Positions 1 through 64,000 of a DNA stretch of 64,000 nucleotides are shown piece after piece. A program made the translations under genes and the position numbers. The notes under the pieces are model-generated. The model worked only from the letters and a program-made list of their open reading frames with translations, had not been told where the DNA came from and searched no databases. This stretch comes from Clavaria fumosa. Its lineage: Eukaryota > Basidiomycota > Agaricomycetes > Agaricales > Clavariaceae. Location: contig OX637803.1 of the NCBI GenBank assembly GCA_951802425.1, positions 2,852,001 to 2,916,000 of the forward strand. The letters run 5' to 3'. Position 1 is the stretch's first letter, and each line of letters opens with the position of its first letter.

Positions 1-111
1 TAGATCCATTACCACCCCTGGACCGGATTGGGGCGTTCGGATCAAGGCAATCACGATCCCAGGACGGAAATGGGATCGGAGATTCGTCGGAGTTCGAAAT
101 CCGTGACCGGG

Positions 112-118
112 TATATAA
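112..118 (+). promoter_or_regulatory. TATA-like box upstream of the Zn2Cys6 pseudogene
   Basis: TATATAA lies 58 bases before the ATG at 176, a plausible position for a core promoter of the plus-strand gene. It is called only from the motif and its spacing. Confidence 0.4.
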
Positions 119-175
119 TCCGGGGCATCAATCCACCACTGGTCCCCTCTCCTTAGACCTGAACCACCACCAGGC

Positions 176-1354
176 ATGGCTGAAGAAGACAACGAATACG
201 AAGTCCAACTCCAGAAACTCCAGGCGGAGATGGAGATGTTGCAGGCGAACAAGGCGCGGAGGGAGAAGGAGGCGGCGGAGTGGAGGAGATGAGAGGAGGA
301 GGAGGCGGAGATGAAACGGAGGGAGGAGGAAGCGGAGCGGAAACAGAAGGAGGAGGAGGCGGAGACGAGAAGGAAGGAGGAAGAGGCGGGGAAAAGAGCG
401 TGGGAATGGAGGAAGGAGTTGGAGGCGGCGCGGGCCACAACGAAGCTGGTGGCCAGTGTGGAGGAGTCAGTCAACCTCCAGGAGGCGGCGGAGAAAGCGG
501 TGCGGGAGCAGAAGGAGGAGGAGGCACGGAGGAAGCGCGCAGCGGAGATCGCGGAGGCCCAGGGGACCTCGGCCGGAGTGACGTGCGAGCGTTGCTCCCA
601 GAAAAAACTGGTAGGTTCTCCTGTCTCCACCAGAGTTCGTGCTAAAGTCCGGGCCAGGAATGCAAATGGACGGGGCCGGCGAGAACTCGGAGTTGTGATG
701 AGTGCCGGGAGAAGCGGGTCAGGTGCATATGGCCGGGGAAGGCGAAGGGCAAGGGAAAAGGAAAAGACAAGGGAAAACGGGTCACGCGTCGGGGGACGAA
801 GTCCGACGCCATGGTGGAGTCGGACTTGGACCGGAGGTCGGAGACAGAGGCGGAGGGCGAGCCGGAGGTGGAGGCGAGGCCGGCGAAGAAGCTCCGGGCC
901 GAGGATTTCGAGCCGGAGCTGGATCTCCAGTCGACGAACTGGTTCCTCCGGGCCAACGCGGAGAAGAGCCATGAAGTCCGGATGCACCGGAACTCGATGG
1001 TGAAGGGGCTGGAGAAGATGACAAGGAGGTTGGAGGCAGCGATCGGGCAGGTGAGTCATTTCTGGGGCACCTGCGGAGTTCGGAACTGAACTCCGACAGC
1101 TTGTCCCGGACTTCGTCGAGCACCTCAACATGAACAAGATGATTGCGGAGAGGGATCAGCTTGCGAAGGATAACTGGATCCTGCAGAGGGTGCTGGAGTG
1201 ACGAGATCCGGAGATGGCCCGGGTGGTGGAGCAGGAGATCGCACGCTCCCGTCGTTCTTCATTGATGGATGTCCGGCCGGAGGTGGGAGAAGGAGCGGAG
1301 CAGGAGATGGAGACAGAGGATGTGGAGGGGGAACCGGACTTAGGTCCGGTGTAA
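176..1354 (+). pseudogene. Coiled-coil Zn2Cys6-like protein, spliced, with two in-frame stops
   Basis: Three exons join in frame (176-610, 658-1050, 1100-1354; introns of 47 and 49 bp with GT..AG ends), giving 360 codons. Residues 15-125 are a Glu/Arg/Lys-rich coiled coil. A cysteine cluster follows: CERCSQKKLEC, then ten residues, then CDECREKRVRC. This is the CX2CX6CX10CX2CX6C spacing of fungal Zn(II)2Cys6 DNA-binding clusters, and intron 1 splits it. A basic GKAKGKGKGK stretch follows. TGA codons at 290-292 and 1199-1201 interrupt an otherwise open frame, and both fit CGA to TGA changes. The gene converges on the Gypsy-1 pol stop at 1439 with an 84-base gap, so it may be an antisense passenger of that element or an older host gene. 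What is seen is the splicing, the motif and the stops; a DNA-binding role is inferred. Confidence 0.6.
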
Positions 1355-1438
1355 ATTATTTTGTATATATATTTTTTGTGTTTTTGCAAATCGGATTTCC
1401 GTTGATCGGACTTCGTGTGAACTAAGTCCGAGTGAAGC

Positions 1439-2518
1439 CTAAACTCCGAGGGGTCCGGGTTTGTCGGGGTACGTGGAATGGAAGTCCGTGACGAGGTCCG
1501 GTGTGTGCTCAAGCTCTGTAGCGAGCAGCCAGGAAGTTTCTTCATTGGTTCCTTCGTAACCCGTCCACCGGACCAAGTAGAGTAGCTTACAAGTCTTCCT
1601 CCAGTTGTTGTACTTAGAATCCAAAATCTCCGTGATCTCGAATTCCAGTTCTCCGTTGACAACTACTGGTTCCGGAGGGGGCTGGATCCGGTTCGGAATT
1701 GTGTTGGCTGTCACCAATTCCAGCATTGAAACATGGAATACCGGATGTACGGAGCGGAGGGTTTCCGGGAGTCGGAGAGTAAAGGAGCTTCGTCCGGCCT
1801 GAGCGATGATCTCGTAAGGTCCGAGCATTTTCTCGCTTAGCTTTTTGGACGGTCGGGTGGTCCGGAAGAATTCCACCTTAATGAAAACTTTGTTTCCGAC
1901 ACGGAAATCCGGGGCCGGAATGCGATGCCGGTCAGCGGACTTTTGGTACCGCTGCTGCGAGGCAAGGATTTGTTGCTGGAGTACCTGGTGGAGTGTTTCC
2001 AGGTCAGCAACATAAGTCCGGGCATGGGAGGAAGTCATGTCCTGGTCAACTCGGACAGAGATGTTCGGATGGTAACCTTTGTTAGTGAAGAATGGTGAAA
2101 TTCCGGTCGTCTCGCTCGGAGCATTGTTATATGCAAATTCCGCAAGCGGGAGGAGCTCAGACCAATCATCTTGCTGATAATTGCAGTAAGACTGGAGATA
2201 CTGCTCCAGTGTCTGGTTCAACCGTTCGGTTTGACCATCTGCCTCTGGGTGATGTCCGGACGTGAAATGGAGAGTCATGTCGAGGGCTTTTCCGAGGGAG
2301 CGGAAAAAGTGAGAAACAAATTCTGGTCCGCAATCAGAGGTTACGTGCGAGGGAACTCCATGCTTGGAGAAAACATGCTGGACGAAAAGTCCGGCGAGGT
2401 CCGTCAATGTAACCATGTCATAGGTCGGAGTAAAGATTCCTTGCTTGGAAAAGCGGTCAATGACAACAAGGATGGAATTAAATCTGTTGGATTGCGGGAG
2501 GTGTTCAATAAAGTCCAT
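1439..2518 (-). pseudogene. Gypsy-1 integrase core and chromodomain
   Basis: Open minus-strand segment of about 359 codons. It starts in the integrase core (DFIEHLP, then VVIDRFSKQ), continues through SDCGPEF (usually SDRGPEF) and the HPEADGQTERLNQ signature, and ends with a chromodomain-like stretch (LLYLVRWTGYEG, then TSWLLATELEHTPDL). This segment is out of frame with the upstream zinc-binding part of the integrase, because sequence around 2525-2545 has been lost. The integrase inserts retrotransposon cDNA; the chromodomain is thought to guide it to heterochromatin. It is non-functional here because the upstream frame is broken. Confidence 0.8.
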
Positions 2519-4608
2519 GGTAATTCCGGGACCGGGAGTTGGTGGAGGAGACCGTAAGGCCGGTGCCTTCGGGTCTTCAATCTGCCACAGTTAGTACAGG
2601 AGTTGCAATACTCCGAGACAAAACTGCGAAGTCCAGGCCACGTATACTCCCTTCGGATCAAATCCAGAGTCTTGTTTTGTCCGAAGTGTCTGGAAATCGG
2701 GTGGTTGTGCCTATACAGTAGGACACGGAGTCGGAGGTTGTTGGAGTCCGGAACGTATATCCAGTCATCCAGTCGCAGGAAGCCGGACGCATCTACAGTC
2801 CACCAGGGATTATCTCCGGTGCCAGAGAGGACTTTGTCCAGGCGTGTGCTTGCGACCGGATCATCGCGGAGTGAGTTCCGGATGTTGGTTCGGAGTTTTT
2901 CCTCATCCATGACAAGGACGGATCGGAGTACGAGTCCTTCGAGGGAAGTTGCTCGGAGGGAGGTGGCCAGCTGTTCGGAGTTGAAAATCGGTCGGAGGTT
3001 TTGTGGATTTACGCTGGCATAGCCACTATCTCCCTCTTTGGGGTAAACGTCCCATCGTCGGGTGAGGGTGTTGGGTTTTGTTCCTAGTTTTCCGGGGCGG
3101 AATCGGATAACCATATTGAAACTGGAGAGGAATTCCGACCATCGGGCTTGTCTCCGAGACAAAGTCCAGGTAGTTCCGAAGTATTCCAGGTTTTTATGGT
3201 CCGTGATGACATGGACCGGAATAGCGGAACCTTCGAGGTAGTGACGCCACTCACCGAATGCCTCGAATATGGCCAGGAGTTCCTTGTCATGGGTGTCGTA
3301 GTTCAACTCTGTGTCGTGGAGTGTCCGGGAGTGAAAAGCGACCAGATGAATTTCTCTGGGTGGCGATTCCACGGAGAGTATCGCGGCAACTGCGTAATCC
3401 GAGGCGTCTGTTTCCACAATTATTGGGATGCTGGGGACGAAGTTCGCGAGTATCGGGGCCGAGGTAAAAGCTGTCTTGAGAGTGTCGAAGGCTTCCCGGC
3501 AGTCGGGGTTGAAGTTCCAGATGGAGGACTTCCGCGTGAGTCAAGTAAGAGGGACGACGATGTCGGAGTACCAGAAGACGAATCTCCGGTAGAAGTTGGC
3601 AAATCCGAGGAAGGACTGCACGTCCTTCACTTTCCGGGGCTCCGGCCATTCCGTAATGGCTTTCACCTTCGCCGGGTCCATCGCAAGTCCTTCTGGAGAG
3701 AGCAGGAACCCTAGGTACTCAACTCGTTCAGTATGGAAGAAGCATTTTCCTGCGTGAGCGAAAAGTCCGTTGGCGCGTAGGCGCCGGAATACTTCTCGGA
3801 CATGCTGTACGTGCGACTCCAGGTTGTCGGAGTATACCAGGATGTTGTCCAGGTAGACGATCATAAATTTATCCAGGAGGTCGGAAAACACATCGTTTAC
3901 GAAGTGTTGAAATGCCGCAGGGGCGTTAGTAAGTCCGAAGGGCATAACACACCATTCGAACGAACCATACCGGGTCCGGAAGGCGGTTTTCCATTCATCG
4001 CCTTCCACGATCCGGACCAGATGGTAGGTGTGCCAGAGATCGATTTTGGTGTAAACCTTAGCACTTCCGGCTACATCCAGCAGATCGCGGGTCAGGGGGA
4101 TCGGGTATCAGTCTTTCCGGGTGATCCGGTTAAGGGCTCGGAAGTCCACGCATAGCCGGAGACTTCCATCCTTTTTCCAGACGAATAAAACAGGAGCTCC
4201 ATGGGAAGAGCTAGTCAGGCGGATAAATCCGATGCGGAGATGTTCATCGAGGAAATCCCGCAGTGTACGGAGCTCTGTCTGGGAGAGGGAATATATCGGC
4301 CCATGGGGCGGAGTTTTACCTTCTTCCAGATTAATCCGGAGGTCATACGGTCGATGCGGAGCTAGGGTGTCCACTTTCATCTTGCTGAACACATCAGCAA
4401 AGTTGTGATATTCCTCCGGGACGGAGGACAGGTCCACTGGTTCGGTCGCGACGGAGCGGACGGATGTTTCGTCACCAAAGTGGTGCAGCATGAAAGTCCG
4501 AGATCCTGTTGACTCGGAGATCTTGGAAAATTCAGCTGCATTGACAAAACGAATCTCCGGGTGCCATGGTGGTGATTTCGGAGGGGGAGTGAGGACAGTA
4601 GTTCCCAC
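2404..4608 (-). pseudogene. Gypsy-1 reverse transcriptase, RNase H and integrase N-terminus
   Basis: The frame runs from 4608 to 2404 with two TGA stops in it. RT motifs are [24 protein letters not shown] and YLDNIL; the second catalytic Asp of YLDD has become Asn, so the enzyme would be dead even if translated. RNase H begins at ETDASDYAV near 3417, with ELLAIFEAFGEWRHYL following. The integrase HHCC zinc site is partly visible (CTNCGRLK). The stop at 4108-4110 lies in the conserved KKD(R)YP motif and that at 3541-3543 in VPLT(R)LTRK. Both positions normally carry Arg, which fits CGA to TGA. Confidence 0.8.
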
Positions 4609-4659
4609 TTTTGGAGTCGGGGTTTGGGTGTCGGAGGTCGGATTTGATGTTCGGGAATA

Positions 4660-5093
4660 CTGTAGTATTTCGACCTTAGGTTCATGCCACAGTTACATAA
4701 GCATCACGTGACCTTTTTTTTGTGGTTCAGGTTTCAGTGGTGGGGCGTGACTGAACGGTTCCTTAGTTCATGCCTGAAATTTATCGCTTGCATATGAGGG
4801 CCATGTAGAGCTTGCAGAAGACTCAACACAGCAAAAAGAGTTACCAGAAATGACAATTGACAAGATTTTGGAACAGGTTGAGGAATGTGGCAGAGGAAGG
4901 AGGCAACAGCACAAATCTCACCGGTATGAGGAAGATTGGGAAGAGCATTAGTCATCAGCCACAATAGGAAATTCTTATATAATTTTTTTTATCAAGTTCA
5001 TTGTTGCTCAAACAGCGTGACCGTCACGCTGTTTGAGTTCAGTTCAGCCCCCCTGCGTGATGCGTGACTGAACCTAAGGTCGAAATACTACAG
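4660..5093. mobile_element. 434-bp MITE with TA target duplication
   Basis: The ends are perfect 25-bp inverted repeats (4660-4684 and 5069-5093, beginning CTGTAGTATTTCG) flanked by TA on both sides (4658-4659 and 5094-5095). It separates the Gypsy-1 protease from the RT. No coding capacity is visible. A TA duplication fits the Tc1/mariner-like or PIF-like class; the transposase that moved it cannot be told from here. It contains a 31-bp near-perfect palindrome (5007-5037). Confidence 0.9.
5007..5037. repeat. 31-bp palindrome inside the MITE
   Basis: Fifteen-base arms (CTCAAACAGCGTGAC and its complement) surround one central base. It is close to the right end of the MITE and its core GCGTGAC recurs at both sides (GCGTGACTGAAC near 4744 and 5063). 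A protein-binding or hairpin role is conjecture. Confidence 0.75.
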
Positions 5094-5197
5094 TACTTCG
5101 GTGTCCGGAATTCGATACTGCCTCTTACCCAGTCAACCAACGGGTTGTAGCAGGTGAGCCAGTTATATCCGAGGACAGCGGAGCAGGCGGGATCCAT

Positions 5198-5735
5198 TCA
5201 GGCCACCAGGAATTCGATATCGAAAAGTTCTCCGGTAGGGAATTGGACAGGGAGAGTGAGTGTGGATTTGACGATGTCCGTAGAGGAGCCATCGAAAAGG
5301 CAGAGTGACATGGGGGAAATCGGAGTTGTCCGGAGTTTGTGTTTCTTGACGAACTCGGGACTTATGAAACAATGCGACGACCCGGAATCAACCAGGGTCC
5401 AGAAATACGGAGAACGATCTATATTCGGAGCAGACAGAGTTATGTACAAGGAGTCAGACGAAGGGGAAATGGCAGATGCGCCGAGGCGGAACTCGTAACA
5501 TGCACTGGCTGGGGCGGCGTGGTCCTCCGGTAGTGCGGACTTCGAAGGGCCACTCAGGAGTTTTTTGCCCGAGCAGCCGCAGCCTTAACCTCCGGAACTG
5601 TGTCGGAGGTCGTGACGGTTCGGGCTTTCTTGCCCTGCGTGTTCCGGGACTTCGGGCAGTCCTTCGCAACATGTCCGGTTCCTCGGCAAACGAGGCAGAG
5701 GTTGTTGTCGAAGCGGCGTTTCCATTCTTCTGGAG
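5198..5735 (-). pseudogene. Gypsy-1 zinc knuckle and aspartic protease
   Basis: After the gag frame breaks, another minus frame reads TPEEWKRRFDNN followed by CLVCRGTGHVAKDC, a CCHC zinc knuckle that binds RNA in nucleocapsid proteins. It is followed by a protease segment, LVDSGSSHCFISPEFVKKH, with the DSG catalytic triplet intact. The segment runs up to the MITE. Frameshifts before it and the MITE after it prevent production of a full polyprotein. Confidence 0.7.
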
Positions 5736-6836
5736 TTAGCTTTCCATCTTTGCTGATCTTATTATCCTTCGGGGGATCGGTCTTTTGTGCGGATCCGGAG
5801 GCGTTCGATGCTGCTCCGGAGTTGTTGGCAGGTTTGTTTCCTCCGGACGATTGTCCAGGGTTATTTGCTTGGCGGGTGCGTTGCGGGAACGTTCACCTTG
5901 ATGTTCCCAGTATTGCGCATCGATGTCCTGGCAGAGTTTGTGCAGGACGGGGAGGGAAGTCGGTTTCCCGACTTGGGAAATCTCGTCCTTAAGGCAGTTC
6001 GGGAGTCCGTGGTAATAGTTGTGCCGGAGCGCGGCTTTGTCCCACCGGAGCCACGCAGCTATCCGGTTAAACTCGACATTGTACGTCGTGATCCATTGGG
6101 AGTCCTTCATGTGGAGGCGGTCGAGTTCGGCCTCCGCATCTCCGACGGGATCATGTGGTCCGAAATTATCCCGGAGTTCCTGGACGAATAGGTTCCAGTC
6201 GGAAATCCAGTTGGCGTCCGGGGCTTCGCCTAGGAGAGCGGGTTCGAACCACTCAAGAGCGGTTCCCTGCAGGAAGGAGATGGCAAAATTTATCTTTACC
6301 GAGTCCTCGCTGAAAGTCTTCGGGCAGTCTCGGAAGTTCAATTTGCATTGAACCAAGAAACTTTGGAGTTTCTTGGAGTTGGAACTGTTGAACGGTTCCG
6401 GTTCCTTGACGCGGGAAGACGGGGAACCTCATTCCTTGGTGGATGCGGCCAAGGCGTGGATCGCGTCCGCGAGGTTCGGGGCTTCGGGGTCGGGTTCGGA
6501 TAACGGGGAGTCGGGCTGTTCAGCCGGAGGAGATCGGGATCGGGTTTCGTGTGGAGCGGGTACGGTTGGTTCATCCCCCTCGCCAGGAGGCGGAAATAAC
6601 AAAGTCCGGTGGGGAACAATAAAGTCCGGGCGAGAGTAACAAGGTCCGGGTGCGACGGAGCAAACCGGAGTTTGGACGGAGTTGGACTTGGGTTCGGATG
6701 AGACTTGGCGAACGTATTGAAACGACGCCCTCTGCGGATCAGTGTCTCGGATTTTGGGAGAAGTCGGGAGACGGGTTTCAGGCAATGCAGAGTAGTGTGC
6801 AAGTAGGCAGGGTTGATAATCAGACTGGCTAGACAA
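5736..6836 (-). pseudogene. Gypsy-1 gag
   Basis: Starts at the ATG at 6836 (MSSQSDYQPC) and runs to a stop at 5736-5738, with one internal TGA at 6429-6431 that keeps the frame. The core has retrotransposon gag features: INFAISFLQGTALEWFEPALLG followed by WNLFVQELRDNFGPHDP and AEAELDRLHM. It would form the particle shell. A frameshift near 5.8 kb separates it from the zinc knuckle. Confidence 0.7.
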
Positions 6837-7293
6837 GGCCGTAATCTACAAGTACTTATACAAAAGTCCGGGGCAATGCTAGCAACAGAGATAACTCCAG
6901 TATGACTACGGAATCAGTTCGTAGCTACGGAGTAATGTCTGGGAGTCAGGAAATAAACTAAACGACGGGACTAGGAGACGGAGACGGAATCTGATCGGGA
7001 CAAAGGTTAAACTACTAACTATGATGTACAGGCATTTCCGGGAGTCCATCAAATTGTCTGGGCGACAGGTCTGGGGCAGGACCAGTTCCTGGTTGCCCGA
7101 GGCAACAGCAACTAGTGCGGACATCAGTTGGTGGCCCTTCAGGCACACTTTCTGATCCTGTGCTACGTCGCGCAAGTGAAGTCTGGCGCTCTGGACATAG
7201 GTCCGAGAGCCCGGAGTTGCGATCGGGGGTCCGGAGACTGCCGGAGAAGGTCGGAGAAGGCCGGAGAATAGTCCGGTTGGCACGGGCGTGACA
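6837..7293 (-). repeat. Gypsy-1 leader and probable 5' LTR
   Basis: Non-coding sequence between the gag ATG and the edge of the element. Read on minus it begins TGTCACGCC at 7293, the usual form of a Gypsy LTR start. The inner LTR end cannot be fixed without the partner LTR; a candidate is the TGTC at about 6936. Confidence 0.45.
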
Positions 7294-9518
7294 CACCAAC
7301 TGTTTCATGGATTTAGAGTGGGTGAAAAGAGTGGGCCTGGAGCCATCTCCCTTGCTGAACCCAATCACAATGTACAATGTGGATGGGTCACAGAACAGAG
7401 AGGGTAAAATCTGGTTTGGAATTGAGCTGCTGGTGAAGGTGGGCAACCATCGTGAATGGGTCCATTTCCTGCTGGGAAAGATCCAATCCCACAAGGTCAT
7501 CCTTGGGCATGACTGGCTCAAGCGACACAACCCTGACATCGACTGGAAGAAGGCAGAGCTGAGCCTTACCCGCTGCCCCCCACAGTGTTCCCCATCCCCT
7601 CGAGCCCCTGCACCCCCGAAAACGAGTACCCTTGCATCTGCAAGTATTCCGGACACCCGTTTTCCCAACTCTGGCCCTACCCCCGATTGGCCCAGCCGCT
7701 ACCCTTTGGTTTTTAGTGAAGCGAAGTGGGATGAGCTTCCCCGCTCCCGACCGGACTTCGATATTAAAATCGAGTTCAAAAAGGACCCAGAGCACCTCTC
7801 CTCCAAGCTATACTCACTGACACGGCAGGAGATGGTGAAGATGAACCATTGGGTGGATGAGCAACTTGCTTCTGGACGAATCCGCCCCTCAAAATCCCCG
7901 TATGCCAGCCCCTTCTTCTTCAAACATGAGAAGGACAAGCTGCGGCCGATCATTGACTACTCGAGGCTGAATGCACACCTGATCAAGGACAAGTACCCCC
8001 TCCCCTGCATCCAAGACACAGTGGATGTGCTTAAAGGAGCGTCGATCTACTCTAAGATTGATGCAAAGGGAGGTTTCCTGTCTATGTAGGTCTGGCCTGA
8101 GCACCAGCACCGCTGTGCCTTCCTGACACCCCGTGGACTCTTCGAACCAGCTGTCATGTGGTTTGGACTGCAAAATGCACCTGCCACCTTCCAGCGCTTC
8201 ATGAATCATGTGTTGAGGGAGGAGATTGCAGGAGGACATGTCCGGGCTTATGTGGATGATGTGATTGTGTTTGCAGAGGATTTGGCAACACACCAGTATT
8301 GGATGGATCGGGTCTTGAGGAAGTTTGGAGAGAATGGGTTGTGTCTCAAACTCAGTAAATGCAAGTTTGAGAAGAGTGAGATCATCTTCCTGGGGATGAA
8401 GATCTCTCACAACTGGCTAGAGCATGACCCAGCAAAGGGTGTGGCAGTCCAAGATTGGCCACGTCCTAGGAATGTGAAGGATGTCCAGAGGTTCAATGGG
8501 ATGTTGAACTACCTCCACCGGCACATCCCGAATCTTTCTGCCAGGGCCAAGCCACTCTTCCAGCTGACTGGGAATGTTCCTTGGAAATGGGAGGAGGAGG
8601 AGGAAGCAGCCTTCCGAGATCTCCGCCAGGCACTCATATCGGCCCCGGTCTTGGCTCTGCCTCAGGACAAAGGGAGATGGAAGGTAGAGACAGATGCAAG
8701 CAACCTGGCAACTGGTGGAGTGCTCTCACAGCAGCAGACAGATGGAACCTGGAGAGTTGTTGACTATATCTCCAAGGCCCTCACTGCAGCTGAGAAGAAC
8801 TATGATGTGTATGACAAGGAGCTCTTGGCTGTGATTCAGGCACTTCACGAGTGGCGAGCATACCTCATTGGAGCAGAGGAGACAATCGAGATCTGGATGG
8901 ACCATGCAAACCTCCAGTACTTCCGGAAGCCCCAGAAGTTGAAGCCGAGGCAGGTTTGTTGGGTTGGAGAGCTCCAGTGCTTTGACTTTGAGATAAAGTA
9001 TCGCACTGGCAAGTCGAATACAAAGGCAGATGCACTCTCCTGGAGACCAGACTATGGAGAGATGGTGGAGGAGGATGCACCGGTGCAGGTTTTCCTGGAA
9101 ACGGAAGTCCGTGTGTCATTCACATCAGAAATGGAGACACTACTCCAGAAAAATAGCGTGGTACACATACAGAAGCCGGAGGAGCTTGATGATGAGTGGA
9201 CATGAGATTGTGCTGGACTCTGGCGAAAGGGGATAGTCACCTGGGTCCCCCTAGGAGCTCGTGAGGCCATTCTCAAGTTTGAGCATGACCTCCCTGCTGC
9301 TGGACACCCTGGGCCCCGGAAGTTGAGAGCAGCACTAGTGAAGGGTTATTGGTGGCCGGACATGGTAAAAGATGTGGATCGGTATGCCCAGGGGTGTGAG
9401 ACATGCCAGTGGACGAAGCCCGACCATACCAAGCGTGCTGCCCCACTGCACCCCCATCTGGTGCCCGATGGTCCCTGGTCAGTATCGCCTCAAGCTCCCT
9501 TGGGCCTGGCACATCCAT
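7294..9518 (+). mobile_element. Gypsy-B fragment with internal deletion
   Basis: Closely matches the intact element at 14926-19335, from just after the protease active site (equivalent to about 16067) through RT, RNase H and the integrase zinc domain. It then jumps at about 9481 from ...CCTGGTC to sequence equivalent to about 19000, losing roughly 750 bp that includes the integrase catalytic core. It ends abruptly at CATCCATCG. An in-frame TAG at 8087-8089 and a TGA at 9203-9205 add to the damage. YVDDVIVFAED, ETDASNLATGG and the CETCQ motif are still readable. Confidence 0.85.
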
Positions 9519-10107
9519 CGCAGTAGTACTGAATGAAATAATTAACTAGACACAGCAGTCAGGTATAATTCATAGTGTACTCTTTGCAGCTACAGCTGGA
9601 CAAGGAATCCTTATGGTCAGTCAACTTGTCAAGTTAACTTGTCAAAGGTAGTACATGGGGGACTAGTAGACTAGATACAGCTGACAGCTGTGGATCTAGT
9701 GGACTAGTTACAGCTACTAGGTGTGGACCTGGTGGACTAGTTGCAGGTGCTAGCTATGGGTCTAGTGAACTAGTTACAGCTGCTAGTTGTGGGTCCAGTG
9801 GACTAGTTACAGCTACCAGTTGTGGATCTAGTGGACTAGGTGCAGCAAGTAGGTGTAGGTCTAGTGGACTAGTTGCAGCTATTAGCTGTAGATGTACGTC
9901 TGTCGATGTGTCGCAGATGGTTTTGTCACCAGGTTTCCCAGGATTCGATTAGTCCAGGGGGTGATGGCAGGTGTAAGGCATATTGTTGTTCCCGGTAGGT
10001 CTGGTCAGCGGGGTCATTCGTATGGGTTGTGTAAGTTGGATGAGAATCCAGGATGAAGGAGATAACCAGGTCTGGTGAGGAGGTGGTTGTGGGCAGACTT
10101 GATACTA
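9519..10107 (-). other. Non-coding leader of another LTR element
   Basis: No supported gene. The block continues from the LTR at 10108-10698 and is read on minus as the untranslated leader of that element. It contains a 33-bp minisatellite and is truncated against the Gypsy-B fragment at 9518. Confidence 0.45.
9689..9894. repeat. 33-bp minisatellite, six full units
   Basis: Six consecutive 33-base units start at 9689, 9722, 9755, 9788, 9821 and 9854, plus a partial one. The consensus centre is CTAGTGGACTAGTTACAGCT. One more degenerate unit precedes them. Units differ at several positions, so the array is not recent. Confidence 0.85.
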
Positions 10108-10698
10108 TGTTACAGCTCATGTAGCCGGGAGTCCTGGGCAGTCTAGCTGGGCAGGAGGACGAGTAAAGCAATAATTCGAGAGTATCAAGTCTGGGGAATA
10201 CACGCAGTCTATCTACTCCTATTTATACTAGAGTCTGGTGATATGGTAATGGCTTAGTACAAGGGAGCGAAGCAAAAGATTCAACAAGGATGTTTGTAGG
10301 GAGGGAATGTAGGTATCCAGGAGATTGTCACGTGATCGTGACGGCGGCGGCAGGAAGCGATGGTTGGTGGGGAGAAGGCACAACAAGGGAGTGAGGGGAT
10401 AAGGTTGGCAAGGGAACAGGATAATGGTAGTGAGGGGGAGAACAAGAGGGATGCTGGATATGGTCTAATTTTGTGGGTCCTAAGACGACAGCTGTCAGGG
10501 TTTGACAGGATGATGGCATCCTGCACTGGCGTTCCATCATGAAAATGGGCCATTTCCTCGGTACTGGTCACATGGTCTGTAATCAGGTGGATGGGCACTT
10601 ACCAGCCACGTGACCATAGGTCTGATAGTCACATGTCTGGGGTCATGGGCATGTCTCATGACATCAGCATGGTGGTCACCTGATCACATACTGTAACA
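10108..10698 (-). repeat. 591-bp LTR of a second Gypsy-like family
   Basis: Both ends carry the matching inverted octamer TGTTACAG/CTGTAACA. A TATAAATA box reads on minus at 10220-10227, about 110 bases before the downstream LTR end, as expected for a U3-R-U5 layout. The right edge directly abuts the decayed Gypsy-B copy. Only one LTR is present. Confidence 0.65.
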
Positions 10699-13600
10699 GG
10701 TGTCTCCCCGATGCCAGAGACATATGGAGGATGGAAAGTGCTGGCAGAAAGACTCAATGCCCAGCAAAGGTGACTCAATGCGATAGTTGCAGAACAAGAC
10801 CTGCGACCCACCATGACCTTTCTGTGACCTTTTGTGACCCCTCTGCAGCACACTCTGGATGTGGCCATGGACCAGGGTTGGGCCCCAGCTGCTGAGAGAT
10901 GATGCTTCCAATGCCACCAGACTGGCCATGCTGTCCAATTCTACCCCCTGCCTGATATGCGTCCATAGGTCCCGAACCTGTGGAGTATCAGGTGCCCCCC
11001 TGAATGGCAGAGGACTACCAGAGAGAGATTGCACTGCTCTGAGCTCAACTGGAGCCATATGAGAGAGAGAGGAGGGCTCTGGCTGGAGAGAAGAGTTGTT
11101 CCAGCCCCCATTCTGTCCCTGTGCCTGCAGCAAGTATACCAAAGTATACTATCTTGCAGTGGAGACATACCTGAATTGGGGCTGAGGTGAAGGAGGAAGT
11201 GAGACTGGTAGAGTGCCCAACTATGGTGCAGCCGGAAGTGGGGAAACATGTGCCACAAGAGCTAGCCATCCAGGTGCACTTGGAGGCTCTCAGCACGGGC
11301 AAGTGGGCTACAATGAAGGCCCTTGTCAACTCAGGATGCACCAACTGCTTTGTGGACTTGGAGTGGGCAAAAAGAGTGGGACTGGAGTCATCTCCCCTGC
11401 TGAACCTGATCATGATGTACAATGTGGATGGGTCACAGAACAGAGAGGGTAAAATCCAGTATGGAATCAAGCTGCTGGTGATGATGGGTGACCATTGTGA
11501 ATGGATCCACTTCCTGCTAGGGAAGATCCAATCCCACAGGGTCATCCTTGGGCATGACTGGCTCAAGTGACACAACCCTGACATTGACTGGAATAAGGCA
11601 GAGCTGAGCCTTACCCACTGCCCCCCACAGTGCTCTCCATCCCCATGAGCCCCTGCACCCCCGAAAATGAGTACCCTCACATCTGCAAGTATTCTGGACA
11701 CCTGTTTTCCCAACTCTGGCCCTACCCCTGATTGGCCCAGCTGCTACCCTTCAGTCTTCAGTGAAGCAAAGTGGGATGAGCTTCCCCATTCCCGCCCGGA
11801 CTTTGACATTAAAATTGAGTTCAAGAAGGACCCTGGACACCTCTCCTCTAAGCTATACTCACTGATGCAAGAAGAGATGGAGGAGATGAACTGTTGGGTG
11901 GATGAGCAGCTGGCTTCTGGATGAATCTGGCCCTCGAAATCCCTGTATGCCAGCCCCTTCTTCTTCAAACATGAGAAGAACAAGCTGCAGGATCATTGAC
12001 TACTCAAGGCTGAATGCACACCTGATCAAGGACAAGTACCCCCTCCCCTGCATCTGAGACATGGTGGATATGCTTAAGGGAGCATCAATCTACTCTAAGA
12101 TTGATGCGAAGGGAGGTTTCCCATCCATGCAGGTCTGGCCAGAGCACCAGCACCATTGTGCCCTCTTGACACCTCGTGGACTCTTTGAACTGGCTGTCAT
12201 GTGGTTTGGACAGCAGAATGCACCAGCCACCTTCCAACATTTCATGAACCATGTGCTGAGGGAGGAGATTGTGGGAGGACATGTCTGAGCATATGTGGAT
12301 GATGTTATTGTGTTTGCAGAGGATCTGGCAACTCACTGGTACTGGATGGATCAGGTCCTGCAGAAGTTCAGGGAGAATGGGCTGCGCCTTAGACTCAGCA
12401 AGTGCAAGTTTGAGAAAGATGAGATCCTCTTCCTTGGGATGAAGATCTCCCACAACCATTTGGAACATGACCCAGCTAAAGGTGTGGCAATCCATAACTG
12501 GCCACAACTGAAAAATGTGAAAGAGGTCCAGAGGTTTAATGGGATGCTAAACTACCTCTGTTGGCACATCCCTCTGCCTGAGCTAAACCACTATTCCAGC
12601 TGACTGGGAAGGTTCTGTAGAAATGGGAGGAGGAGGAGGAAGCAGCTTTCCAAGATCTCTGCTTGGCTCTCATATTGGCCCCAGTCTTGGCTCTGCCACA
12701 GGACAAAGGGAAATGGAAGGCAGAGACAGATGCAAGCAACTTGGCAACCAGTGGAGTGCTCTTGCAGCAGCAGACAGACAGGACCTGGAGAGTCATAGAC
12801 TATATCTCCAAGGCCCTCACTGCCATGGAGAAGAACTATGATGTCTATGACAAGGAGTTCCTAGCTGTGATTTGGGCACTCTGTGAGTGGTGGGCCTACC
12901 TGATTGGGGTGGATGAGACTATCAAGATCTGGATGGACCATGCTAATCTCCAGTACTTCCGGAAGCCCCAGAAGTTGAAACCAAGACAGGTCCATTGGGT
13001 TGGGGAGCTCCAGTGCTTTGACTTTGAGATAAAGTATCACACCAGAAAGTCGAACATGAAGGCAGATGTGCTCTTGTGGAGGCCAGACTATGGGGACATG
13101 GTGGAGGAGGATGCCCCAGTACAGGTCTTTCCTGAGGCAGGGGTCTGTGTGTCATTCACATCAGAAATCGAGACGCTACTCCAGAAAAATAGTGCAGTAC
13201 ATGTACAGAAGCCAGAGGGGCTTGATGATGAGTGGACATGGGATTGGATGGGACTCTGGTGAAAGGGTGGGATCACATGGGTACCAGAGGAGGCCCATGA
13301 GGCAGTCCTTGCATTCAAGCATGACCTCCCCATGGCTGGACACCCTGAACCATGGAAGCTGAGGGCAGCATTGCTGAGGACCTATTGGTGGGTGGGCATG
13401 GTGAAAGATGCAGATCAGTATGCCCAGGGGTGTGAGACATGCCAGCAGACAAAGCCCAACTGCACCACTCCACCCACACCCTGTTCCCAATGGTCCCTGG
13501 TCAGTAATCACCTGGGATATTGTTGGGCCCCTCCTCTCACGTGGACGCAATGCCATCCTTGTCATTGTTGACAAGTTCACAAAGCAGACACTTCTGGAAG

Positions 13601-14067
13601 GGATTGGGCTTGACCTCACAGGACTCAGAGCAGCACGCCTCCTCCAGGACTGGGTATTCCATGACCATGGAGTGCCACATAAGGTTGTGAGTGACTGGGG
13701 ATCCCAGTTTGTGTCTCAATTCATGAAGGAGTTCTACTCCATGATATGAGTAAAAGCAAACCCAAGTACAGCCTTCCACCCACAGACTGATGGGCAGACA
13801 GAGTGGGCAAACCAGGAGATGGAGATCTGTCTCTGGGCCTATGTGGATCACCTGCAGGACAACTGGGCTGAGTGGTTGTCCACTGCCAAATTTGCCCTTA
13901 ACAACTGCGAGCACTCAGTGACAGGGCAGACACCCTTCTTCCTCAAGTATGGCTGAGACCCATGGAATGGGGGACTCCACCTGCCCACAGAGGTGAACCC
14001 AGCAGCAGATGAGTGGCTGGCTAAGCTCATGGAATCCCAAAGAGCAGCCAAAGAGGTGATGGAGAAA
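10699..14067 (+). mobile_element. CpG-decayed Gypsy-B copy, left part
   Basis: Homologous to the intact element from the end of gag to the end of the integrase. It resumes at 19643-19858 after the young insertion. Many stops break the frame. Compared with the intact copy, CpG sites are mostly TpG or CpA: CAGCGGACGAAGCC becomes CAGCAGACAAAGCC, and AAGCGGCACAACC becomes AAGTGACACAACC. RT, RNase H (ETDASNLATSG) and integrase remnants remain recognisable. It is a pseudogene with no product expected. Confidence 0.85.
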
Positions 14068-14358
14068 TGTTAGGATCGCTTATGTAAGCCATCCCAAAGT
14101 GCAGTTGTGGAGAAACTGGGGAGGGTTGTTGGAAGGTCACATGACCTGTGGCTGGGTCGGATTATGTAATCATGTAAGATCACATGACCTGGGGCCTGGG
14201 CGCATCACGTGATCCGAGGGTCCGAGCGTGGGAAAGTCGGCAAGTGCCGAAGCGTTCGCTATAAGTACTTTCGCTTTTCCTTTTTTGTACTCTTTTCCCC
14301 TTATCTTAGTATTGTCGTCATGACCTTACGCTTAAGTTGTGTGAGACCCAGTCTGATA
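14068..14358 (+). repeat. Gypsy-B 5' LTR, 291 bp
   Basis: Begins TGTTAGGATCG, ends GTCTGATA. It is identical to the 3' LTR except at one base (GCCGAAG here, GCCAAAG there). It holds a TATA-like TATAAGTA at about 14260. Preceded by AGAAA, the left target duplication. Confidence 0.95.
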
Positions 14359-14925
14359 TAATACTAAGATCCGCCCGTCCGCCCTAGCCCCGTGTCCTAA
14401 CCTGGCTAGCCTGGACCCTTAATCTCAAACTGTGACACATTGTCACAGCTCAGCCCCTATCATCCTCTTCTTCTTTACCCTGCCCGCAGTGTGTAACAGA
14501 ACTGCGTGAAATTTTTACTGTGTGTACATACACGTGACCAGACCCAGAGGAAGTCAACTGTGACCCTCCCCAAGTGATACCGAGTGCCAAAGGCCCGGAT
14601 CTCTATTTTACAGCTACGTACCAGTGAATCGCTTAGTGTACAGGGCAAGGAAAGCCCCTACATAGTCTTCTGTAGTTTCCTGGTCCAGTGGACAGAGCCC
14701 TTGCTCTGTGACCATTGTCAGAAGGGCACACGGGCAACTCATTAGGAGTTGTGGAGTGACCACCTGGGATACCATTCGTGCCCCACGTTAACAAAAGATT
14801 CATAGAATAAGAGTTCTATAGGTACATAAGTACCTAGAAGAGCAGCCTGAGAGGACAGGACTGTTAAGAGATCGAAGAAATCCTGAGTGCCGAAGGCCCG
14901 GAATTTTATTTTACAGTGCTATAGA
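14359..14925 (+). other. Gypsy-B leader (untranslated)
   Basis: 567 bp between the 5' LTR and the first in-frame ATG. No clear tRNA-complementary primer site follows the LTR. A segment near 14570-14610 (GAGTGCCAAAGGCCCGGA, then TTTTACAG) recurs at 14885-14916 just before the gag ATG; the second copy ends like a 3' splice site, so a spliced leader is possible. Confidence 0.5.
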
Positions 14926-17900
14926 ATGCTGGACCTAGCCGTTGCCCCCTTTGATGGGCAGAAAAGGAACTTCCGTACGTTCCTCCGATCCCTTCGCCTC
15001 CTGTTTATGGCGAACCCGACTACCTATGCTGTGGACCTGGTGAAGGTCCTCTTTGCTCTGAGCAAAATTGTTGGAGATGGATTCGCTGCAGAATGGGCGA
15101 ATATGAAGGCAGAAGAGATCCTGGGTAGTGGCGAGGCCGGAACCTGGGCAGAGTTTGTGGAGGAGATGAAGCGCGCATTCGATGACCCGAATGACCGTGC
15201 AACTGCCCTTGCCAATATTGCAGGGCTGAAACAGGGTGCCATGACAGCACCAGAGTTCTTCGCGAAATTCGAGATGCTGTTCCAACGGGCGAAGTTGAGT
15301 GCAGAGAAGGACTCAGGAATCCTAGTCCATTGGCTGGAGTTGAACCTGAGTAGGAGGTTGGTGGAGAGAATCTATGGTGTCTCCCCAATGCCAGAGACAT
15401 ATGGAGAATGGAAGGTGCTGGCTGAGAGGCTTGATGCCCAGCAAAGGCGACTGGATGGGATACTCACGGAACGGACACCGCGACCCACTGTGACCCCCGC
15501 GCGACCCACCGCGACCCTACCGCGACCTGCCGTGACCGTTTCGCGACCTCCTGTGACCCCTCTGCTGTGTACTCCAGATGTGGCCATGGCCCGAGGATGG
15601 GCCCCTGCTGATGAGAGATGTTGTTTCCGATGCCACCAGACTGGCCATGCTGTCCGTTTCTGCCCCCTGCCTGATACGCGTCCGCAGGTCCCAAGGGCCC
15701 AAACCCGGGCAGCACCATGTGCCCCCCAAATGGTGGAGGGATATGAGAAAGAGATTGCACGGCTCCGAGCCTGCATAGAGCTGTGTGAGAGAGAGAGGAG
15801 GACTCCCACTGGGGAGAAGAAGTGTGCCAGCCCCCTTTCCGTCCCTGTGCCTGCTGCAAGTATACCCCGATATACTATCTTGCAGCGGAGACATACCCGA
15901 ATTGGGGCTGAGGTGAAGGAGGAAGTGAGACTGGCAGAGCGCCTAACCAGAGTGCGGCCAGAAGTGCGGAAACATGTGCCACGAGAGCTAGCCATCCAGG
16001 TGCACTTGGAGGCTTTCAGCACTGGCAAAGGGACTACAATGAAGGCCCTTGTCGACTCAGGGTGCACCAACTGCTTCATGGATTTGGAGTGGGCAAAAGG
16101 AGTGGGACTGGAGCCATCTCTCCTGCTGAACCCAATCACCATGTATAATGTGGATGGGACACAGAACAGGAATGGAAAGGTCCGGTATGGGATAGAGGTG
16201 CTGGTGAGAGTTGGTGACCACCAGGAGCGGATCCACTTTCTGCTGGGAAAGACCCAGTCCCACAAGGTCATCCTTGGGCATGACTGGCTCAAGCGGCACA
16301 ACCCGGATATTGACTGGCAGAAGGCAGAGCTGAGCCTTACCCGCTGCCCCCCACAGTGTTCCCCATCCCCTCGAGCCCCTGCACCCCTGAAAACGAGTAC
16401 CCTCGCATCCACGAGTATTCTGGACACCCGTTTTCCCAACTCTGGCCCTACCCCCGATTGGCCCAGCCGCTACCCTTTGGTGTTTAGTGAAGTGAAGTGG
16501 GATGAACTTCCCCGCTCCCGACCAGACTTCGATATTAAGATCGAATTCAAAAAGGACCCTGAGCACCTCTCCTCCAAGCTGTATTCTTTGACACGGCAGG
16601 AGATGGTGGAGATGAACTGTTGGGTGGATGAGCAGCTTGCTTCTGGACGAATCCAGCCCTCGAAATCCCCGTATGCCAGCCCCTTCTTCTTCAAACATGA
16701 GAAGGACAAACTGCGGCCAATCATCGACTACTCGAGGCTGAATGCACACCTGATCAAGGACAAGTACCCCCTTCCCCGCATCCGAGACACAGTGGATGTG
16801 CTTAAAGGAGCGTCGATCTACTCTAAGATTGATGCAAAAGGAGGTTTCCCATCTATGCAGGTCTGGCCCGAGCACCAGCACCGCTGCGCCTTCCTGACAC
16901 CCCGTGGACTCTTCGAACCAGCTGTCATGTGGTTTGGACTGCAGAATGCCCCTGCCACCTTCCAACGCTTCATGAATCATGTGTTGAGGGAGGAGATTGC
17001 AGGAGGACATGTGAGGGCCTATGTGGATGATGTCATTGTGTTTGCAGAGGACTTGGCTACACACCGGTACTGGATGGATCGGGTCTTGAGGAAGTTTGGA
17101 GAGAATGGGTTGTGTCTCAAACTCAGTAAATGCGAGTTTGAGAAGAGTGAGATCATCTTCCTGGGGATGAAGATCTCCCACAACAGACTAGAGCATGATC
17201 CGGCCAAGGGTGCAGCAGTCCGAGATTGGCCACGTCCTAAGAATGTGAAGGATGTCCAGAGGTTCAATGGGATGCTGAACTACCTCCGCCGGCACATCCC
17301 GAATCTTTCTGCCCGGGCAAAGCCACTCTTCCGGCTGACTGGGAATGTTCCGTGGAAATGGGAGGAGGAGGAGGAAGCAGCCTTCCGAGATCTCCGCCAG
17401 GCACTTGTATCGGCCCCAGTCTTGGCTCTGCCTCAGGACAAAGGGAGATGGAAGGTAGAGACAGATGCAAGCAACTTGGCAACTGGTGGAGTGCTCTCGC
17501 AGCAGCAGGCGGATGGAACCTGGAGAGTTGTTGACTATATCTCCAAGGCCCTCACTGCAGCTGAGAAGAACTACGATGTGTACGACAAGGAGTTCTTGGC
17601 TGTGATTCGGGCACTTCACGAGTGGCGAGCATACCTCATTGGAGCAGAGGAGACGATCGAGATCTGGACAGACCATGCAAACCTCCAGTACTTCCGGAAG
17701 CCCCAGAAGTTGAAGCCGAGGCAGGTTCGTTGGGTTGGAGAGCTCCAGTGCTTTGACTTTGAGATAAAGTATCGCACTGGCAAGTCGAATACAAAGGCAG
17801 ATGCACTCTCCCGGAGACCGGACTATGGAGAGATGGTGGAGGAGGATGCACCAGTGCAGGTTTTCCTGGAAACGGAAGTCCGTGTGTCATTCACATCAGA

Positions 17901-19335
17901 AATGGAGACGCTACTCCAGAAAAATAGCACGGTACACATACAGAAGCCAGAGGAGCTTGATGATGAGTGGACACGAGATCGTGCTGGACTCTGGCGAAAG
18001 GGGATAGTCACTTGGGTCCCCCTAGGAGCTCGTGAGGCCGTTCTCGAGTTTGAGCATGACCTCCCCGCTGCTGGACACCCTGGGCCCCGGAAGTTGAGAG
18101 CAGCACTAGTGAAGGGTTATTGGTGGCCGGACATGGTAAAAGATGCGGATCGGTATGCCCAGGGGTGTGAGACATGCCAGCGGACGAAGCCTGACCGTAC
18201 CAAGCATGCTGCCCCACTGCACCCCCATCTGGTGCCCGATGGTCCCTGGTCGGTGATCTCATGGGACATAGTCGGTCCCCTCCCCCTCTCCCGTGGACAT
18301 AATGCCATCCTTGTTATTGTCGACAAATTCACGAAACGGACACTGCTCGAAGCAATTGGGCTCGACCTCACAGGACTTGGAGCGGCACGTCTCCTCCGGG
18401 ATCGAGTGTTTCGTGACCATGGAGTCCCTCACAAGGTTGTGAGTGACCGGGGGTCCCAGTTCGTGTCCCGCTTCATGAAGGAGTTCTACTCCATGATCCG
18501 GGTAAAAGCAAATCCAAGTACTGCCTTTCATCCGCAGACTGATGGACAGACGGAACGGGCGAACCAGGAGATGGAGATCTATCTCCGGGCTTACGTGGAC
18601 CATCTCCAGGATGACTGGGCTGAATGGTTGTCCACTGCGGAGTTTGCTCTTAATAATCGTGAGCACTCAGCAACAGGACAGACACCTTTCTTCCTCGATT
18701 ATGGACGACACCCATGGAATGGGGGGCTCCGGCCACCTTCTGAGGTGAACCCGGCAGTGGACGAGTGGATGGCTAAGCTCACGGAGTCCCGAAGAGCAGC
18801 CAAGGAGGCAATGGAAAAAGCAGTGGCAGCGATGAAGAAGAGCTACGATAAGGGGAAACGCCCAAGTCGGGAGTACTCTGAGGGAGATCTGGTCTGGCTG
18901 GATACTAGAAACTTGAAGATGGACTGGCCCTGTAAAAAGCTTGACAACAAGAGAGCAGGCCCCTTCGCAGTTGAGGAGAAGGTGGGACCTGCTGGGTATC
19001 ACCTCAAGCTCCCTCGGGCCTGGCACATCCATCGGGTCTTCAATGAGTTGCTGTTGACACCATACCACCCCCCTTCCTTCCCTTCTCAGAACCTGCCTCC
19101 CCCTCCGCCCCCTACGATTGATGATGACCACCTGGAGTATGATGTGGAGGCGATCCTTGATGTTAAGAAGGTGGGGTGTGGAGTGAGATACCTGGTGAAG
19201 TGGTTGGGATACCCTGTAGAGGAGAACACTTGGGAGCCACAACGGAACCTCACCAATGTGGCACTGCTTCTCCGGGACTTCTTCCTTGCTCACCCCGACA
19301 AGGCCAAGCTAGCTGGTCGGGACGCCCAGCCTTAA
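14926..19335 (+). CDS. Gypsy-B gag-pol polyprotein, intact
   Basis: 1469 aa, starting at the first ATG after an in-frame TGA at 14884. Order: gag; CCHC knuckle CFRCHQTGHAVRFC (about residues 233-246); protease LVDSGCTNCF; RT with LRPIIDYSRLN, FGLQNAPATFQRF and YVDDVIVF (about 699); RNase H (ETDASNLATGGVLSQQ); integrase zinc finger ending CETCQ; DDE core WDIVGPLPLSRG, VVSDRGSQFVSRF and HPQTDGQTERANQEME; C-terminal chromodomain (YLVKWLGYPVEENTWEP). All catalytic motifs seen are intact. It makes the particle, copies the RNA and integrates it; the chromodomain probably favours silent chromatin, consistent with insertion into an old copy. Confidence 0.95.
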   Translation: MLDLAVAPFDGQKRNFRTFLRSLRLLFMANPTTYAVDLVKVLFALSKIVGDGFAAEWANMKAEEILGSGEAGTWAEFVEEMKRAFDDPNDRATALANIAGLKQGAMTAPEFFAKFEMLFQRAKLSAEKDSGILVHWLELNLSRRLVERIYGVSPMPETYGEWKVLAERLDAQQRRLDGILTERTPRPTVTPARPTATLPRPAVTVSRPPVTPLLCTPDVAMARGWAPADERCCFRCHQTGHAVRFCPLPDTRPQVPRAQTRAAPCAPQMVEGYEKEIARLRACIELCERERRTPTGEKKCASPLSVPVPAASIPRYTILQRRHTRIGAEVKEEVRLAERLTRVRPEVRKHVPRELAIQVHLEAFSTGKGTTMKALVDSGCTNCFMDLEWAKGVGLEPSLLLNPITMYNVDGTQNRNGKVRYGIEVLVRVGDHQERIHFLLGKTQSHKVILGHDWLKRHNPDIDWQKAELSLTRCPPQCSPSPRAPAPLKTSTLASTSILDTRFPNSGPTPDWPSRYPLVFSEVKWDELPRSRPDFDIKIEFKKDPEHLSSKLYSLTRQEMVEMNCWVDEQLASGRIQPSKSPYASPFFFKHEKDKLRPIIDYSRLNAHLIKDKYPLPRIRDTVDVLKGASIYSKIDAKGGFPSMQVWPEHQHRCAFLTPRGLFEPAVMWFGLQNAPATFQRFMNHVLREEIAGGHVRAYVDDVIVFAEDLATHRYWMDRVLRKFGENGLCLKLSKCEFEKSEIIFLGMKISHNRLEHDPAKGAAVRDWPRPKNVKDVQRFNGMLNYLRRHIPNLSARAKPLFRLTGNVPWKWEEEEEAAFRDLRQALVSAPVLALPQDKGRWKVETDASNLATGGVLSQQQADGTWRVVDYISKALTAAEKNYDVYDKEFLAVIRALHEWRAYLIGAEETIEIWTDHANLQYFRKPQKLKPRQVRWVGELQCFDFEIKYRTGKSNTKADALSRRPDYGEMVEEDAPVQVFLETEVRVSFTSEMETLLQKNSTVHIQKPEELDDEWTRDRAGLWRKGIVTWVPLGAREAVLEFEHDLPAAGHPGPRKLRAALVKGYWWPDMVKDADRYAQGCETCQRTKPDRTKHAAPLHPHLVPDGPWSVISWDIVGPLPLSRGHNAILVIVDKFTKRTLLEAIGLDLTGLGAARLLRDRVFRDHGVPHKVVSDRGSQFVSRFMKEFYSMIRVKANPSTAFHPQTDGQTERANQEMEIYLRAYVDHLQDDWAEWLSTAEFALNNREHSATGQTPFFLDYGRHPWNGGLRPPSEVNPAVDEWMAKLTESRRAAKEAMEKAVAAMKKSYDKGKRPSREYSEGDLVWLDTRNLKMDWPCKKLDNKRAGPFAVEEKVGPAGYHLKLPRAWHIHRVFNELLLTPYHPPSFPSQNLPPPPPPTIDDDHLEYDVEAILDVKKVGCGVRYLVKWLGYPVEENTWEPQRNLTNVALLLRDFFLAHPDKAKLAGRDAQP

Positions 19336-19346
19336 GAGGGGGGTGA

Positions 19347-19637
19347 TGTTAGGATCGCTTATGTAAGCCATCCCAAAGTGCAGTTGTGGAGAAACTGGGG
19401 AGGGTTGTTGGAAGGTCACATGACCTGTGGCTGGGTCGGATTATGTAATCATGTAAGATCACATGACCTGGGGCCTGGGCGCATCACGTGATCCGAGGGT
19501 CCGAGCGTGGGAAAGTCGGCAAGTGCCAAAGCGTTCGCTATAAGTACTTTCGCTTTTCCTTTTTTGTACTCTTTTCCCCTTATCTTAGTATTGTCGTCAT
19601 GACCTTACGCTTAAGTTGTGTGAGACCCAGTCTGATA
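19347..19637 (+). repeat. Gypsy-B 3' LTR, 291 bp
   Basis: Same length and ends as the 5' LTR, with one G to A difference in a CpG. It is followed by the AGAAA target duplication at 19638-19642. Confidence 0.95.
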
Positions 19638-19642
19638 AGAAA

Positions 19643-19858
19643 GCAGCAGCAGCAATGAAAAAGAGCTATGATGTGGGAAAGTGCCTGAGTCATGAGTACT
19701 CTGAAGGGGATCTGGTCTGGCTGGACACTAGGAACTTGAAGATGGACCAGCCCTCTAAAAAGCTTGACAACAAGTGTGTAGGCCCCTTCATGGTCGAGGA
19801 GAAGGTGGGACTGGCTGAGTATCACCTCAAGCTCCCTCAGGCCTGGCGCATCCTCCCA
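19643..19858 (+). mobile_element. CpG-decayed Gypsy-B copy, right part
   Basis: Continuation of the 10699-14067 copy beyond the young insertion. It matches the integrase C-terminal region (MKKSYDVGK, then GDLVWLDTRNLKM) up to AGGCCTGGCGCATC, where homology stops. Confidence 0.85.
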
Positions 19859-19882
19859 CAATCTTCTACTGCTACTTTCCTG

Positions 19883-20222
19883 TGGCTTACATAAGCAATC
19901 CTAACATCACCCCCTTCTCAAGGCTGGGCATCTCGACCTGCCAACTCTGCTTTGTCAGGGTGTTGCCAGAAGAAGTCCTTGAGTGCCTGTGTGACATTAG
20001 TGAGGTTCTGGCAAGGCTCCCAAGTGTTCTCCTCAGCTGGGTACCAACCACTTCACTAAGTACCTCACCCCACACCCAACCTTCTTGACATCAAGGATTG
20101 CCTCAACATCATACTCCAAGTGGTCATCCTCGATTGTAGCAGGAGGTGGTGGTGGAGGATTCTGAGAGGGGAAAGAGGGGGGATGGTACAGTGTCAACAG
20201 CAGTTCATTGAAGACTCGATGG
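19883..20222 (-). mobile_element. Inverted Gypsy-B fragment (LTR start, purine tract, chromodomain)
   Basis: Read on minus, this is the 3' end of a Gypsy-B pol frame with the chromodomain region, then the purine tract, then the first 24 bases of the LTR (ending TAACA on plus at 19906). It is in opposite orientation to its neighbours, so it records a rearrangement or a separate, truncated insertion. Confidence 0.8.
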
Positions 20223-20449
20223 AGGTCGCAGATGACTCATGTGATCTGGACTGGCCAGCTTACCTAATACCCATGTCACATGACCTGGGCCTTTGGCGCA
20301 TCACGTGACGCACAAGGTCCGAGCGTGGGAACGCTGGGAAGTCCCGAAGCTCTCACTATATGTACTTCCAATTTTCCTGCTTTATACCCTTTTCCCCTTA
20401 TGTTAGTATTGTGACCCTGCATTTAAGTTGTGTGAGACCCAGTCTGATA
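20223..20449 (+). repeat. Diverged Gypsy-B LTR fragment
   Basis: Aligns with the last three quarters of the 291-bp LTR, from the TCACATGACCT region to GTCTGATA. It lacks the LTR start. It directly precedes the Myb-like ATG at 20459. Confidence 0.8.
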
Positions 20450-20458
20450 ACACTGGAA

Positions 20459-20584
20459 ATGGCTGCCAAGAAAGACAAATCTGCAACAAAATGGACATCA
20501 ACTGATGAAGCAACACTCATTCAAACCCTCCACACAGAGAAAGTGAATGGCAACAATCCCAAGCCAGTTGCATACACTGCCATC
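20459..20584 (+). pseudogene. Myb/SANT-like transposon-associated protein, N-terminal fragment
   Basis: The ATG at 20459 opens a reading frame beginning MAAKKDKSATKWTSTDEATL, then IQTLHTEKVNGNNPKP. This resembles the short Myb/SANT-like N-terminal domain of many agaricomycete proteins associated with PIF/Harbinger elements. The frame is cut after about 42 codons by the MITE at 20585. No continuation is recognised beyond the MITE. The family assignment is by recognition of the pattern and is not certain. Confidence 0.45.
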
Positions 20585-20769
20585 CATCAGGAAAAACCTC
20601 CCAAGCTAATTTCAATAATTTTCATAATTAGAGGTAATTAGGTTACCCTCCAATTTAATTAGCCTTATTAATAATTAGCCCTAATTAGAACTAGTTAGTG
20701 GTAATTAGATTGGAGGGTAACTTAATTAGCTCTAATTACAGAAATTAGCATAGGAGGTTTTTCCTGATG
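20585..20769. mobile_element. 185-bp palindromic MITE
   Basis: The two halves are imperfect inverted copies of each other: CATCAGGAAAAACCTCC at the left, its complement at the right end, and the arms continue inward through TTACCCTCCAAT. The loop is AT-rich. Because the end sequence itself is palindromic (CAT...ATG), the target duplication cannot be assigned. It disrupts the Myb-like frame. Confidence 0.85.
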
Positions 20770-21155
20770 TCCACCCCCCCACCTTCCTGTTTCCTGATAT
20801 TGCAATGCTGAGGGGACCCAGCAACAAGTTTTCAATCATATATCTGCCTTGCTAAATGCTTTTGCTCAAGGAATTCAGCAGGGTTGCAGATCTGCTACAC
20901 ACAGTACCCTTATTGATGCTTATAAGTTATAGTTATCATGATGCCAGACCACGTTTTGGGACCCAGAGTCATGTTGTGTTCAGACGTTGCAGAGAGAAGA
21001 ACATTTTATTTCTGCCAGACTCAAGCAACAGGGACAGCTCTAGCGCTGTTACTCGGACACCCTACAGTACGGGGATGGCGACAAGGGCGAAAAGGCTGAA
21101 GGTGAAAGTGAGATGTGTGTGTGTAACGAGCAACAAGTAGACGCACCAACCCAAT
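20770..21155. other. Unassigned sequence
   Basis: No gene or repeat could be supported. Short open frames occur on plus (20856-21140) but they resemble no known family and have no coding signature. Confidence 0.4.
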
Positions 21156-21494
21156 TCAAGGAGGAGGAGGAGGAGGAGAAGGAGGAGGAGGAGAAGGAGG
21201 AGGAGGAGAAGGAGGAGGAGAAAGCGTCCAACCGAAACGGCTAGCTGGGGGTTGTTTGCCCGTGGCCGGCGTGTGCAGCGAGCTCCCTCCGTCGGAGTCC
21301 GAGCGTTCGGTTAGTGCAGGCGTAGTCAAATTGGAGTAGGTCGAGCCGGGGGAGTAATGCACACTGGAGGGGGAGGAGTAGGAGGAGGAGGATCCCGCAC
21401 CACTACCGCCCGAACTAGACTGAGATTCCGCATTCGAAGGCTCAGGAATCTGGATTGGCGGTGGTGGTGTTCTGCTTCCTGGTGGTGATGACAT
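21156..21494 (-). CDS. Ser/Pro-rich N-terminal ORF, unknown
   Basis: From the ATG at 21494 (MSSPPGSRTPPPP) a Ser/Gly/Pro-rich frame runs through a (PPPPSP)n tract encoded by GGA repeats at 21160-21220, and stays open past it. No domain is seen. A Copia element inserted 145 bases upstream of this ATG, in its likely promoter. It could be the 5' end of a host gene whose remainder was lost to transposons, or a chance low-complexity frame. Confidence 0.35.
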   Translation of the reverse strand: MSSPPGSRTPPPPIQIPEPSNAESQSSSGGSGAGSSSSYSSPSSVHYSPGSTYSNLTTPALTERSDSDGGSSLHTPATGKQPPASRFGWTLSPPPSPPPPSPPPPSPPPPPP

Positions 21495-21638
21495 GTTCGA
21501 GTGCTGTCAAAATGATGCTTAGTGAGTGCTTGTAAAAACGGCCAGATAAAATGAAGGTCACCTTTGGTATGGGTGGGGAATGTTGCTTGCTCTGCTCCCT
21601 CTCATTGTTTATAAGTCTACCGCCGTACAAGGTGATAC

Positions 21639-21948
21639 TCACAACAGCGCAGGCGCACCGAAGCGAAACTGGAGTTCACGTGGTAAGGTAAGAACGCATG
21701 TATTCGTTAGTCTAAGTAGCAATAATCAGAGGGTAAGTACTAACCTGGAGTTCACGTGGTAAGGTAAGAACGCGTGAACTCCTACGAGTGTTCAACAACG
21801 GTATAAGTAGTATCTATGGGTAAACTACAGTGTATAGATAGAGAGGAGAATAGGAATAACTATCGAAAGGGCGGTGCAAGCGTGCGCCGCCTGTTCTGTA
21901 GCGAGTCCGAGAGCGAGTAAGAGCGGAGGCGAAGCGTACGCTTCATCA
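21639..21948 (-). repeat. Copia 3' LTR, 310 bp
   Basis: Starts TCACAACAGCG on plus and ends CTTCATCA. It is preceded by GATAC (21634-21638), which is repeated after the other LTR. A purine tract (GCGAGTGGGAG on minus) abuts its inner edge. It differs from the 5' LTR at five positions, all CpG transitions. Confidence 0.95.
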
Positions 21949-21969
21949 CTCCCACTCGCTGAGCCGCCG

Positions 21970-24900
21970 CTATTCAATGACTCCCAGCATAGTACGAAAT
22001 CGCTCGAACAAGTTGCGGGGGAGCGGTTTCGTGAGGATATCGGCTATCATCTGGGTCGTCGGGCAATACTTGAACGAGACCTCGCCGGTAGCGACACATT
22101 CGCAGAGGAAATGGTGTCGAATATCGATATGTTTTGCTCGCGAGTGAGCAACGGGGTTCTTGGCAAGTGCGATACAGCCCTGGTTATCGGTGTGAATGAC
22201 GGTAGCGATGGATTGAGGGAAACCCAGGTCAGAAAGCAAGGTACGTAGCCAAATCGCCTCCTTGGTCGCATTTGCTGAGGCCATATACTCCGCTTCCACG
22301 GTGGATAATGCGACAGTGGGCTGCTTCTTTGAGGCCCAAGAGACGGTTCCTCCAGCGACATCGAAGATAAATCCCGCAGTGGATCGTCGGTCGGCGAGAT
22401 CTTGCGCCCAGTCAGAGTCCGTCCATCCGACCATGTCGATGGTGTCGTTTTTGCCACCTAAGACCAAACCGTAGTTTGTCGTACCTTTGAGGTAGCGTAG
22501 AATGTGCTTCAAGGCCATAAGGTGGGGCTTTCCAGGGTTGGATCCAAACTGTGCGCAGACGTTAGTCGCATACTGGATGTCGGGGCGGGTTTGGGTAGCA
22601 TAGAGGACGCCTCCAAGACATTCAAGGTAATTCAGACCAGCAGCAAAGTCGTTGTATGCGGCGCGGTCAGCGCTAGTAGCAGGGCAATCAAGGGCCGAGA
22701 GTCGTCCCTTGATGGTTGCCGGCGTGGCGACAGGTGTGGAATCTTCCATTTTGTACCGTGAGAGTAAACCTCGGATATAAGCGGATTGGTCCAATCGGAT
22801 GGCTCGGCTTGGGCGATCACGCTGCACCCTAATCCCTAGTATGTGTTTCAGCTTGCCCAAATCTGAGATCTGAAACACGTTTCCAAGTTCCCCCTTGAAC
22901 CATTCTACAGTCCGAATATCCTTTGCTGCAATGACCATATCGTCGACGTACACCAGCACCAGTGCATCTATCCCATCTCCTCATTTCTTCATGTAAAGGC
23001 AGTCATCAGCTGTGCTGTTGGTAAAGCCTAGTCGCTTCAAAGTTTCTCCTAGCTTTATCTTCCACTGTCTGCCAGCTTGTTTGAGGCCATAGAGCAGCCT
23101 CTGTAGTCTCCAAACGCGCTTGTCTTTCTCGCTGGTACGTGCTCCGTCAGGCGGCTCCAAGTAGATTTCCTCCTCTAAATCTCCTCGCAGGTAGGCTCCC
23201 ACTACGTCGACTTGATGGAGTAGCCAGTCCTCTCGTGCGGCCATCGACAGGAGCGTTCGAAGTGTAGTCAGACGTGCGACGGATGCAAATGTTGCAGTGA
23301 AGTCCTGTCCAGGTACCTGTGAGTATCCCTTCGCAACCACCCGCGCCTTATACCTGACCACATTTCCGTTACCGTCTCGTTTCATCTGGAAGACTATCCG
23401 GCTCCCTATCGATTTCCGTCCATCAGGAACCTTTGGCACCCACTCGAACGTCCCGGACGTGTGTAGCTGTTCAAACTCTGCAGTTACGGCTTTCTCCCAC
23501 TCCTTTGCATGCAGTGAGAGCATCGCTTCTCGGTACATCTGTGGATCCCCATCTCTGGCAACAAAAACATGATGTTCTCCCCTCTGGATAGCCCTATCAA
23601 CCTCTTCTTCCGTAGCAGCTTGATCAAGGCGAGCTGGCTGTCGTCGCGCCCGGGTAGGGCGTTCGCGATGAGGCGGAGGGACTGCTGCTTCCTGCAGTAA
23701 GTTTTCTCCCACCTCTTCGGCTACTTCTAACCTTTCAATGCTTTCGACAGCATCGTCAACGTCCGTGGGCACCGCCGGTACATCCGAAGGTTCGGTCGGC
23801 CTTCGCCCACGCAGGTCATCCACCTCGCTCGGGGTATCGTCTCCTTCGATAACGGCTATATCGGCTGGCTCAATATTCTCAACGAAGCGGACGTCCCTAG
23901 AGGTGATTAGCTTCTTCGTTTCTATGTCTTCAAGTCGGTAACCTTTAGTTTCGTCAGCCCACCATCCGAGCAAGCGACACTTCACAGCAGTAGGTTCCAA
24001 CTTCCCCCCTCGTACCTTCTTCGGTATATTCACATACGCAATGGATCCGAAAATTCGTAGGTGCGACACGTCAGGTTTCCGGCCGGTCCAGGCCTCGTAC
24101 GGGACGACGTCGGCGATGGCAGCGGTCGGTGAGAGGTTTCGAATGTGTATGGCGTACATCAGCGCCTCCCCCCAGTACCGTGAGTCCATGTCGCTTGAGT
24201 GTAGCATGCATCTAACCATTTCAAAGCATGTAGCAATGAACCTTTCAACTATACCATTCTGTTCTGGCCCATAGGGAACGCTCGTCTCGTGGCGGATCCC
24301 GTTGCGGCTACAGAGTTCATCAACTCTATCATTTACGAGCTCGGTCCCATTATCGGTGCGTAGACATTTTAACTTCTGCCTTGATTGTTGTTCTAACAAT
24401 GTGATTATTTCTTTCAACGTGTCAGGCGCCTTGTCTTTCGTCTTCAATAGTCGCGCCATACCAAACCTGGAACTGACTTCGACAATGACGAGGGCGTAGC
24501 GCATCCCGGTCCACGTCTCGACCTTCATAGGTCCTGTCAAGTCAGCGACAATCAAGTCCATAGGTCCATACTTTGTCTCGCTTTGTTTGGGAAGCGGCAA
24601 GCGGTGGGATTTTCCCATCGTGCAGCCCTCGCAAACACGGTCGTAGTCGCTTGAGGATATGGTGAGTCCCTTCACCATTCCTTTTCATGCGAGCTCATGA
24701 ATTGCTCCTAGGTGTAGATGTCCCATCCGTCGATGCCATGTTTGAAGGCTCGCACCAGAGGAGACTTCGTAGGCAGCGGCGGCATCCGCACGGACACAAT
24801 CCACGAAGTAGAGCCCGCTCCTGAGCTCGGCGTGAAGGATCTCGTCCCTCCCCTGCATCACCAACAACCCGTCTTTTGTACTCCTGTAAGATGCTCCATC

Positions 24901-26079
24901 ACTTTGAAGTGCACCAAGGCTAATAAGGTTGATAGCGAGCTTTGGGACGTGCATGACGCCGTGTAACACCATTGTGTGATGCCCACCAGGGACTTTAATC
25001 CTCAAACGGACACATCCGTAGCCCCCGACCGGTACGTTTCGAGCGTCTCCGACAGACACGGAATAACCAGTCGTCCGCGTATAGGACGAAAAGAAGGACC
25101 TGTTGTGGAACATGTGGGCCGTTGCTCCGCAGTCAAGGATTACCTTGACAATGGGATCAGGTTGCATAGCCATAAAAACGGACCCAGCAGTTCGCGGCAC
25201 AAGATCCAGGAGGTCGCACGTCGCTGCATGCGCCGAAGCCTTCCCATGTGAGTGGCCTCTTTTCTTGTTGTTGTCGTGTTCTTGTGGTGCGTTCGGACAC
25301 TGATTTCCCCAATGGCCAGTTTCCTTACACTTCCAACACACATCTTCGGGTCGTGGGCCGCGACCATATTTGCCCTTCGGTCGATTCTGTCCGTTGCCTC
25401 GTCCACTGCCCTTTTTGGACTTCGTGGAGGCCTGGAGCGCAGTCTGGCCCCCACCGGGTTTCTCGCGGATGCGTCGGTTCGCCTCGGTCCGGAGCTTCGT
25501 GCTCACAATGTCAGAGGTAAGAACCTTGATGTCAAAGAGCTGTATCTTGATCATTTCCCAGGACAACGTCTTCGGTAGCGATAGTATCATCGCGCGGGCA
25601 ATGTGGAGGTCGGGGATCGCTTCCCCGGCTTGAATTATGCGGTCCCGGATGTCGAGGATGGCAGCAATGTGGTTGGCCATTAGCGCCCCATCGATGTACT
25701 TCCGCGTATAGAGTTCCTCGAAGAAGCAATGTATGTTTATTGATTGCTGGTTCATCTGGTGAACTTGCTTCCATACATCCCACATGTCTTTTGATGTTTC
25801 ACAGCTTGTAACGTGTGGCCACTGCGACTCGTCCGTCGCGCTGCACATCAAGCCCTGTGCGGCGCCGTCGCGGGTCACCCAGTCAAGGTACTCGCGAAGT
25901 TTCATGCGATCATCATCGCTCGGTGCGGATTCCGGTGACGGATCGGCTGGTCTGGCTGGGCAGGCCTCAGTGCCCGTTACCACTAACCACAGATACTTGG
26001 CCTGTAACACAGACTTCATGTGTACGGACCAGTTAGCGTAGTTCTGTCCATTTAGTTTGGGGAATCTAAAGGCATCCAT
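21970..26079 (-). pseudogene. Copia gag-pol with two CGA-to-TGA stops
   Basis: A single frame of 1369 codons on minus, broken only by TGA at 24685-24687 and 22981-22983. Order: gag (MDAFRFPKLNGQNYANW); CCHC CWKCKETGHWGNQC; protease ILDCGATAHM (Cys in place of the usual Ser of DSG); GAG-pre-integrase TWHRRMGHLH; integrase DLTGP, RTDNGTE and NGIVERF; RT VARLTTLRTLLSMAA, VDVVGAYLRGDL and YVDDM; RNase H (TDSDWAQD, then ALSTVEAEYMA and HTDNQGCIALAKN). Order IN before RT marks it as Copia. Both stops sit in Arg-compatible positions. Otherwise unusually well preserved. Confidence 0.9.
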
Positions 26080-27298
26080 TCACATAGTTCAGTCAGATAT
26101 TGTAGTATATAACTACGTACCGGACGCTGCATATCCCCTGTATATAACGCAGTACCGGAATCCGCCGGAGATATCCGTATCCTTGGTATAATACAGGTCC
26201 GCCGGAGGATATCCCTCTCCAGTGTGAGACCTGTCCGGCGGAGGGATATTAGGATATCCCTCTCCAGTGTGAGACCTGTCCGGCAGAGGGATATTAGGAT
26301 ATCCCTCTCCAGTATGAGACCCATCCAGCGGAGATATTAGGATATCCCTCTCCTGTAAGAGACCTGTCCAGCAGAGATATTAGGATATCCTTCTGCAGTA
26401 TGAGACATGTCCAGTGGAGATATTAGGATATCCTTCCCCTGTATGAGACCTGTCCAGTGGAGATATTAGGATATCCTTCTGCAGTATGAGACCTGTCCAG
26501 CAGAGATATTAGGATATCCTTCCCCTGTACGAGACCTGTCCAGCGGAGATATTAGGATATCCTTCCCCTGTATGAGACCTGTCCAGCGGAGATATTAAGA
26601 TATCCTTCCCCTGTATGAGACATGTCCAGCGGAGATATTAGGATATCCTTCCCCTGTATGAGACCTGTCCAGCGGAGATATTAGGATATCCTTCCCCTGT
26701 GTGAGACCTGTCCGGCGGAGGGATATTAGGATATCCCTCTCCAGTATGAGACCCATCCAGCGGAGATATTAGGATATCCCTCTCCTGTAAGAGACCTGTC
26801 CAGCAGAGATATTAGGATATCCTTCTGCAGTATGAGACATGTCCAGTGGAGATATTAGGATATCCTTCCCCTGTATGAGACCTGTCCAGCGGAGATATTA
26901 GGATATCCTTCCCCTGTATGAGACCTGTCCAGCGGAGATATTAGGATATCCTTCCCCTGTATGAGACCTGTCCAGCGGAGATATTAGGATATCCTTCCCC
27001 TGTATGAGACCCATCCAGCAGAGACATTAGGATATCCTTCTGCAGTATGAGACATGTCCAGCGGAGATATTAGGATATCCTTCCCCTGTATGAGACCTGT
27101 CCAGCAGAGATATTAGGATATCCTTCTGCAGTATGAGACATGTCCAGCAGGGATATTAGGATATCCTTCCCCTGTATGAGACCTCTCCAGTGGAGATAGT
27201 AGGATATCTATCCCCTGTACCCAGCATGGCTGCTTTTGGTAAACCACTATGACTGTGGGAACTTTTTCACACAGCTGGCAAAATATGACATATGATAT
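26080..27298. repeat. Element A left terminal inverted repeat with 43-bp array
   Basis: Begins TCACATAGTTCAG right after TCCAT. About 125 bp of unique terminal sequence are followed by about two dozen 43-bp units (core GATATTAGGATATCC, spacer CTGTATGAGACCTGTCCAGC), then about 80 bp ending TATGATAT. The right end carries the same sequence inverted. The array contains a higher-order duplication (compare 26266-26440 with 26701-26880). Such subterminal arrays usually act as protein-binding sites in mobile elements. Confidence 0.92.
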
Positions 27299-28447
27299 AT
27301 CAAAAAATCAGCAAAAATCAGGAGATTCTGGATCTGGACACCATACATATGTATCCTTCTTAGTTCAATGTCAATTTGCAAAATACACTGAATACATTTG
27401 TTTTTCCTCACTTCTTCAATACTTTGGCTTAAAAATAGATAGCTAGATGATCTACACACCACCTGTGGACATATGGGAAGGGTGTGGATTAGTTTAACAA
27501 CCCATCAACCATCTCTGTCACCTCCCTGGAATCCATTACTAGGAATTAGGGTGTTATTGGCCTGGGAGCATGGCTATGTGTTAGATTGCAAATTCCAGCC
27601 ATCAGACTATGCTTTATGACATTTAATACAACCACACAAAAGCCCATAATATTTGGTGCAGAACTACAGATTCCCCATGTCTATTTTCCCAAATTTCTCA
27701 AAATCTCTCCCTAGACAGCCTCCTGTGTCAAATCACATATTCCTGTTGTCTAATAGCTGACAATGTATGCATAAATACATGTTCAAAGTTTGGTGAAGTT
27801 AGGTAAAGTTCTCAGGAAGTTAGCCCAGAATGTGTGTTTTGGAAGCCAGTCAAGGTCTTGCTTATCCTTGCCTGTGTTGTTGCCTTCACTTTAGACTGTC
27901 TTGTAAAACACACATTCTGGGCTAACTTCCTGAGAACTTTACCTAACTTCACCAAACTTTGAACATGTATTTATGCATACATTGTCAGCTATTAGACAAC
28001 AGGAATATGTGATTTGACACAGGAGGCTGTCTAGGGAGAGATTTTGAGAAATTTGGGAAAATAGACATGGGGAATCTGTAGTTCTGCACCAAATATTATG
28101 GGCTTTTGTGTGGTTGTATTAAATGTCATAAAGCATAGTCTGATGGCTGGAATTTGCAATCTAACACATAGCCATGCTCCCAGGCCAATAACACCCTAAT
28201 TCCTAGTAATGGATTCCAGGGAGGTGACAGAGATGGTTGATGGGTTGTTAAACTAATCCACACCCTTCCCATATGTCCACAGGTGGTGTGTAGATCATCT
28301 AGCTATCTATTTTTAAGCCAAAGTATTGAAGAAGTGAGGAAAAACAAATGTATTCAGTGTATTTTGCAAATTGACATTGAACTAAGAAGGATACATATGT
28401 ATGGTGTCCAGATCCAGAATCTCCTGATTTTTGCTGATCTTTTGATA
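27298..28447. mobile_element. 1150-bp fold-back element
   Basis: Two 543-bp arms (27298-27840 and 27905-28447) are nearly perfect inverted copies around a 64-bp spacer. Ends are TATCAAAA...TTTTGATA. It sits exactly at the inner edge of the left inverted repeat. There is no coding capacity; open frames in the arms mirror each other. No target duplication could be fixed. Confidence 0.88.
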
Positions 28448-28619
28448 CAAGTGGTCGTCGCTCAAAGCAGCGCCTCCAAACACCTTGCTCTGCAACTTAT
28501 TGTGTGCTTATTGACGTATGTCCTCTCGTTGCCACTATGTTTACTCCACACTACGCTGTCGTACAAATATTAGAATCACCACTATTTATGAGTGTTTTCA
28601 CTCTCCCACCCTGCCAAAT

Positions 28620-29614
28620 TCAAGTGTTCCCCCCCTCGGCCGACGCGCTTTCCGCTACGTTGTTGCTTTCGTTCTGCGAACCATTCCCACTCGCTTTTCC
28701 GTTCTTCCTCTCCCTCAACTTCGAACCCGAGGCACGCTGGTTCCCATTTCCGTTACCAGAGGGAGGTGCTTTTGTACGAGCAGGCGCTGATTTTGGAATG
28801 AACGGTCCGTCGCGAGGATTCTTTCTCTTGTAAGCTGCGGATGCAGTCACGGTGCCACGCTTCAGAATGGTGACTTGTTCCACTTTTCCCGTGAACGAAT
28901 CAAAGCGTCCCTCGTCTTTACCGATGCGATAATGCTTCAAAGAGAAGTGCACTTCCACCAGTGCGTTGTTCAATGCCGTTTTGACATCCTCGGGCTCCAC
29001 AAAAGTTTCGGCCATGTAGACGGGCAAGGCGCATGCGCGGTGACTTTTTTTCAATGCTTCAAACTCCTCCTCTGCCGCTTTCTCCACCGGCCAACGGTTC
29101 ATTTCTGCGGCTGAAGGCTGATTTTAGCCCGCTCTCTCCATCCGTTCCAAGTACCGAAGTACGTACCGGCGACCTCGACCTCTCCTTCGTTACTCATGTC
29201 GAGGGCTTCAAACACAGGTGTTGAGAACCGTAAGTTAGCCAACTTGTTGTCGAACGTGAGGAAGTTGCGATGGAATTTCGTCTCGGATACTTTGTTCTGC
29301 AGAGCTTGAATCGTCTTCCAGGCTTTCTCCCAATCGCCCGTGAAGAAAGTGTCGTCGGGTTGGCAAAGAGTAAACTGATACTTAGCATTTTCCAGTGGGT
29401 ATTTCGCCGTGAAGTTCCCCAGGGGCCCGACATTCAACAACGAATCAAGGACACGTCCCACCACAATGAGAGCGCTCAGATCCCCATCAGAAGTGTTGAC
29501 CACGACATGCCCAGATCCCGCTTGTTTCCAGCCGATCTCGGGCATCGTTCCGCTCCCCAAGTAAGTCGGGAGCTTCATCAAGTCGGAGCGATGCTGTTGG
29601 TTGTTGAGTGCCAT
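28620..29614 (-). CDS. Element A accessory protein, 310 aa, unknown function
   Basis: Two exons (29167-29614 and 28620-29104) join in frame across a 62-bp intron with GTACGT at its 5' end, CTAAAA branch-like sequence and CAG at its 3' end. Without splicing the first exon runs into a TGA overlapping the next ATG, which would look like two genes. The middle (ALVEVHFSLKHYRI, then FDSFTGKVEQVTILKRG) is compact and beta-rich, and the tail is basic and Asn/Gly/Ser-rich. No known family is recognised. Given the RepHel gene in the same element and the RPA-like genes some Helitrons carry, a single-strand DNA-binding role is a guess. Confidence 0.6.
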
Positions 29615-30419
29615 GCGTAAGCGTGAGTCTTTGTAAGGGTGAGTTTCTGTCTTCCCTATCTACCTGTTATAAGTACCTTCAGGAGTATTCTCGACGTTGG
29701 CCCGCCGACTCTCCTCTAATCGTCCTCTGTAACGTGATTAATCTGTCCTATTCAGTTTCTAAGACCTCACTAATTACACTCCTGACTCCTCAGCCCTCCT
29801 TTTCATTCCCCTCCTTGTTGGGCTGATACGTGTAGTGCAGCATCCCCTGGTCTCTGATTCTCTTGCAGGTGACCTCGTGGTTGTCCCGTATAATCATGTC
29901 GATCATTGATCCCCCCCCTTTTTTCTGTTGGGGGAAGTCTGTTTTGCTAGGCGCAATGCGGTGTTCAACTTTACAGGTAGACCCGCACATTTTAATCACG
30001 CCTTCGTTAGCCCCCAATGAATATCTTCCGAACCTTGACTGTCGCCAACCAATTCTTCCCCTTCCTCTGTTCCCACTGGCATGTCTTCCCGACGCTCCGC
30101 TTACTCTTTCGAACAACTTGTAATTCTTCGAGGTGTCACTATACATCTGGCCTTTGGTAAGGGAATTTTAATTTCTACCTCCTTTTTTTTCTGGTCGAAA
30201 TGACGGTGTGTAGTCCCTCAGCCTTCATTTCCCCATTTTTTCCAGCACCTGTCGCGCGATCCATCCTATTTGTGTTTGGCCATAAACCCTCCCGCTCCAT
30301 CCTTTTTTTCTGTTGTCCTTCATTGCACTTTTTCCTTGCATCTGCTTAACGAGTGTCTGTATGACTTTGAATGCTCCTTACCTCCCTCGCTGTACGATAA
30401 TCGTTTTATCCTACTCTTC
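29615..30419. other. Mostly non-coding; one weak ORF
   Basis: Pyrimidine-rich on plus with several poly-T tracts. The only frame worth naming is on minus at 29790-30146 (listed separately). No repeats or hairpins were noticed. Confidence 0.4.
29790..30146 (-). CDS. Small basic ORF, doubtful
   Basis: 118 codons from MYSDTSKNYKLFERV, rich in Gly/Arg (GRHASGNRGRGRIGWRQ) and Lys near the end. No motif, signal or homology is recognised. It lies upstream of the accessory gene on the same strand. It could be an exon of that gene, an independent small gene, or chance. Confidence 0.25.
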   Translation of the reverse strand: MYSDTSKNYKLFERVSGASGRHASGNRGRGRIGWRQSRFGRYSLGANEGVIKMCGSTCKVEHRIAPSKTDFPQQKKGGGSMIDMIIRDNHEVTCKRIRDQGMLHYTYQPNKEGNEKEG

Positions 30420-32110
30420 CTGTGCTCTTTCGCAGTGGAAAGTCAAGGGCGAGGAATGTTGCATCTTCATTTGAGACCCTACTTATTCTTGCCTTTCATG
30501 TTTCACATTTGAGATCCTGTATGCCATGTTTAGCTCGCAGCCCAGGGATTGGACAGGATCATCATTCGAGCAATGCTGCCACACCTATTCAGCGTGTTTC
30601 AGGAGGTTTTCTCAATCATTCTGAAAGTGCTGTGCGACGTAGTTGATCAAGACTTGTTTGCTCAGACAGCAAGAACCAGACCACCTAATATCCCTGTACA
30701 CATCGAAAGTACACACCCTACAGAAATGTAGCTGACGGCTCCACATGTGGTGCTCGATTACGAAATGCGGCTGATAGACGATGGACAGGTACCCAGAGGG
30801 GATCTCCCTCTACCACATGTTTTCTCCGCCCGAATTGGCCGTGCCAATCCGCCTTATCCGGCCATGTGGAGTGCTGCGGTCCATTCAGTGCTCGACCCAA
30901 AGAACCTACCTCATAAGGATGTTCAGGCCAAGTGGAGTACCTCTAGACGAAGAAACGTCGGAGCCGATGACACCTCTTGCCATCCGTGTCGGTTAGACCG
31001 GGGTTTTCGATAATCACCATGACGAGATGGGTGCCGCGCACGAGATGCATGACTCCTCGCCACCACCGGCCGGCGCCCTTCACAGACACGAGTCAACTGA
31101 ATCAAGGAGGGGCCAGGCGACGCTGTGGTGACAGTGAGGAGAGGAGTTGGAAATGTAAGGGGTCAGGGATGCAACTATAGGGATGGCGAGACGAGGATCG
31201 GGACATTTAGCCCCATGAAAGCGTGTTGTGAGGTTAAGAGTGGTCACCCACCATGTCACAGCTCTGGCCCTTTTTTTCTATAGATATCTCATGGGCGATG
31301 ATCAGGTGACACGACAGGGATTGGAGACGATCGTCATTCGAGTAGTGGTGCTACACCTACTCAGCCAAGCATTGAAGTGTTTCTCACTGATCCCGAAAGT
31401 GCCCTGTGACGTAGCTGAACGCCTCTTCTTCGCTCCGCATGGAAGAACCAGACGACGTCAAATCTCTGCTCACGTTGAAAGTACATACCTGATAGAAATG
31501 TAAGACAGGGCTTCTCGTCTGCGGGCTCGCAGCCACGCTGCACGCGATTGTTGTCTTCCCCGTCCCTAGCCTACCCAAATAACCAGTACCCAGAGTGTTC
31601 AAATTCCCACTATGAGCATCTCCCCATTCAGACCAAAAGAAAGAAAAAATGCACATTGCCACAGCTTGAACTCGGAACAGAGCCGAGTTCTTTTCACATG
31701 CGTTGGCGAACCAGGGGCTAGTCCAGCGGTTAGCCCAGCAGTTAGAACGGCGCAGTGTTGCGGTTGGGGTTTCAACAGGGCGGAGGTGCGCTTCACGAGG
31801 TTTTACGTTTTGACTGCAGAGGAGTGCCAATACATGTCAGACGAGACTGACCTTTATCCTAGTGATTCACGGGCCAGCCAGACTGGGGGGCAGGCCCAGG
31901 CGGGGGCAGGCGATACTGTCAACGAGGGCGGCCACTGACTATGAGAAGACCTGCGACTGTGATGACAGGAGTTGATAAGCCTAGGGGTCAGGAATGGAAC
32001 AATCGGAATGCCCAGGCGAGGGTCGGGACATTTAGCCCCATGAAAGCGTGTACAGAGGTTAAGTGCGATCACCCACTGTTTCGCAGCTCCGGCAGTTCTT
32101 TTCCATCAAA
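30420..32110. pseudogene. Duplicated gene relics, including a RepHel fragment
   Basis: Near 30436 a short plus frame reads VESQGRGMLHLH, a degraded copy of the HUH motif found intact at 35331 (VEAQGRGTLHLH). Beyond it, 30540-31265 and 31310-32110 are diverged direct repeats of each other: GATCGTCATTCGAG, the GGGACATTTAGCCCCATGAA block and the trailing CACCCAC occur in both. On minus, about 31390-31600 shows a P-loop-like GRLGTGKTTIA followed by VSRDL, reminiscent of STAND NTPases, but frames are broken. No functional gene is left. Confidence 0.5.
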
Positions 32111-32137
32111 GAATGGAGTTCACAGGGGTGACTAGTT

Positions 32138-32844
32138 TTAATCCCAGTACCAATCTTCTCTCCTGTTCATCGACGCACCATCTCTCACATGAACAAACAG
32201 ATGGGGCCGCCTCGACTTCCAGTTTGATAGAACATCGTCCCAAATGTCTGCCACTTCTTCATCTTCGTAGATTACATCGAGGTGTTCCAGGTGGGGGGTA
32301 GCGTTTGATAATTTGATCAGGAGAGTGTAATACGAAGGAGACTCGGGGAATCCGGGCAGCACTATAGATAAATGTGTAATGGGCGAATCCGTGAATAATA
32401 GGGTGTGCTGGATGCGATCGGGCGCGGCACTGATTATCATGCGCAATTTGGGGAAAGTCACCTGACATGAGTTGGGGTTGAATGCCCGTGCACGTAATAT
32501 TGTTGTAATAGAGTGGCATGCATTCGCATTAGCCGTGAGACGCAGGCAACAGATGTGACGAGCATAATATTGGAAGCGGATCAGTGACTGGTGATTGTGG
32601 CCAACTATTAGTGTTGAAAGGCAAAAAGCAAGTGAAATAGACGAACATGTTCAGGGTCGGTTGGAGACAGCGAACCAGAAATCAATGGAAGGAAAGGTGT
32701 GAAGTCGGTGATGTCTTGCCACACCAAACAAATTGTATTTTCATGCCATATTCGGTTCACCATGAGAGCAGGAAATAGGTTGACGTTGTCCAAGTTCGAA
32801 AGAATGTTGAATAGTATTTCAGACAGGCGAAGAGCAAGGTCCAT
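32138..32844 (-). pseudogene. F-box-like protein with a frameshift
   Basis: From the ATG at 32844 the frame reads MDLALRLSEILFNILSNLDN, then LFPALMVNRIWHENT, a typical basidiomycete F-box-like start. It stops at 32608-32610. A second frame continues directly (SLIRFQYYARHICCLRL, then LEHLDVIYEDEEV) to a stop at 32138, so one shift near 32610 breaks a gene of about 235 codons. F-box proteins recruit substrates to SCF ubiquitin ligases. It is divergent from the RepHel gene with only about 130 bases between start codons, and is likely captured cargo. Confidence 0.6.
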
Positions 32845-32974
32845 GGCGAACCTTGGAAGAAGAGGAGTAATTGAAAGAGACATATGTGGTGCGGGGAACT
32901 TAATGGTCATTCTTTCAAGAAAGGGGGTGAGGAAATTGTGATCTTTTACTGTCGACAATATCTCTTCGACTCTC

Positions 32975-35900
32975 ATGCCGAAGGACACACAAATTTTCAA
33001 TGCAATGACCATCGCAGACATCGTCCACTTTTCACATCCACATGTTTACTCATGGCGAGAGCGGCGTACACGTATGAAACTGATGGCAGCTGTGCAAGAT
33101 GCCCCAGAAGATGTCCAAGACCGCTTAATGAAAGTAGCCAAAGAGATTGGCAAGCGAAAAAGAGGGTCTGTGTTATCTGATATTCAAGCCGAGGCTCATG
33201 GCCATCGGTCGCACCAGCCGTATGTGTAGGTTGACATAACTATACGTAACTGATGTTAGAGAAGCAGAACCTCCATGCTGCGAAACAACACTGAGGACGC
33301 CATGAATTTTCGACGTGATGGAACTGTCACCGAATCTCAAGTAGATGGAATCGACCATCGGTTCATGCGAGTTCCTTCCGAGCAAACGATACGGCAGTGC
33401 ATTTCCAATTTCATAGATCGTACCTCCAACCGTGCCCTCCAACACCTGGTGTGCAAAGTGTGTGCCAGACGAACAGGAAGTACGTACTGTCAAGAGGTTG
33501 CAGTTCTAAATGTTCCCAATATCCAACTCTTGAGACCATGGAAGAGTCACCCCCACCACAAGATAGACCCGACATCCGGGGCTCTTTTTCACATAGATGC
33601 TGGAACGGATTCACTGGGCAATGGTCTGATTCAGATCTGTATGTCATGCATGCAAGAATTACAGAATGGCCGATGTCCACCTTATGCCCTCTCCAACGGA
33701 TTTTGGCTTGGCCCCGTCCCTTTTCCTTTGGCCGTGCTGACGTTACCCGAAAAGATTTTGGTTGCGCGTTATTATCCTGCTGCTTACGTGGTGAAATTGT
33801 TTCCAAAAGGATGGAGAGCCGGTTTCAGCAATCCACAGCATTTCCACAGCGGCTTACAAGGAAATGTATCGACGTATCGGATGCCCACTCAGTTGATCGC
33901 AGACCTTGTGCTAGGCAAGAATTTGCCTCCACCTGTTCAAGTTTTAGCAGCAGTCATCGGAATAACCATTGTCGGAGCTGGTAACCGTCCAGAGCAGACT
34001 CTCCCTGGTTTTTTGCGGGTCCGTCGTCAGAGGGTCAAAGACGCTTTAGAATGGCTGGTTCTGAATAACCCAATATACAGCGGCATAGAAATAAGTCAAG
34101 AAAGATTGAATGAATTACCTGAAGATGATGTTCCTGAAGTTTTGCAGGTGGTCACTCGCGTGTCCGATGACACCGATGCGCTTTTGCAGGAACATGACTC
34201 CTACGTACCAGAGGACGATTACGAAGGTTTGGGTCATTACCAGGTGGATAGATGGAAATTGACCTTTCTATACAGAGGGCTATGATGAACGCACTTTTAG
34301 CAATGATGAGCTACTAGAGAGCGAAGCGGAGTACAGCGACGTTAACGCAGGTGAGTCTATGAAACAGAAAGAGAGACTTTGACTCAATTTCTACTCAGAC
34401 CCCACAATAGTTCCTTTACAAGCTCTTGGAGTTATTGACGTTGCTGGAGACGAGATCCCACAGCCCGTACTCTTGCAACATGCTCTTGCTCATGTTGCTG
34501 AAAGTGACAAGCAACACGCATATGCTGTCAGACGATCAACCGATTTCGTCAATGAATATCCCCGGCATGATGAGAATGGAGTGGAGACAGACGGCGGAAC
34601 CGAAAATCCCAATCACATGTACGGATCTTTCCCGTGGCTGTTCCCTTATGCGCAAGGTGGTTTTGAAGTGACCCGCCCGTCCCATGTGACCTACGAGAAC
34701 CATGTTCGATGGGCGCTTGAATACGCAGATGGCCGATTTCGTAAAGATCTTCGTTTCATATTCCAAGCATTTGGAGTCATCCAGAAACGCAGAATCTGTG
34801 CATCTGCACGTTTGCAAGTGGGACGTAGCATGTTCAACCGATACGCCCAAGACTGGCAAGCGTTGCGGGCCAAAGATTGGCATCTGGCATGTGACGAGGA
34901 ACGACGGAGAGTGCCTCATTCCAACCCTGCTGTTGCCTCCTTGCGAAGGCATGTCAGTGCGCTGCGTTCTAGAGTGGTTGGAACAGATGAATCACGGGTT
35001 AATATGCGATCCAAGGTCTGGGGAATGACGATGATGATGGGACCTCCTACCTTGTGGATCACTCTTAATCCAGCGGATACTCAAGATCCTATCGCACAAG
35101 TGTTAGCAGGTGTAGAGATTGATTTGGACCATTTTGTGAAGACTCTCTCAACCAGCAGTACTCGAATGCAAACAATGGCGGAAGACCCATTTGCATCCGC
35201 GTTATTTTTCCGACATGTCATTTTCGCCGTTTTAGAAACTCTGTTTGGCATTCAAGTACCTAGCCGTGGAACAGGTCACATCGTTCGTCGAGACGGGATC
35301 CTGGGCCTTGTCGAAGGTTATCTAGGAGCAGTGGAAGCACAAGGTCGGGGTACGTTACATCTCCACTTGATGCTCTGGCTCAGTGGTGCCCCAACACCAT
35401 CGGAGATGCGGTCAGCCTTGAGCAAAATCGAATTCCGACGACAAGTTGCAGAATATATTCGGAGAACAATCTGTGCTCACCTCGAAGGATTGGACGCCAC
35501 ACAAATATCTGCTCTAAAAAAAGAAGCCAGTGTTGCTAATTCACGCACTCCAGATCCTCGAAAAGAGAATTATGAAGACCTGGCCAAAAAATTGGAAATG
35601 TCGGTAGCACGTACCGCGCAAATGCACACGTGCATACAGGGTGACTGTCTAGTTCTCAAGAATGGACGCAAGCAGTGTAAGCGACGCGCACCCTTTGACT
35701 TGTCCCCAATCAATTGGGTGGACAAAGAAGGCCACTGGGGTCCAAAACGTTTGCATCCGTTTCTGAACAACTGGAATCCAACCCTTCTGCAGTGCCTGCG
35801 TGCCAACCACGACATAAAAATAATAACCAATGGGTCAGATACACAAGCGCTTACTTTTTACATAGCGGCCTATGCTTGGAAAAAAAAACAAAAGACGAGT

Positions 35901-38900
35901 AATCAAACGGCCCTTCTGGCCAAGAGACACGCTTACCATTTGAAGCAAAAAAACCGAGACTCCCATGGTAACTGGAGGGACGCAAGTAAAACCTTACTGC
36001 AAAGGTGTGCTAACATGCTCACACGGCAGCAAGAATTCTCTGCCATGGAGGTGATTAATTACCTGATGGGATGGGGCGATCGATTTGTATCCCACCGATT
36101 TGTCTCTATATATTGGGATAGTATGATTGCGGGGGTGATACGAGCATATCCAGAGCTCAGGAAGAAGAAGTAAGTATTGCAATACGACAGAATTACAGAA
36201 ATCAGACTCAAACCACAACGGCTAGATACACAGGTCGAAAATCCAAAACCACGAATGAGGACGAGGATGAACCTGATAGTCAAGATGTTGAGCAAGTAAG
36301 TTTAAACTTATTTTAAAAACTGGAACCCAATTAACTTCATAGAATGAGACGGTAACAATGCACGCAGTTTCAGGACGTGTTGAAGTGCATGATGACCTTC
36401 AAGATTACATGGACCGAGGAGAGACATTGGAAGAATTATCATTCCTGTCATTCATGTTGAACACTTACGAAAGCCGGGAACAGAAGAAGATTCCTCCATT
36501 GACAACAGACACAAGAAATCAGCGAGGCCGTCCGCGCAATGAACGGGTGCCATACCGTGAGACGTCTCGCAAGGCGGACCGATGCCGAATTATAAGGAGC
36601 CAAGGCCACAAGACAATGCCAGACATTATAGGATACCGCTTCAGACGCGGAGACGACCCGGCGACATGCGAACAACATTCTGCAGGCTTACTAGCATTGT
36701 GCAAACCATGGAGAGAGCTTGGTGACATCAAAAGGGGATATGAGAGTTTCAAGGCTGCACTCACGCAATTCGAGAACACGACCTCGTCGGCCACCAGACG
36801 GCAACTTGAAAACATGCGGTATTACAATGATTGTTCAACCGCCGCCAATGGACAAGCAGGAGTTCAGAAATACACTCCGCGTGACATCTACGGAGATGAA
36901 GTCCTCATTCCAATCGAGGACTTTACAAGGACACTAACCATGAACGAGAAAGAGGTCGTGATTACCGGAGCAGACATCGAAGAGGCAAGGACTTCGAGTA
37001 CACCTGCAAGCGAACGTTACTACGCAGAAGTGGCAATATCTATCGCACAAGATGTGAAAATATTTGAGGATAAACAGGGCCAACACGAAATAGAACACCA
37101 ACCCGAAGCACAATCAGCCCGGCATGACGACATGACGACATGGCGAGAGTGGGAGTTAGCCTTAAAAGCAATCAACGATGCTAACGAAACAATAATTGAC
37201 GACAGACTGGTTTGTGAAGTTCCCTCATCAGGTGGAAGCAGAACACAATCATCAGAACATGTAAGCACAGTACCCTTCTCTTTTCTAATAGAATAATACT
37301 CAGAGCAATAGAATGACGTCGAGGAGTTACATGTTATCTCAAGAGAACCTCACCAGGGATGCAGCGACTCTGCCAAACATCTTAACCTGGACCAAAGAAG
37401 GGCATACGATATTATCCACCAACATGCGACACAAATACGCAACGGAAACTCACCCAAACAACTACTTTTAATGGTAGTTGGACCGGGGGGGACAGGAAAA
37501 ACAACGTTGATCAATGCTATTACACAATTATTCAATGAAATGGGTATAGGACATTGGTTGGCTAAGACAGCGACATCAGGAGTAGCCGCGAGTTTGATTG
37601 GGGGACGTACTCTTCATTGGTGGGCAGGCATTCCTGTAACCAACCGAAGCAATGTCAATCTAGAAAGCAAAGCCAGTCAACGGACGGATGCTCGGCGTAG
37701 ACGAAACATGGAAGGAAAGCAATATCTTCTTATCGACGAAATTTCCATGTGCGACACTGCAACATTTTGCAAAGCTTCAGCCATTATAGGACGCATTTTA
37801 ACAGAAAAAGCAGCACCAACAGAACCTTTGGGAGGGTTAAATGTCGTCATCCTGGGAGACTTTCATCAATTCCCTCCCCCTACTAACCCGAACGGCGCAT
37901 TGTACAGTTCACGCATGAAAACGGACTCAAACGTGTTGGGGCGTGCTCTGTACCTTCAATTTGAACAAGTGGTAATACTCCGAGAGCAGATGCGGATACG
38001 TGATACATGCTGGCACGCCATACTGCAACGAAGCAGGGAGGGTCAATGCACAGAGGAAGACATCAAAGAAATCCAAAAGTTAGTGCTTACACATCCAGAC
38101 TGTCAGGTCCCCGACTTCTCCAAAGAACCATGGTCGAAAGCAATACTTGTGACATCTAGAAACACCGTGCGTATGAAATGGAACGAGGAAGCAATAGGAA
38201 AACTACGAGCAGGAACAGGGGCAGTCTTGTACTATTGCAATGCAGAAGACACAGTGGGAACCAACCATAGAGAGTTGACGATGGAAGAGAAGGTTCTGAC
38301 CGCTGGTAAGAAAGAGGCACAAACAGCTAGACTCCCCGGTCGAATCCCGTTGGCCATAGGAATGCAGGCAATGGTAACAATGAATGTGGCCACAGAAGTA
38401 GACCTTGCAAATGGTTCACGAGGAGAAATCATCGACATTGTTCTAGATGCACGGGAAGAAAAGGGGACGGACAACGGAGTCAAAGAATTACGATACCCTC
38501 CAGCGCTAGTCAAATTCAAACCTACTACGACTGTTACGCAACATTTCGAAGGATTAACTGAAGGACTGGTGCCGATTTTTCCCTGCGAGCGCACATTCAT
38601 GATAACGAACAAGGAAGGGAAAAGGACGACCGTCACGAGGCGGCAAGCACCGATAACACCAGGGTTTGCGTACACAGACTACCGTGCACAGGGTCAAACT
38701 ATTGAACATGTCATAGTGGACATAGGACGTACCCCCAACTTTCCTTTGAGCCCATTCAATGCCTACGTCGCGTTATCGAGGAGTCGAGGACGAGACACAA
38801 TTCGTTTGCTGCGAGGTTTCGACGAACGGCTCTTCACGCAACATCCGTCGGAAGATCTGAGGCAAGAAGATATTCGTCTAGAGGTACTAGACAAAGAGAC

Positions 38901-38934
38901 GCGAACATGGTATAAAGAGGGAAACAGTGGTTGA
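32975..38934 (+). CDS. Helitron-type Rep-helicase A (RepHel), 1888 aa, seven exons
   Basis: Exons 32975-33219, 33262-34226, 34276-34350, 34399-36134, 36191-36295, 36343-37260 and 37312-38934 join without a stop (introns 42-56 bp; the 36135-36190 boundaries are the least certain). The N-terminal third has the Cys-rich region common in fungal Helitron proteins (LVCKVCARR, then CMSCMQELQNG). Rep: EAQGRGTLHLHL gives the HUH motif (about H749/H751) and FYIAAYAWKKK the two Tyr (about Y916, Y920). PIF1-type helicase: GPGGTGKTT (about 1405), LIDEISM, LGDFHQFPP, REQMRIRD, TDYRAQGQTIEHV and YVALSRSRG. Together these would nick, unwind and roll-circle-copy DNA. The gene appears intact. Confidence 0.88.
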
Positions 38935-39414
38935 ACGAAAGGGACAGCTGGACGAAGGATGGGAGGATGACTGTGTGGCACTATGTGCGATGAGTTGCAC
39001 AGCCACGATCAACCTCACCCAGGAAACAAAGGTAAACGCAGTCGACAGGCAAAGCTACTCCCGTGGACAAGGGGTACAGAAATGTAAATAGAAATATTGG
39101 GAACTAGTTAATTGTACAGCGGAACGAGAGTGAAGACTTATGCGGACATGACGAGATTAACAGTAAGAACAGATGAACCCTAGGCAACAACGCTGAAGCC
39201 AGACGTAACATATCCGTAAGCCCAGGCATTTCTCCTCATGCCCGTCGGGATCTCTAGTCAGTTACCACCTTCCATCTGACCATTTCGAACTTCCACACGT
39301 TTTCAAATTATTTTCATAGAACAATTTTTCAGTGACGGACTAAGAACCAAATACTTACAATCAACGCGGATGGCTGACAAATATGAGCGTTGGAGACCTT
39401 GCTAGGGCAAGGTA
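38935..39414. other. Non-coding sequence before the right inverted repeat
   Basis: No gene is seen. A small perfect hairpin ACCTTGC-TAGG-GCAAGGT lies at about 39396-39413, directly before the inverted repeat. A CTAGTT occurs near 39104 but has no adjacent hairpin, so a classical Helitron 3' end is not supported. Confidence 0.45.
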
Positions 39415-41548
39415 ATATCATATGTCATATTTTGCAAGCTGTGTGAAAAAGTTCCCACAGTCATAGTGGCTTACCAAAAGCAGCCATGCCAGGTACAGGG
39501 GATAGACACCCTACTATCTCCACTGGAGAGGTCTCATACAGGGGAAGGATATCCTAATATCCCTGCTGGACATGTCTCATACTGCAGAAGGATATCCTAA
39601 TATCTCTGCTGGACAGGTCTCATACAGGGGAAGGATATCCTAATATCTCCACTGGACAGGTCTCATACAGGGGAAGGATATCCTAATATCTCCGCTGGAC
39701 AGGTCTCATACAGGGGAAGGATATCCTAATATCTCCGCTGGACAGGTCTCATGCAGGGGAAGGATATCCTAATATCTCCGCTGGACAGGTCTCATACAGG
39801 GGAAGGATATCCTAATATCTCTGCTGGACAGGTCTTGTACAGGGGAAGGATATCCTAATATCTCCACTGGACAGGTCTCATACAGGGGAAGGATATCCTA
39901 ATATCTCCGCTGGACAGGTCTCATACAGGGGAAGGATATCCTAATATCTCCGCTGGACAGGTCTTGTACAGGGGAAGGATATCCTAATATCTCCACTGGA
40001 CAGGTCTCATACAGGGGAAGGATATCCTAATATCTCCACTGGACAGGTCTCGTACTGCAGAAGGATATCCTAATATCTCTGCTGGACAGGTCTCATACAG
40101 GGGAAGGATATCCTAATATCTCCACTGGACAGGTCTCGTACTGCAGAAGGATATCCTAATATCTCTGCTGGACATGTCTCATACAGGGGGAGGATATCCT
40201 AATATCTCCGCTGGACATGTCTCATACTGCAGAAGGATATCCTAATATCTCCGCTGGACAGGTCTCATACAGGGGAAGGATATCCTAATATCTCCGCTGG
40301 ACAGGTCTCATACAGGAGAAGGATATCCTAATATCTCCGCTGGACAGGTCTCATACAGGGGAAGGATATCCTAATATCTCCGCTGGACAGGTCTCATACA
40401 GGAGAAGGATATCCTAATATCTCCGCTGGACAGGTCTCATACAGGGGAAGGATATCCTAATATCTCCGCTGGACAGGTCTCATACAGGAGAAGGATATCC
40501 TAATATCTCTGCTGGACAGGTCTCATACAGGGGAAGGATATCCTAATATCTCTCCACTGGACAGGTCTCATACTGGAGAAGGATATCCTAATATCTCCAC
40601 TGGACAGGTCTCTTACAGGAGAAGGATATCCTAATATCTCCACTGGACAGGTCTCTTACAGGAGAGGGATATCCTAATATCTCCGCTGGATGGGTCTCAT
40701 ACTGGAGAGGGATATCCTAATATCCCTCCGCCGGACAGGTCTCACACTGGAGAGGGATATCCTCTGGCGGACCTGTATTATACCAAGGATACAGATATCT
40801 CCGGCGGATTCCGGTACTGCGTTATATACAGGGGATATGTATGAAGGTCCAAACCGGACAATATTGTTAAGTGTGTCATTTTTTGGTCATAATTTTTATG
40901 CACACTTGTGTGCATTAGTGTGCACTTATGCACACTTGTGCAAGTTGTGCACATTTGTGCACACTAATGTGCACTTATGCACACTTATGCACACTTATGC
41001 ACACTTATGCACACTTATGCACACTTATGCAAAGTTATGCAAAGTTATGCAGAGTTGTGCAAAGTTATGCAATATTTTTTGTGCAAAGTTATGCAGAGTT
41101 ATGCAAAGTTGTGCAGACTTGTGCAGCTTTGTGCAGAGTTGTGCAGAGTTGTGCAAAGTGCAGAGTTGCATAAGTCTGCACAAGTCTGCACAAGTCTGCA
41201 CAAGTCTGCACAAAGCTGCACAAGTCTGCACAACTTTGCATAACTCTGCATAACTTTGCACAAAAAATATTGCATAACTTTGCACAACTCTGCATAACTT
41301 TGCATAACTTTGCATAAGTGTGCATAAGTGTGCATAAGTGTGCATAAGTGTGCATAAGTGCACATTAGTGTGCACAAATGTGCACAACTTGCACAAGTGT
41401 GCATAAGTGCACACTAATGCACACAAGTGTGCATAAAAATTATGACCAAAAAATGACACACTTAACAATATTGTCCAGTTTGGACCTTCATAGATATGCA
41501 GCGTCCGGTACGTAGTTATATACTACAATATCTGACTGAACTATGTGA
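39415..41548. repeat. Element A right terminal inverted repeat with 43-bp array
   Basis: Inverse of the left repeat: it starts ATATCATATGTCATATTTTG, then GCAGCCATGCCAGGTACAGG, about thirty 43-bp units (GGATATCCTAATATC core), unique terminal sequence and CTATGTGA. A 653-bp palindrome (40840-41492) is inserted 56 bases from the terminus. Longer than the left copy mainly through extra tandem units. Confidence 0.92.
40840..41492. mobile_element. 653-bp palindromic element with GATATG duplication
   Basis: Ends TATGAAGGTCCAAAC / GTTTGGACCTTCATA; the target duplication is GATATG (40834-40839, 41493-41498). The whole element is one near-perfect hairpin. Its arms are runs of GTGCACTTATGCA-like octamer repeats (TGCACACT, TGCAAAGT). 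Frames such as MHTYAHLCTLM on both strands are products of the repeat. The uninterrupted site can be read from the left inverted repeat of Element A. Confidence 0.9.
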
Positions 41549-41593
41549 TCCATTGCAGCCGAATCCAACTGTCCGTTACCGGGTCTCATAATC

Positions 41594-41903
41594 TCACAAC
41601 AGCGCAGGCGCACCGAAGCGAAACTGGAGTTCACGCGGTAAGGTAAGAACGCATGTATTCATTAGTCTAAGTAGCAATAATCAGAGGGTAAGTACTAACC
41701 TGGAGTTCACGCGGTAAGGTAAGAACGCGTGAACTCCTACGAGTGTTCAACAACGGTATAAGTAGTATCTACGGGTAAACTACAGTGTATAGATAGAGAG
41801 GAGAATAGGAATAACTATCGAAAGGGCGGTGCAAGCGTGCGCCACCTGTTCTGTAGCGAGTCCGAGAGCGAGTAAGAGCGGAGGCGAAGCGTACGCTTCA
41901 TCA
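41594..41903 (-). repeat. Copia 5' LTR, 310 bp
   Basis: Partner of 21639-21948; followed on plus by GATAC (41904-41908). Inside (on minus) it is followed by ATTATGAGACCCGGTAACGG, the probable primer-binding region. Confidence 0.95.
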
Positions 41904-41908
41904 GATAC

Positions 41909-42177
41909 ACCGTCACTCCCTTCCCGCACAGGCGCAATCCTCAGACCAATACGAAACTCATCTTGGAACACCCGTCTGCTGGCAAACCCGTTCCTCGCGT
42001 TCCCGACTGCGGCCACGGAACTTCAAATCAGGAGAGTCCCTGTGCGGAAAACACCAACGACGAAATCACCGGAGATTCCCACGTGCGATGCCGTGGGCTG
42101 TGAGCAACACGAAACAGGGTACGAGATACACCGAAGGGAACCCGCGAGAGCCGCAAGGCGTCTGCGGAGACTACATT
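41909..42177. other. Host-like flank between Copia and Element B
   Basis: GC-richer than the following block. It is the sequence that joined the Ser/Pro ORF promoter region (21495-21633) before Copia inserted. An open plus frame crosses it but has no recognisable domain. Confidence 0.4.
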
Positions 42178-42198
42178 CCCGCTAACTTGTTTAGCGGG
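42178..42198. repeat. Perfect hairpin at the left edge of Element B
   Basis: CCCGCTAA, loop CTTGT, TTAGCGGG: eight perfect pairs. The first nine bases, CCCGCTAAC, recur inverted at 54500-54508. The position coincides with the switch to AT-rich sequence. Confidence 0.7.
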
Positions 42199-42756
42199 TT
42201 TACCAAACCAGTTGATACAAAAGTCACTATTTCAACTTTTGGCAGCGCGATGCAATTCTCTTGGCGTGTGAAACTTTTTCTATTTCTATATCTTGTTTTG
42301 GGGTTTTATGTTTGTGTTTGAAAGAGGAGTATTTCAACAACATGTCACAACTTTGTAATGTAACATGTCGTTGCCTTTGACTTCGGTCTGATCTTCTTCG
42401 CCTTTACAACCTCATTCTTTGTTCAACCCATTCTTCCTCATCATTGATTGTGCACTCCATTTCTGTCTTGTGTTTTGTGGAACAGTTTGGGTTATATGTG
42501 AGTGTTGTCTTGTCTTGTTTTCATTTGCTTTTGACATTTTTCTGTCTGTCTATCTTTCTATTCATATTTTTCCACAGATCTATTCTTTGCCTGTACCTGT
42601 CTCTCTTATTATTCCTCCTATCTTTCTGTCCTTGGGTTTATATGTGAGTCTTGTCTTGTCTCACATAGTGTCATATTACTCACTCTCATATGGTGTCATA
42701 TATAGCTTTCTGTCCCTTGATTCTGTTTTGCTGCCCAAGTGGGTGTTGATTATGAT
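42199..42756 (+). other. AT-rich 5' region of RepHel B
   Basis: T-rich, with TCTTGTCTTG and TTTCTGTC-like runs. It presumably holds the RepHel B promoter and leader. The first in-frame ATG is at 42757. No other feature is supported. Confidence 0.45.
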
Positions 42757-45700
42757 ATGACTTCTGCATCTGCATCATCTTCTATCCCTATTTCTGTTCT
42801 GTCTCATTCTACTTCAACTAGTCCTTCTGTTGCTACTTTTTTTGATGGGTTTGAACGTCTCAGTAGAGCATCTTTGTTATCTTCAATACATGATCATGGG
42901 GTTGAACATTCAGATACTGCTTCTAGTGAGGAGTTACGCTCATTACTAACCTCTCACATTGCTGAAGGGCTTTGTTGCAATTTAACTGGTCCTGCTTGTA
43001 TGAATATTTGTTCTGATTTTCATGTCTCTCAATCAGATTCACTTGAGGTGCAGATCTTGCAGTCTTTGTTGTATAAAATCCGTTTGCGTCCCCTCCGTAG
43101 ACTGTTGTCATTACGAGATATTGTTTATGACCCTTCTTCATCTTTACGACAGCTTCGTCAGGTCCTTCGTCGTCATATCAGTTCCTTGCGAAAGGGAAAA
43201 CAAAGTCAAAGACAAAACATGTGTGATGAGTCTATTTTGAAAGCAGAATGGCCTAATGTTGTGTCATCTAGTTTGAAGGATAAGCTTGTGCAAATGTTTC
43301 AAAAAGCAACTTCTTCAGAGTCTTTGGCTGTCTTTACTTGTGCTTCATGTGCAGAGGCTTGTTTATGTAGTGAAAGAAAACAATTGCTTGCATCATCTAT
43401 CAATCTTGAGCTTTTCCGTTGCCCTGTATTAAATGGTGGAGGTACAAGAGAAAGGTTTGATAATCACACTTATTTGCCTGAATTACCTGAATTTCATGGT
43501 GTACTGCAAGGATTGCTACTGGACTTGAAAGGAGTAACAGATTTAAACACAGGTGATTTTAAGCTCTCAATGTGCTCAACATGTGCTCGTAGTGTTCAAA
43601 AGAATAAATTGCCTGCTCTGGCTTTGGCAAATCAAACTTTTTTGGGGGATGTACCTGATGAATTAAAGGATCTTACTCCTGTTGAAGAATCAATGATTGC
43701 ACGGTGTCGGGCCAAATGCTTTGTTGTCCAATTGAAAGAGGAGAATCAGCATCTTTCTTTGCCAGGCACACAGAGGGGAATGAAAGGTCATATTATAATT
43801 TATCCCCAACAACCTGATAAGCTTGTGGATGTACTCCCACCCTCAATTGAAGAGATTGTCACTCCAATTTGTGTCATATTTGTTGGCTCAACACCACCAT
43901 CTCAGGATTGGCTTCGGAGAAAGGCTAAACCTTTATGTGTTCGTCGTGAGAAGGTCCGGTCTGCTTTGATTTGGCTTCAACAACATAACCCCCTTTATAA
44001 GCACATTACAATTAACCATTCTGTTCTTAATAGCCTTTCTGATGAGCAGATTCTGCCTTTTAACATTGAACATGTATTGCCCAATGACACACAGGAATGT
44101 TTGACAACTGGGTATGATGGTAATCTTAACCTGGAGAGTCATGTGTCTGCAGCTCAACCACAACCAGATATACCATTCCAAAGTGTTGTTATTACAGATG
44201 TTGATGGGCATGCTACTGCTAATGAACTTCGTGCCGCTGCTATCCGACATGTAAAGACAAAAGGTGGTGCTTACATTGAAATTCCTCATGAACCTAAGCC
44301 TGTTAATGAATTTCACAATCCTGGTCTCTTCCCTTTGACATACCCTAGTCTTTTTCCATATGGCATTGGAGGTTTTGAGGATCCTCATCGGACTACACCT
44401 CTTGCATTGAGAAAGCATGTTAAGCACCTGTTTAATTTGGCTGATCGTAGATTTCAAGAACATTTTTCTTTTTTGTTTACTGTGTTCAATATTTTGCAAC
44501 GGAGGTCTGTTCTTTTGCATTCTAGTCTGAAGGTGAAGAAGGCATCATTCAATTCTGTTGCTGCTGACCTTGTCAATGTATCATTTGAAGCAGTTCATCG
44601 TGTAACAGAATGTGTATCTCGAGGAGATTGTATTACTGCTAATGATGATGAGGAACGGAGGGTTCTACGACTTATGAAGGAAGTCAATGTTGTAACAACT
44701 CATGTCTCTGGATCCTCTGCAGCCAGATTGGCTATGCGTAATGAGATTCGTGCTCTGATGATAAAGCTTGGACCTCCAAGTTTCTATATTACTATCAATC
44801 CTGCGGATGTATTTAACCCTATTGTCAAATTTCTTGCTGGTAATGATATTGACATTGATAACTTGCTTCCTGACCAAGTTCCTAATTATTGGGAGCAAGC
44901 TATCCTTGTTGCTCGAAATCCTGCTGTTGCTGCTAAGTTTTTCAATTTGTACATGAAAGCATTTATTTCTACTATTTTAGCTTTTGATCCTAGTTATGCT
45001 AATATAGAAGGAGGTATTTTAGGTGTGGTGAATGGTTATTATGGTTGTGTTGAAGCTCAAGGACGTGGGACTTTGCATTGTCATATGTTGGTGTGGGTCA
45101 AGGGGAGTCTGAATCCAAATGAGATACGAGATCGAATACTAGAGAAAAATGATGTGGAGTTTCGTGATCGTTTGATTGCCTTTCTAGATGATACTATCTC
45201 TAATTCAATACCGCCTGACCCTGACCCTAATTTGGTGGTTCCATCTACAAATCATCATCCATGTTCTGTTCGTGGAGTGAATACAGCTCATCATACTAGT
45301 CCTCAGGATGCTAAAAAATTTCGTCAAAAAGACTTGCACCATCTTGTAAAGCAATGTCAACTGCATACACATTCAAAGACATGCTACAAATATTGGAAAG
45401 GTCCTCCAAATCCTAAAGAGTGTCGTTTTTCATTAGATGAAAGCAATGTTCGTTTGTCAACCTCATTTGATCCAGAGACTGGTCAACTTTGCCTTCGTTG
45501 TCTGGATGGTTTAGTCAACAATTTTAATGAAACTATTTTAGAGGCTATTCGATGTAATATGGATATCAAATTCATTGGTTCTGGTACATCTGCAAAAGCA
45601 GTTTTGTATTACATCACTGATTACATTTCAAAATCTCAGCTTAAAGCTCACATTGCTTTTGCTGCACTTCAACGAGCTGTTGAAAAGTTGGGAGAGTTTG

Positions 45701-48700
45701 ATGCCTCTCAGGATGAAGTTACACAACATGCAAAAAAATTGCTCCTAAAATGTGCTTTTGCTTTAATTTCACATCAAGAATTATCTGCTCAGCAAGTGTG
45801 CTCTTATCTGATGGATTTTGAAGATCATTTCACCAGTCATGTTTTTAGGAATTTTTATTGGACTAGTTTTGAGTCTATTATTGACAGACAAGATCCAAGT
45901 CCAGAATGTAACTCAGACAAACCCTACATTCAGAATTATGATAGTGTTAATGATGAACCTTTTTGCAATGATCAAAATGACCAAGTTGTTCCTGTAATTG
46001 ATGAATCTGATGAGGTTTTTATTACAATGGACCGGAATGGTCAGGTCTTGGGTCATTCTTCTCAAGTTGTCTGCTATCAGCTTTGTGGTAATCTATTTTC
46101 AGACATGACTCTTTGGGATTTTATAGGTCAGGTTGATAAAGTGAGGTTCAAAAAGAAGAGAAATTGTGATGGAGATACAGGGAATCTTGATTTTGAATGT
46201 GATGACTCTGACCAGGGTGAACAAAATGAAAACAGTAGCTACTGCATGGATATTGATGACATGCTGGGTTCTATATCACGGAAGCGTCCTCAATGCTTTT
46301 TTTTACCTACTCACCCTGAGTATAAGACTCATTTTTTGCGAATTCGTCAGCCATTGACGAGATATGTTCCTGTACCAATTGGACCATCAATACCCCGTCG
46401 TGATCATGAGGTTTCGAAGGCAAGATATGCACGTCTTATGTTAATTCTTTTTAAACCATGGCATTCAGCTGCTGATTTAAGGAAGACAGGTCAGAGTTGG
46501 CATGAGGCATTTGTAGAGTATTGTAACACCTGTCCTAAGCAATTCCTCACAATAATGGATAACATGCAACTTTTACATGAGTGTAAAGACAGTCGTGATG
46601 ATCATTATGCTAATCGTCAGTCTCATAGATCTACTCAAGTCCCTGTTGAAATGACGCATGGTACAAACACTTTAGATGACTTTACAGGCAGTTTTGATGA
46701 TATTGACATCTTAGAACATTTAGATTCAATAGATTCATGTACCTCCATGAGGGTTGCAAATTCAATTGCAGAAGTGCAAGAATGTTTGCTTTATGCACAG
46801 GCTGGTCACATGTTCTCTGTAACACCTTTTCAAGGACTTCAAATGGATGCAATAAATATGAATCAGGCTGTAGAAGAAGTGCAGTTAATGCATGATTTTT
46901 TGGACCTTGAAGCTGTATGGGAAGAGGAATATCAGAAACGTCGTAATGCATGGAAGAATAAAAATACTCAAGATAATTCCAGCATCCCAACTGCAAGCTC
47001 AAGCGCTGACACTTCACTGATTCACAATGGCCCTACCATTCGTGAAGCTTCTGGATTCCTTGAACATGCTTCATCTACTACAGATAGTGTTGCTCCTACT
47101 ATCAGGCAAGACATTTCTGCTGTGAGTGTTGTGCCTCATATTTGTGTATCTGACATAATAAATCAATGGACATTGAATACAGAACAGGCTCGTGCCTTTC
47201 AGATCATTTCACAGCATAGTTTACAGAACCAGCCTGAGCCTTTACGAATGTACTTAGGAGGGGCAGGAGGTACAGGAAAATCACGGGTTATACAAGCTTT
47301 GAATGATTTCTTCACAAAATGTGGACAGTTAAGGAGGTTTCGGTTAGCTTCATATACTGGTGTAGCTGCTCGTAATATTTCTGGAATGACCTTACATGCT
47401 GCCTTGTCTTTTTCTCAACAAGGGAAGTATGGTTCTGCTACAAAGACTAATCGTGATCTTGTTGCTATGTGGGAAGGCGTTGACTACCTCTTCATTGATG
47501 AAGTTTCAATGATTGGCTGTAATTTCCTTCTACAAATTAGTGAGGCTCTCAATAAGGCAAAAGGTAATGCAACAGCATTTGGTGGAATAAATATTATACT
47601 GGCTGGGGATTTTGCACAATTGCCTCCAGTGTCACAAAGTCGTCTATTTAGTAGACTTGATACACGAACTATTGCTCAGGGTGGTACTAAAATTGGACAA
47701 AAAGCAATACTTGGTAAACTGTTGTGGCTATCTTTTAAGACTGTTGTGCTTTTAACATCTGTTATGAGACAATCAGGCCCAGAGAATGAGCAATTTGTAC
47801 AGTTGCTTGCTCGTCTTCGTGAAGGGAAATGCACTAGGAGTGATCATGCAATCCTCTCTTCTCGAATTATTCATGATGCTGCTGATATTAATTTTAATGA
47901 ACAACGTTGGAAAGATGCACCTATAATTGTCTCAAATAATGCGGTCAAAGATGCACTGAATATTCGAATGGCTTCTTCATTTGCACAGCAAACAAATCAA
48001 ACTCTTCATTGGTATCATTCATGTGACTCACGAGGAGGAAAGCAAGTGGTTGATGAAAGGTTGAAGGACAAGCTAGATGCCATGCACTCAGGCCAAACAA
48101 ATCAACGACTTGGCAAGATACCATTAGTCATTGGAATGCCAGTTATGATTTGCCAAAACTTTGATGTGCAAGGTGGCATCGTCAATGGCAGTACAGGCAT
48201 TTTGAGGAAAATAAGGTATATCAAAGATGACACTGGCAAAAGGTATCTTAAGTCATGTATTGTAGAAGTTAACAATATTAGTGAAAATTCTTTACCTCAT
48301 CTACCACCTCATTATGTTGCTGTATTGCCTGACAAAACAGATTTGAATTTTATTCATCCTCACTCTAAGAAGCGATGTCTGATCAAACGAACACAGGTCC
48401 CTATTTGTCCTGCATTTGCTATGACTGCTCATAAAGCACAGGGTCAATCCCTTCACACTGTGGTTATTGACCTCCAGAGCTGCAGAGGTACTGAAGCTCC
48501 TTATGTCATGGTATCTAGAGTTACATCCTTAAGTGGATTGGCTATTCTTCGACCATTTGATGCTGGAAAGATTTCTTGTCGTCAATCAGAAGATGTTCGA
48601 AGAGAGATGCATCGTTTACATGTTTTGAACTTGCAGACAATTACAATTTTTGGTAGCAGTGCAGAAGCAACACAAGCTATGCAGGAACTCCACACTCTGC

Positions 48701-49029
48701 AACATGAACGATGTCAAGGAGATCCAGGACAGGGCCATGTTGTCATTGATACAGATGACCTGCCTAATAACCGGCTACATCGACTTCAACAGCATCCATA
48801 TCAATTTGAAGGCAGTACTTTGAGATCTCGATTGACACAGTTACAAATGACTGTGTCTACTCCTGTCCCCTCAAACTCTGAGACAGATATTATGGAGCAA
48901 ACATTAAGTCTGGGCATGCAGCCTGAGACTGACCATGGTCCAACAGACTTTGGACCTTCTCGACCCCGGATCTCAAAACGTCTCCCCAATACAGTGGGAA
49001 GAACAAGCAAGCGACTTCGAATGGTTTAA
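42757..49029 (+). CDS. Helitron-type Rep-helicase B (RepHel), 2090 aa, single exon
   Basis: The start chosen is the first ATG in frame (MTSASASSSIPISV). A Ser-rich N-terminus is followed by a Cys-rich region (FTCASCAEACLC, then LSMCSTCARSVQ). Rep domain: EAQGRGTLHCHMLVW supplies HUH (H774/H776) and YYITDYISKSQ the catalytic Tyr pair (Y952/Y956). Helicase: LGGAGGTGKSR (about 1500-1508), LFIDEVSMIG, LAGDFAQLPPVSQ, TAHKAQGQSLHTVVID and YVMVSRVTSL. All key residues are present over the full length. Unlike RepHel A it has no introns and uses AT-rich codons, so the two are distant relatives. Expected role: rolling-circle transposition of Element B. Confidence 0.93.
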   Translation: MTSASASSSIPISVLSHSTSTSPSVATFFDGFERLSRASLLSSIHDHGVEHSDTASSEELRSLLTSHIAEGLCCNLTGPACMNICSDFHVSQSDSLEVQILQSLLYKIRLRPLRRLLSLRDIVYDPSSSLRQLRQVLRRHISSLRKGKQSQRQNMCDESILKAEWPNVVSSSLKDKLVQMFQKATSSESLAVFTCASCAEACLCSERKQLLASSINLELFRCPVLNGGGTRERFDNHTYLPELPEFHGVLQGLLLDLKGVTDLNTGDFKLSMCSTCARSVQKNKLPALALANQTFLGDVPDELKDLTPVEESMIARCRAKCFVVQLKEENQHLSLPGTQRGMKGHIIIYPQQPDKLVDVLPPSIEEIVTPICVIFVGSTPPSQDWLRRKAKPLCVRREKVRSALIWLQQHNPLYKHITINHSVLNSLSDEQILPFNIEHVLPNDTQECLTTGYDGNLNLESHVSAAQPQPDIPFQSVVITDVDGHATANELRAAAIRHVKTKGGAYIEIPHEPKPVNEFHNPGLFPLTYPSLFPYGIGGFEDPHRTTPLALRKHVKHLFNLADRRFQEHFSFLFTVFNILQRRSVLLHSSLKVKKASFNSVAADLVNVSFEAVHRVTECVSRGDCITANDDEERRVLRLMKEVNVVTTHVSGSSAARLAMRNEIRALMIKLGPPSFYITINPADVFNPIVKFLAGNDIDIDNLLPDQVPNYWEQAILVARNPAVAAKFFNLYMKAFISTILAFDPSYANIEGGILGVVNGYYGCVEAQGRGTLHCHMLVWVKGSLNPNEIRDRILEKNDVEFRDRLIAFLDDTISNSIPPDPDPNLVVPSTNHHPCSVRGVNTAHHTSPQDAKKFRQKDLHHLVKQCQLHTHSKTCYKYWKGPPNPKECRFSLDESNVRLSTSFDPETGQLCLRCLDGLVNNFNETILEAIRCNMDIKFIGSGTSAKAVLYYITDYISKSQLKAHIAFAALQRAVEKLGEFDASQDEVTQHAKKLLLKCAFALISHQELSAQQVCSYLMDFEDHFTSHVFRNFYWTSFESIIDRQDPSPECNSDKPYIQNYDSVNDEPFCNDQNDQVVPVIDESDEVFITMDRNGQVLGHSSQVVCYQLCGNLFSDMTLWDFIGQVDKVRFKKKRNCDGDTGNLDFECDDSDQGEQNENSSYCMDIDDMLGSISRKRPQCFFLPTHPEYKTHFLRIRQPLTRYVPVPIGPSIPRRDHEVSKARYARLMLILFKPWHSAADLRKTGQSWHEAFVEYCNTCPKQFLTIMDNMQLLHECKDSRDDHYANRQSHRSTQVPVEMTHGTNTLDDFTGSFDDIDILEHLDSIDSCTSMRVANSIAEVQECLLYAQAGHMFSVTPFQGLQMDAINMNQAVEEVQLMHDFLDLEAVWEEEYQKRRNAWKNKNTQDNSSIPTASSSADTSLIHNGPTIREASGFLEHASSTTDSVAPTIRQDISAVSVVPHICVSDIINQWTLNTEQARAFQIISQHSLQNQPEPLRMYLGGAGGTGKSRVIQALNDFFTKCGQLRRFRLASYTGVAARNISGMTLHAALSFSQQGKYGSATKTNRDLVAMWEGVDYLFIDEVSMIGCNFLLQISEALNKAKGNATAFGGINIILAGDFAQLPPVSQSRLFSRLDTRTIAQGGTKIGQKAILGKLLWLSFKTVVLLTSVMRQSGPENEQFVQLLARLREGKCTRSDHAILSSRIIHDAADINFNEQRWKDAPIIVSNNAVKDALNIRMASSFAQQTNQTLHWYHSCDSRGGKQVVDERLKDKLDAMHSGQTNQRLGKIPLVIGMPVMICQNFDVQGGIVNGSTGILRKIRYIKDDTGKRYLKSCIVEVNNISENSLPHLPPHYVAVLPDKTDLNFIHPHSKKRCLIKRTQVPICPAFAMTAHKAQGQSLHTVVIDLQSCRGTEAPYVMVSRVTSLSGLAILRPFDAGKISCRQSEDVRREMHRLHVLNLQTITIFGSSAEATQAMQELHTLQHERCQGDPGQGHVVIDTDDLPNNRLHRLQQHPYQFEGSTLRSRLTQLQMTVSTPVPSNSETDIMEQTLSLGMQPETDHGPTDFGPSRPRISKRLPNTVGRTSKRLRMV

Positions 49030-49451
49030 CTTGGTATGAATAGGAGTACCGTTGCCATTGTGACTGTGTTTTGGCTAATGCAACATTTCAGAAGTTATTA
49101 CGGCAGAAAATTTTCGTTGCTGTTCCTTTGCCAATCAAACAGGTCTAAGCAGCAAATAAGTCATTGCTGTACGTCATTGCCTTGTTTCATACATTGACAA
49201 CTGATCAGATTAGACCAAAACCAATTTCAGACTTCGACAACTTGGCAGCAACACACTTGTTGCCTTATCAACCAAGCTGTCTCTGGGCAGCGATGATCCA
49301 ACTCAGAAACATAATTATGCTTTTTTTTAATTAAAAAATTAGTAAGTCTGGCCTTCGTGTCACAGGTCATTTTCCCTCTGACTGGTCCTGCGACTTAGGG
49401 GTCTGAACACTTTGCTGTGACATCTAAGGTTTTCACAGTATATAACTCTGA
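49030..49451. other. Intergenic region, RepHel B to accessory gene
   Basis: AT-rich spacer with poly-T and poly-A runs near 49320-49340. It probably contains the terminator of RepHel B and the promoter of the next gene. Nothing else was seen. Confidence 0.45.
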
Positions 49452-50839
49452 ATGCAACAGCCTTGTGTTGCAACGACAATGGACTCCGACTTGTTCTATG
49501 GAAATCGTATTGATGATGGGACCTATGACTCTATTGTCTCTCAACTCAATGACATGGGCTCTTCTGCACTTGCACATGCTTCGTATCTCGAAGACTTCGT
49601 ACCTGAGGTTGGCTCTGGAGGCAACATCTCTTACAGACATCCATCTGATCATACCGAATTTTCTGCTTGCTTGTTTGGAGAAATCCAGCCATTCTCTACT
49701 GGTACTATTATTTCGGCAAAAGGAAACCATTGGCCTGGCCCAAAGAAAGATCAGGTATGTACAACCACAGCACAATTATTTATTTTCATTTTGCTAACAA
49801 TTGATGTATTCTCAAGCCTATCACCGACTCATCACCAGTGAAAGATGTCCTTGTCCTAGGGATGCCTACTCTAGCAACGGAGGAGCTTAGTGAACTGTTC
49901 AATGACCAAATTGGAACCCTGAATGAGCCACGTATTGTTGATGAAGCAGAGGAAATCAAGGATTCAAACAAGGTTTTACCTCCGTTTTGTTGTTTACTTT
50001 TCTTTGACTCACATTATGGACAAGTACAACGTTCGTGAATGGCTTCGACCCTCTACAACTGATCGGAGTAAAGCATTGGACCTTATTGCAGTCCATCTAC
50101 CATTAAAGTATGGGGTATGTGATTTAATTTTTAATGCCATGTATTGGTGTCAAACAGCATTGACAGGTTCCTGCAATCACAAAAGCTCCTTCTACTCCTG
50201 TTCGGATAACAAAGAAGCGTAAAAAGTCTGATATGACTTTAGATGGAGGATCTGATAATGAATCCCAACCAAATTTGCAAAGCAGTCTTGGAGCACCCAA
50301 TGGTATGTTGTTTGTAATAAATATGATCAGATTTTGACAACTATATCTTATCGTTTTTTTATAGCGGACCAAATATTTGTTGGTGCCTTTTATGACCCAA
50401 ATCTCCTTCCAGACCATTCAGGACCATATTTCCAACATGTCAATGCAAAATTACGACAACTTGACATTAGGGATATGGATGGCAATCTTATTCTACCATG
50501 GGATCTCTATACAAAACTCCGGCCTGGGTCCCTAGTCCTTGTAAATGCGACTCTCCATGTCTGGGTGTACATGGATCCTAAGGAGCCTAACAATATACGA
50601 AAGGTCGTATTCACTAATGTTTGCAATTTAAAATTAATAACAATTGAACCTTATAGACTTACCAAATCAATGCTCAAAGTGTTCGACTCCTTGCTGAATC
50701 AAACGAAGTCATCGAACCTATCATTGTTCCAAGTCTCCCACTTAACCCTGTAGTTGGTCCTTCATCGAAGGGTACCATTACCAGATCGAAAGTGGCCTTT
50801 GATGGCTTTGTTTCTCCTTCTAAAAGACGAGCTGTCTGA
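49452..50839 (+). CDS. Element B accessory protein, 368 aa, six exons, unknown function
   Basis: Exons 49452-49754, 49817-49972, 50025-50114, 50167-50302, 50365-50603 and 50657-50839 join in frame across 52-62 bp introns. An alternative ATG is at 49479. A polar, Lys-rich middle (TKKRKKSD) may be a nuclear localisation signal. The C-terminal half (DIRDMDGNLILPWDLYTKLRPGS in parts, then LVLVNATLHVWVYMD and TYQINAQSVRLLAE) resembles a conserved protein seen repeatedly in agaricomycete genomes near mobile elements. The alternating hydrophobic pattern suits an OB-like barrel. No biochemical role is established; single-strand DNA binding for RepHel is an inference. Confidence 0.72.
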
Positions 50840-51184
50840 TATTATATTTATTACTGAACAGTTATGCTTAACTTTACTTATATATTCCCTATGTCTCCTT
50901 AATTTATTTGGAGCTTACTTGCTCTATCTCAATACGCTAACTTATATGTTTTGCTTATTTATATGAATATATCCTTTCACCATATCTGTCCACCCAATAG
51001 TCTCACATTTGAAGAGATATCATCCACCTGCTCTCCTGTCACCACCTGTACTACCACCACACAGCCGCACTTCTGCCACTGTTCCTGGACTTTCTGCCAC
51101 CACCCGCCATGCACCCTGGTACTGCCGTCTGCCCCTGCTGCTCAGTCACCACTCTCTCCCCACATATATGCTGCAGTCCCCACT
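50840..51184. other. AT-rich then C-rich spacer
   Basis: No gene. From about 51020 it becomes rich in CCACC/CACCT, leading into the hairpin repeats. Confidence 0.4.
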
Positions 51185-51241
51185 CAACGGCCCAAGTCCC
51201 CCCCTTTGGTCTGTGACCATGGCAAGGGACTTGCGCCGTTG
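51185..51241. repeat. Hairpin repeat, copy 1
   Basis: CAACGGCCCAAGTC pairs with the complementary arm at the other end (one mismatch, GACTTGCGCCGTTG), loop TTGGTCTGTGACCAT. A second copy lies at 51548-51604. Confidence 0.7.
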
Positions 51242-51294
51242 CATGGCGGTATGAGCCCCTCCTGTCATCAGTTCCTGGCAGTTGACAGAGTAAA

Positions 51295-51400
51295 GTGAGA
51301 GAAAGAGGGGAGACAGAGATGGGGAGGGGGAGAGGGAGAGGGAGAGGGAGAGGGAAAGGGAGAGGGAGAGAGAGGGAAAGAGAGAGAGAGAGAGAGAAAG
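51295..51400. repeat. (GGGAGA)n purine microsatellite
   Basis: Almost pure GGGAGA/GAGA repeat on plus between the two hairpin copies. Open frames here are products of the repeat. Confidence 0.85.
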
Positions 51401-51547
51401 GGTGCCGCTGCCGCTGCCAGGGCCATCCTCATTACCATCCTTATTACTGTTTTTGTCCCTATCCTCATCACCATCCTCATCACCATCCTCCTCACCACAG
51501 CCGTCCCTGTTGCCATTGCCCCCATTGCCTGTGCTGCCGCACCCACT

Positions 51548-51604
51548 CAACGGCCCAAGTCCCCACCATTGGTCTGTGAGCATAGTGGGCGACTTGGGCC
51601 GTTG
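51548..51604. repeat. Hairpin repeat, copy 2
   Basis: Perfect 14-bp stem CAACGGCCCAAGTC / GACTTGGGCCGTTG around a loop containing TTGGTCTGTGA. Both copies are followed by CGGTATGAGCCC. Confidence 0.75.
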
Positions 51605-52681
51605 TATCACGGTATGAGCCCTTCATTGACATCATCAGTTGGGAATGGAAGATGAGAGAGGAAGGTGAGAGAGAGAAGAAAAACCCTGTACGAAAAAACC
51701 CTGTATGAAAAAAAAAAACTACAAAATCAGGCCGCGCACCACGACGACGTCCTCGCTCAACTCTGAGAGCATGCCCACGCTGGACACGCTGCGTGCGCAA
51801 GAGCGAGCATATCGTGGTCATCGCATCCCCCCGGTGCCTAAGTTGTGGTGCTTGCGAAGTCGGCGGCGTTCCCTTGCGTGTCCGCAACACGGCCGCCGTC
51901 CTTTTTTCCCGTCCCGCGCAATCATCCCCTTCACCGCCCAACATCCCAGAGTGTGCGTGGAGGCGCCATGGCATCAGTAACTGGTGTGCGACGAGTATTT
52001 CGGTTCAGGCCGACTAAGGTTGCCGTTTGGGGCCGGCTGCGGCAACAGCGGGAGATGGTTCGACGACAAGAGAGACGAGGAAGATGGGAGGCTGGGATGA
52101 TGCGGCGAGGACTGAGGTGATGCGGCGGGGACAGAGAGAAGTCGGGGGGTGGGCAGCGGTGATGTGGGCGACCTACTGCCGCACTGCTGCTGCCAGTCAA
52201 ATCAAAAAAAAAAGATAAAAAGGTAAGAGCACACCTACTGCTCATTATCATCCCTTGTGGTCATCCTCTTCACTGCTGTCACAATCCTTCATTGCCATCT
52301 ATTGTCATCCACTATCATCTTAGTAAAAATCAAAGAGAGTGAAAAAAAGCGACAGGTGCCGGTCGCTTGAGCAGGTCACAAGTGGTGTGACTTGGTGTAG
52401 GTAGGGGGCTCCCTGACATATTGAAAGGAGGACAGAACATCGGCCCTTCCCATCATCTGCGTTCCCGGGATCGAGTACTGCAGACGATGGGAGGACGATG
52501 GGAGGGTGATGAGGCGAGAAAATGAACAAACGAAGGCGGATAGCAAATTGTAAACAAATGTAAACAATGGACAATATGGTCTGATTCTGCCACAGCATTG
52601 CTTTGTCAGCATTACAACCCTGTTTATCACTTCCATCCCATTGTTTCTTCTCCTCTCCCTTCATCAAAAGCTTTTGGTATC
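51605..52681. other. Spacer with a GC-rich island upstream of the TET/JBP gene
   Basis: 51720-52200 is clearly GC-rich within the AT-rich element and looks like captured foreign sequence, but no gene was recognised in it. 52200-52680 returns to AT-rich and should hold the promoter of the next gene. Confidence 0.45.
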
Positions 52682-54395
52682 ATGGCTCCTAAAGATCTTG
52701 TAACTAGGCTTTATCTGTTGTAATGTATATTACATTGTGCTTAACAGTCTATTGTCTTTATAGACTGGAGATGGTGCCTTGGAAGTCATCTCCTCAGAAA
52801 TTTTTCAACTTCTTCTCCATATTGCTGTTGAGAGGGAACTCTCTACTACTTATGAAGAAGTTTCTGGAGGATTACCCAACCATGTGAGTACAATTTTAGT
52901 ACTTATTTGTAACAGTGGGTTTGGAAATGACCTGTTTATTAACTCCATAGATGGACATCTCAGGGAACACTGCTGATGATATTGTCACTCCAACTCCAGA
53001 AGAGGACTCTGGAGGTTTGCTCTCTGATTCTGTTCATAGATCCTCAGACCAGGTGAGCACATTTCTTGTAATTCATATTAGCCTTTCAATTGACCTCTTT
53101 GTTAATTCTACAGATGGACATGTCAGCCAAAGCTGCTGATTATAATATTGCTGTAACCCCACTCAAGAAGGCGAAATTACGAAGTAAAGTGAATCGAAAA
53201 CGAAAGCGCGATATTGAAAGGGCCTAGACCCATATCCAGTTCGGCCTTCGATTTTCAAGAAGCATGTTGTTGATTCAACTCCAATCCAATATGCTTTGGA
53301 TACTTCTCTTCTCAAAGTATCAATTCCTGGGTACATAGGTGTCAAGGAAGGGAAGGATGAGCATAGCCTTGGGTTTGGACTCAAGAGGTCTTATAGTCTG
53401 AAGGATTTGGTTGGTGAAGATTCCATTTTCAAATTCACATTAGTGGAATGGGATGGCCTGTAAGTCCCATTGCATATTATCTTACAGAAACTGATTATGG
53501 ACTTAAACATAGCACTGCTATCCCCCTCATTGATAGCAATCAATACATCAGGGCTGTCTTGGGAGGTCAACCAGAAGATCCCAACTGGGAACCTGTCCCT
53601 AGACAAGCAGCTTCTGATATGGTTCAAGCCAGGGGCTTGTGTACCTTCCACCCAAAGGAGTTGTCTCACAGAAGGGGAGAATATGCTGCATTAGCAATGG
53701 GTCCTTCATATGGTGGAGGACAACAGGTGCCTTGTAATCTGCAGGTCTCTGAAGTCAACAGGAAGGCACTGGAATTGCTCACCTCAAGCACTGCTATAAA
53801 AAGGATTGCAGGCTTTGCATCAAGTATGTATTTGTATTATGACTGAGTTTACTCTAATCATTCTCCAGGTCTCTTTGCTACATGGGCTCCAAAGCTTTAC
53901 AGCTACTATAAGGACCACCAAGAGGCACTCTATAACAACCACCCTACTTTGGTCAAGAATTTCTCAAACAGCATATGGACAACCTGCACTTTCAATTTTG
54001 GTCCCAGGACTGTTACTGTTGACCACTGTGACATTGCAAATTTGGCCTTTGGCTGGTGTGCTGTTACAGCCCTTGGAGATTTCAACCCACAACTAGGTGG
54101 ACATTTTGTGCTCTGGGACCTCAAGACTGTTATCCAATTTCCACCAGGATCTACTATCCTTATTCCCTCTGCAACATTTCGACATTCAAATGTGGATATT
54201 GCACCAGGTGACACCAGAATGTCTTTTACTCAATACACAGCTGGAGGTTTATTTCGATGGGTGGACTGTAATTTCCAGACCCTCTCAAACTTCAGGAATG
54301 ACCCAAATAATCAACTTGCTTATGATGAAGCTTCAAAACAGAGATGGCAGATGGGTTTAGGTCTCTTCTCTCATTTACATGATCTTGTTAAGTAA
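52682..54395 (+). CDS. TET/JBP-like 2-oxoglutarate/Fe(II) dioxygenase, 451 aa, seven exons
   Basis: Exons 52682-52699, 52764-52883, 52951-53052, 53114-53183, 53228-53459, 53537-53823 and 53869-54395 sum to 1356 nt with no stop; introns 44-77 bp, all GT..AG. A basic segment (KKAKLR) precedes the core, then VEWDGLNQYIRAVLGGQPED, RIAGFAS, LFATWAPKLYSYY and FNFGPRTVTVDHCDIANLAF. Fe ligands by family pattern: H329 and D331 (HCD) and H382 (FRHSN); R393 (DTRMSFTQY) would bind 2-oxoglutarate. The tail QYTAGGLFRWVD is typical of agaricomycete TET/JBP proteins. Known members oxidise 5-methylcytosine and are expanded with KDZ transposons; here the neighbour is a RepHel. No lesion is seen. Confidence 0.88.
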
Positions 54396-54508
54396 TATAC
54401 ATATGCCATCTGGGTACTAGTATGTCACATACTTAATGTGCAATTGTATGCTCTTTGTGGTCACGTTGTGGGTCAGATTTCTCACATTGCAGTTGTTATG
54501 TTAGCGGG

Positions 54509-55723
54509 CTGTGCCGTGCCATACGGCCTTATGCCTTATGAGATATGTGTCAGTCATAATTGAAGCGAAATGAACGGAGTGCAAGATGAGACGCGGGACA
54601 CGGGCAATCGACCAGGACCGAATTCCCACACTCACTCCGTGAGTGCGTCGACATCCACAGTGACTATCACTCAAGCAGAACCCCTTCCCCATCGCCTTAA
54701 GCTGGTGCAAGAACACTGGGATGGACCTGCGGACGCGTCCTGAATGTCATCATACTCTTTGACCTCGCCCTCTGGACGACCCCTTCCTTCGCTCCAAGCC
54801 TCGCAGAGTCAGCTCGTAACAGCTACCAATCAGCTCCTACCGAACTATCCGAGCTGTCGCAGACCAGGTGCTCGCGCCTCGACGTGTTTCCTTATGGTAG
54901 TGCCTCCGGCATTTGTGGAGGCCTGCAGCTTCGGTGCAAACTGCCGGTGTTACGTCACTGTGAAGAGGTTCTCGCCATCGCTATACTTTCAATCTAATCA
55001 TAATTAGGTAGGGCCTGTATTCATTCCGAATATAGTGGTGGCGAGGACATCGTGGTCTACAAGTCGGGAGATACCGAGAACAGACTGTTAACGGAGGCAA
55101 CGACCTGTCTCTCCTGCAGGCTTAGCCGTGCGCGCTCGATGACCCCCAGGACAGCTGCAAGATCAAGGGAACCTTCCTGGAGCTCGGAATGGCTGCGCGG
55201 CATTTCGCAATGCCGCCTCCGGCACCGCATCCGCGCTCTCCAGGGGCTGGGCGTGCGGCGGCTGTGGGTCGGCAGCGCGAGATGCCAACGCTGCCGCTGG
55301 CGATGCCCGGTGCCCACTATCCGGAGGCTCGCGCAGCGTTGAGACGCGAGAAGAGACGCGGCTCCCACGGCCGCGATGGCGGCGCGGAATGACCTCCGGC
55401 AGACTAGAAGGCCCGGTGAGGCTGGAATGCGGTCGGGAGTGCAGACGAAGAGGACACGCTACCTTCGGGGACCACGTCTATGGCACAGGGCCCGCCTGCG
55501 TGACCGCGGGGGTCGGGTGGCGGCGGTGGGGTCTGCGGCGTGCCGCTAGAGAATTTCGTGCCTGAGAGGCGTCCCGCATTGATTGAAGATGCATACACCA
55601 GGAGGGACATGATGGACGTACCAGAAAACGGGAACGGGGATGGGAGGTGGGAAGGCCCCAGCTCGCCTCTTTCCAGTCCTGAGACAGCTGCGGGCTGCGG
55701 ATCGTAGGGAGGAGATGCTCGTG
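54509..55723. other. GC-richer region, no firm gene
   Basis: Composition returns to host-like. A plus frame from the ATG at 54570 (MNGVQDETRDTGNRPGPN) runs about 58 codons, and another frame stays open from there to about 55000, so a small spliced gene is possible, but no domain is recognised. 55040-55720 on minus is open in pieces and may be the C-terminal region of the membrane protein gene that follows. Confidence 0.35.
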
Positions 55724-56450
55724 CTAGCGTCGGACATCTACATCTCCGCTAGAGCACGATACGAGGATGACAATAAGTAGAACAAGAACCACTGCACCGA
55801 CGACACCACCAATGATCAAGGAGCTGCGTGATTTGTGAGAGGGTGTTGAGGAGGACACTGTTGGTGAGGGTGGCGGTGGCGACGTTGTCTGCGTGACAGC
55901 CAGGTCCGGGCTATTGAAACGAATAATGTGTTGTGTAGAAACTCAACGAACGAGTCGCACTTGAGGGTGATGGTCGAGAACGCGCCTGTGGGGAAGCTGG
56001 CAGTGGTTCTGATGGTTCTGATGCTGGTTGAGTCAGGGCACGGAAAACGGGTCGGAAGACGCACAGCGAAGCGGTGGCGACGAGCGTGGCAGGCAGGGAC
56101 GCCGCGCGCGTATATGATGCGAATGCGGTCGTGTTGTAGACCAGCGAGGGGTAGACCGTCGTGAGGTTCACCAGGCAAGCCGACGACGGGCCAGGTTGGA
56201 CGACGTAGCCATGTTGGACGACGTAGCCAGGTTGTCCTAGGGGAAGCCGGAATGCGACGCCGGCGGGCAGGTTGCAGGTCCACTCCACGTAGCCAATCCC
56301 TTCTGGGATGACCATGGTGAAAAGCGCGTCCGTCGAAGCCGTGCTTTGGCAACGTCGTGATTGAGCGTGGCCCCCAACTCGCATACCACATGATCCCTTT
56401 AGTGGACAATATGCCCCCTCGACCAGCCCCCGCAAATACGGCGAGGGAGC
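55724..56450 (-). CDS. Putative single-pass membrane protein, exon structure unresolved
   Basis: On minus an N-terminal part reads GYVEWTCNLPAGVAFRLPLG, resembling the Cys-containing extracellular domain of basidiomycete membrane-anchored proteins. Further on, a Ser/Pro-rich stretch (SPPPPSPTVSSSTPSHKS) leads into a transmembrane helix LIIGGVVGAVVLVLLIVILV, a short tail and a stop at about 55724. The two parts are in different frames, so at least one intron or a frameshift lies between; the exact joins could not be settled. Function is unknown; such proteins are often called Mid2-like wall sensors by analogy. Confidence 0.45.
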
Positions 56451-56572
56451 GTATCCAGCAATATGGACCGCGCATCCTGCTTGCGCGCCACATCACGGGC
56501 ACAAGCAGCGATGCCAAGGACGCCATGGTCCAGGACGCGACCTCCTTGAGCCACAGCCCTGGCAGCGCTCTG

Positions 56573-56592
56573 CCCCCCCCCCCCCCCCCCCC
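56573..56592. repeat. Run of 20 C
   Basis: Twenty consecutive C residues directly before the duplicated PPE1 segment; either a junction tract or a spot where the assembly length is unreliable. Confidence 0.9.
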
Positions 56593-57233
56593 GCTTTGCG
56601 AGTCTCCCTTCTAGCGTACATATCCTGTACATGCATCTAATTGTTCTCTTCTTATTCCAGGCCCGCCCAAACCGCTCGTCCAAAGCCCAGATGGAAATCA
56701 AAGCAACCCGGCGCCGATTTCTCTCCGCTATCTGCGTCGACGTACTTCACGCAAGCGTTCCAGGTCACCGTAGAAGACACGGGCCTTGACCATCGCGTTT
56801 ACTACACGGCGCCGAATCTCGCTTCCGGGACCGTAATGATTTTCCACCATGGGACGGGATACTCCGCGTTGAGTTTTGCTTGTCTCGCAAAAGAGGTCAC
56901 CGACATGACCAAGGGCAATTGCGGCGTGCTCAGTATCGACGCGAGGAGGCATGGTAAATCCATGGTGCCAACTGCCCCATCGTCAAGTTACACGCTTAAT
57001 TGATGCGCACGGGTTCAATTAGGGAAAACCCAGTCATCAAAGGAGAAGGGTGATGACGAAGACCTATCCATAGACCTTCTATCGAACGACTTGTTCAGAC
57101 TCATACAACGACTCTTCCCGGAGCCTTCTAATGCCCTCGCGTTTGTGGTACGCGATTTGCGCTAAGTTCGCATCCACAAGACTGAAGGTTTCGTGATCCA
57201 GCTCGTCGGGCATAGCATGGGCGGCTCTGTCCA
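56593..57233 (+). pseudogene. Truncated duplicate of PPE1
   Basis: Matches 59574-60211 with few differences, from the last bases of exon 1 through intron 1, exons 2 and 3 to just after the GHSMGGSV nucleophile motif of exon 4. It keeps the introns, so it arose by DNA duplication, not from mRNA. It has no start exon and no C-terminal half. The left junction is the poly-C run; the right is an abrupt switch after GGCTCTGTC. Confidence 0.9.
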
Positions 57234-58443
57234 GTTTTTGTGTGCATCGATTTGAGCAATGTACACACCCCACACGCAGTAACGTTGCACCGATAACCTT
57301 GGCCGTCGAGTTAGCCACCAGACCCTCGTTGCTACTCTGGACCAAGACCCATTTCGTGGCGTCACGAGTCGGCCCTTTCACGCATACACCAACACGTGAC
57401 GTGCGCTACCCCCGGGGCAGCTTATCCTTGGCCCCGCCGTCCGCCTCTCTTTCTCCCTCCCATATCCACCGTGCATGCGCCCACACACACATCGGCGTCG
57501 TCAAGCATCCAGTGCCCACCGTCCACCCTTACCGCCTTGTCCAGCGCGCTGCACATCGTCCTCCAGTGCCCATCGTCCCTTCCTACCCGTGTCCACCATA
57601 TCTACACTAACCCACGCCTCGTCGTCCGCCCTCATATCTTCTCGTCCCCCAGCACCGGCCGCTCACCCTCTGCCGCATTGCATATGCCCACCGATGCGAC
57701 GTGCATCCAAAGGCTTCTCGAACTACACTGTCGCCGTCACTTTGCCCTCTTTCTCTTAGCTATTACAACCTACACCCGCACACCCTCGCCAACAAGATCC
57801 CCAATTTATTTGCCCCCGCATCTTTGCTTGTCCTGTATGACGATGCCCTTCACCATTGTCAAGCACAGACGATGGCTGCTTCGGGGCTTCTTGCATAACT
57901 CCCCACCGCCCGACAACTCTTGGCATCATTGCAAACGACTGTGAGCACTACCGGGACATCCAGCTGCATGCACTGCATTCCGAGCCTCACGTATGCCTCC
58001 CCCATTTTTGTCTTAAATTGTTCGCCCGCTCACCACGCCTTCAGCAAACTTCCCGCTACTGATACCCTGCAAATGCGAGATGCTGGGTTGGCTCCCTCCC
58101 CCCCTTGACCACTGCCGCTCTTGTCTGCCACGCCCCGCCAAGTCATTGCTACGGCTGGAGGTTGATGGAGGCGGATGGACGCAGGTGGGCCACCATCATC
58201 GTACGGCCTGTGTGCGGCACTCAAATTGTCATCGTCGGTGGGGGCTGGTCACTGTGCTGGCATCCATGCTAGTCTACATGCCTTCATTAATACAGAAGGT
58301 AAATGTTCCTTCTGTTGTACTTCTCGAATATTGTGAACTAATGCCTTTGCAATTCAATGGTGGGAATGGCGGGCTGCAAACTCTTGTTCCAGAACCTCTG
58401 AAGTGATGGTCTGTGCCTACAACTATTACATTACTGTAGGACA
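57234..58443. other. No supported gene
   Basis: C-rich, CACACA- and CCTC-rich sequence on plus; the long frames here are Pro/Ser/His-rich and lack structure. From about 58260 it becomes AT-richer, leading to the small gene on minus. Confidence 0.4.
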
Positions 58444-58987
58444 TCAAATTTCCGCAGTACAGCCAACTGCAATACGAATGGCTTTAAGGCGTTCCGCAAT
58501 GTGATGAGGAACTGGTTGTCCATAGCCTACAAGATATGCTGTGGCCTGTGGCCCAGTCAATGCGTTGATAACTCCCACATTTACAAGGGGGGGCAGGTTG
58601 TGCTGGTGATGCAGAATTACTAGGGGAACATGCAAAGTGAGACAGGACATACTGGAGGGGCTGTTGGTAATGTTCCATCGAGAAATGGAACAATCTTGAA
58701 AGTGCGGGAATGCCCATCACCTGCAAGAAGGTTGTGTACCTGCATCAATGGAGCCAAGCCTGCATCCAGGGCCGGTCTAAACCATGGTGGTGCTACAGCT
58801 GATGGCAGACGGTCAATAAGATGTCAATGGAGTTAGACAGATACATACCACCACCAGCATTTTGTGCAATAACTGCAGCTTCATAGACAGCTCCTGCTCC
58901 AACATCATCAAGGGTAGCAGGGTGTTGTGGCTGGGGAGGGACTGAGGTGTTGCCTGCAGGTGGGTTTGGGTGTGGTACAGGAGGCAT
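58444..58987 (-). CDS. Small conserved fungal protein, 147 aa, unknown
   Basis: Three exons on minus (58849-58987, 58653-58798, 58444-58602), both introns exactly 50 bp and starting GTATGT, join in frame. The product starts MPPVPHPNPPAGN, has APPWFRPALDAGLAPLMQ and FKIVPFLDGTLPTAPP, and ends with LPPLVNVGVINALTGPQAT, then an ERLKAIRIAVGCT helix. The pattern resembles small proteins common in agaricomycete genomes. No catalytic or membrane motif is visible. An alternative ATG at 59080 would extend the N-terminus. Confidence 0.65.
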
Positions 58988-59429
58988 GGTTGAGTGGGTG
59001 ATGTGGAGATGCAAGATTGGCAAAGAGGGAAGAGGTAGGGGGAGAAGGGAGCTCAAAGACTTTGGAAATACTATATACATGAATTAATTGAACAAATCTA
59101 GTTAGATTTACAATGAAACATTGAACTAATCTAGTTAGATTTACATTGAAGATCACACAGAAATGGGTCTGCCACTAGATGTGGTGAACCCGACAGTAGG
59201 TGACAAGTTGAAGATGGACTGGACATGGAAGCACCAAGCCTGCGCCTGAACCAAGCCCTCCGACGAGGTCATCCTGGGAGATGGGCATGCACCTCGAGCC
59301 CGAAAATGCTGCGAATGGGTGGCAACGCCAGCTGACCGCAATGTCACGTGTATCCGCTGGGCACGTGCACTGACCGTCATCGTCGTCACCGACGTTGAGC
59401 TCTGGTTGGTTGTCGTATCCGCGGGCACA
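58988..59429. other. Spacer with a short tandem duplication
   Basis: 59090-59150 carries two copies of a unit AATCTAGTTAGATTTACA about 35 bases apart. 59160-59429 is presumably the PPE1 upstream region. Confidence 0.5.
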
Positions 59430-61029
59430 ATGTCATCTCTGTACAGGTCTGCCATCAGCGCGCGCATCGAAAAGCTACCCCAGCTGCCCTCGACCGATGA
59501 TGAGACCGACCTCGTGGAAGATGAAGTAGACACTCTCGCCCCGCTCCCTGTAGGGGGAGGTTTAGGTCCACCTGCTTTGCGAGTCTCCCTTCTAGCGTAC
59601 ATACCCTATACATGCATCTCACCGTACTATTCTTATTCCAGGCCCGCCCAAACCGCTCGTCCAAAGCCCAGATGGAAATCAAAGCAACCCGGCGCCGATT
59701 TCTCTCCGCTATCTGCCTCGACGTACTTCACGCAAGCGTTCCAGGTCACCGTAGAAGACACGGGCCTTGACCATCGCGTTTACTACACGGCGCCGAACCT
59801 CGCTTCCGGGACCGTAATGATTTTCCACCATGGGGCGGGATACTCCGCGTTGAGTTTTGCTTGCCTCGCAAAAGAGGTCACCGACATGACCAAGGGCGAT
59901 TGCGGCGTGCTCGGTATCGACGCGAGGAGGCATGGTAAATCCATGGTGCCAACTGCCCCATCGTCACGTTACACGCTTAATTGATGCGCACGGGTTCAAT
60001 TAGGGAAAACCCAGTCATCAAAGGAGAAGGGTGATGACGAAGATCTATCCATAGACCTTCTATCGAACGACTTGTTCAGACTCATACAACGACTCTTCCC
60101 GGAGCCTTCTAATGCCCCCGCGTTTGTGGTACGCGATTTGCGCTAGGTTCGCATCCACAACTGAGGGTTTCGTGATCCAGCTCGTCGGGCATAGCATGGG
60201 TGGCTCTGTCGTGGTTCGCGCATGCTCTGCGCTGCTCGAGGAGCGGTACAAGATCGTGGGAGTCGCAGTGCTCGATATTGTGGAAGGTAGCACACCATCG
60301 CTCTATCAATGGCGTCTGATGCCCTAAGACACAACCTATAGGCTTTGCGATGGAAGCGCTGCCTCACATGCATTCCCTCCTTAACGCGCGCCCAGATGGC
60401 TTCGGCAGCCCCGAAGAAGCTATCGAATGGCAGTTGCGTCTCCCTATCTGCAGCACAACGCTTTTTGCTTGCTTCCACTGATGCGTTGCTCTGCCAATTA
60501 CATATCAGTGTCGCCACCCACGTTATTCGAAATTTGCATTCGGCGCGCCTGTCCGTGCCGTCGATTATCCGGCCCTCGACGAAAACGGCCTCGCCTCTCA
60601 TACCTCCGTATGTCTGGCGCACACCGTTGCGTTCGACGGCCCCATACTGGCCCGGTACGCACAACCCCTCTCCTTTGCCTATTCCATCCGCCAGATTGAC
60701 GCTCTACTGTGCAGGTTGGTTTGCTTCACTCTCGTCCAAATTCCTTGTCGTGCGCGCCGCGCGTCTCCTTGTCCTCGCAGGCACAGACCGTCTCGACAAG
60801 GAGCTCATGATTGGCCAAATGCAGGGAAAATTCCAGATGGAGGTCATCCCAAATGTGGGCCACATGCTCCACGAGGTGCGTCCACTCTAGAATTTGTCTT
60901 ACGTCATGTTCTCCAATCTGAGGGAGATTCCACGAGGACAATCCAACGCGCTTGGCTGAGATTCTGGTGGAATTTTGGAGGAGGAATGCGAGGGTCATCG
61001 TCGGAGTCAAGAGGGTTGGGGACATGTAG
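59430..61029 (+). CDS. PPE1: Protein phosphatase methylesterase 1, 380 aa, eight exons
   Basis: Removes the C-terminal methyl ester from protein phosphatase 2A catalytic subunit. Exons 59430-59582, 59667-59934, 60004-60128, 60181-60286, 60342-60432, 60509-60654, 60715-60875 and 60937-61029 join in frame; intron 1's 3' end is the least certain. N-terminus MSSLYRSAISARIEKLPQLP, then the family signature FSPLSAS. Alpha/beta-hydrolase features: HHGAGYSALSFA (oxyanion region), DARRHGKT, GHSMGGSV nucleophile, AGTDRLDKELMIGQMQGKF and NVGHMLHE with the catalytic His. The C-terminus TRLAEILVEFWRR is typical. It is intact, and is the donor of the truncated copy at 56593-57233. Confidence 0.93.
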
Positions 61030-61309
61030 AGAACACCACAAACTGAGGAATAACTGAGGTGCCATGTTCTTGAACGTCAACACTGGAAAGAGCCGTTGAT
61101 GTACACCATTGCTTGCGGGAGCTCAAAGTTCAGATTTGATGTTCAGATTTGAACTTCTTACTCCTTCAATATCTATAGCTTCAAGGATAAACCTTTTTTT
61201 GGCTTGTCACGCCACAGAAATGAGAGTCTGCTTTGCCTGTGTGTCTGAACGGGGTTGGCTCAGCTAGACAAATGCAAGATGATATAAGTATTTTACCTTG
61301 GTCCTGTGG

Positions 61310-61741
61310 TCACCGCTGTGGTAGCAATTTCCCCACAACACGATATCCCCTGGGCGGCCTGCGCGTCTTCCTCTGTTCCTGCTTCGTGAGCACCGCATCA
61401 GACCCGACGTTCTCAACTTCAACGAGCTCCTTCACCGCCAGGATCTTCCCCGCGACGACGGGCGAATGAGGGTGATATACCGTCTGCATGCGACGGTAGA
61501 TCCCGAGCGAGGTCAGCGTCCCCTTGATTCGGGACCCCAGCGAGATGGGCGAGCGTCTTAGTGTTATTTTGTAGTGCGTCGCTCCTGTCGTTGTAGCATC
61601 CGGAATCGCTGTGTCCGCAGTCGATGCAGAGCGTGTATGGGTGCCTGTTGGTGGAGCTACCGAAGTGGTCTCCGAGAGCGGACGACCGAAATGGTGCAGG
61701 AATATTCGGCGATGACAAGCAAGGCGTCTGAAGGCGAGCAT
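61310..61741 (-). CDS. MRPL33: Mitochondrial large-subunit ribosomal protein uL30m
   Basis: 143 codons on minus, single exon. The first 50 residues (MLAFRRLACHRRIFLHHFGR) form an Arg/Ser-rich mitochondrial targeting sequence. The mature part begins HYKITLRRSPISLGSRIKGT and continues GIYRRMQTVYHPHSP, then VKELVEVENV, the uL30 fold of mitochondrial ribosomes. The extension RTRRPPRGYRVVG-like tail is common in fungal members. It lies 280 bases downstream of PPE1 in a tail-to-tail arrangement. Confidence 0.85.
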   Translation of the reverse strand: MLAFRRLACHRRIFLHHFGRPLSETTSVAPPTGTHTRSASTADTAIPDATTTGATHYKITLRRSPISLGSRIKGTLTSLGIYRRMQTVYHPHSPVVAGKILAVKELVEVENVGSDAVLTKQEQRKTRRPPRGYRVVGKLLPQR

Positions 61742-61996
61742 GGACTTGTGCTTCGAGGACGACGGGAAAAGTCACTTTCGTTTCACGTGACAGAGATACG
61801 CCATCCGTCGTGTCATATTGCCAAGCCAAAACCTGTAGTATGCTACTGTACAAGACTACAGAGGCTAAAGCAAAAAGCAGAATGCATATAAGTGACCTGG
61901 AACGTGAGGGAAAAGAACTGCTGGCGGGGGAAAAGAAAGAAGTCAAAACGCATTGGGTTTTGGGTTTACCAGACGGTCAATGAAACATCAGCGGGT

Positions 61997-63778
61997 CTAT
62001 TGAGTGACCTGGTGCTGTTGCTGGGCGAATTGGCTCTGATAGTACTGGGCGTAACTCGCTTGATAGTCTTGAGACTGCGGCTGGCCATAAGCCGCAGCTG
62101 CCTGTGGGTAACCTGCGTGAGTTGCGCCCCACTGTGGGGCACCACCGTAACCGGCTGCTGAAACTCCGGGGTAGCCGCCATAGCCGGGCGGCCGATAACC
62201 CGTCTGTGGTGTCTGCGTGCTAGGCGTGTTAGTCTGCCAAGCCTCCGGTCGTCGCCAGGGAGGTATGTTTGATCCGCCTGCTGTGATGTCGTGTCCGCCG
62301 CCACCTGGGCCCCTCCCAGCGTCATCGCGGCCCCCACCGCTCTCGCCGAGTTCCGCCATAAGCTTCGCGAAATCGGAGTCGAAACCCTTCCCGCCCATAG
62401 CGACGGCATTCGGGTCCTTGTTAGTGGTGCAATCGCGAGCCATGTGGCCTGCGCTGCCACAGACACGACAAATGATGTTAGCAGTGAAGTTGCGCTGTTC
62501 CGGACAGTCATATTTGCGATGGCCGACACCACCGCAATTCTGGCAAATCTGGTTCTCATCGTCGCGGAGAGTGCCGTTGAGAACGGCGAGTTCGCGCAAC
62601 TGTGAGAGTAATCATGGTAAGCAGCATCGACAACTACTCGTAAATAACAACGTACCTGATTAAGCTTGTGGTCGTTCTGGCCTTCAGGGGTTGAAGCAGC
62701 CTATCGCGCAAGTTAGAGAACGTTTTGACGGCAAGGAGGAATCTACTAACGGTTTCGATAACTTTATTGATCAGTTTGACACAATGAGCAACCTTCTCTT
62801 CAGTATCAGCAAGGACGAGGCAATGGAGGTCTTCTTCTGCATCCTCTGCGTACTGATCTGGCCTAGCTTTGCCCTCTTTGACACTTCCTTTGCCACGGAT
62901 GCTAATCTTGGCACCACTATCTCGCTCCATTTTTTTCAAGCTGTTTCCGCGAGGGCCAACCAAAAGACCTGAAAAGAAGTTGAGAAAGATCCTGGATAAT
63001 CAATCCAAAATGCTAACCGAAAAAGTTGATCTGAGAAGAAACCATGTTCAGTATTCAAAGATTAACAGAGGAAGACAGCACGCATACCTGCGGAAATTCT
63101 TTGACAGGGATATAAACTTTATCAGATGGGCGATTAGAGCGCTTTTGTTGGTGATATTCAACAGGGGGACGAAAGTTAGGATCAGCCTTCATTGCACGGT
63201 CGACAAGCTTGATGCGCTCATCCTCGAGTTTCTTACGGTAACGGACTTCGCGGGTATTGGTTCTGCGGCCCTGCGAGTCGTAGGTAGGGGGCGGGGAGGG
63301 TGAGCTACCAATCACGCAAATGGGTGTCAGTAAGTGGACGGAGATGCATTTTGATGGACGGACCGTTCTTTTTCCGGAGGGATATAATCGTTCAATCTCA
63401 ACTTGCGATTGATTTCTTCCAAGCGCAATTGGATGGCATAATTATCCAGCTGTGCCTGTGAGACCCCGGCAGAGGATATAGCAGTGGGCAGGCCTGGAAT
63501 TTCGGTCTTTGAATCGCCCCACCGGCTACGTCGCTTACGGGGACCATTTGTGTCTTGCACACTCTTTGAAGGGATGTCGGGTTCCTGTGGGGGAGAACGA
63601 GGATATGCAGATGGGGAGGGCTGCGCAAGTTGCCCATTTTCCTCCCGTTGTGGTCCAAATCTTCGACGGTTACCGAGAGGAACTTCTCGTGCGTTAGACC
63701 ACTGATAACGTAGTGTAGAACAACAACCATCGTACCATCATTGGTTCCAGTAATCTGACGAGAGGCAGGTCTCCACAT
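61997..63778 (-). CDS. MSL5: Branchpoint-bridging protein (SF1/BBP), 485 aa, seven exons
   Basis: Splicing factor that binds the intron branch point in the commitment complex. Exons on minus: 63736-63778, 63364-63682, 63088-63304, 63018-63030 (only 13 nt), 62751-62968, 62656-62700 and 61997-62599; they join to 1458 nt with no stop. N-terminus [23 protein letters not shown] is the conserved U2AF65-binding ULM-like motif. The KH-QUA2 domain includes [18 protein letters not shown] and [13 protein letters not shown], followed by two CCHC knuckles ([28 protein letters not shown]) and a Gly/Gln/Tyr-rich tail. No damage is seen. Confidence 0.95.
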
Positions 63779-64000
63779 GTTCAGCAGTGGCAAGGATGGT
63801 TTGTAATAAGCAAGCAAACTGCTTCGTTTTTTCAAAGTCAGCGCCTTTTGCTCGTGCCCTACAAATTACAACAACACTGTATAGCCAACCGACGGCGAGG
63901 ACGTTAAACGAGGAGCAAGAGACTCAGGCGAAGACAAATGGAATGGATTAGACGCTCCGAACGTAGGTCAGGATTCTGCTGCAGCACCAGTCCGTTACAA

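Follow-up and report, generated by a model that had tools for sequence, protein, structure and literature searches.

A Helitron2-type rolling-circle transposon of Clavaria fumosa carrying a TET/JBP dioxygenase gene and a putative single-stranded-DNA-binding protein gene

A complete rolling-circle transposon of 12.4 kb, with ends of the Helitron2 type, lies at positions 42176 to 54538 of the window, by which we mean the whole 64,000-nucleotide stretch of Clavaria fumosa DNA analysed here. The boundaries were set by copy comparison. The element contains three intact, co-oriented genes, encoding RepHel, a 359-amino-acid (aa) accessory protein, and a TET/JBP dioxygenase. We think it fairly probable that this is an autonomous-looking transposon with a three-gene cassette, in which RepHel would peel off a strand, a single-stranded-DNA-binding protein (SSB) would coat it, and the TET enzyme would lift 5-methylcytosine (5mC). 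Overall, the interpretation put forward in a preliminary description of the locus was partly supported.

RESULTS

Extent, composition and ends of the element

The preliminary description had noted three co-oriented genes without visible lesion in an AT-rich block, and this observation was confirmed as a whole (Table 1). The GC content of the block was 0.419, against 0.531 at 1 to 26 kb, 0.481 at 31 to 40 kb, and 0.546 at 55 to 64 kb of the window. The ratio of observed to expected CpG was 0.43 in the block and 0.67, 0.84, and 0.94, respectively, in those three segments. The accessory gene was found again, with a product of 359 rather than 368 aa in the present model. A GC-rich low-complexity stretch is also present in copy A and largely in copy B (see below), and it therefore belongs to the element. 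The surroundings are rich in repeats; a second RepHel gene terminates about 3 kb upstream, and the RepHel gene at 31 to 40 kb of the window has no TET gene.

Table 1. Features of the element (window positions)
Feature	Position	Strand	Description	Evidence
5' end	42176..42198	+	TT, then CCCGCTAA-CTTGT-TTAGCGGG hairpin	copy comparison, DNA fold, 5' end query
5' inverted repeat CCCGCTAAC	42178		within 5' hairpin	
RepHel gene	42739..49029	+	single open frame, 2096 aa	
Accessory gene	49479..50839	+	six exons; product of 359 aa, a predicted SSB with an OB fold	exon model
GC-rich low-complexity stretch	50840..52681	.	between accessory and TET genes	
TET/JBP dioxygenase gene	52682..54395	+	7 exons, 459 aa	
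3' subterminal inverted repeat GTTAGCGGG	54500..54508	+	30 bp inside 3' end	copy comparison
3' palindrome	54513..54527	+	GCCGT-gccat-ACGGC	
3' terminus	54528..54538	+	CTTATGCCTTA	

The matching inverted ends first described do exist, the 3' one being subterminal rather than terminal. A Helitron2 is expected to have a hairpin at each end. At the 5' end, DNA folding gave a hairpin with an 8-bp stem (z of -6.65). A 5-bp stem was predicted for the 3' palindrome, yet the 39-nt 3' end folded no better than shuffled sequences (z of -0.75). The ends recur, as had been anticipated: with the window's own ends included, searching with the 5' end yielded 10 matches, and 9 of these begin within 8 bases of the terminus; the 3' end yielded 12, 7 of them extending to the terminus. 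Helitron2 insertion is expected to leave target bases fixed and not duplicated. An A preceded T(T)C at 8 of the 10 left ends, and a T directly followed the 3' terminus at all seven right ends compared. Empty sites had been suggested as a check. The joined flanks of the window element matched only themselves in its own genome, and those of copy B matched both flanks themselves plus one partial match at 78%; thus, no empty site was found with either pair.

The element ends are of the Helitron2 type. A Helitron2 is defined by an asymmetric terminal inverted repeat whose 3' copy lies 20 to 40 bp inside the element (PMC5148889), and the repeats listed in Table 1 have this arrangement, identically in copy A. 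RepHel also unites a Rep (HUH) domain and a PIF1-like helicase in one protein, as expected for Helitron2. It displays the motifs GTLHCHMLVW (HUH) and YYITDYISK as well as a PIF1 helicase, and Pfam returned DUF6570, Helitron_like_N (3.2e-35), and PIF1 (1.2e-21). No endonuclease domain, the mark of Helentrons, was matched by Pfam in the 2096-aa protein at an E value of 0.1. A genome search with another helicase model, PF02689, was set aside: its nine fragments were weak and all lay outside the window.

The accessory protein

Two of the five donors in the accessory gene model are unusual GT sites, and 24 relatives of the protein were found. Searching solved structures by sequence gave nothing meaningful, whereas fold comparison did give matches. 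The model compared was that of a relative, P0121, rather than of the window protein, and was only partly confident (mean pLDDT of 62.5); its fold resembled solved OB-fold SSBs of viruses, such as T7 gp2.5. The usual ssDNA-binding protein in plant Helitrons is RPA. RPA was not among the 50 matches listed for the model, an absence that is no proof. The accessory product is thus probably an ssDNA-binding protein of the viral or phage OB-fold kind, as judged from the modelled relative.

The TET/JBP dioxygenase

All six introns of the TET gene have GT..AG borders, in copies A and B as well. The protein contains an HxD motif (HCD), Asn at H+5, Cys at H+11, and a downstream His and Arg, the latter presumably binding 2OG. 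The HxD motif, the second His, and the Arg are invariant columns of the TET alignment, and so is the Asn at H+5 across the 47 aligned sequences. Pfam assigned the window protein to no family at an E value of 10 and hence not to PF12851, which matched 3 of the 47 alignment members (best, 9.5e-07). A sequence search of solved structures was again uninformative; in fold comparison, the model of a relative, not of the window protein, had CcTET, NgTET1, and TET2 as its best matches, and CMD1 was also among the structural matches. When hhalign was used to compare the TET alignment and a single KDZ-type peptide, the probability was 3% and the result was not usable. As its family suggests, the window TET may demethylate DNA.

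Copies, selection and CpG decay

The preliminary description had placed TET and RepHel in one element and proposed repeated co-occurrence of the three genes as a check. The former holds: copy A, on another chromosome, aligns with the entire block (12,367 columns, 99.5% identity) and has the same ends but different flanks. The latter was borne out in part, as the trio was complete at one further locus and partial at one more (3 of 9 TET loci, the window counted). The partial locus, copy B, shares both ends and keeps a TET gene with two stops, having lost most of RepHel. Apart from the two full copies, the close lineage showed no intact TET; besides B, copy C has two stops, D one stop and large insertions, and E is interrupted. 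Seven of 12 stop-to-stop peptides, from near loci C, D, F, and G, were scanned with Pfam; the sole find was a gag of copia type near G, and there was no transposase. Scans of viral contigs for relatives returned nothing useful.

The dN/dS of the window TET was 0.15 to 0.25 against copies B, C, and D, with upper bounds of at most 0.41. These ratios show purifying selection on the predicted protein in those comparisons. Against copy A, there was no sign of constraint in four nonsynonymous changes and one synonymous change, which are too few. Between the two full copies, 37 of 54 substitutions were CpG transitions, a mark of past cytosine methylation. Judging from this decay in both copies, the TET gene does not seem to spare copies from methylation once they have inserted. 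Together with a CpG ratio about half that of the segment around the TET-less RepHel gene, it suggests that TET fails to keep the element unmethylated.

Related TETs also occur in a second kind of element with a different, canonical Helitron 3' end. A broken RepHel/accessory relative on C8 had no TET match, so TET may not be obligatory.

KDZ-associated TETs in the same genome

PF12851 matched 64 times in the genome, and at least 34 of the matches lie within 5 kb of a KDZ match among those listed. Two of three sampled PF12851 loci have Gly/Asp at H+5/H+11, as in CcTET. None of the 10 Helitron TET loci was within 40 kb of a listed KDZ match (150 of 185 KDZ matches listed), and a link between these TETs and KDZ was rejected.

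DISCUSSION

The reading we favour rests on four observations: the unit is mobile and has ends of its own, its three genes are intact, TET is under selection, and copies show CpG-type decay. The roles proposed for the proteins follow those of their families. RepHel would nick the DNA, peel off one strand, and join the ends, while the accessory protein would coat the single-stranded or circular intermediate. TET would oxidise 5mC on the element, possibly acting in trans at other sites too; a copy that had been methylated could then still be transcribed for long enough to transpose. Inserted copies would eventually be methylated and decay through deamination of 5mC; we propose that the TET gene would then be renewed solely through copies that still work. 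Escape from silencing is a plausible function of TET.

That a nested insertion merely put the three genes side by side is highly improbable: the region is repeat rich and a second RepHel ends nearby, but copy A, in which the entire block recurs elsewhere with identical limits, already refutes it, and copy B shares both ends and the TET gene. A greater, if still small, chance attaches to TET being a passenger, a host gene picked up by the Helitron and carried without benefit to it. Gene capture is known for Helitrons (PMC4289320), and both the C8 relative and the window-A comparison fit this idea. It is opposed by the low dN/dS in the three more distant comparisons, by the related TETs in a differently ended element, and by the presence of TET in many transposon lineages (Kojima 2025, PMC12730594). 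Slightly less unlikely is an active enzyme that does not erase 5mC from its own element, acting instead on another base or on host DNA, or making a hypermodified product as CMD1 does, which puts a glyceryl group on 5mC (PMC12730594). CMD1 is among the structural matches, the copies' CpG decay goes unprevented, and the Cys at the second pocket position is shared with no enzyme of the three that PMC11040006 names for this position. Against this stands the invariant Asn at H+5, the residue by which human TET2 (N1387) holds 5mC (PMC11040006). Both selection on TET and this pocket residue of the TET2 kind argue that TET has a genuine role.

More tentatively, and with the odds somewhat against it, the element may represent a three-part kit of RepHel, an SSB of the virus type, and a dedicated 5mC eraser that is TET2-like and differs from the CcTET-like 5mC/6mA enzymes borne by KDZ elements in this genome, the eraser having passed between Helitron2-ended and canonical Helitron-ended elements. 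Rival transposon classes would then each have their own anti-silencing enzyme. It is still open whether transposons deploy TET enzymes of their own against silencing, and according to a 2026 review (PMC13297926) transposon TETs await functional characterisation. The genome studied here combines an element that is intact with a decayed copy almost identical to it, a record of CpG decay, and two TET classes differing in substrate-pocket residues, which together make the question testable within one organism.

Like the Helitron2 and Helentron elements described in PMC5148889 and PMC4067079 (Fusarium FoHeli, DINE-1 partners), the window element has asymmetric inverted repeats, the 3' one 20 to 40 bp inside, a 5' hairpin, and RepHel; it differs in the added TET gene and in a RepHel without a detected endonuclease domain. 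Genes for an ssDNA-binding protein, RPA, are likewise found in plant Helitrons and in Helentrons (PMC5148889, PMC4067079), whereas the accessory protein here resembles a viral or phage OB-fold SSB, RPA being absent among the matches listed. The Helitron TET and the AG-type TETs of KDZ (Kyakuja/Zisupton) elements, including CcTET, appear to have the overall TET fold in common; the former differs in its Asn/Cys pair and in lacking a Pfam match.

The TET-Helitron association, which the preliminary description had taken as a novelty, is already published. In December 2025, Kojima (PMC12730594) reported fungal Helitrons with an internal TET/JBP gene, namely Helitron1 in Puccinia (P. graminis) and Pezizales and Helitron2, the class of the window element, in Agaricus bisporus, and proposed the same escape from silencing. 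That work distinguishes PE, AG, and PU types, the last being the Pucciniomycete group, and lists only PE for Helitrons outside rusts. The PE hallmark is HxE, and AG enzymes have Gly/Ser and Asp at CcTET positions 331 and 337; the window TET has HCD and, with positions taken by offset and no gap assumed, Asn/Cys. A TET outside the PE (HxE) and AG (Gly/Asp) types, with a TET2-like Asn in its predicted pocket, is new. Also new are close TET relatives inside elements whose 3' end is of the canonical Helitron form, and a partner gene whose modelled product resembles an ssDNA-binding protein, a partner of which the available text of Kojima's report makes no mention and which the window element carries alongside its TET.

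Recurrence and structure of the element

The C. fumosa genome searched comprised 48.8 Mb in 17 contigs, with the window at C10:2852001-2916000. A protein search of this genome gave TET matches at nine loci, the window included, and 16 to 20 kb of sequence was examined around each of the other eight (A to H). Copy A (contig C3, minus strand) carried RepHel, the accessory gene and the TET gene in the same order as in the window and was 99.5% identical to window 42175-54539 over 12,367 columns, with different flanks. This repetition of the whole block between other flanks bears out the earlier proposal that the three genes belong to one element. Copy B (C1), which contains other insertions, kept both ends, the TET gene, the N-terminal 105 aa of RepHel and the C-terminal 60 aa of the accessory protein. 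At C (C13), D (C12), E (C3, plus strand), F (C1), G (C3, minus strand) and H (C9), neither RepHel nor the accessory protein was matched at an E value of 1e-4 within 16 to 20 kb. The predicted co-occurrence therefore holds in part: the trio was complete at two of the nine loci (window and A), the TET gene stood with remnants of both partners at a third (B), and six lacked a RepHel or accessory match.

Features of the element, its surroundings and related loci
Feature	Position	Strand	Description
Second RepHel	window 33578-38913		diverged (about 25-29% identical), ~3 kb upstream, no TET match beside it
Tandem repeats	window 39494-40763		43-bp unit, 29 copies (92% matches), then 10-bp arrays to ~41436
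Element	window 42176-54538		limits from comparison of window, A and B
RepHel	window 42739-49029	+	single open frame, 2096 aa
Accessory gene	3' of RepHel		six exons, 359 aa
TET gene	3' of RepHel and accessory gene		seven exons, 459 aa
Short element	C4:3457656-3458037		both ends present
3' end remnant	C7:2843387		keeps TET tail
RepHel and accessory relative	C8:1889095-1921508		fragmented across 32 kb; no TET match in ~9.6 kb past accessory piece

The window, A and B were compared to define the ends. The left end is TTCCCGCTAACTTGTTTAGCGGG, preceded by A, with a single C-to-T change in B; the right end is GTTAGCGGG-CTGT-GCCGTgccatACGGC-CTTATGCCTTA, followed by T, with several differences in B. 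An 8-pair hairpin was found at the 5' end (z -6.65). The 3' palindrome was short, and 45 of 200 shuffles of the 39-nt 3' end folded equally well. Eight of 10 left ends had A immediately before the T(T)C start (the two non-A ends are a near-identical pair, as are two of the eight A ends), and T followed the 3' end in all seven right ends; the terminal Ts may be the element's or the target's. When used as queries against the same genome, the 5' end gave 10 matches, 9 beginning no more than 8 bases from the terminus, and the 3' end gave 12, of which 7 ran to the terminus and the others were internal fragments, among them the TET tails of C and D. Each total includes the window's own match; the block ends described earlier thus recur elsewhere. 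Searches with the joined flanks of the window and of B found no empty site in this genome.

A Pfam scan of the 2096 aa of RepHel identified DUF6570, Helitron_like_N (3.2e-35) and PIF1 (1.2e-21), and no Helentron endonuclease. The introns of the accessory and TET genes were modelled by eye from GT..AG and frame. These models are supported because length differences between the window and A fall inside a predicted TET intron (one added base at 53222 in A), 5' of the RepHel frame or between genes. The accessory gene was confirmed as a co-oriented partner, with 359 aa in this model instead of the 368 aa first given. By its anatomy, it is close to certain that this is a true TET-carrying Helitron2-type element.

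The preliminary description held that a RepHel partner would be a different association from that with KDZ. The pairing is not new: the available text of Kojima 2025 (PMC12730594) reports TET in 11 transposon lineages, Helitron1 and Helitron2 among them, describes TET transfer between transposon lineages and proposes the escape hypothesis. No other report of a Helitron TET was found among the papers listed by the literature searches or in the available parts of PMC8889193, PMC13297926, PMC12477816 and PMC6416283. The A. bisporus Helitron2 in the available text of Kojima 2025 may have a similar partner gene.

Relation to KDZ elements and to a possible second vehicle

PF12851 had 64 matches in the genome. 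Judged by the 150 KDZ matches listed of 185, 34 of them lay within 5 kb of a KDZ match, vs 3% of the genome, and 25 lay more than 10 kb from any. Among the same listed matches, none of ten loci with the Helitron-lineage TET or its distant relatives (the C7 remnant and all nine loci of the protein search) lay within 40 kb of KDZ, and a KDZ link for this TET was rejected on that ground.

Beyond the TET stop codon, copies C and D remained alike as far as a hairpin, GCTGA(C/T)GTTAGTCAGC, then CTAG followed by T, and diverged after it. In the available text of PMC5148889, canonical Helitrons have a 3' end made up of a hairpin and CTRR. The hairpin-CTAG end recurred with different flanks at two loci (L074 and L075), and was also present in six sampled copies (L068-L073, on C1, C3, C10 and C11). 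Because the six share common flanks and lie 3.9-4.3 kb from KDZ matches, their ends are taken as embedded in KDZ elements. The pattern would fit a Helitron that inserted into a KDZ ancestor and was then multiplied along with it. Between the TET gene and this end, C contains an exact 11-mer of the Helitron2 3' terminus type (2 of 1000 shuffles were as good), and D contains the same 11-mer with one mismatch (29 of 1000). The simplest reading of these sequences would be that a canonical-ended Helitron acquired the TET-containing end from a Helitron2 copy; this is a suggestion, since no 5' end was found for either C or D.

CpG decay and selection on the TET gene

Of 54 substitutions between the window and A, 47 were transitions and 37 were CpG transitions, vs CpG at 3.8% of positions; the CpG was retained in the window in 30 cases and in A in 7. 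In copy A, RepHel and the accessory gene each carry two stops and the TET gene carries none; all 10 stops counted in A to D occupy codons that are CGA or CGG in the window. The CpG transitions and these stops therefore bear the mark of deaminated 5mC. Cytosine methyltransferase matches were present at two loci of the genome. The CpG observed/expected ratio was 0.43 in the element vs 0.84 at window 31-40 kb, the site of the TET-less RepHel. This pattern points to the element being a methylation target, to which TET gives no lasting protection. The last 3 kb of the right flank of B (L040) had a ratio of 0.014, and the flanks of A were at about 1.

Nei-Gojobori dN/dS values for the TET gene of the window vs B, D and C were 0.25 (bootstrap upper bound 0.41), 0.21 (0.29) and 0.15 (0.24), after exclusion of 4, 28 and 10 gapped codons and 2, 1 and 2 stops, respectively; D has large exon insertions as well. 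The value vs E was 0.34 over 139 codons, and that vs A was 1.17 from five changes, too few to judge. For the RepHel and accessory remnants of B, dN/dS was about 1, with wide ranges from short pieces. A putative anti-silencing role is most likely for the element's TET.

Pocket residues and comparison with known systems

The available text of PMC11040006 places Asn1387 of human TET2, and an Asp in both NgTET1 and CMD1, at the position of Gly331 in CcTET; the residue there holds 5mC, and 6mA clashes with it. The same text gives Thr1393 and Ser238 as the counterparts of Asp337. Counted from the first His, Gly331 and Asp337 of CcTET are at +5 and +11. The window TET has Asn and Cys there, both columns being invariant in an alignment of 47 sequences, and the HxDxxN...GxC pattern occurred in 119 of the 120 relatives listed. 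Among the relatives listed for the TET and accessory proteins, those with a name come from mushroom-forming fungi, which would fit an agaricomycete host. Copies A and D read Asn/Cys too, as do the more remote F and G. The TET of a third repeat family (L047/L048, L049/L050 and L051/L052) is a distant one, 38-42% identical, and reads Asn/Cys in F and G.

Two of three sampled PF12851 loci had Gly/Asp; one of them has a KDZ match 2 kb away, and for the other the nearest among the KDZ matches listed is 91 kb away. The third (L067, C10) had Asp/Val and was the sole locus sampled from a set of weak PF12851 matches that lie ~17-165 kb away from the end of a contig (C1:5273111, C4:21061, C11:2822034, C2:4877557, C7:160147, C10:59155 and C8:50823).

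The element has the same end layout as Helitron2 in the available description (PMC5148889). Because its pocket is Asn/Cys, whereas CcTET and CcTET-like loci have Gly/Asp, the Helitron TET looks from its sequence like a conventional 5mC-type TET, unlike CcTET-like enzymes. It shares the Asn at +5 with human TET2 as described in the available text of PMC11040006, and has Cys at +11 where TET2 has Thr1393.
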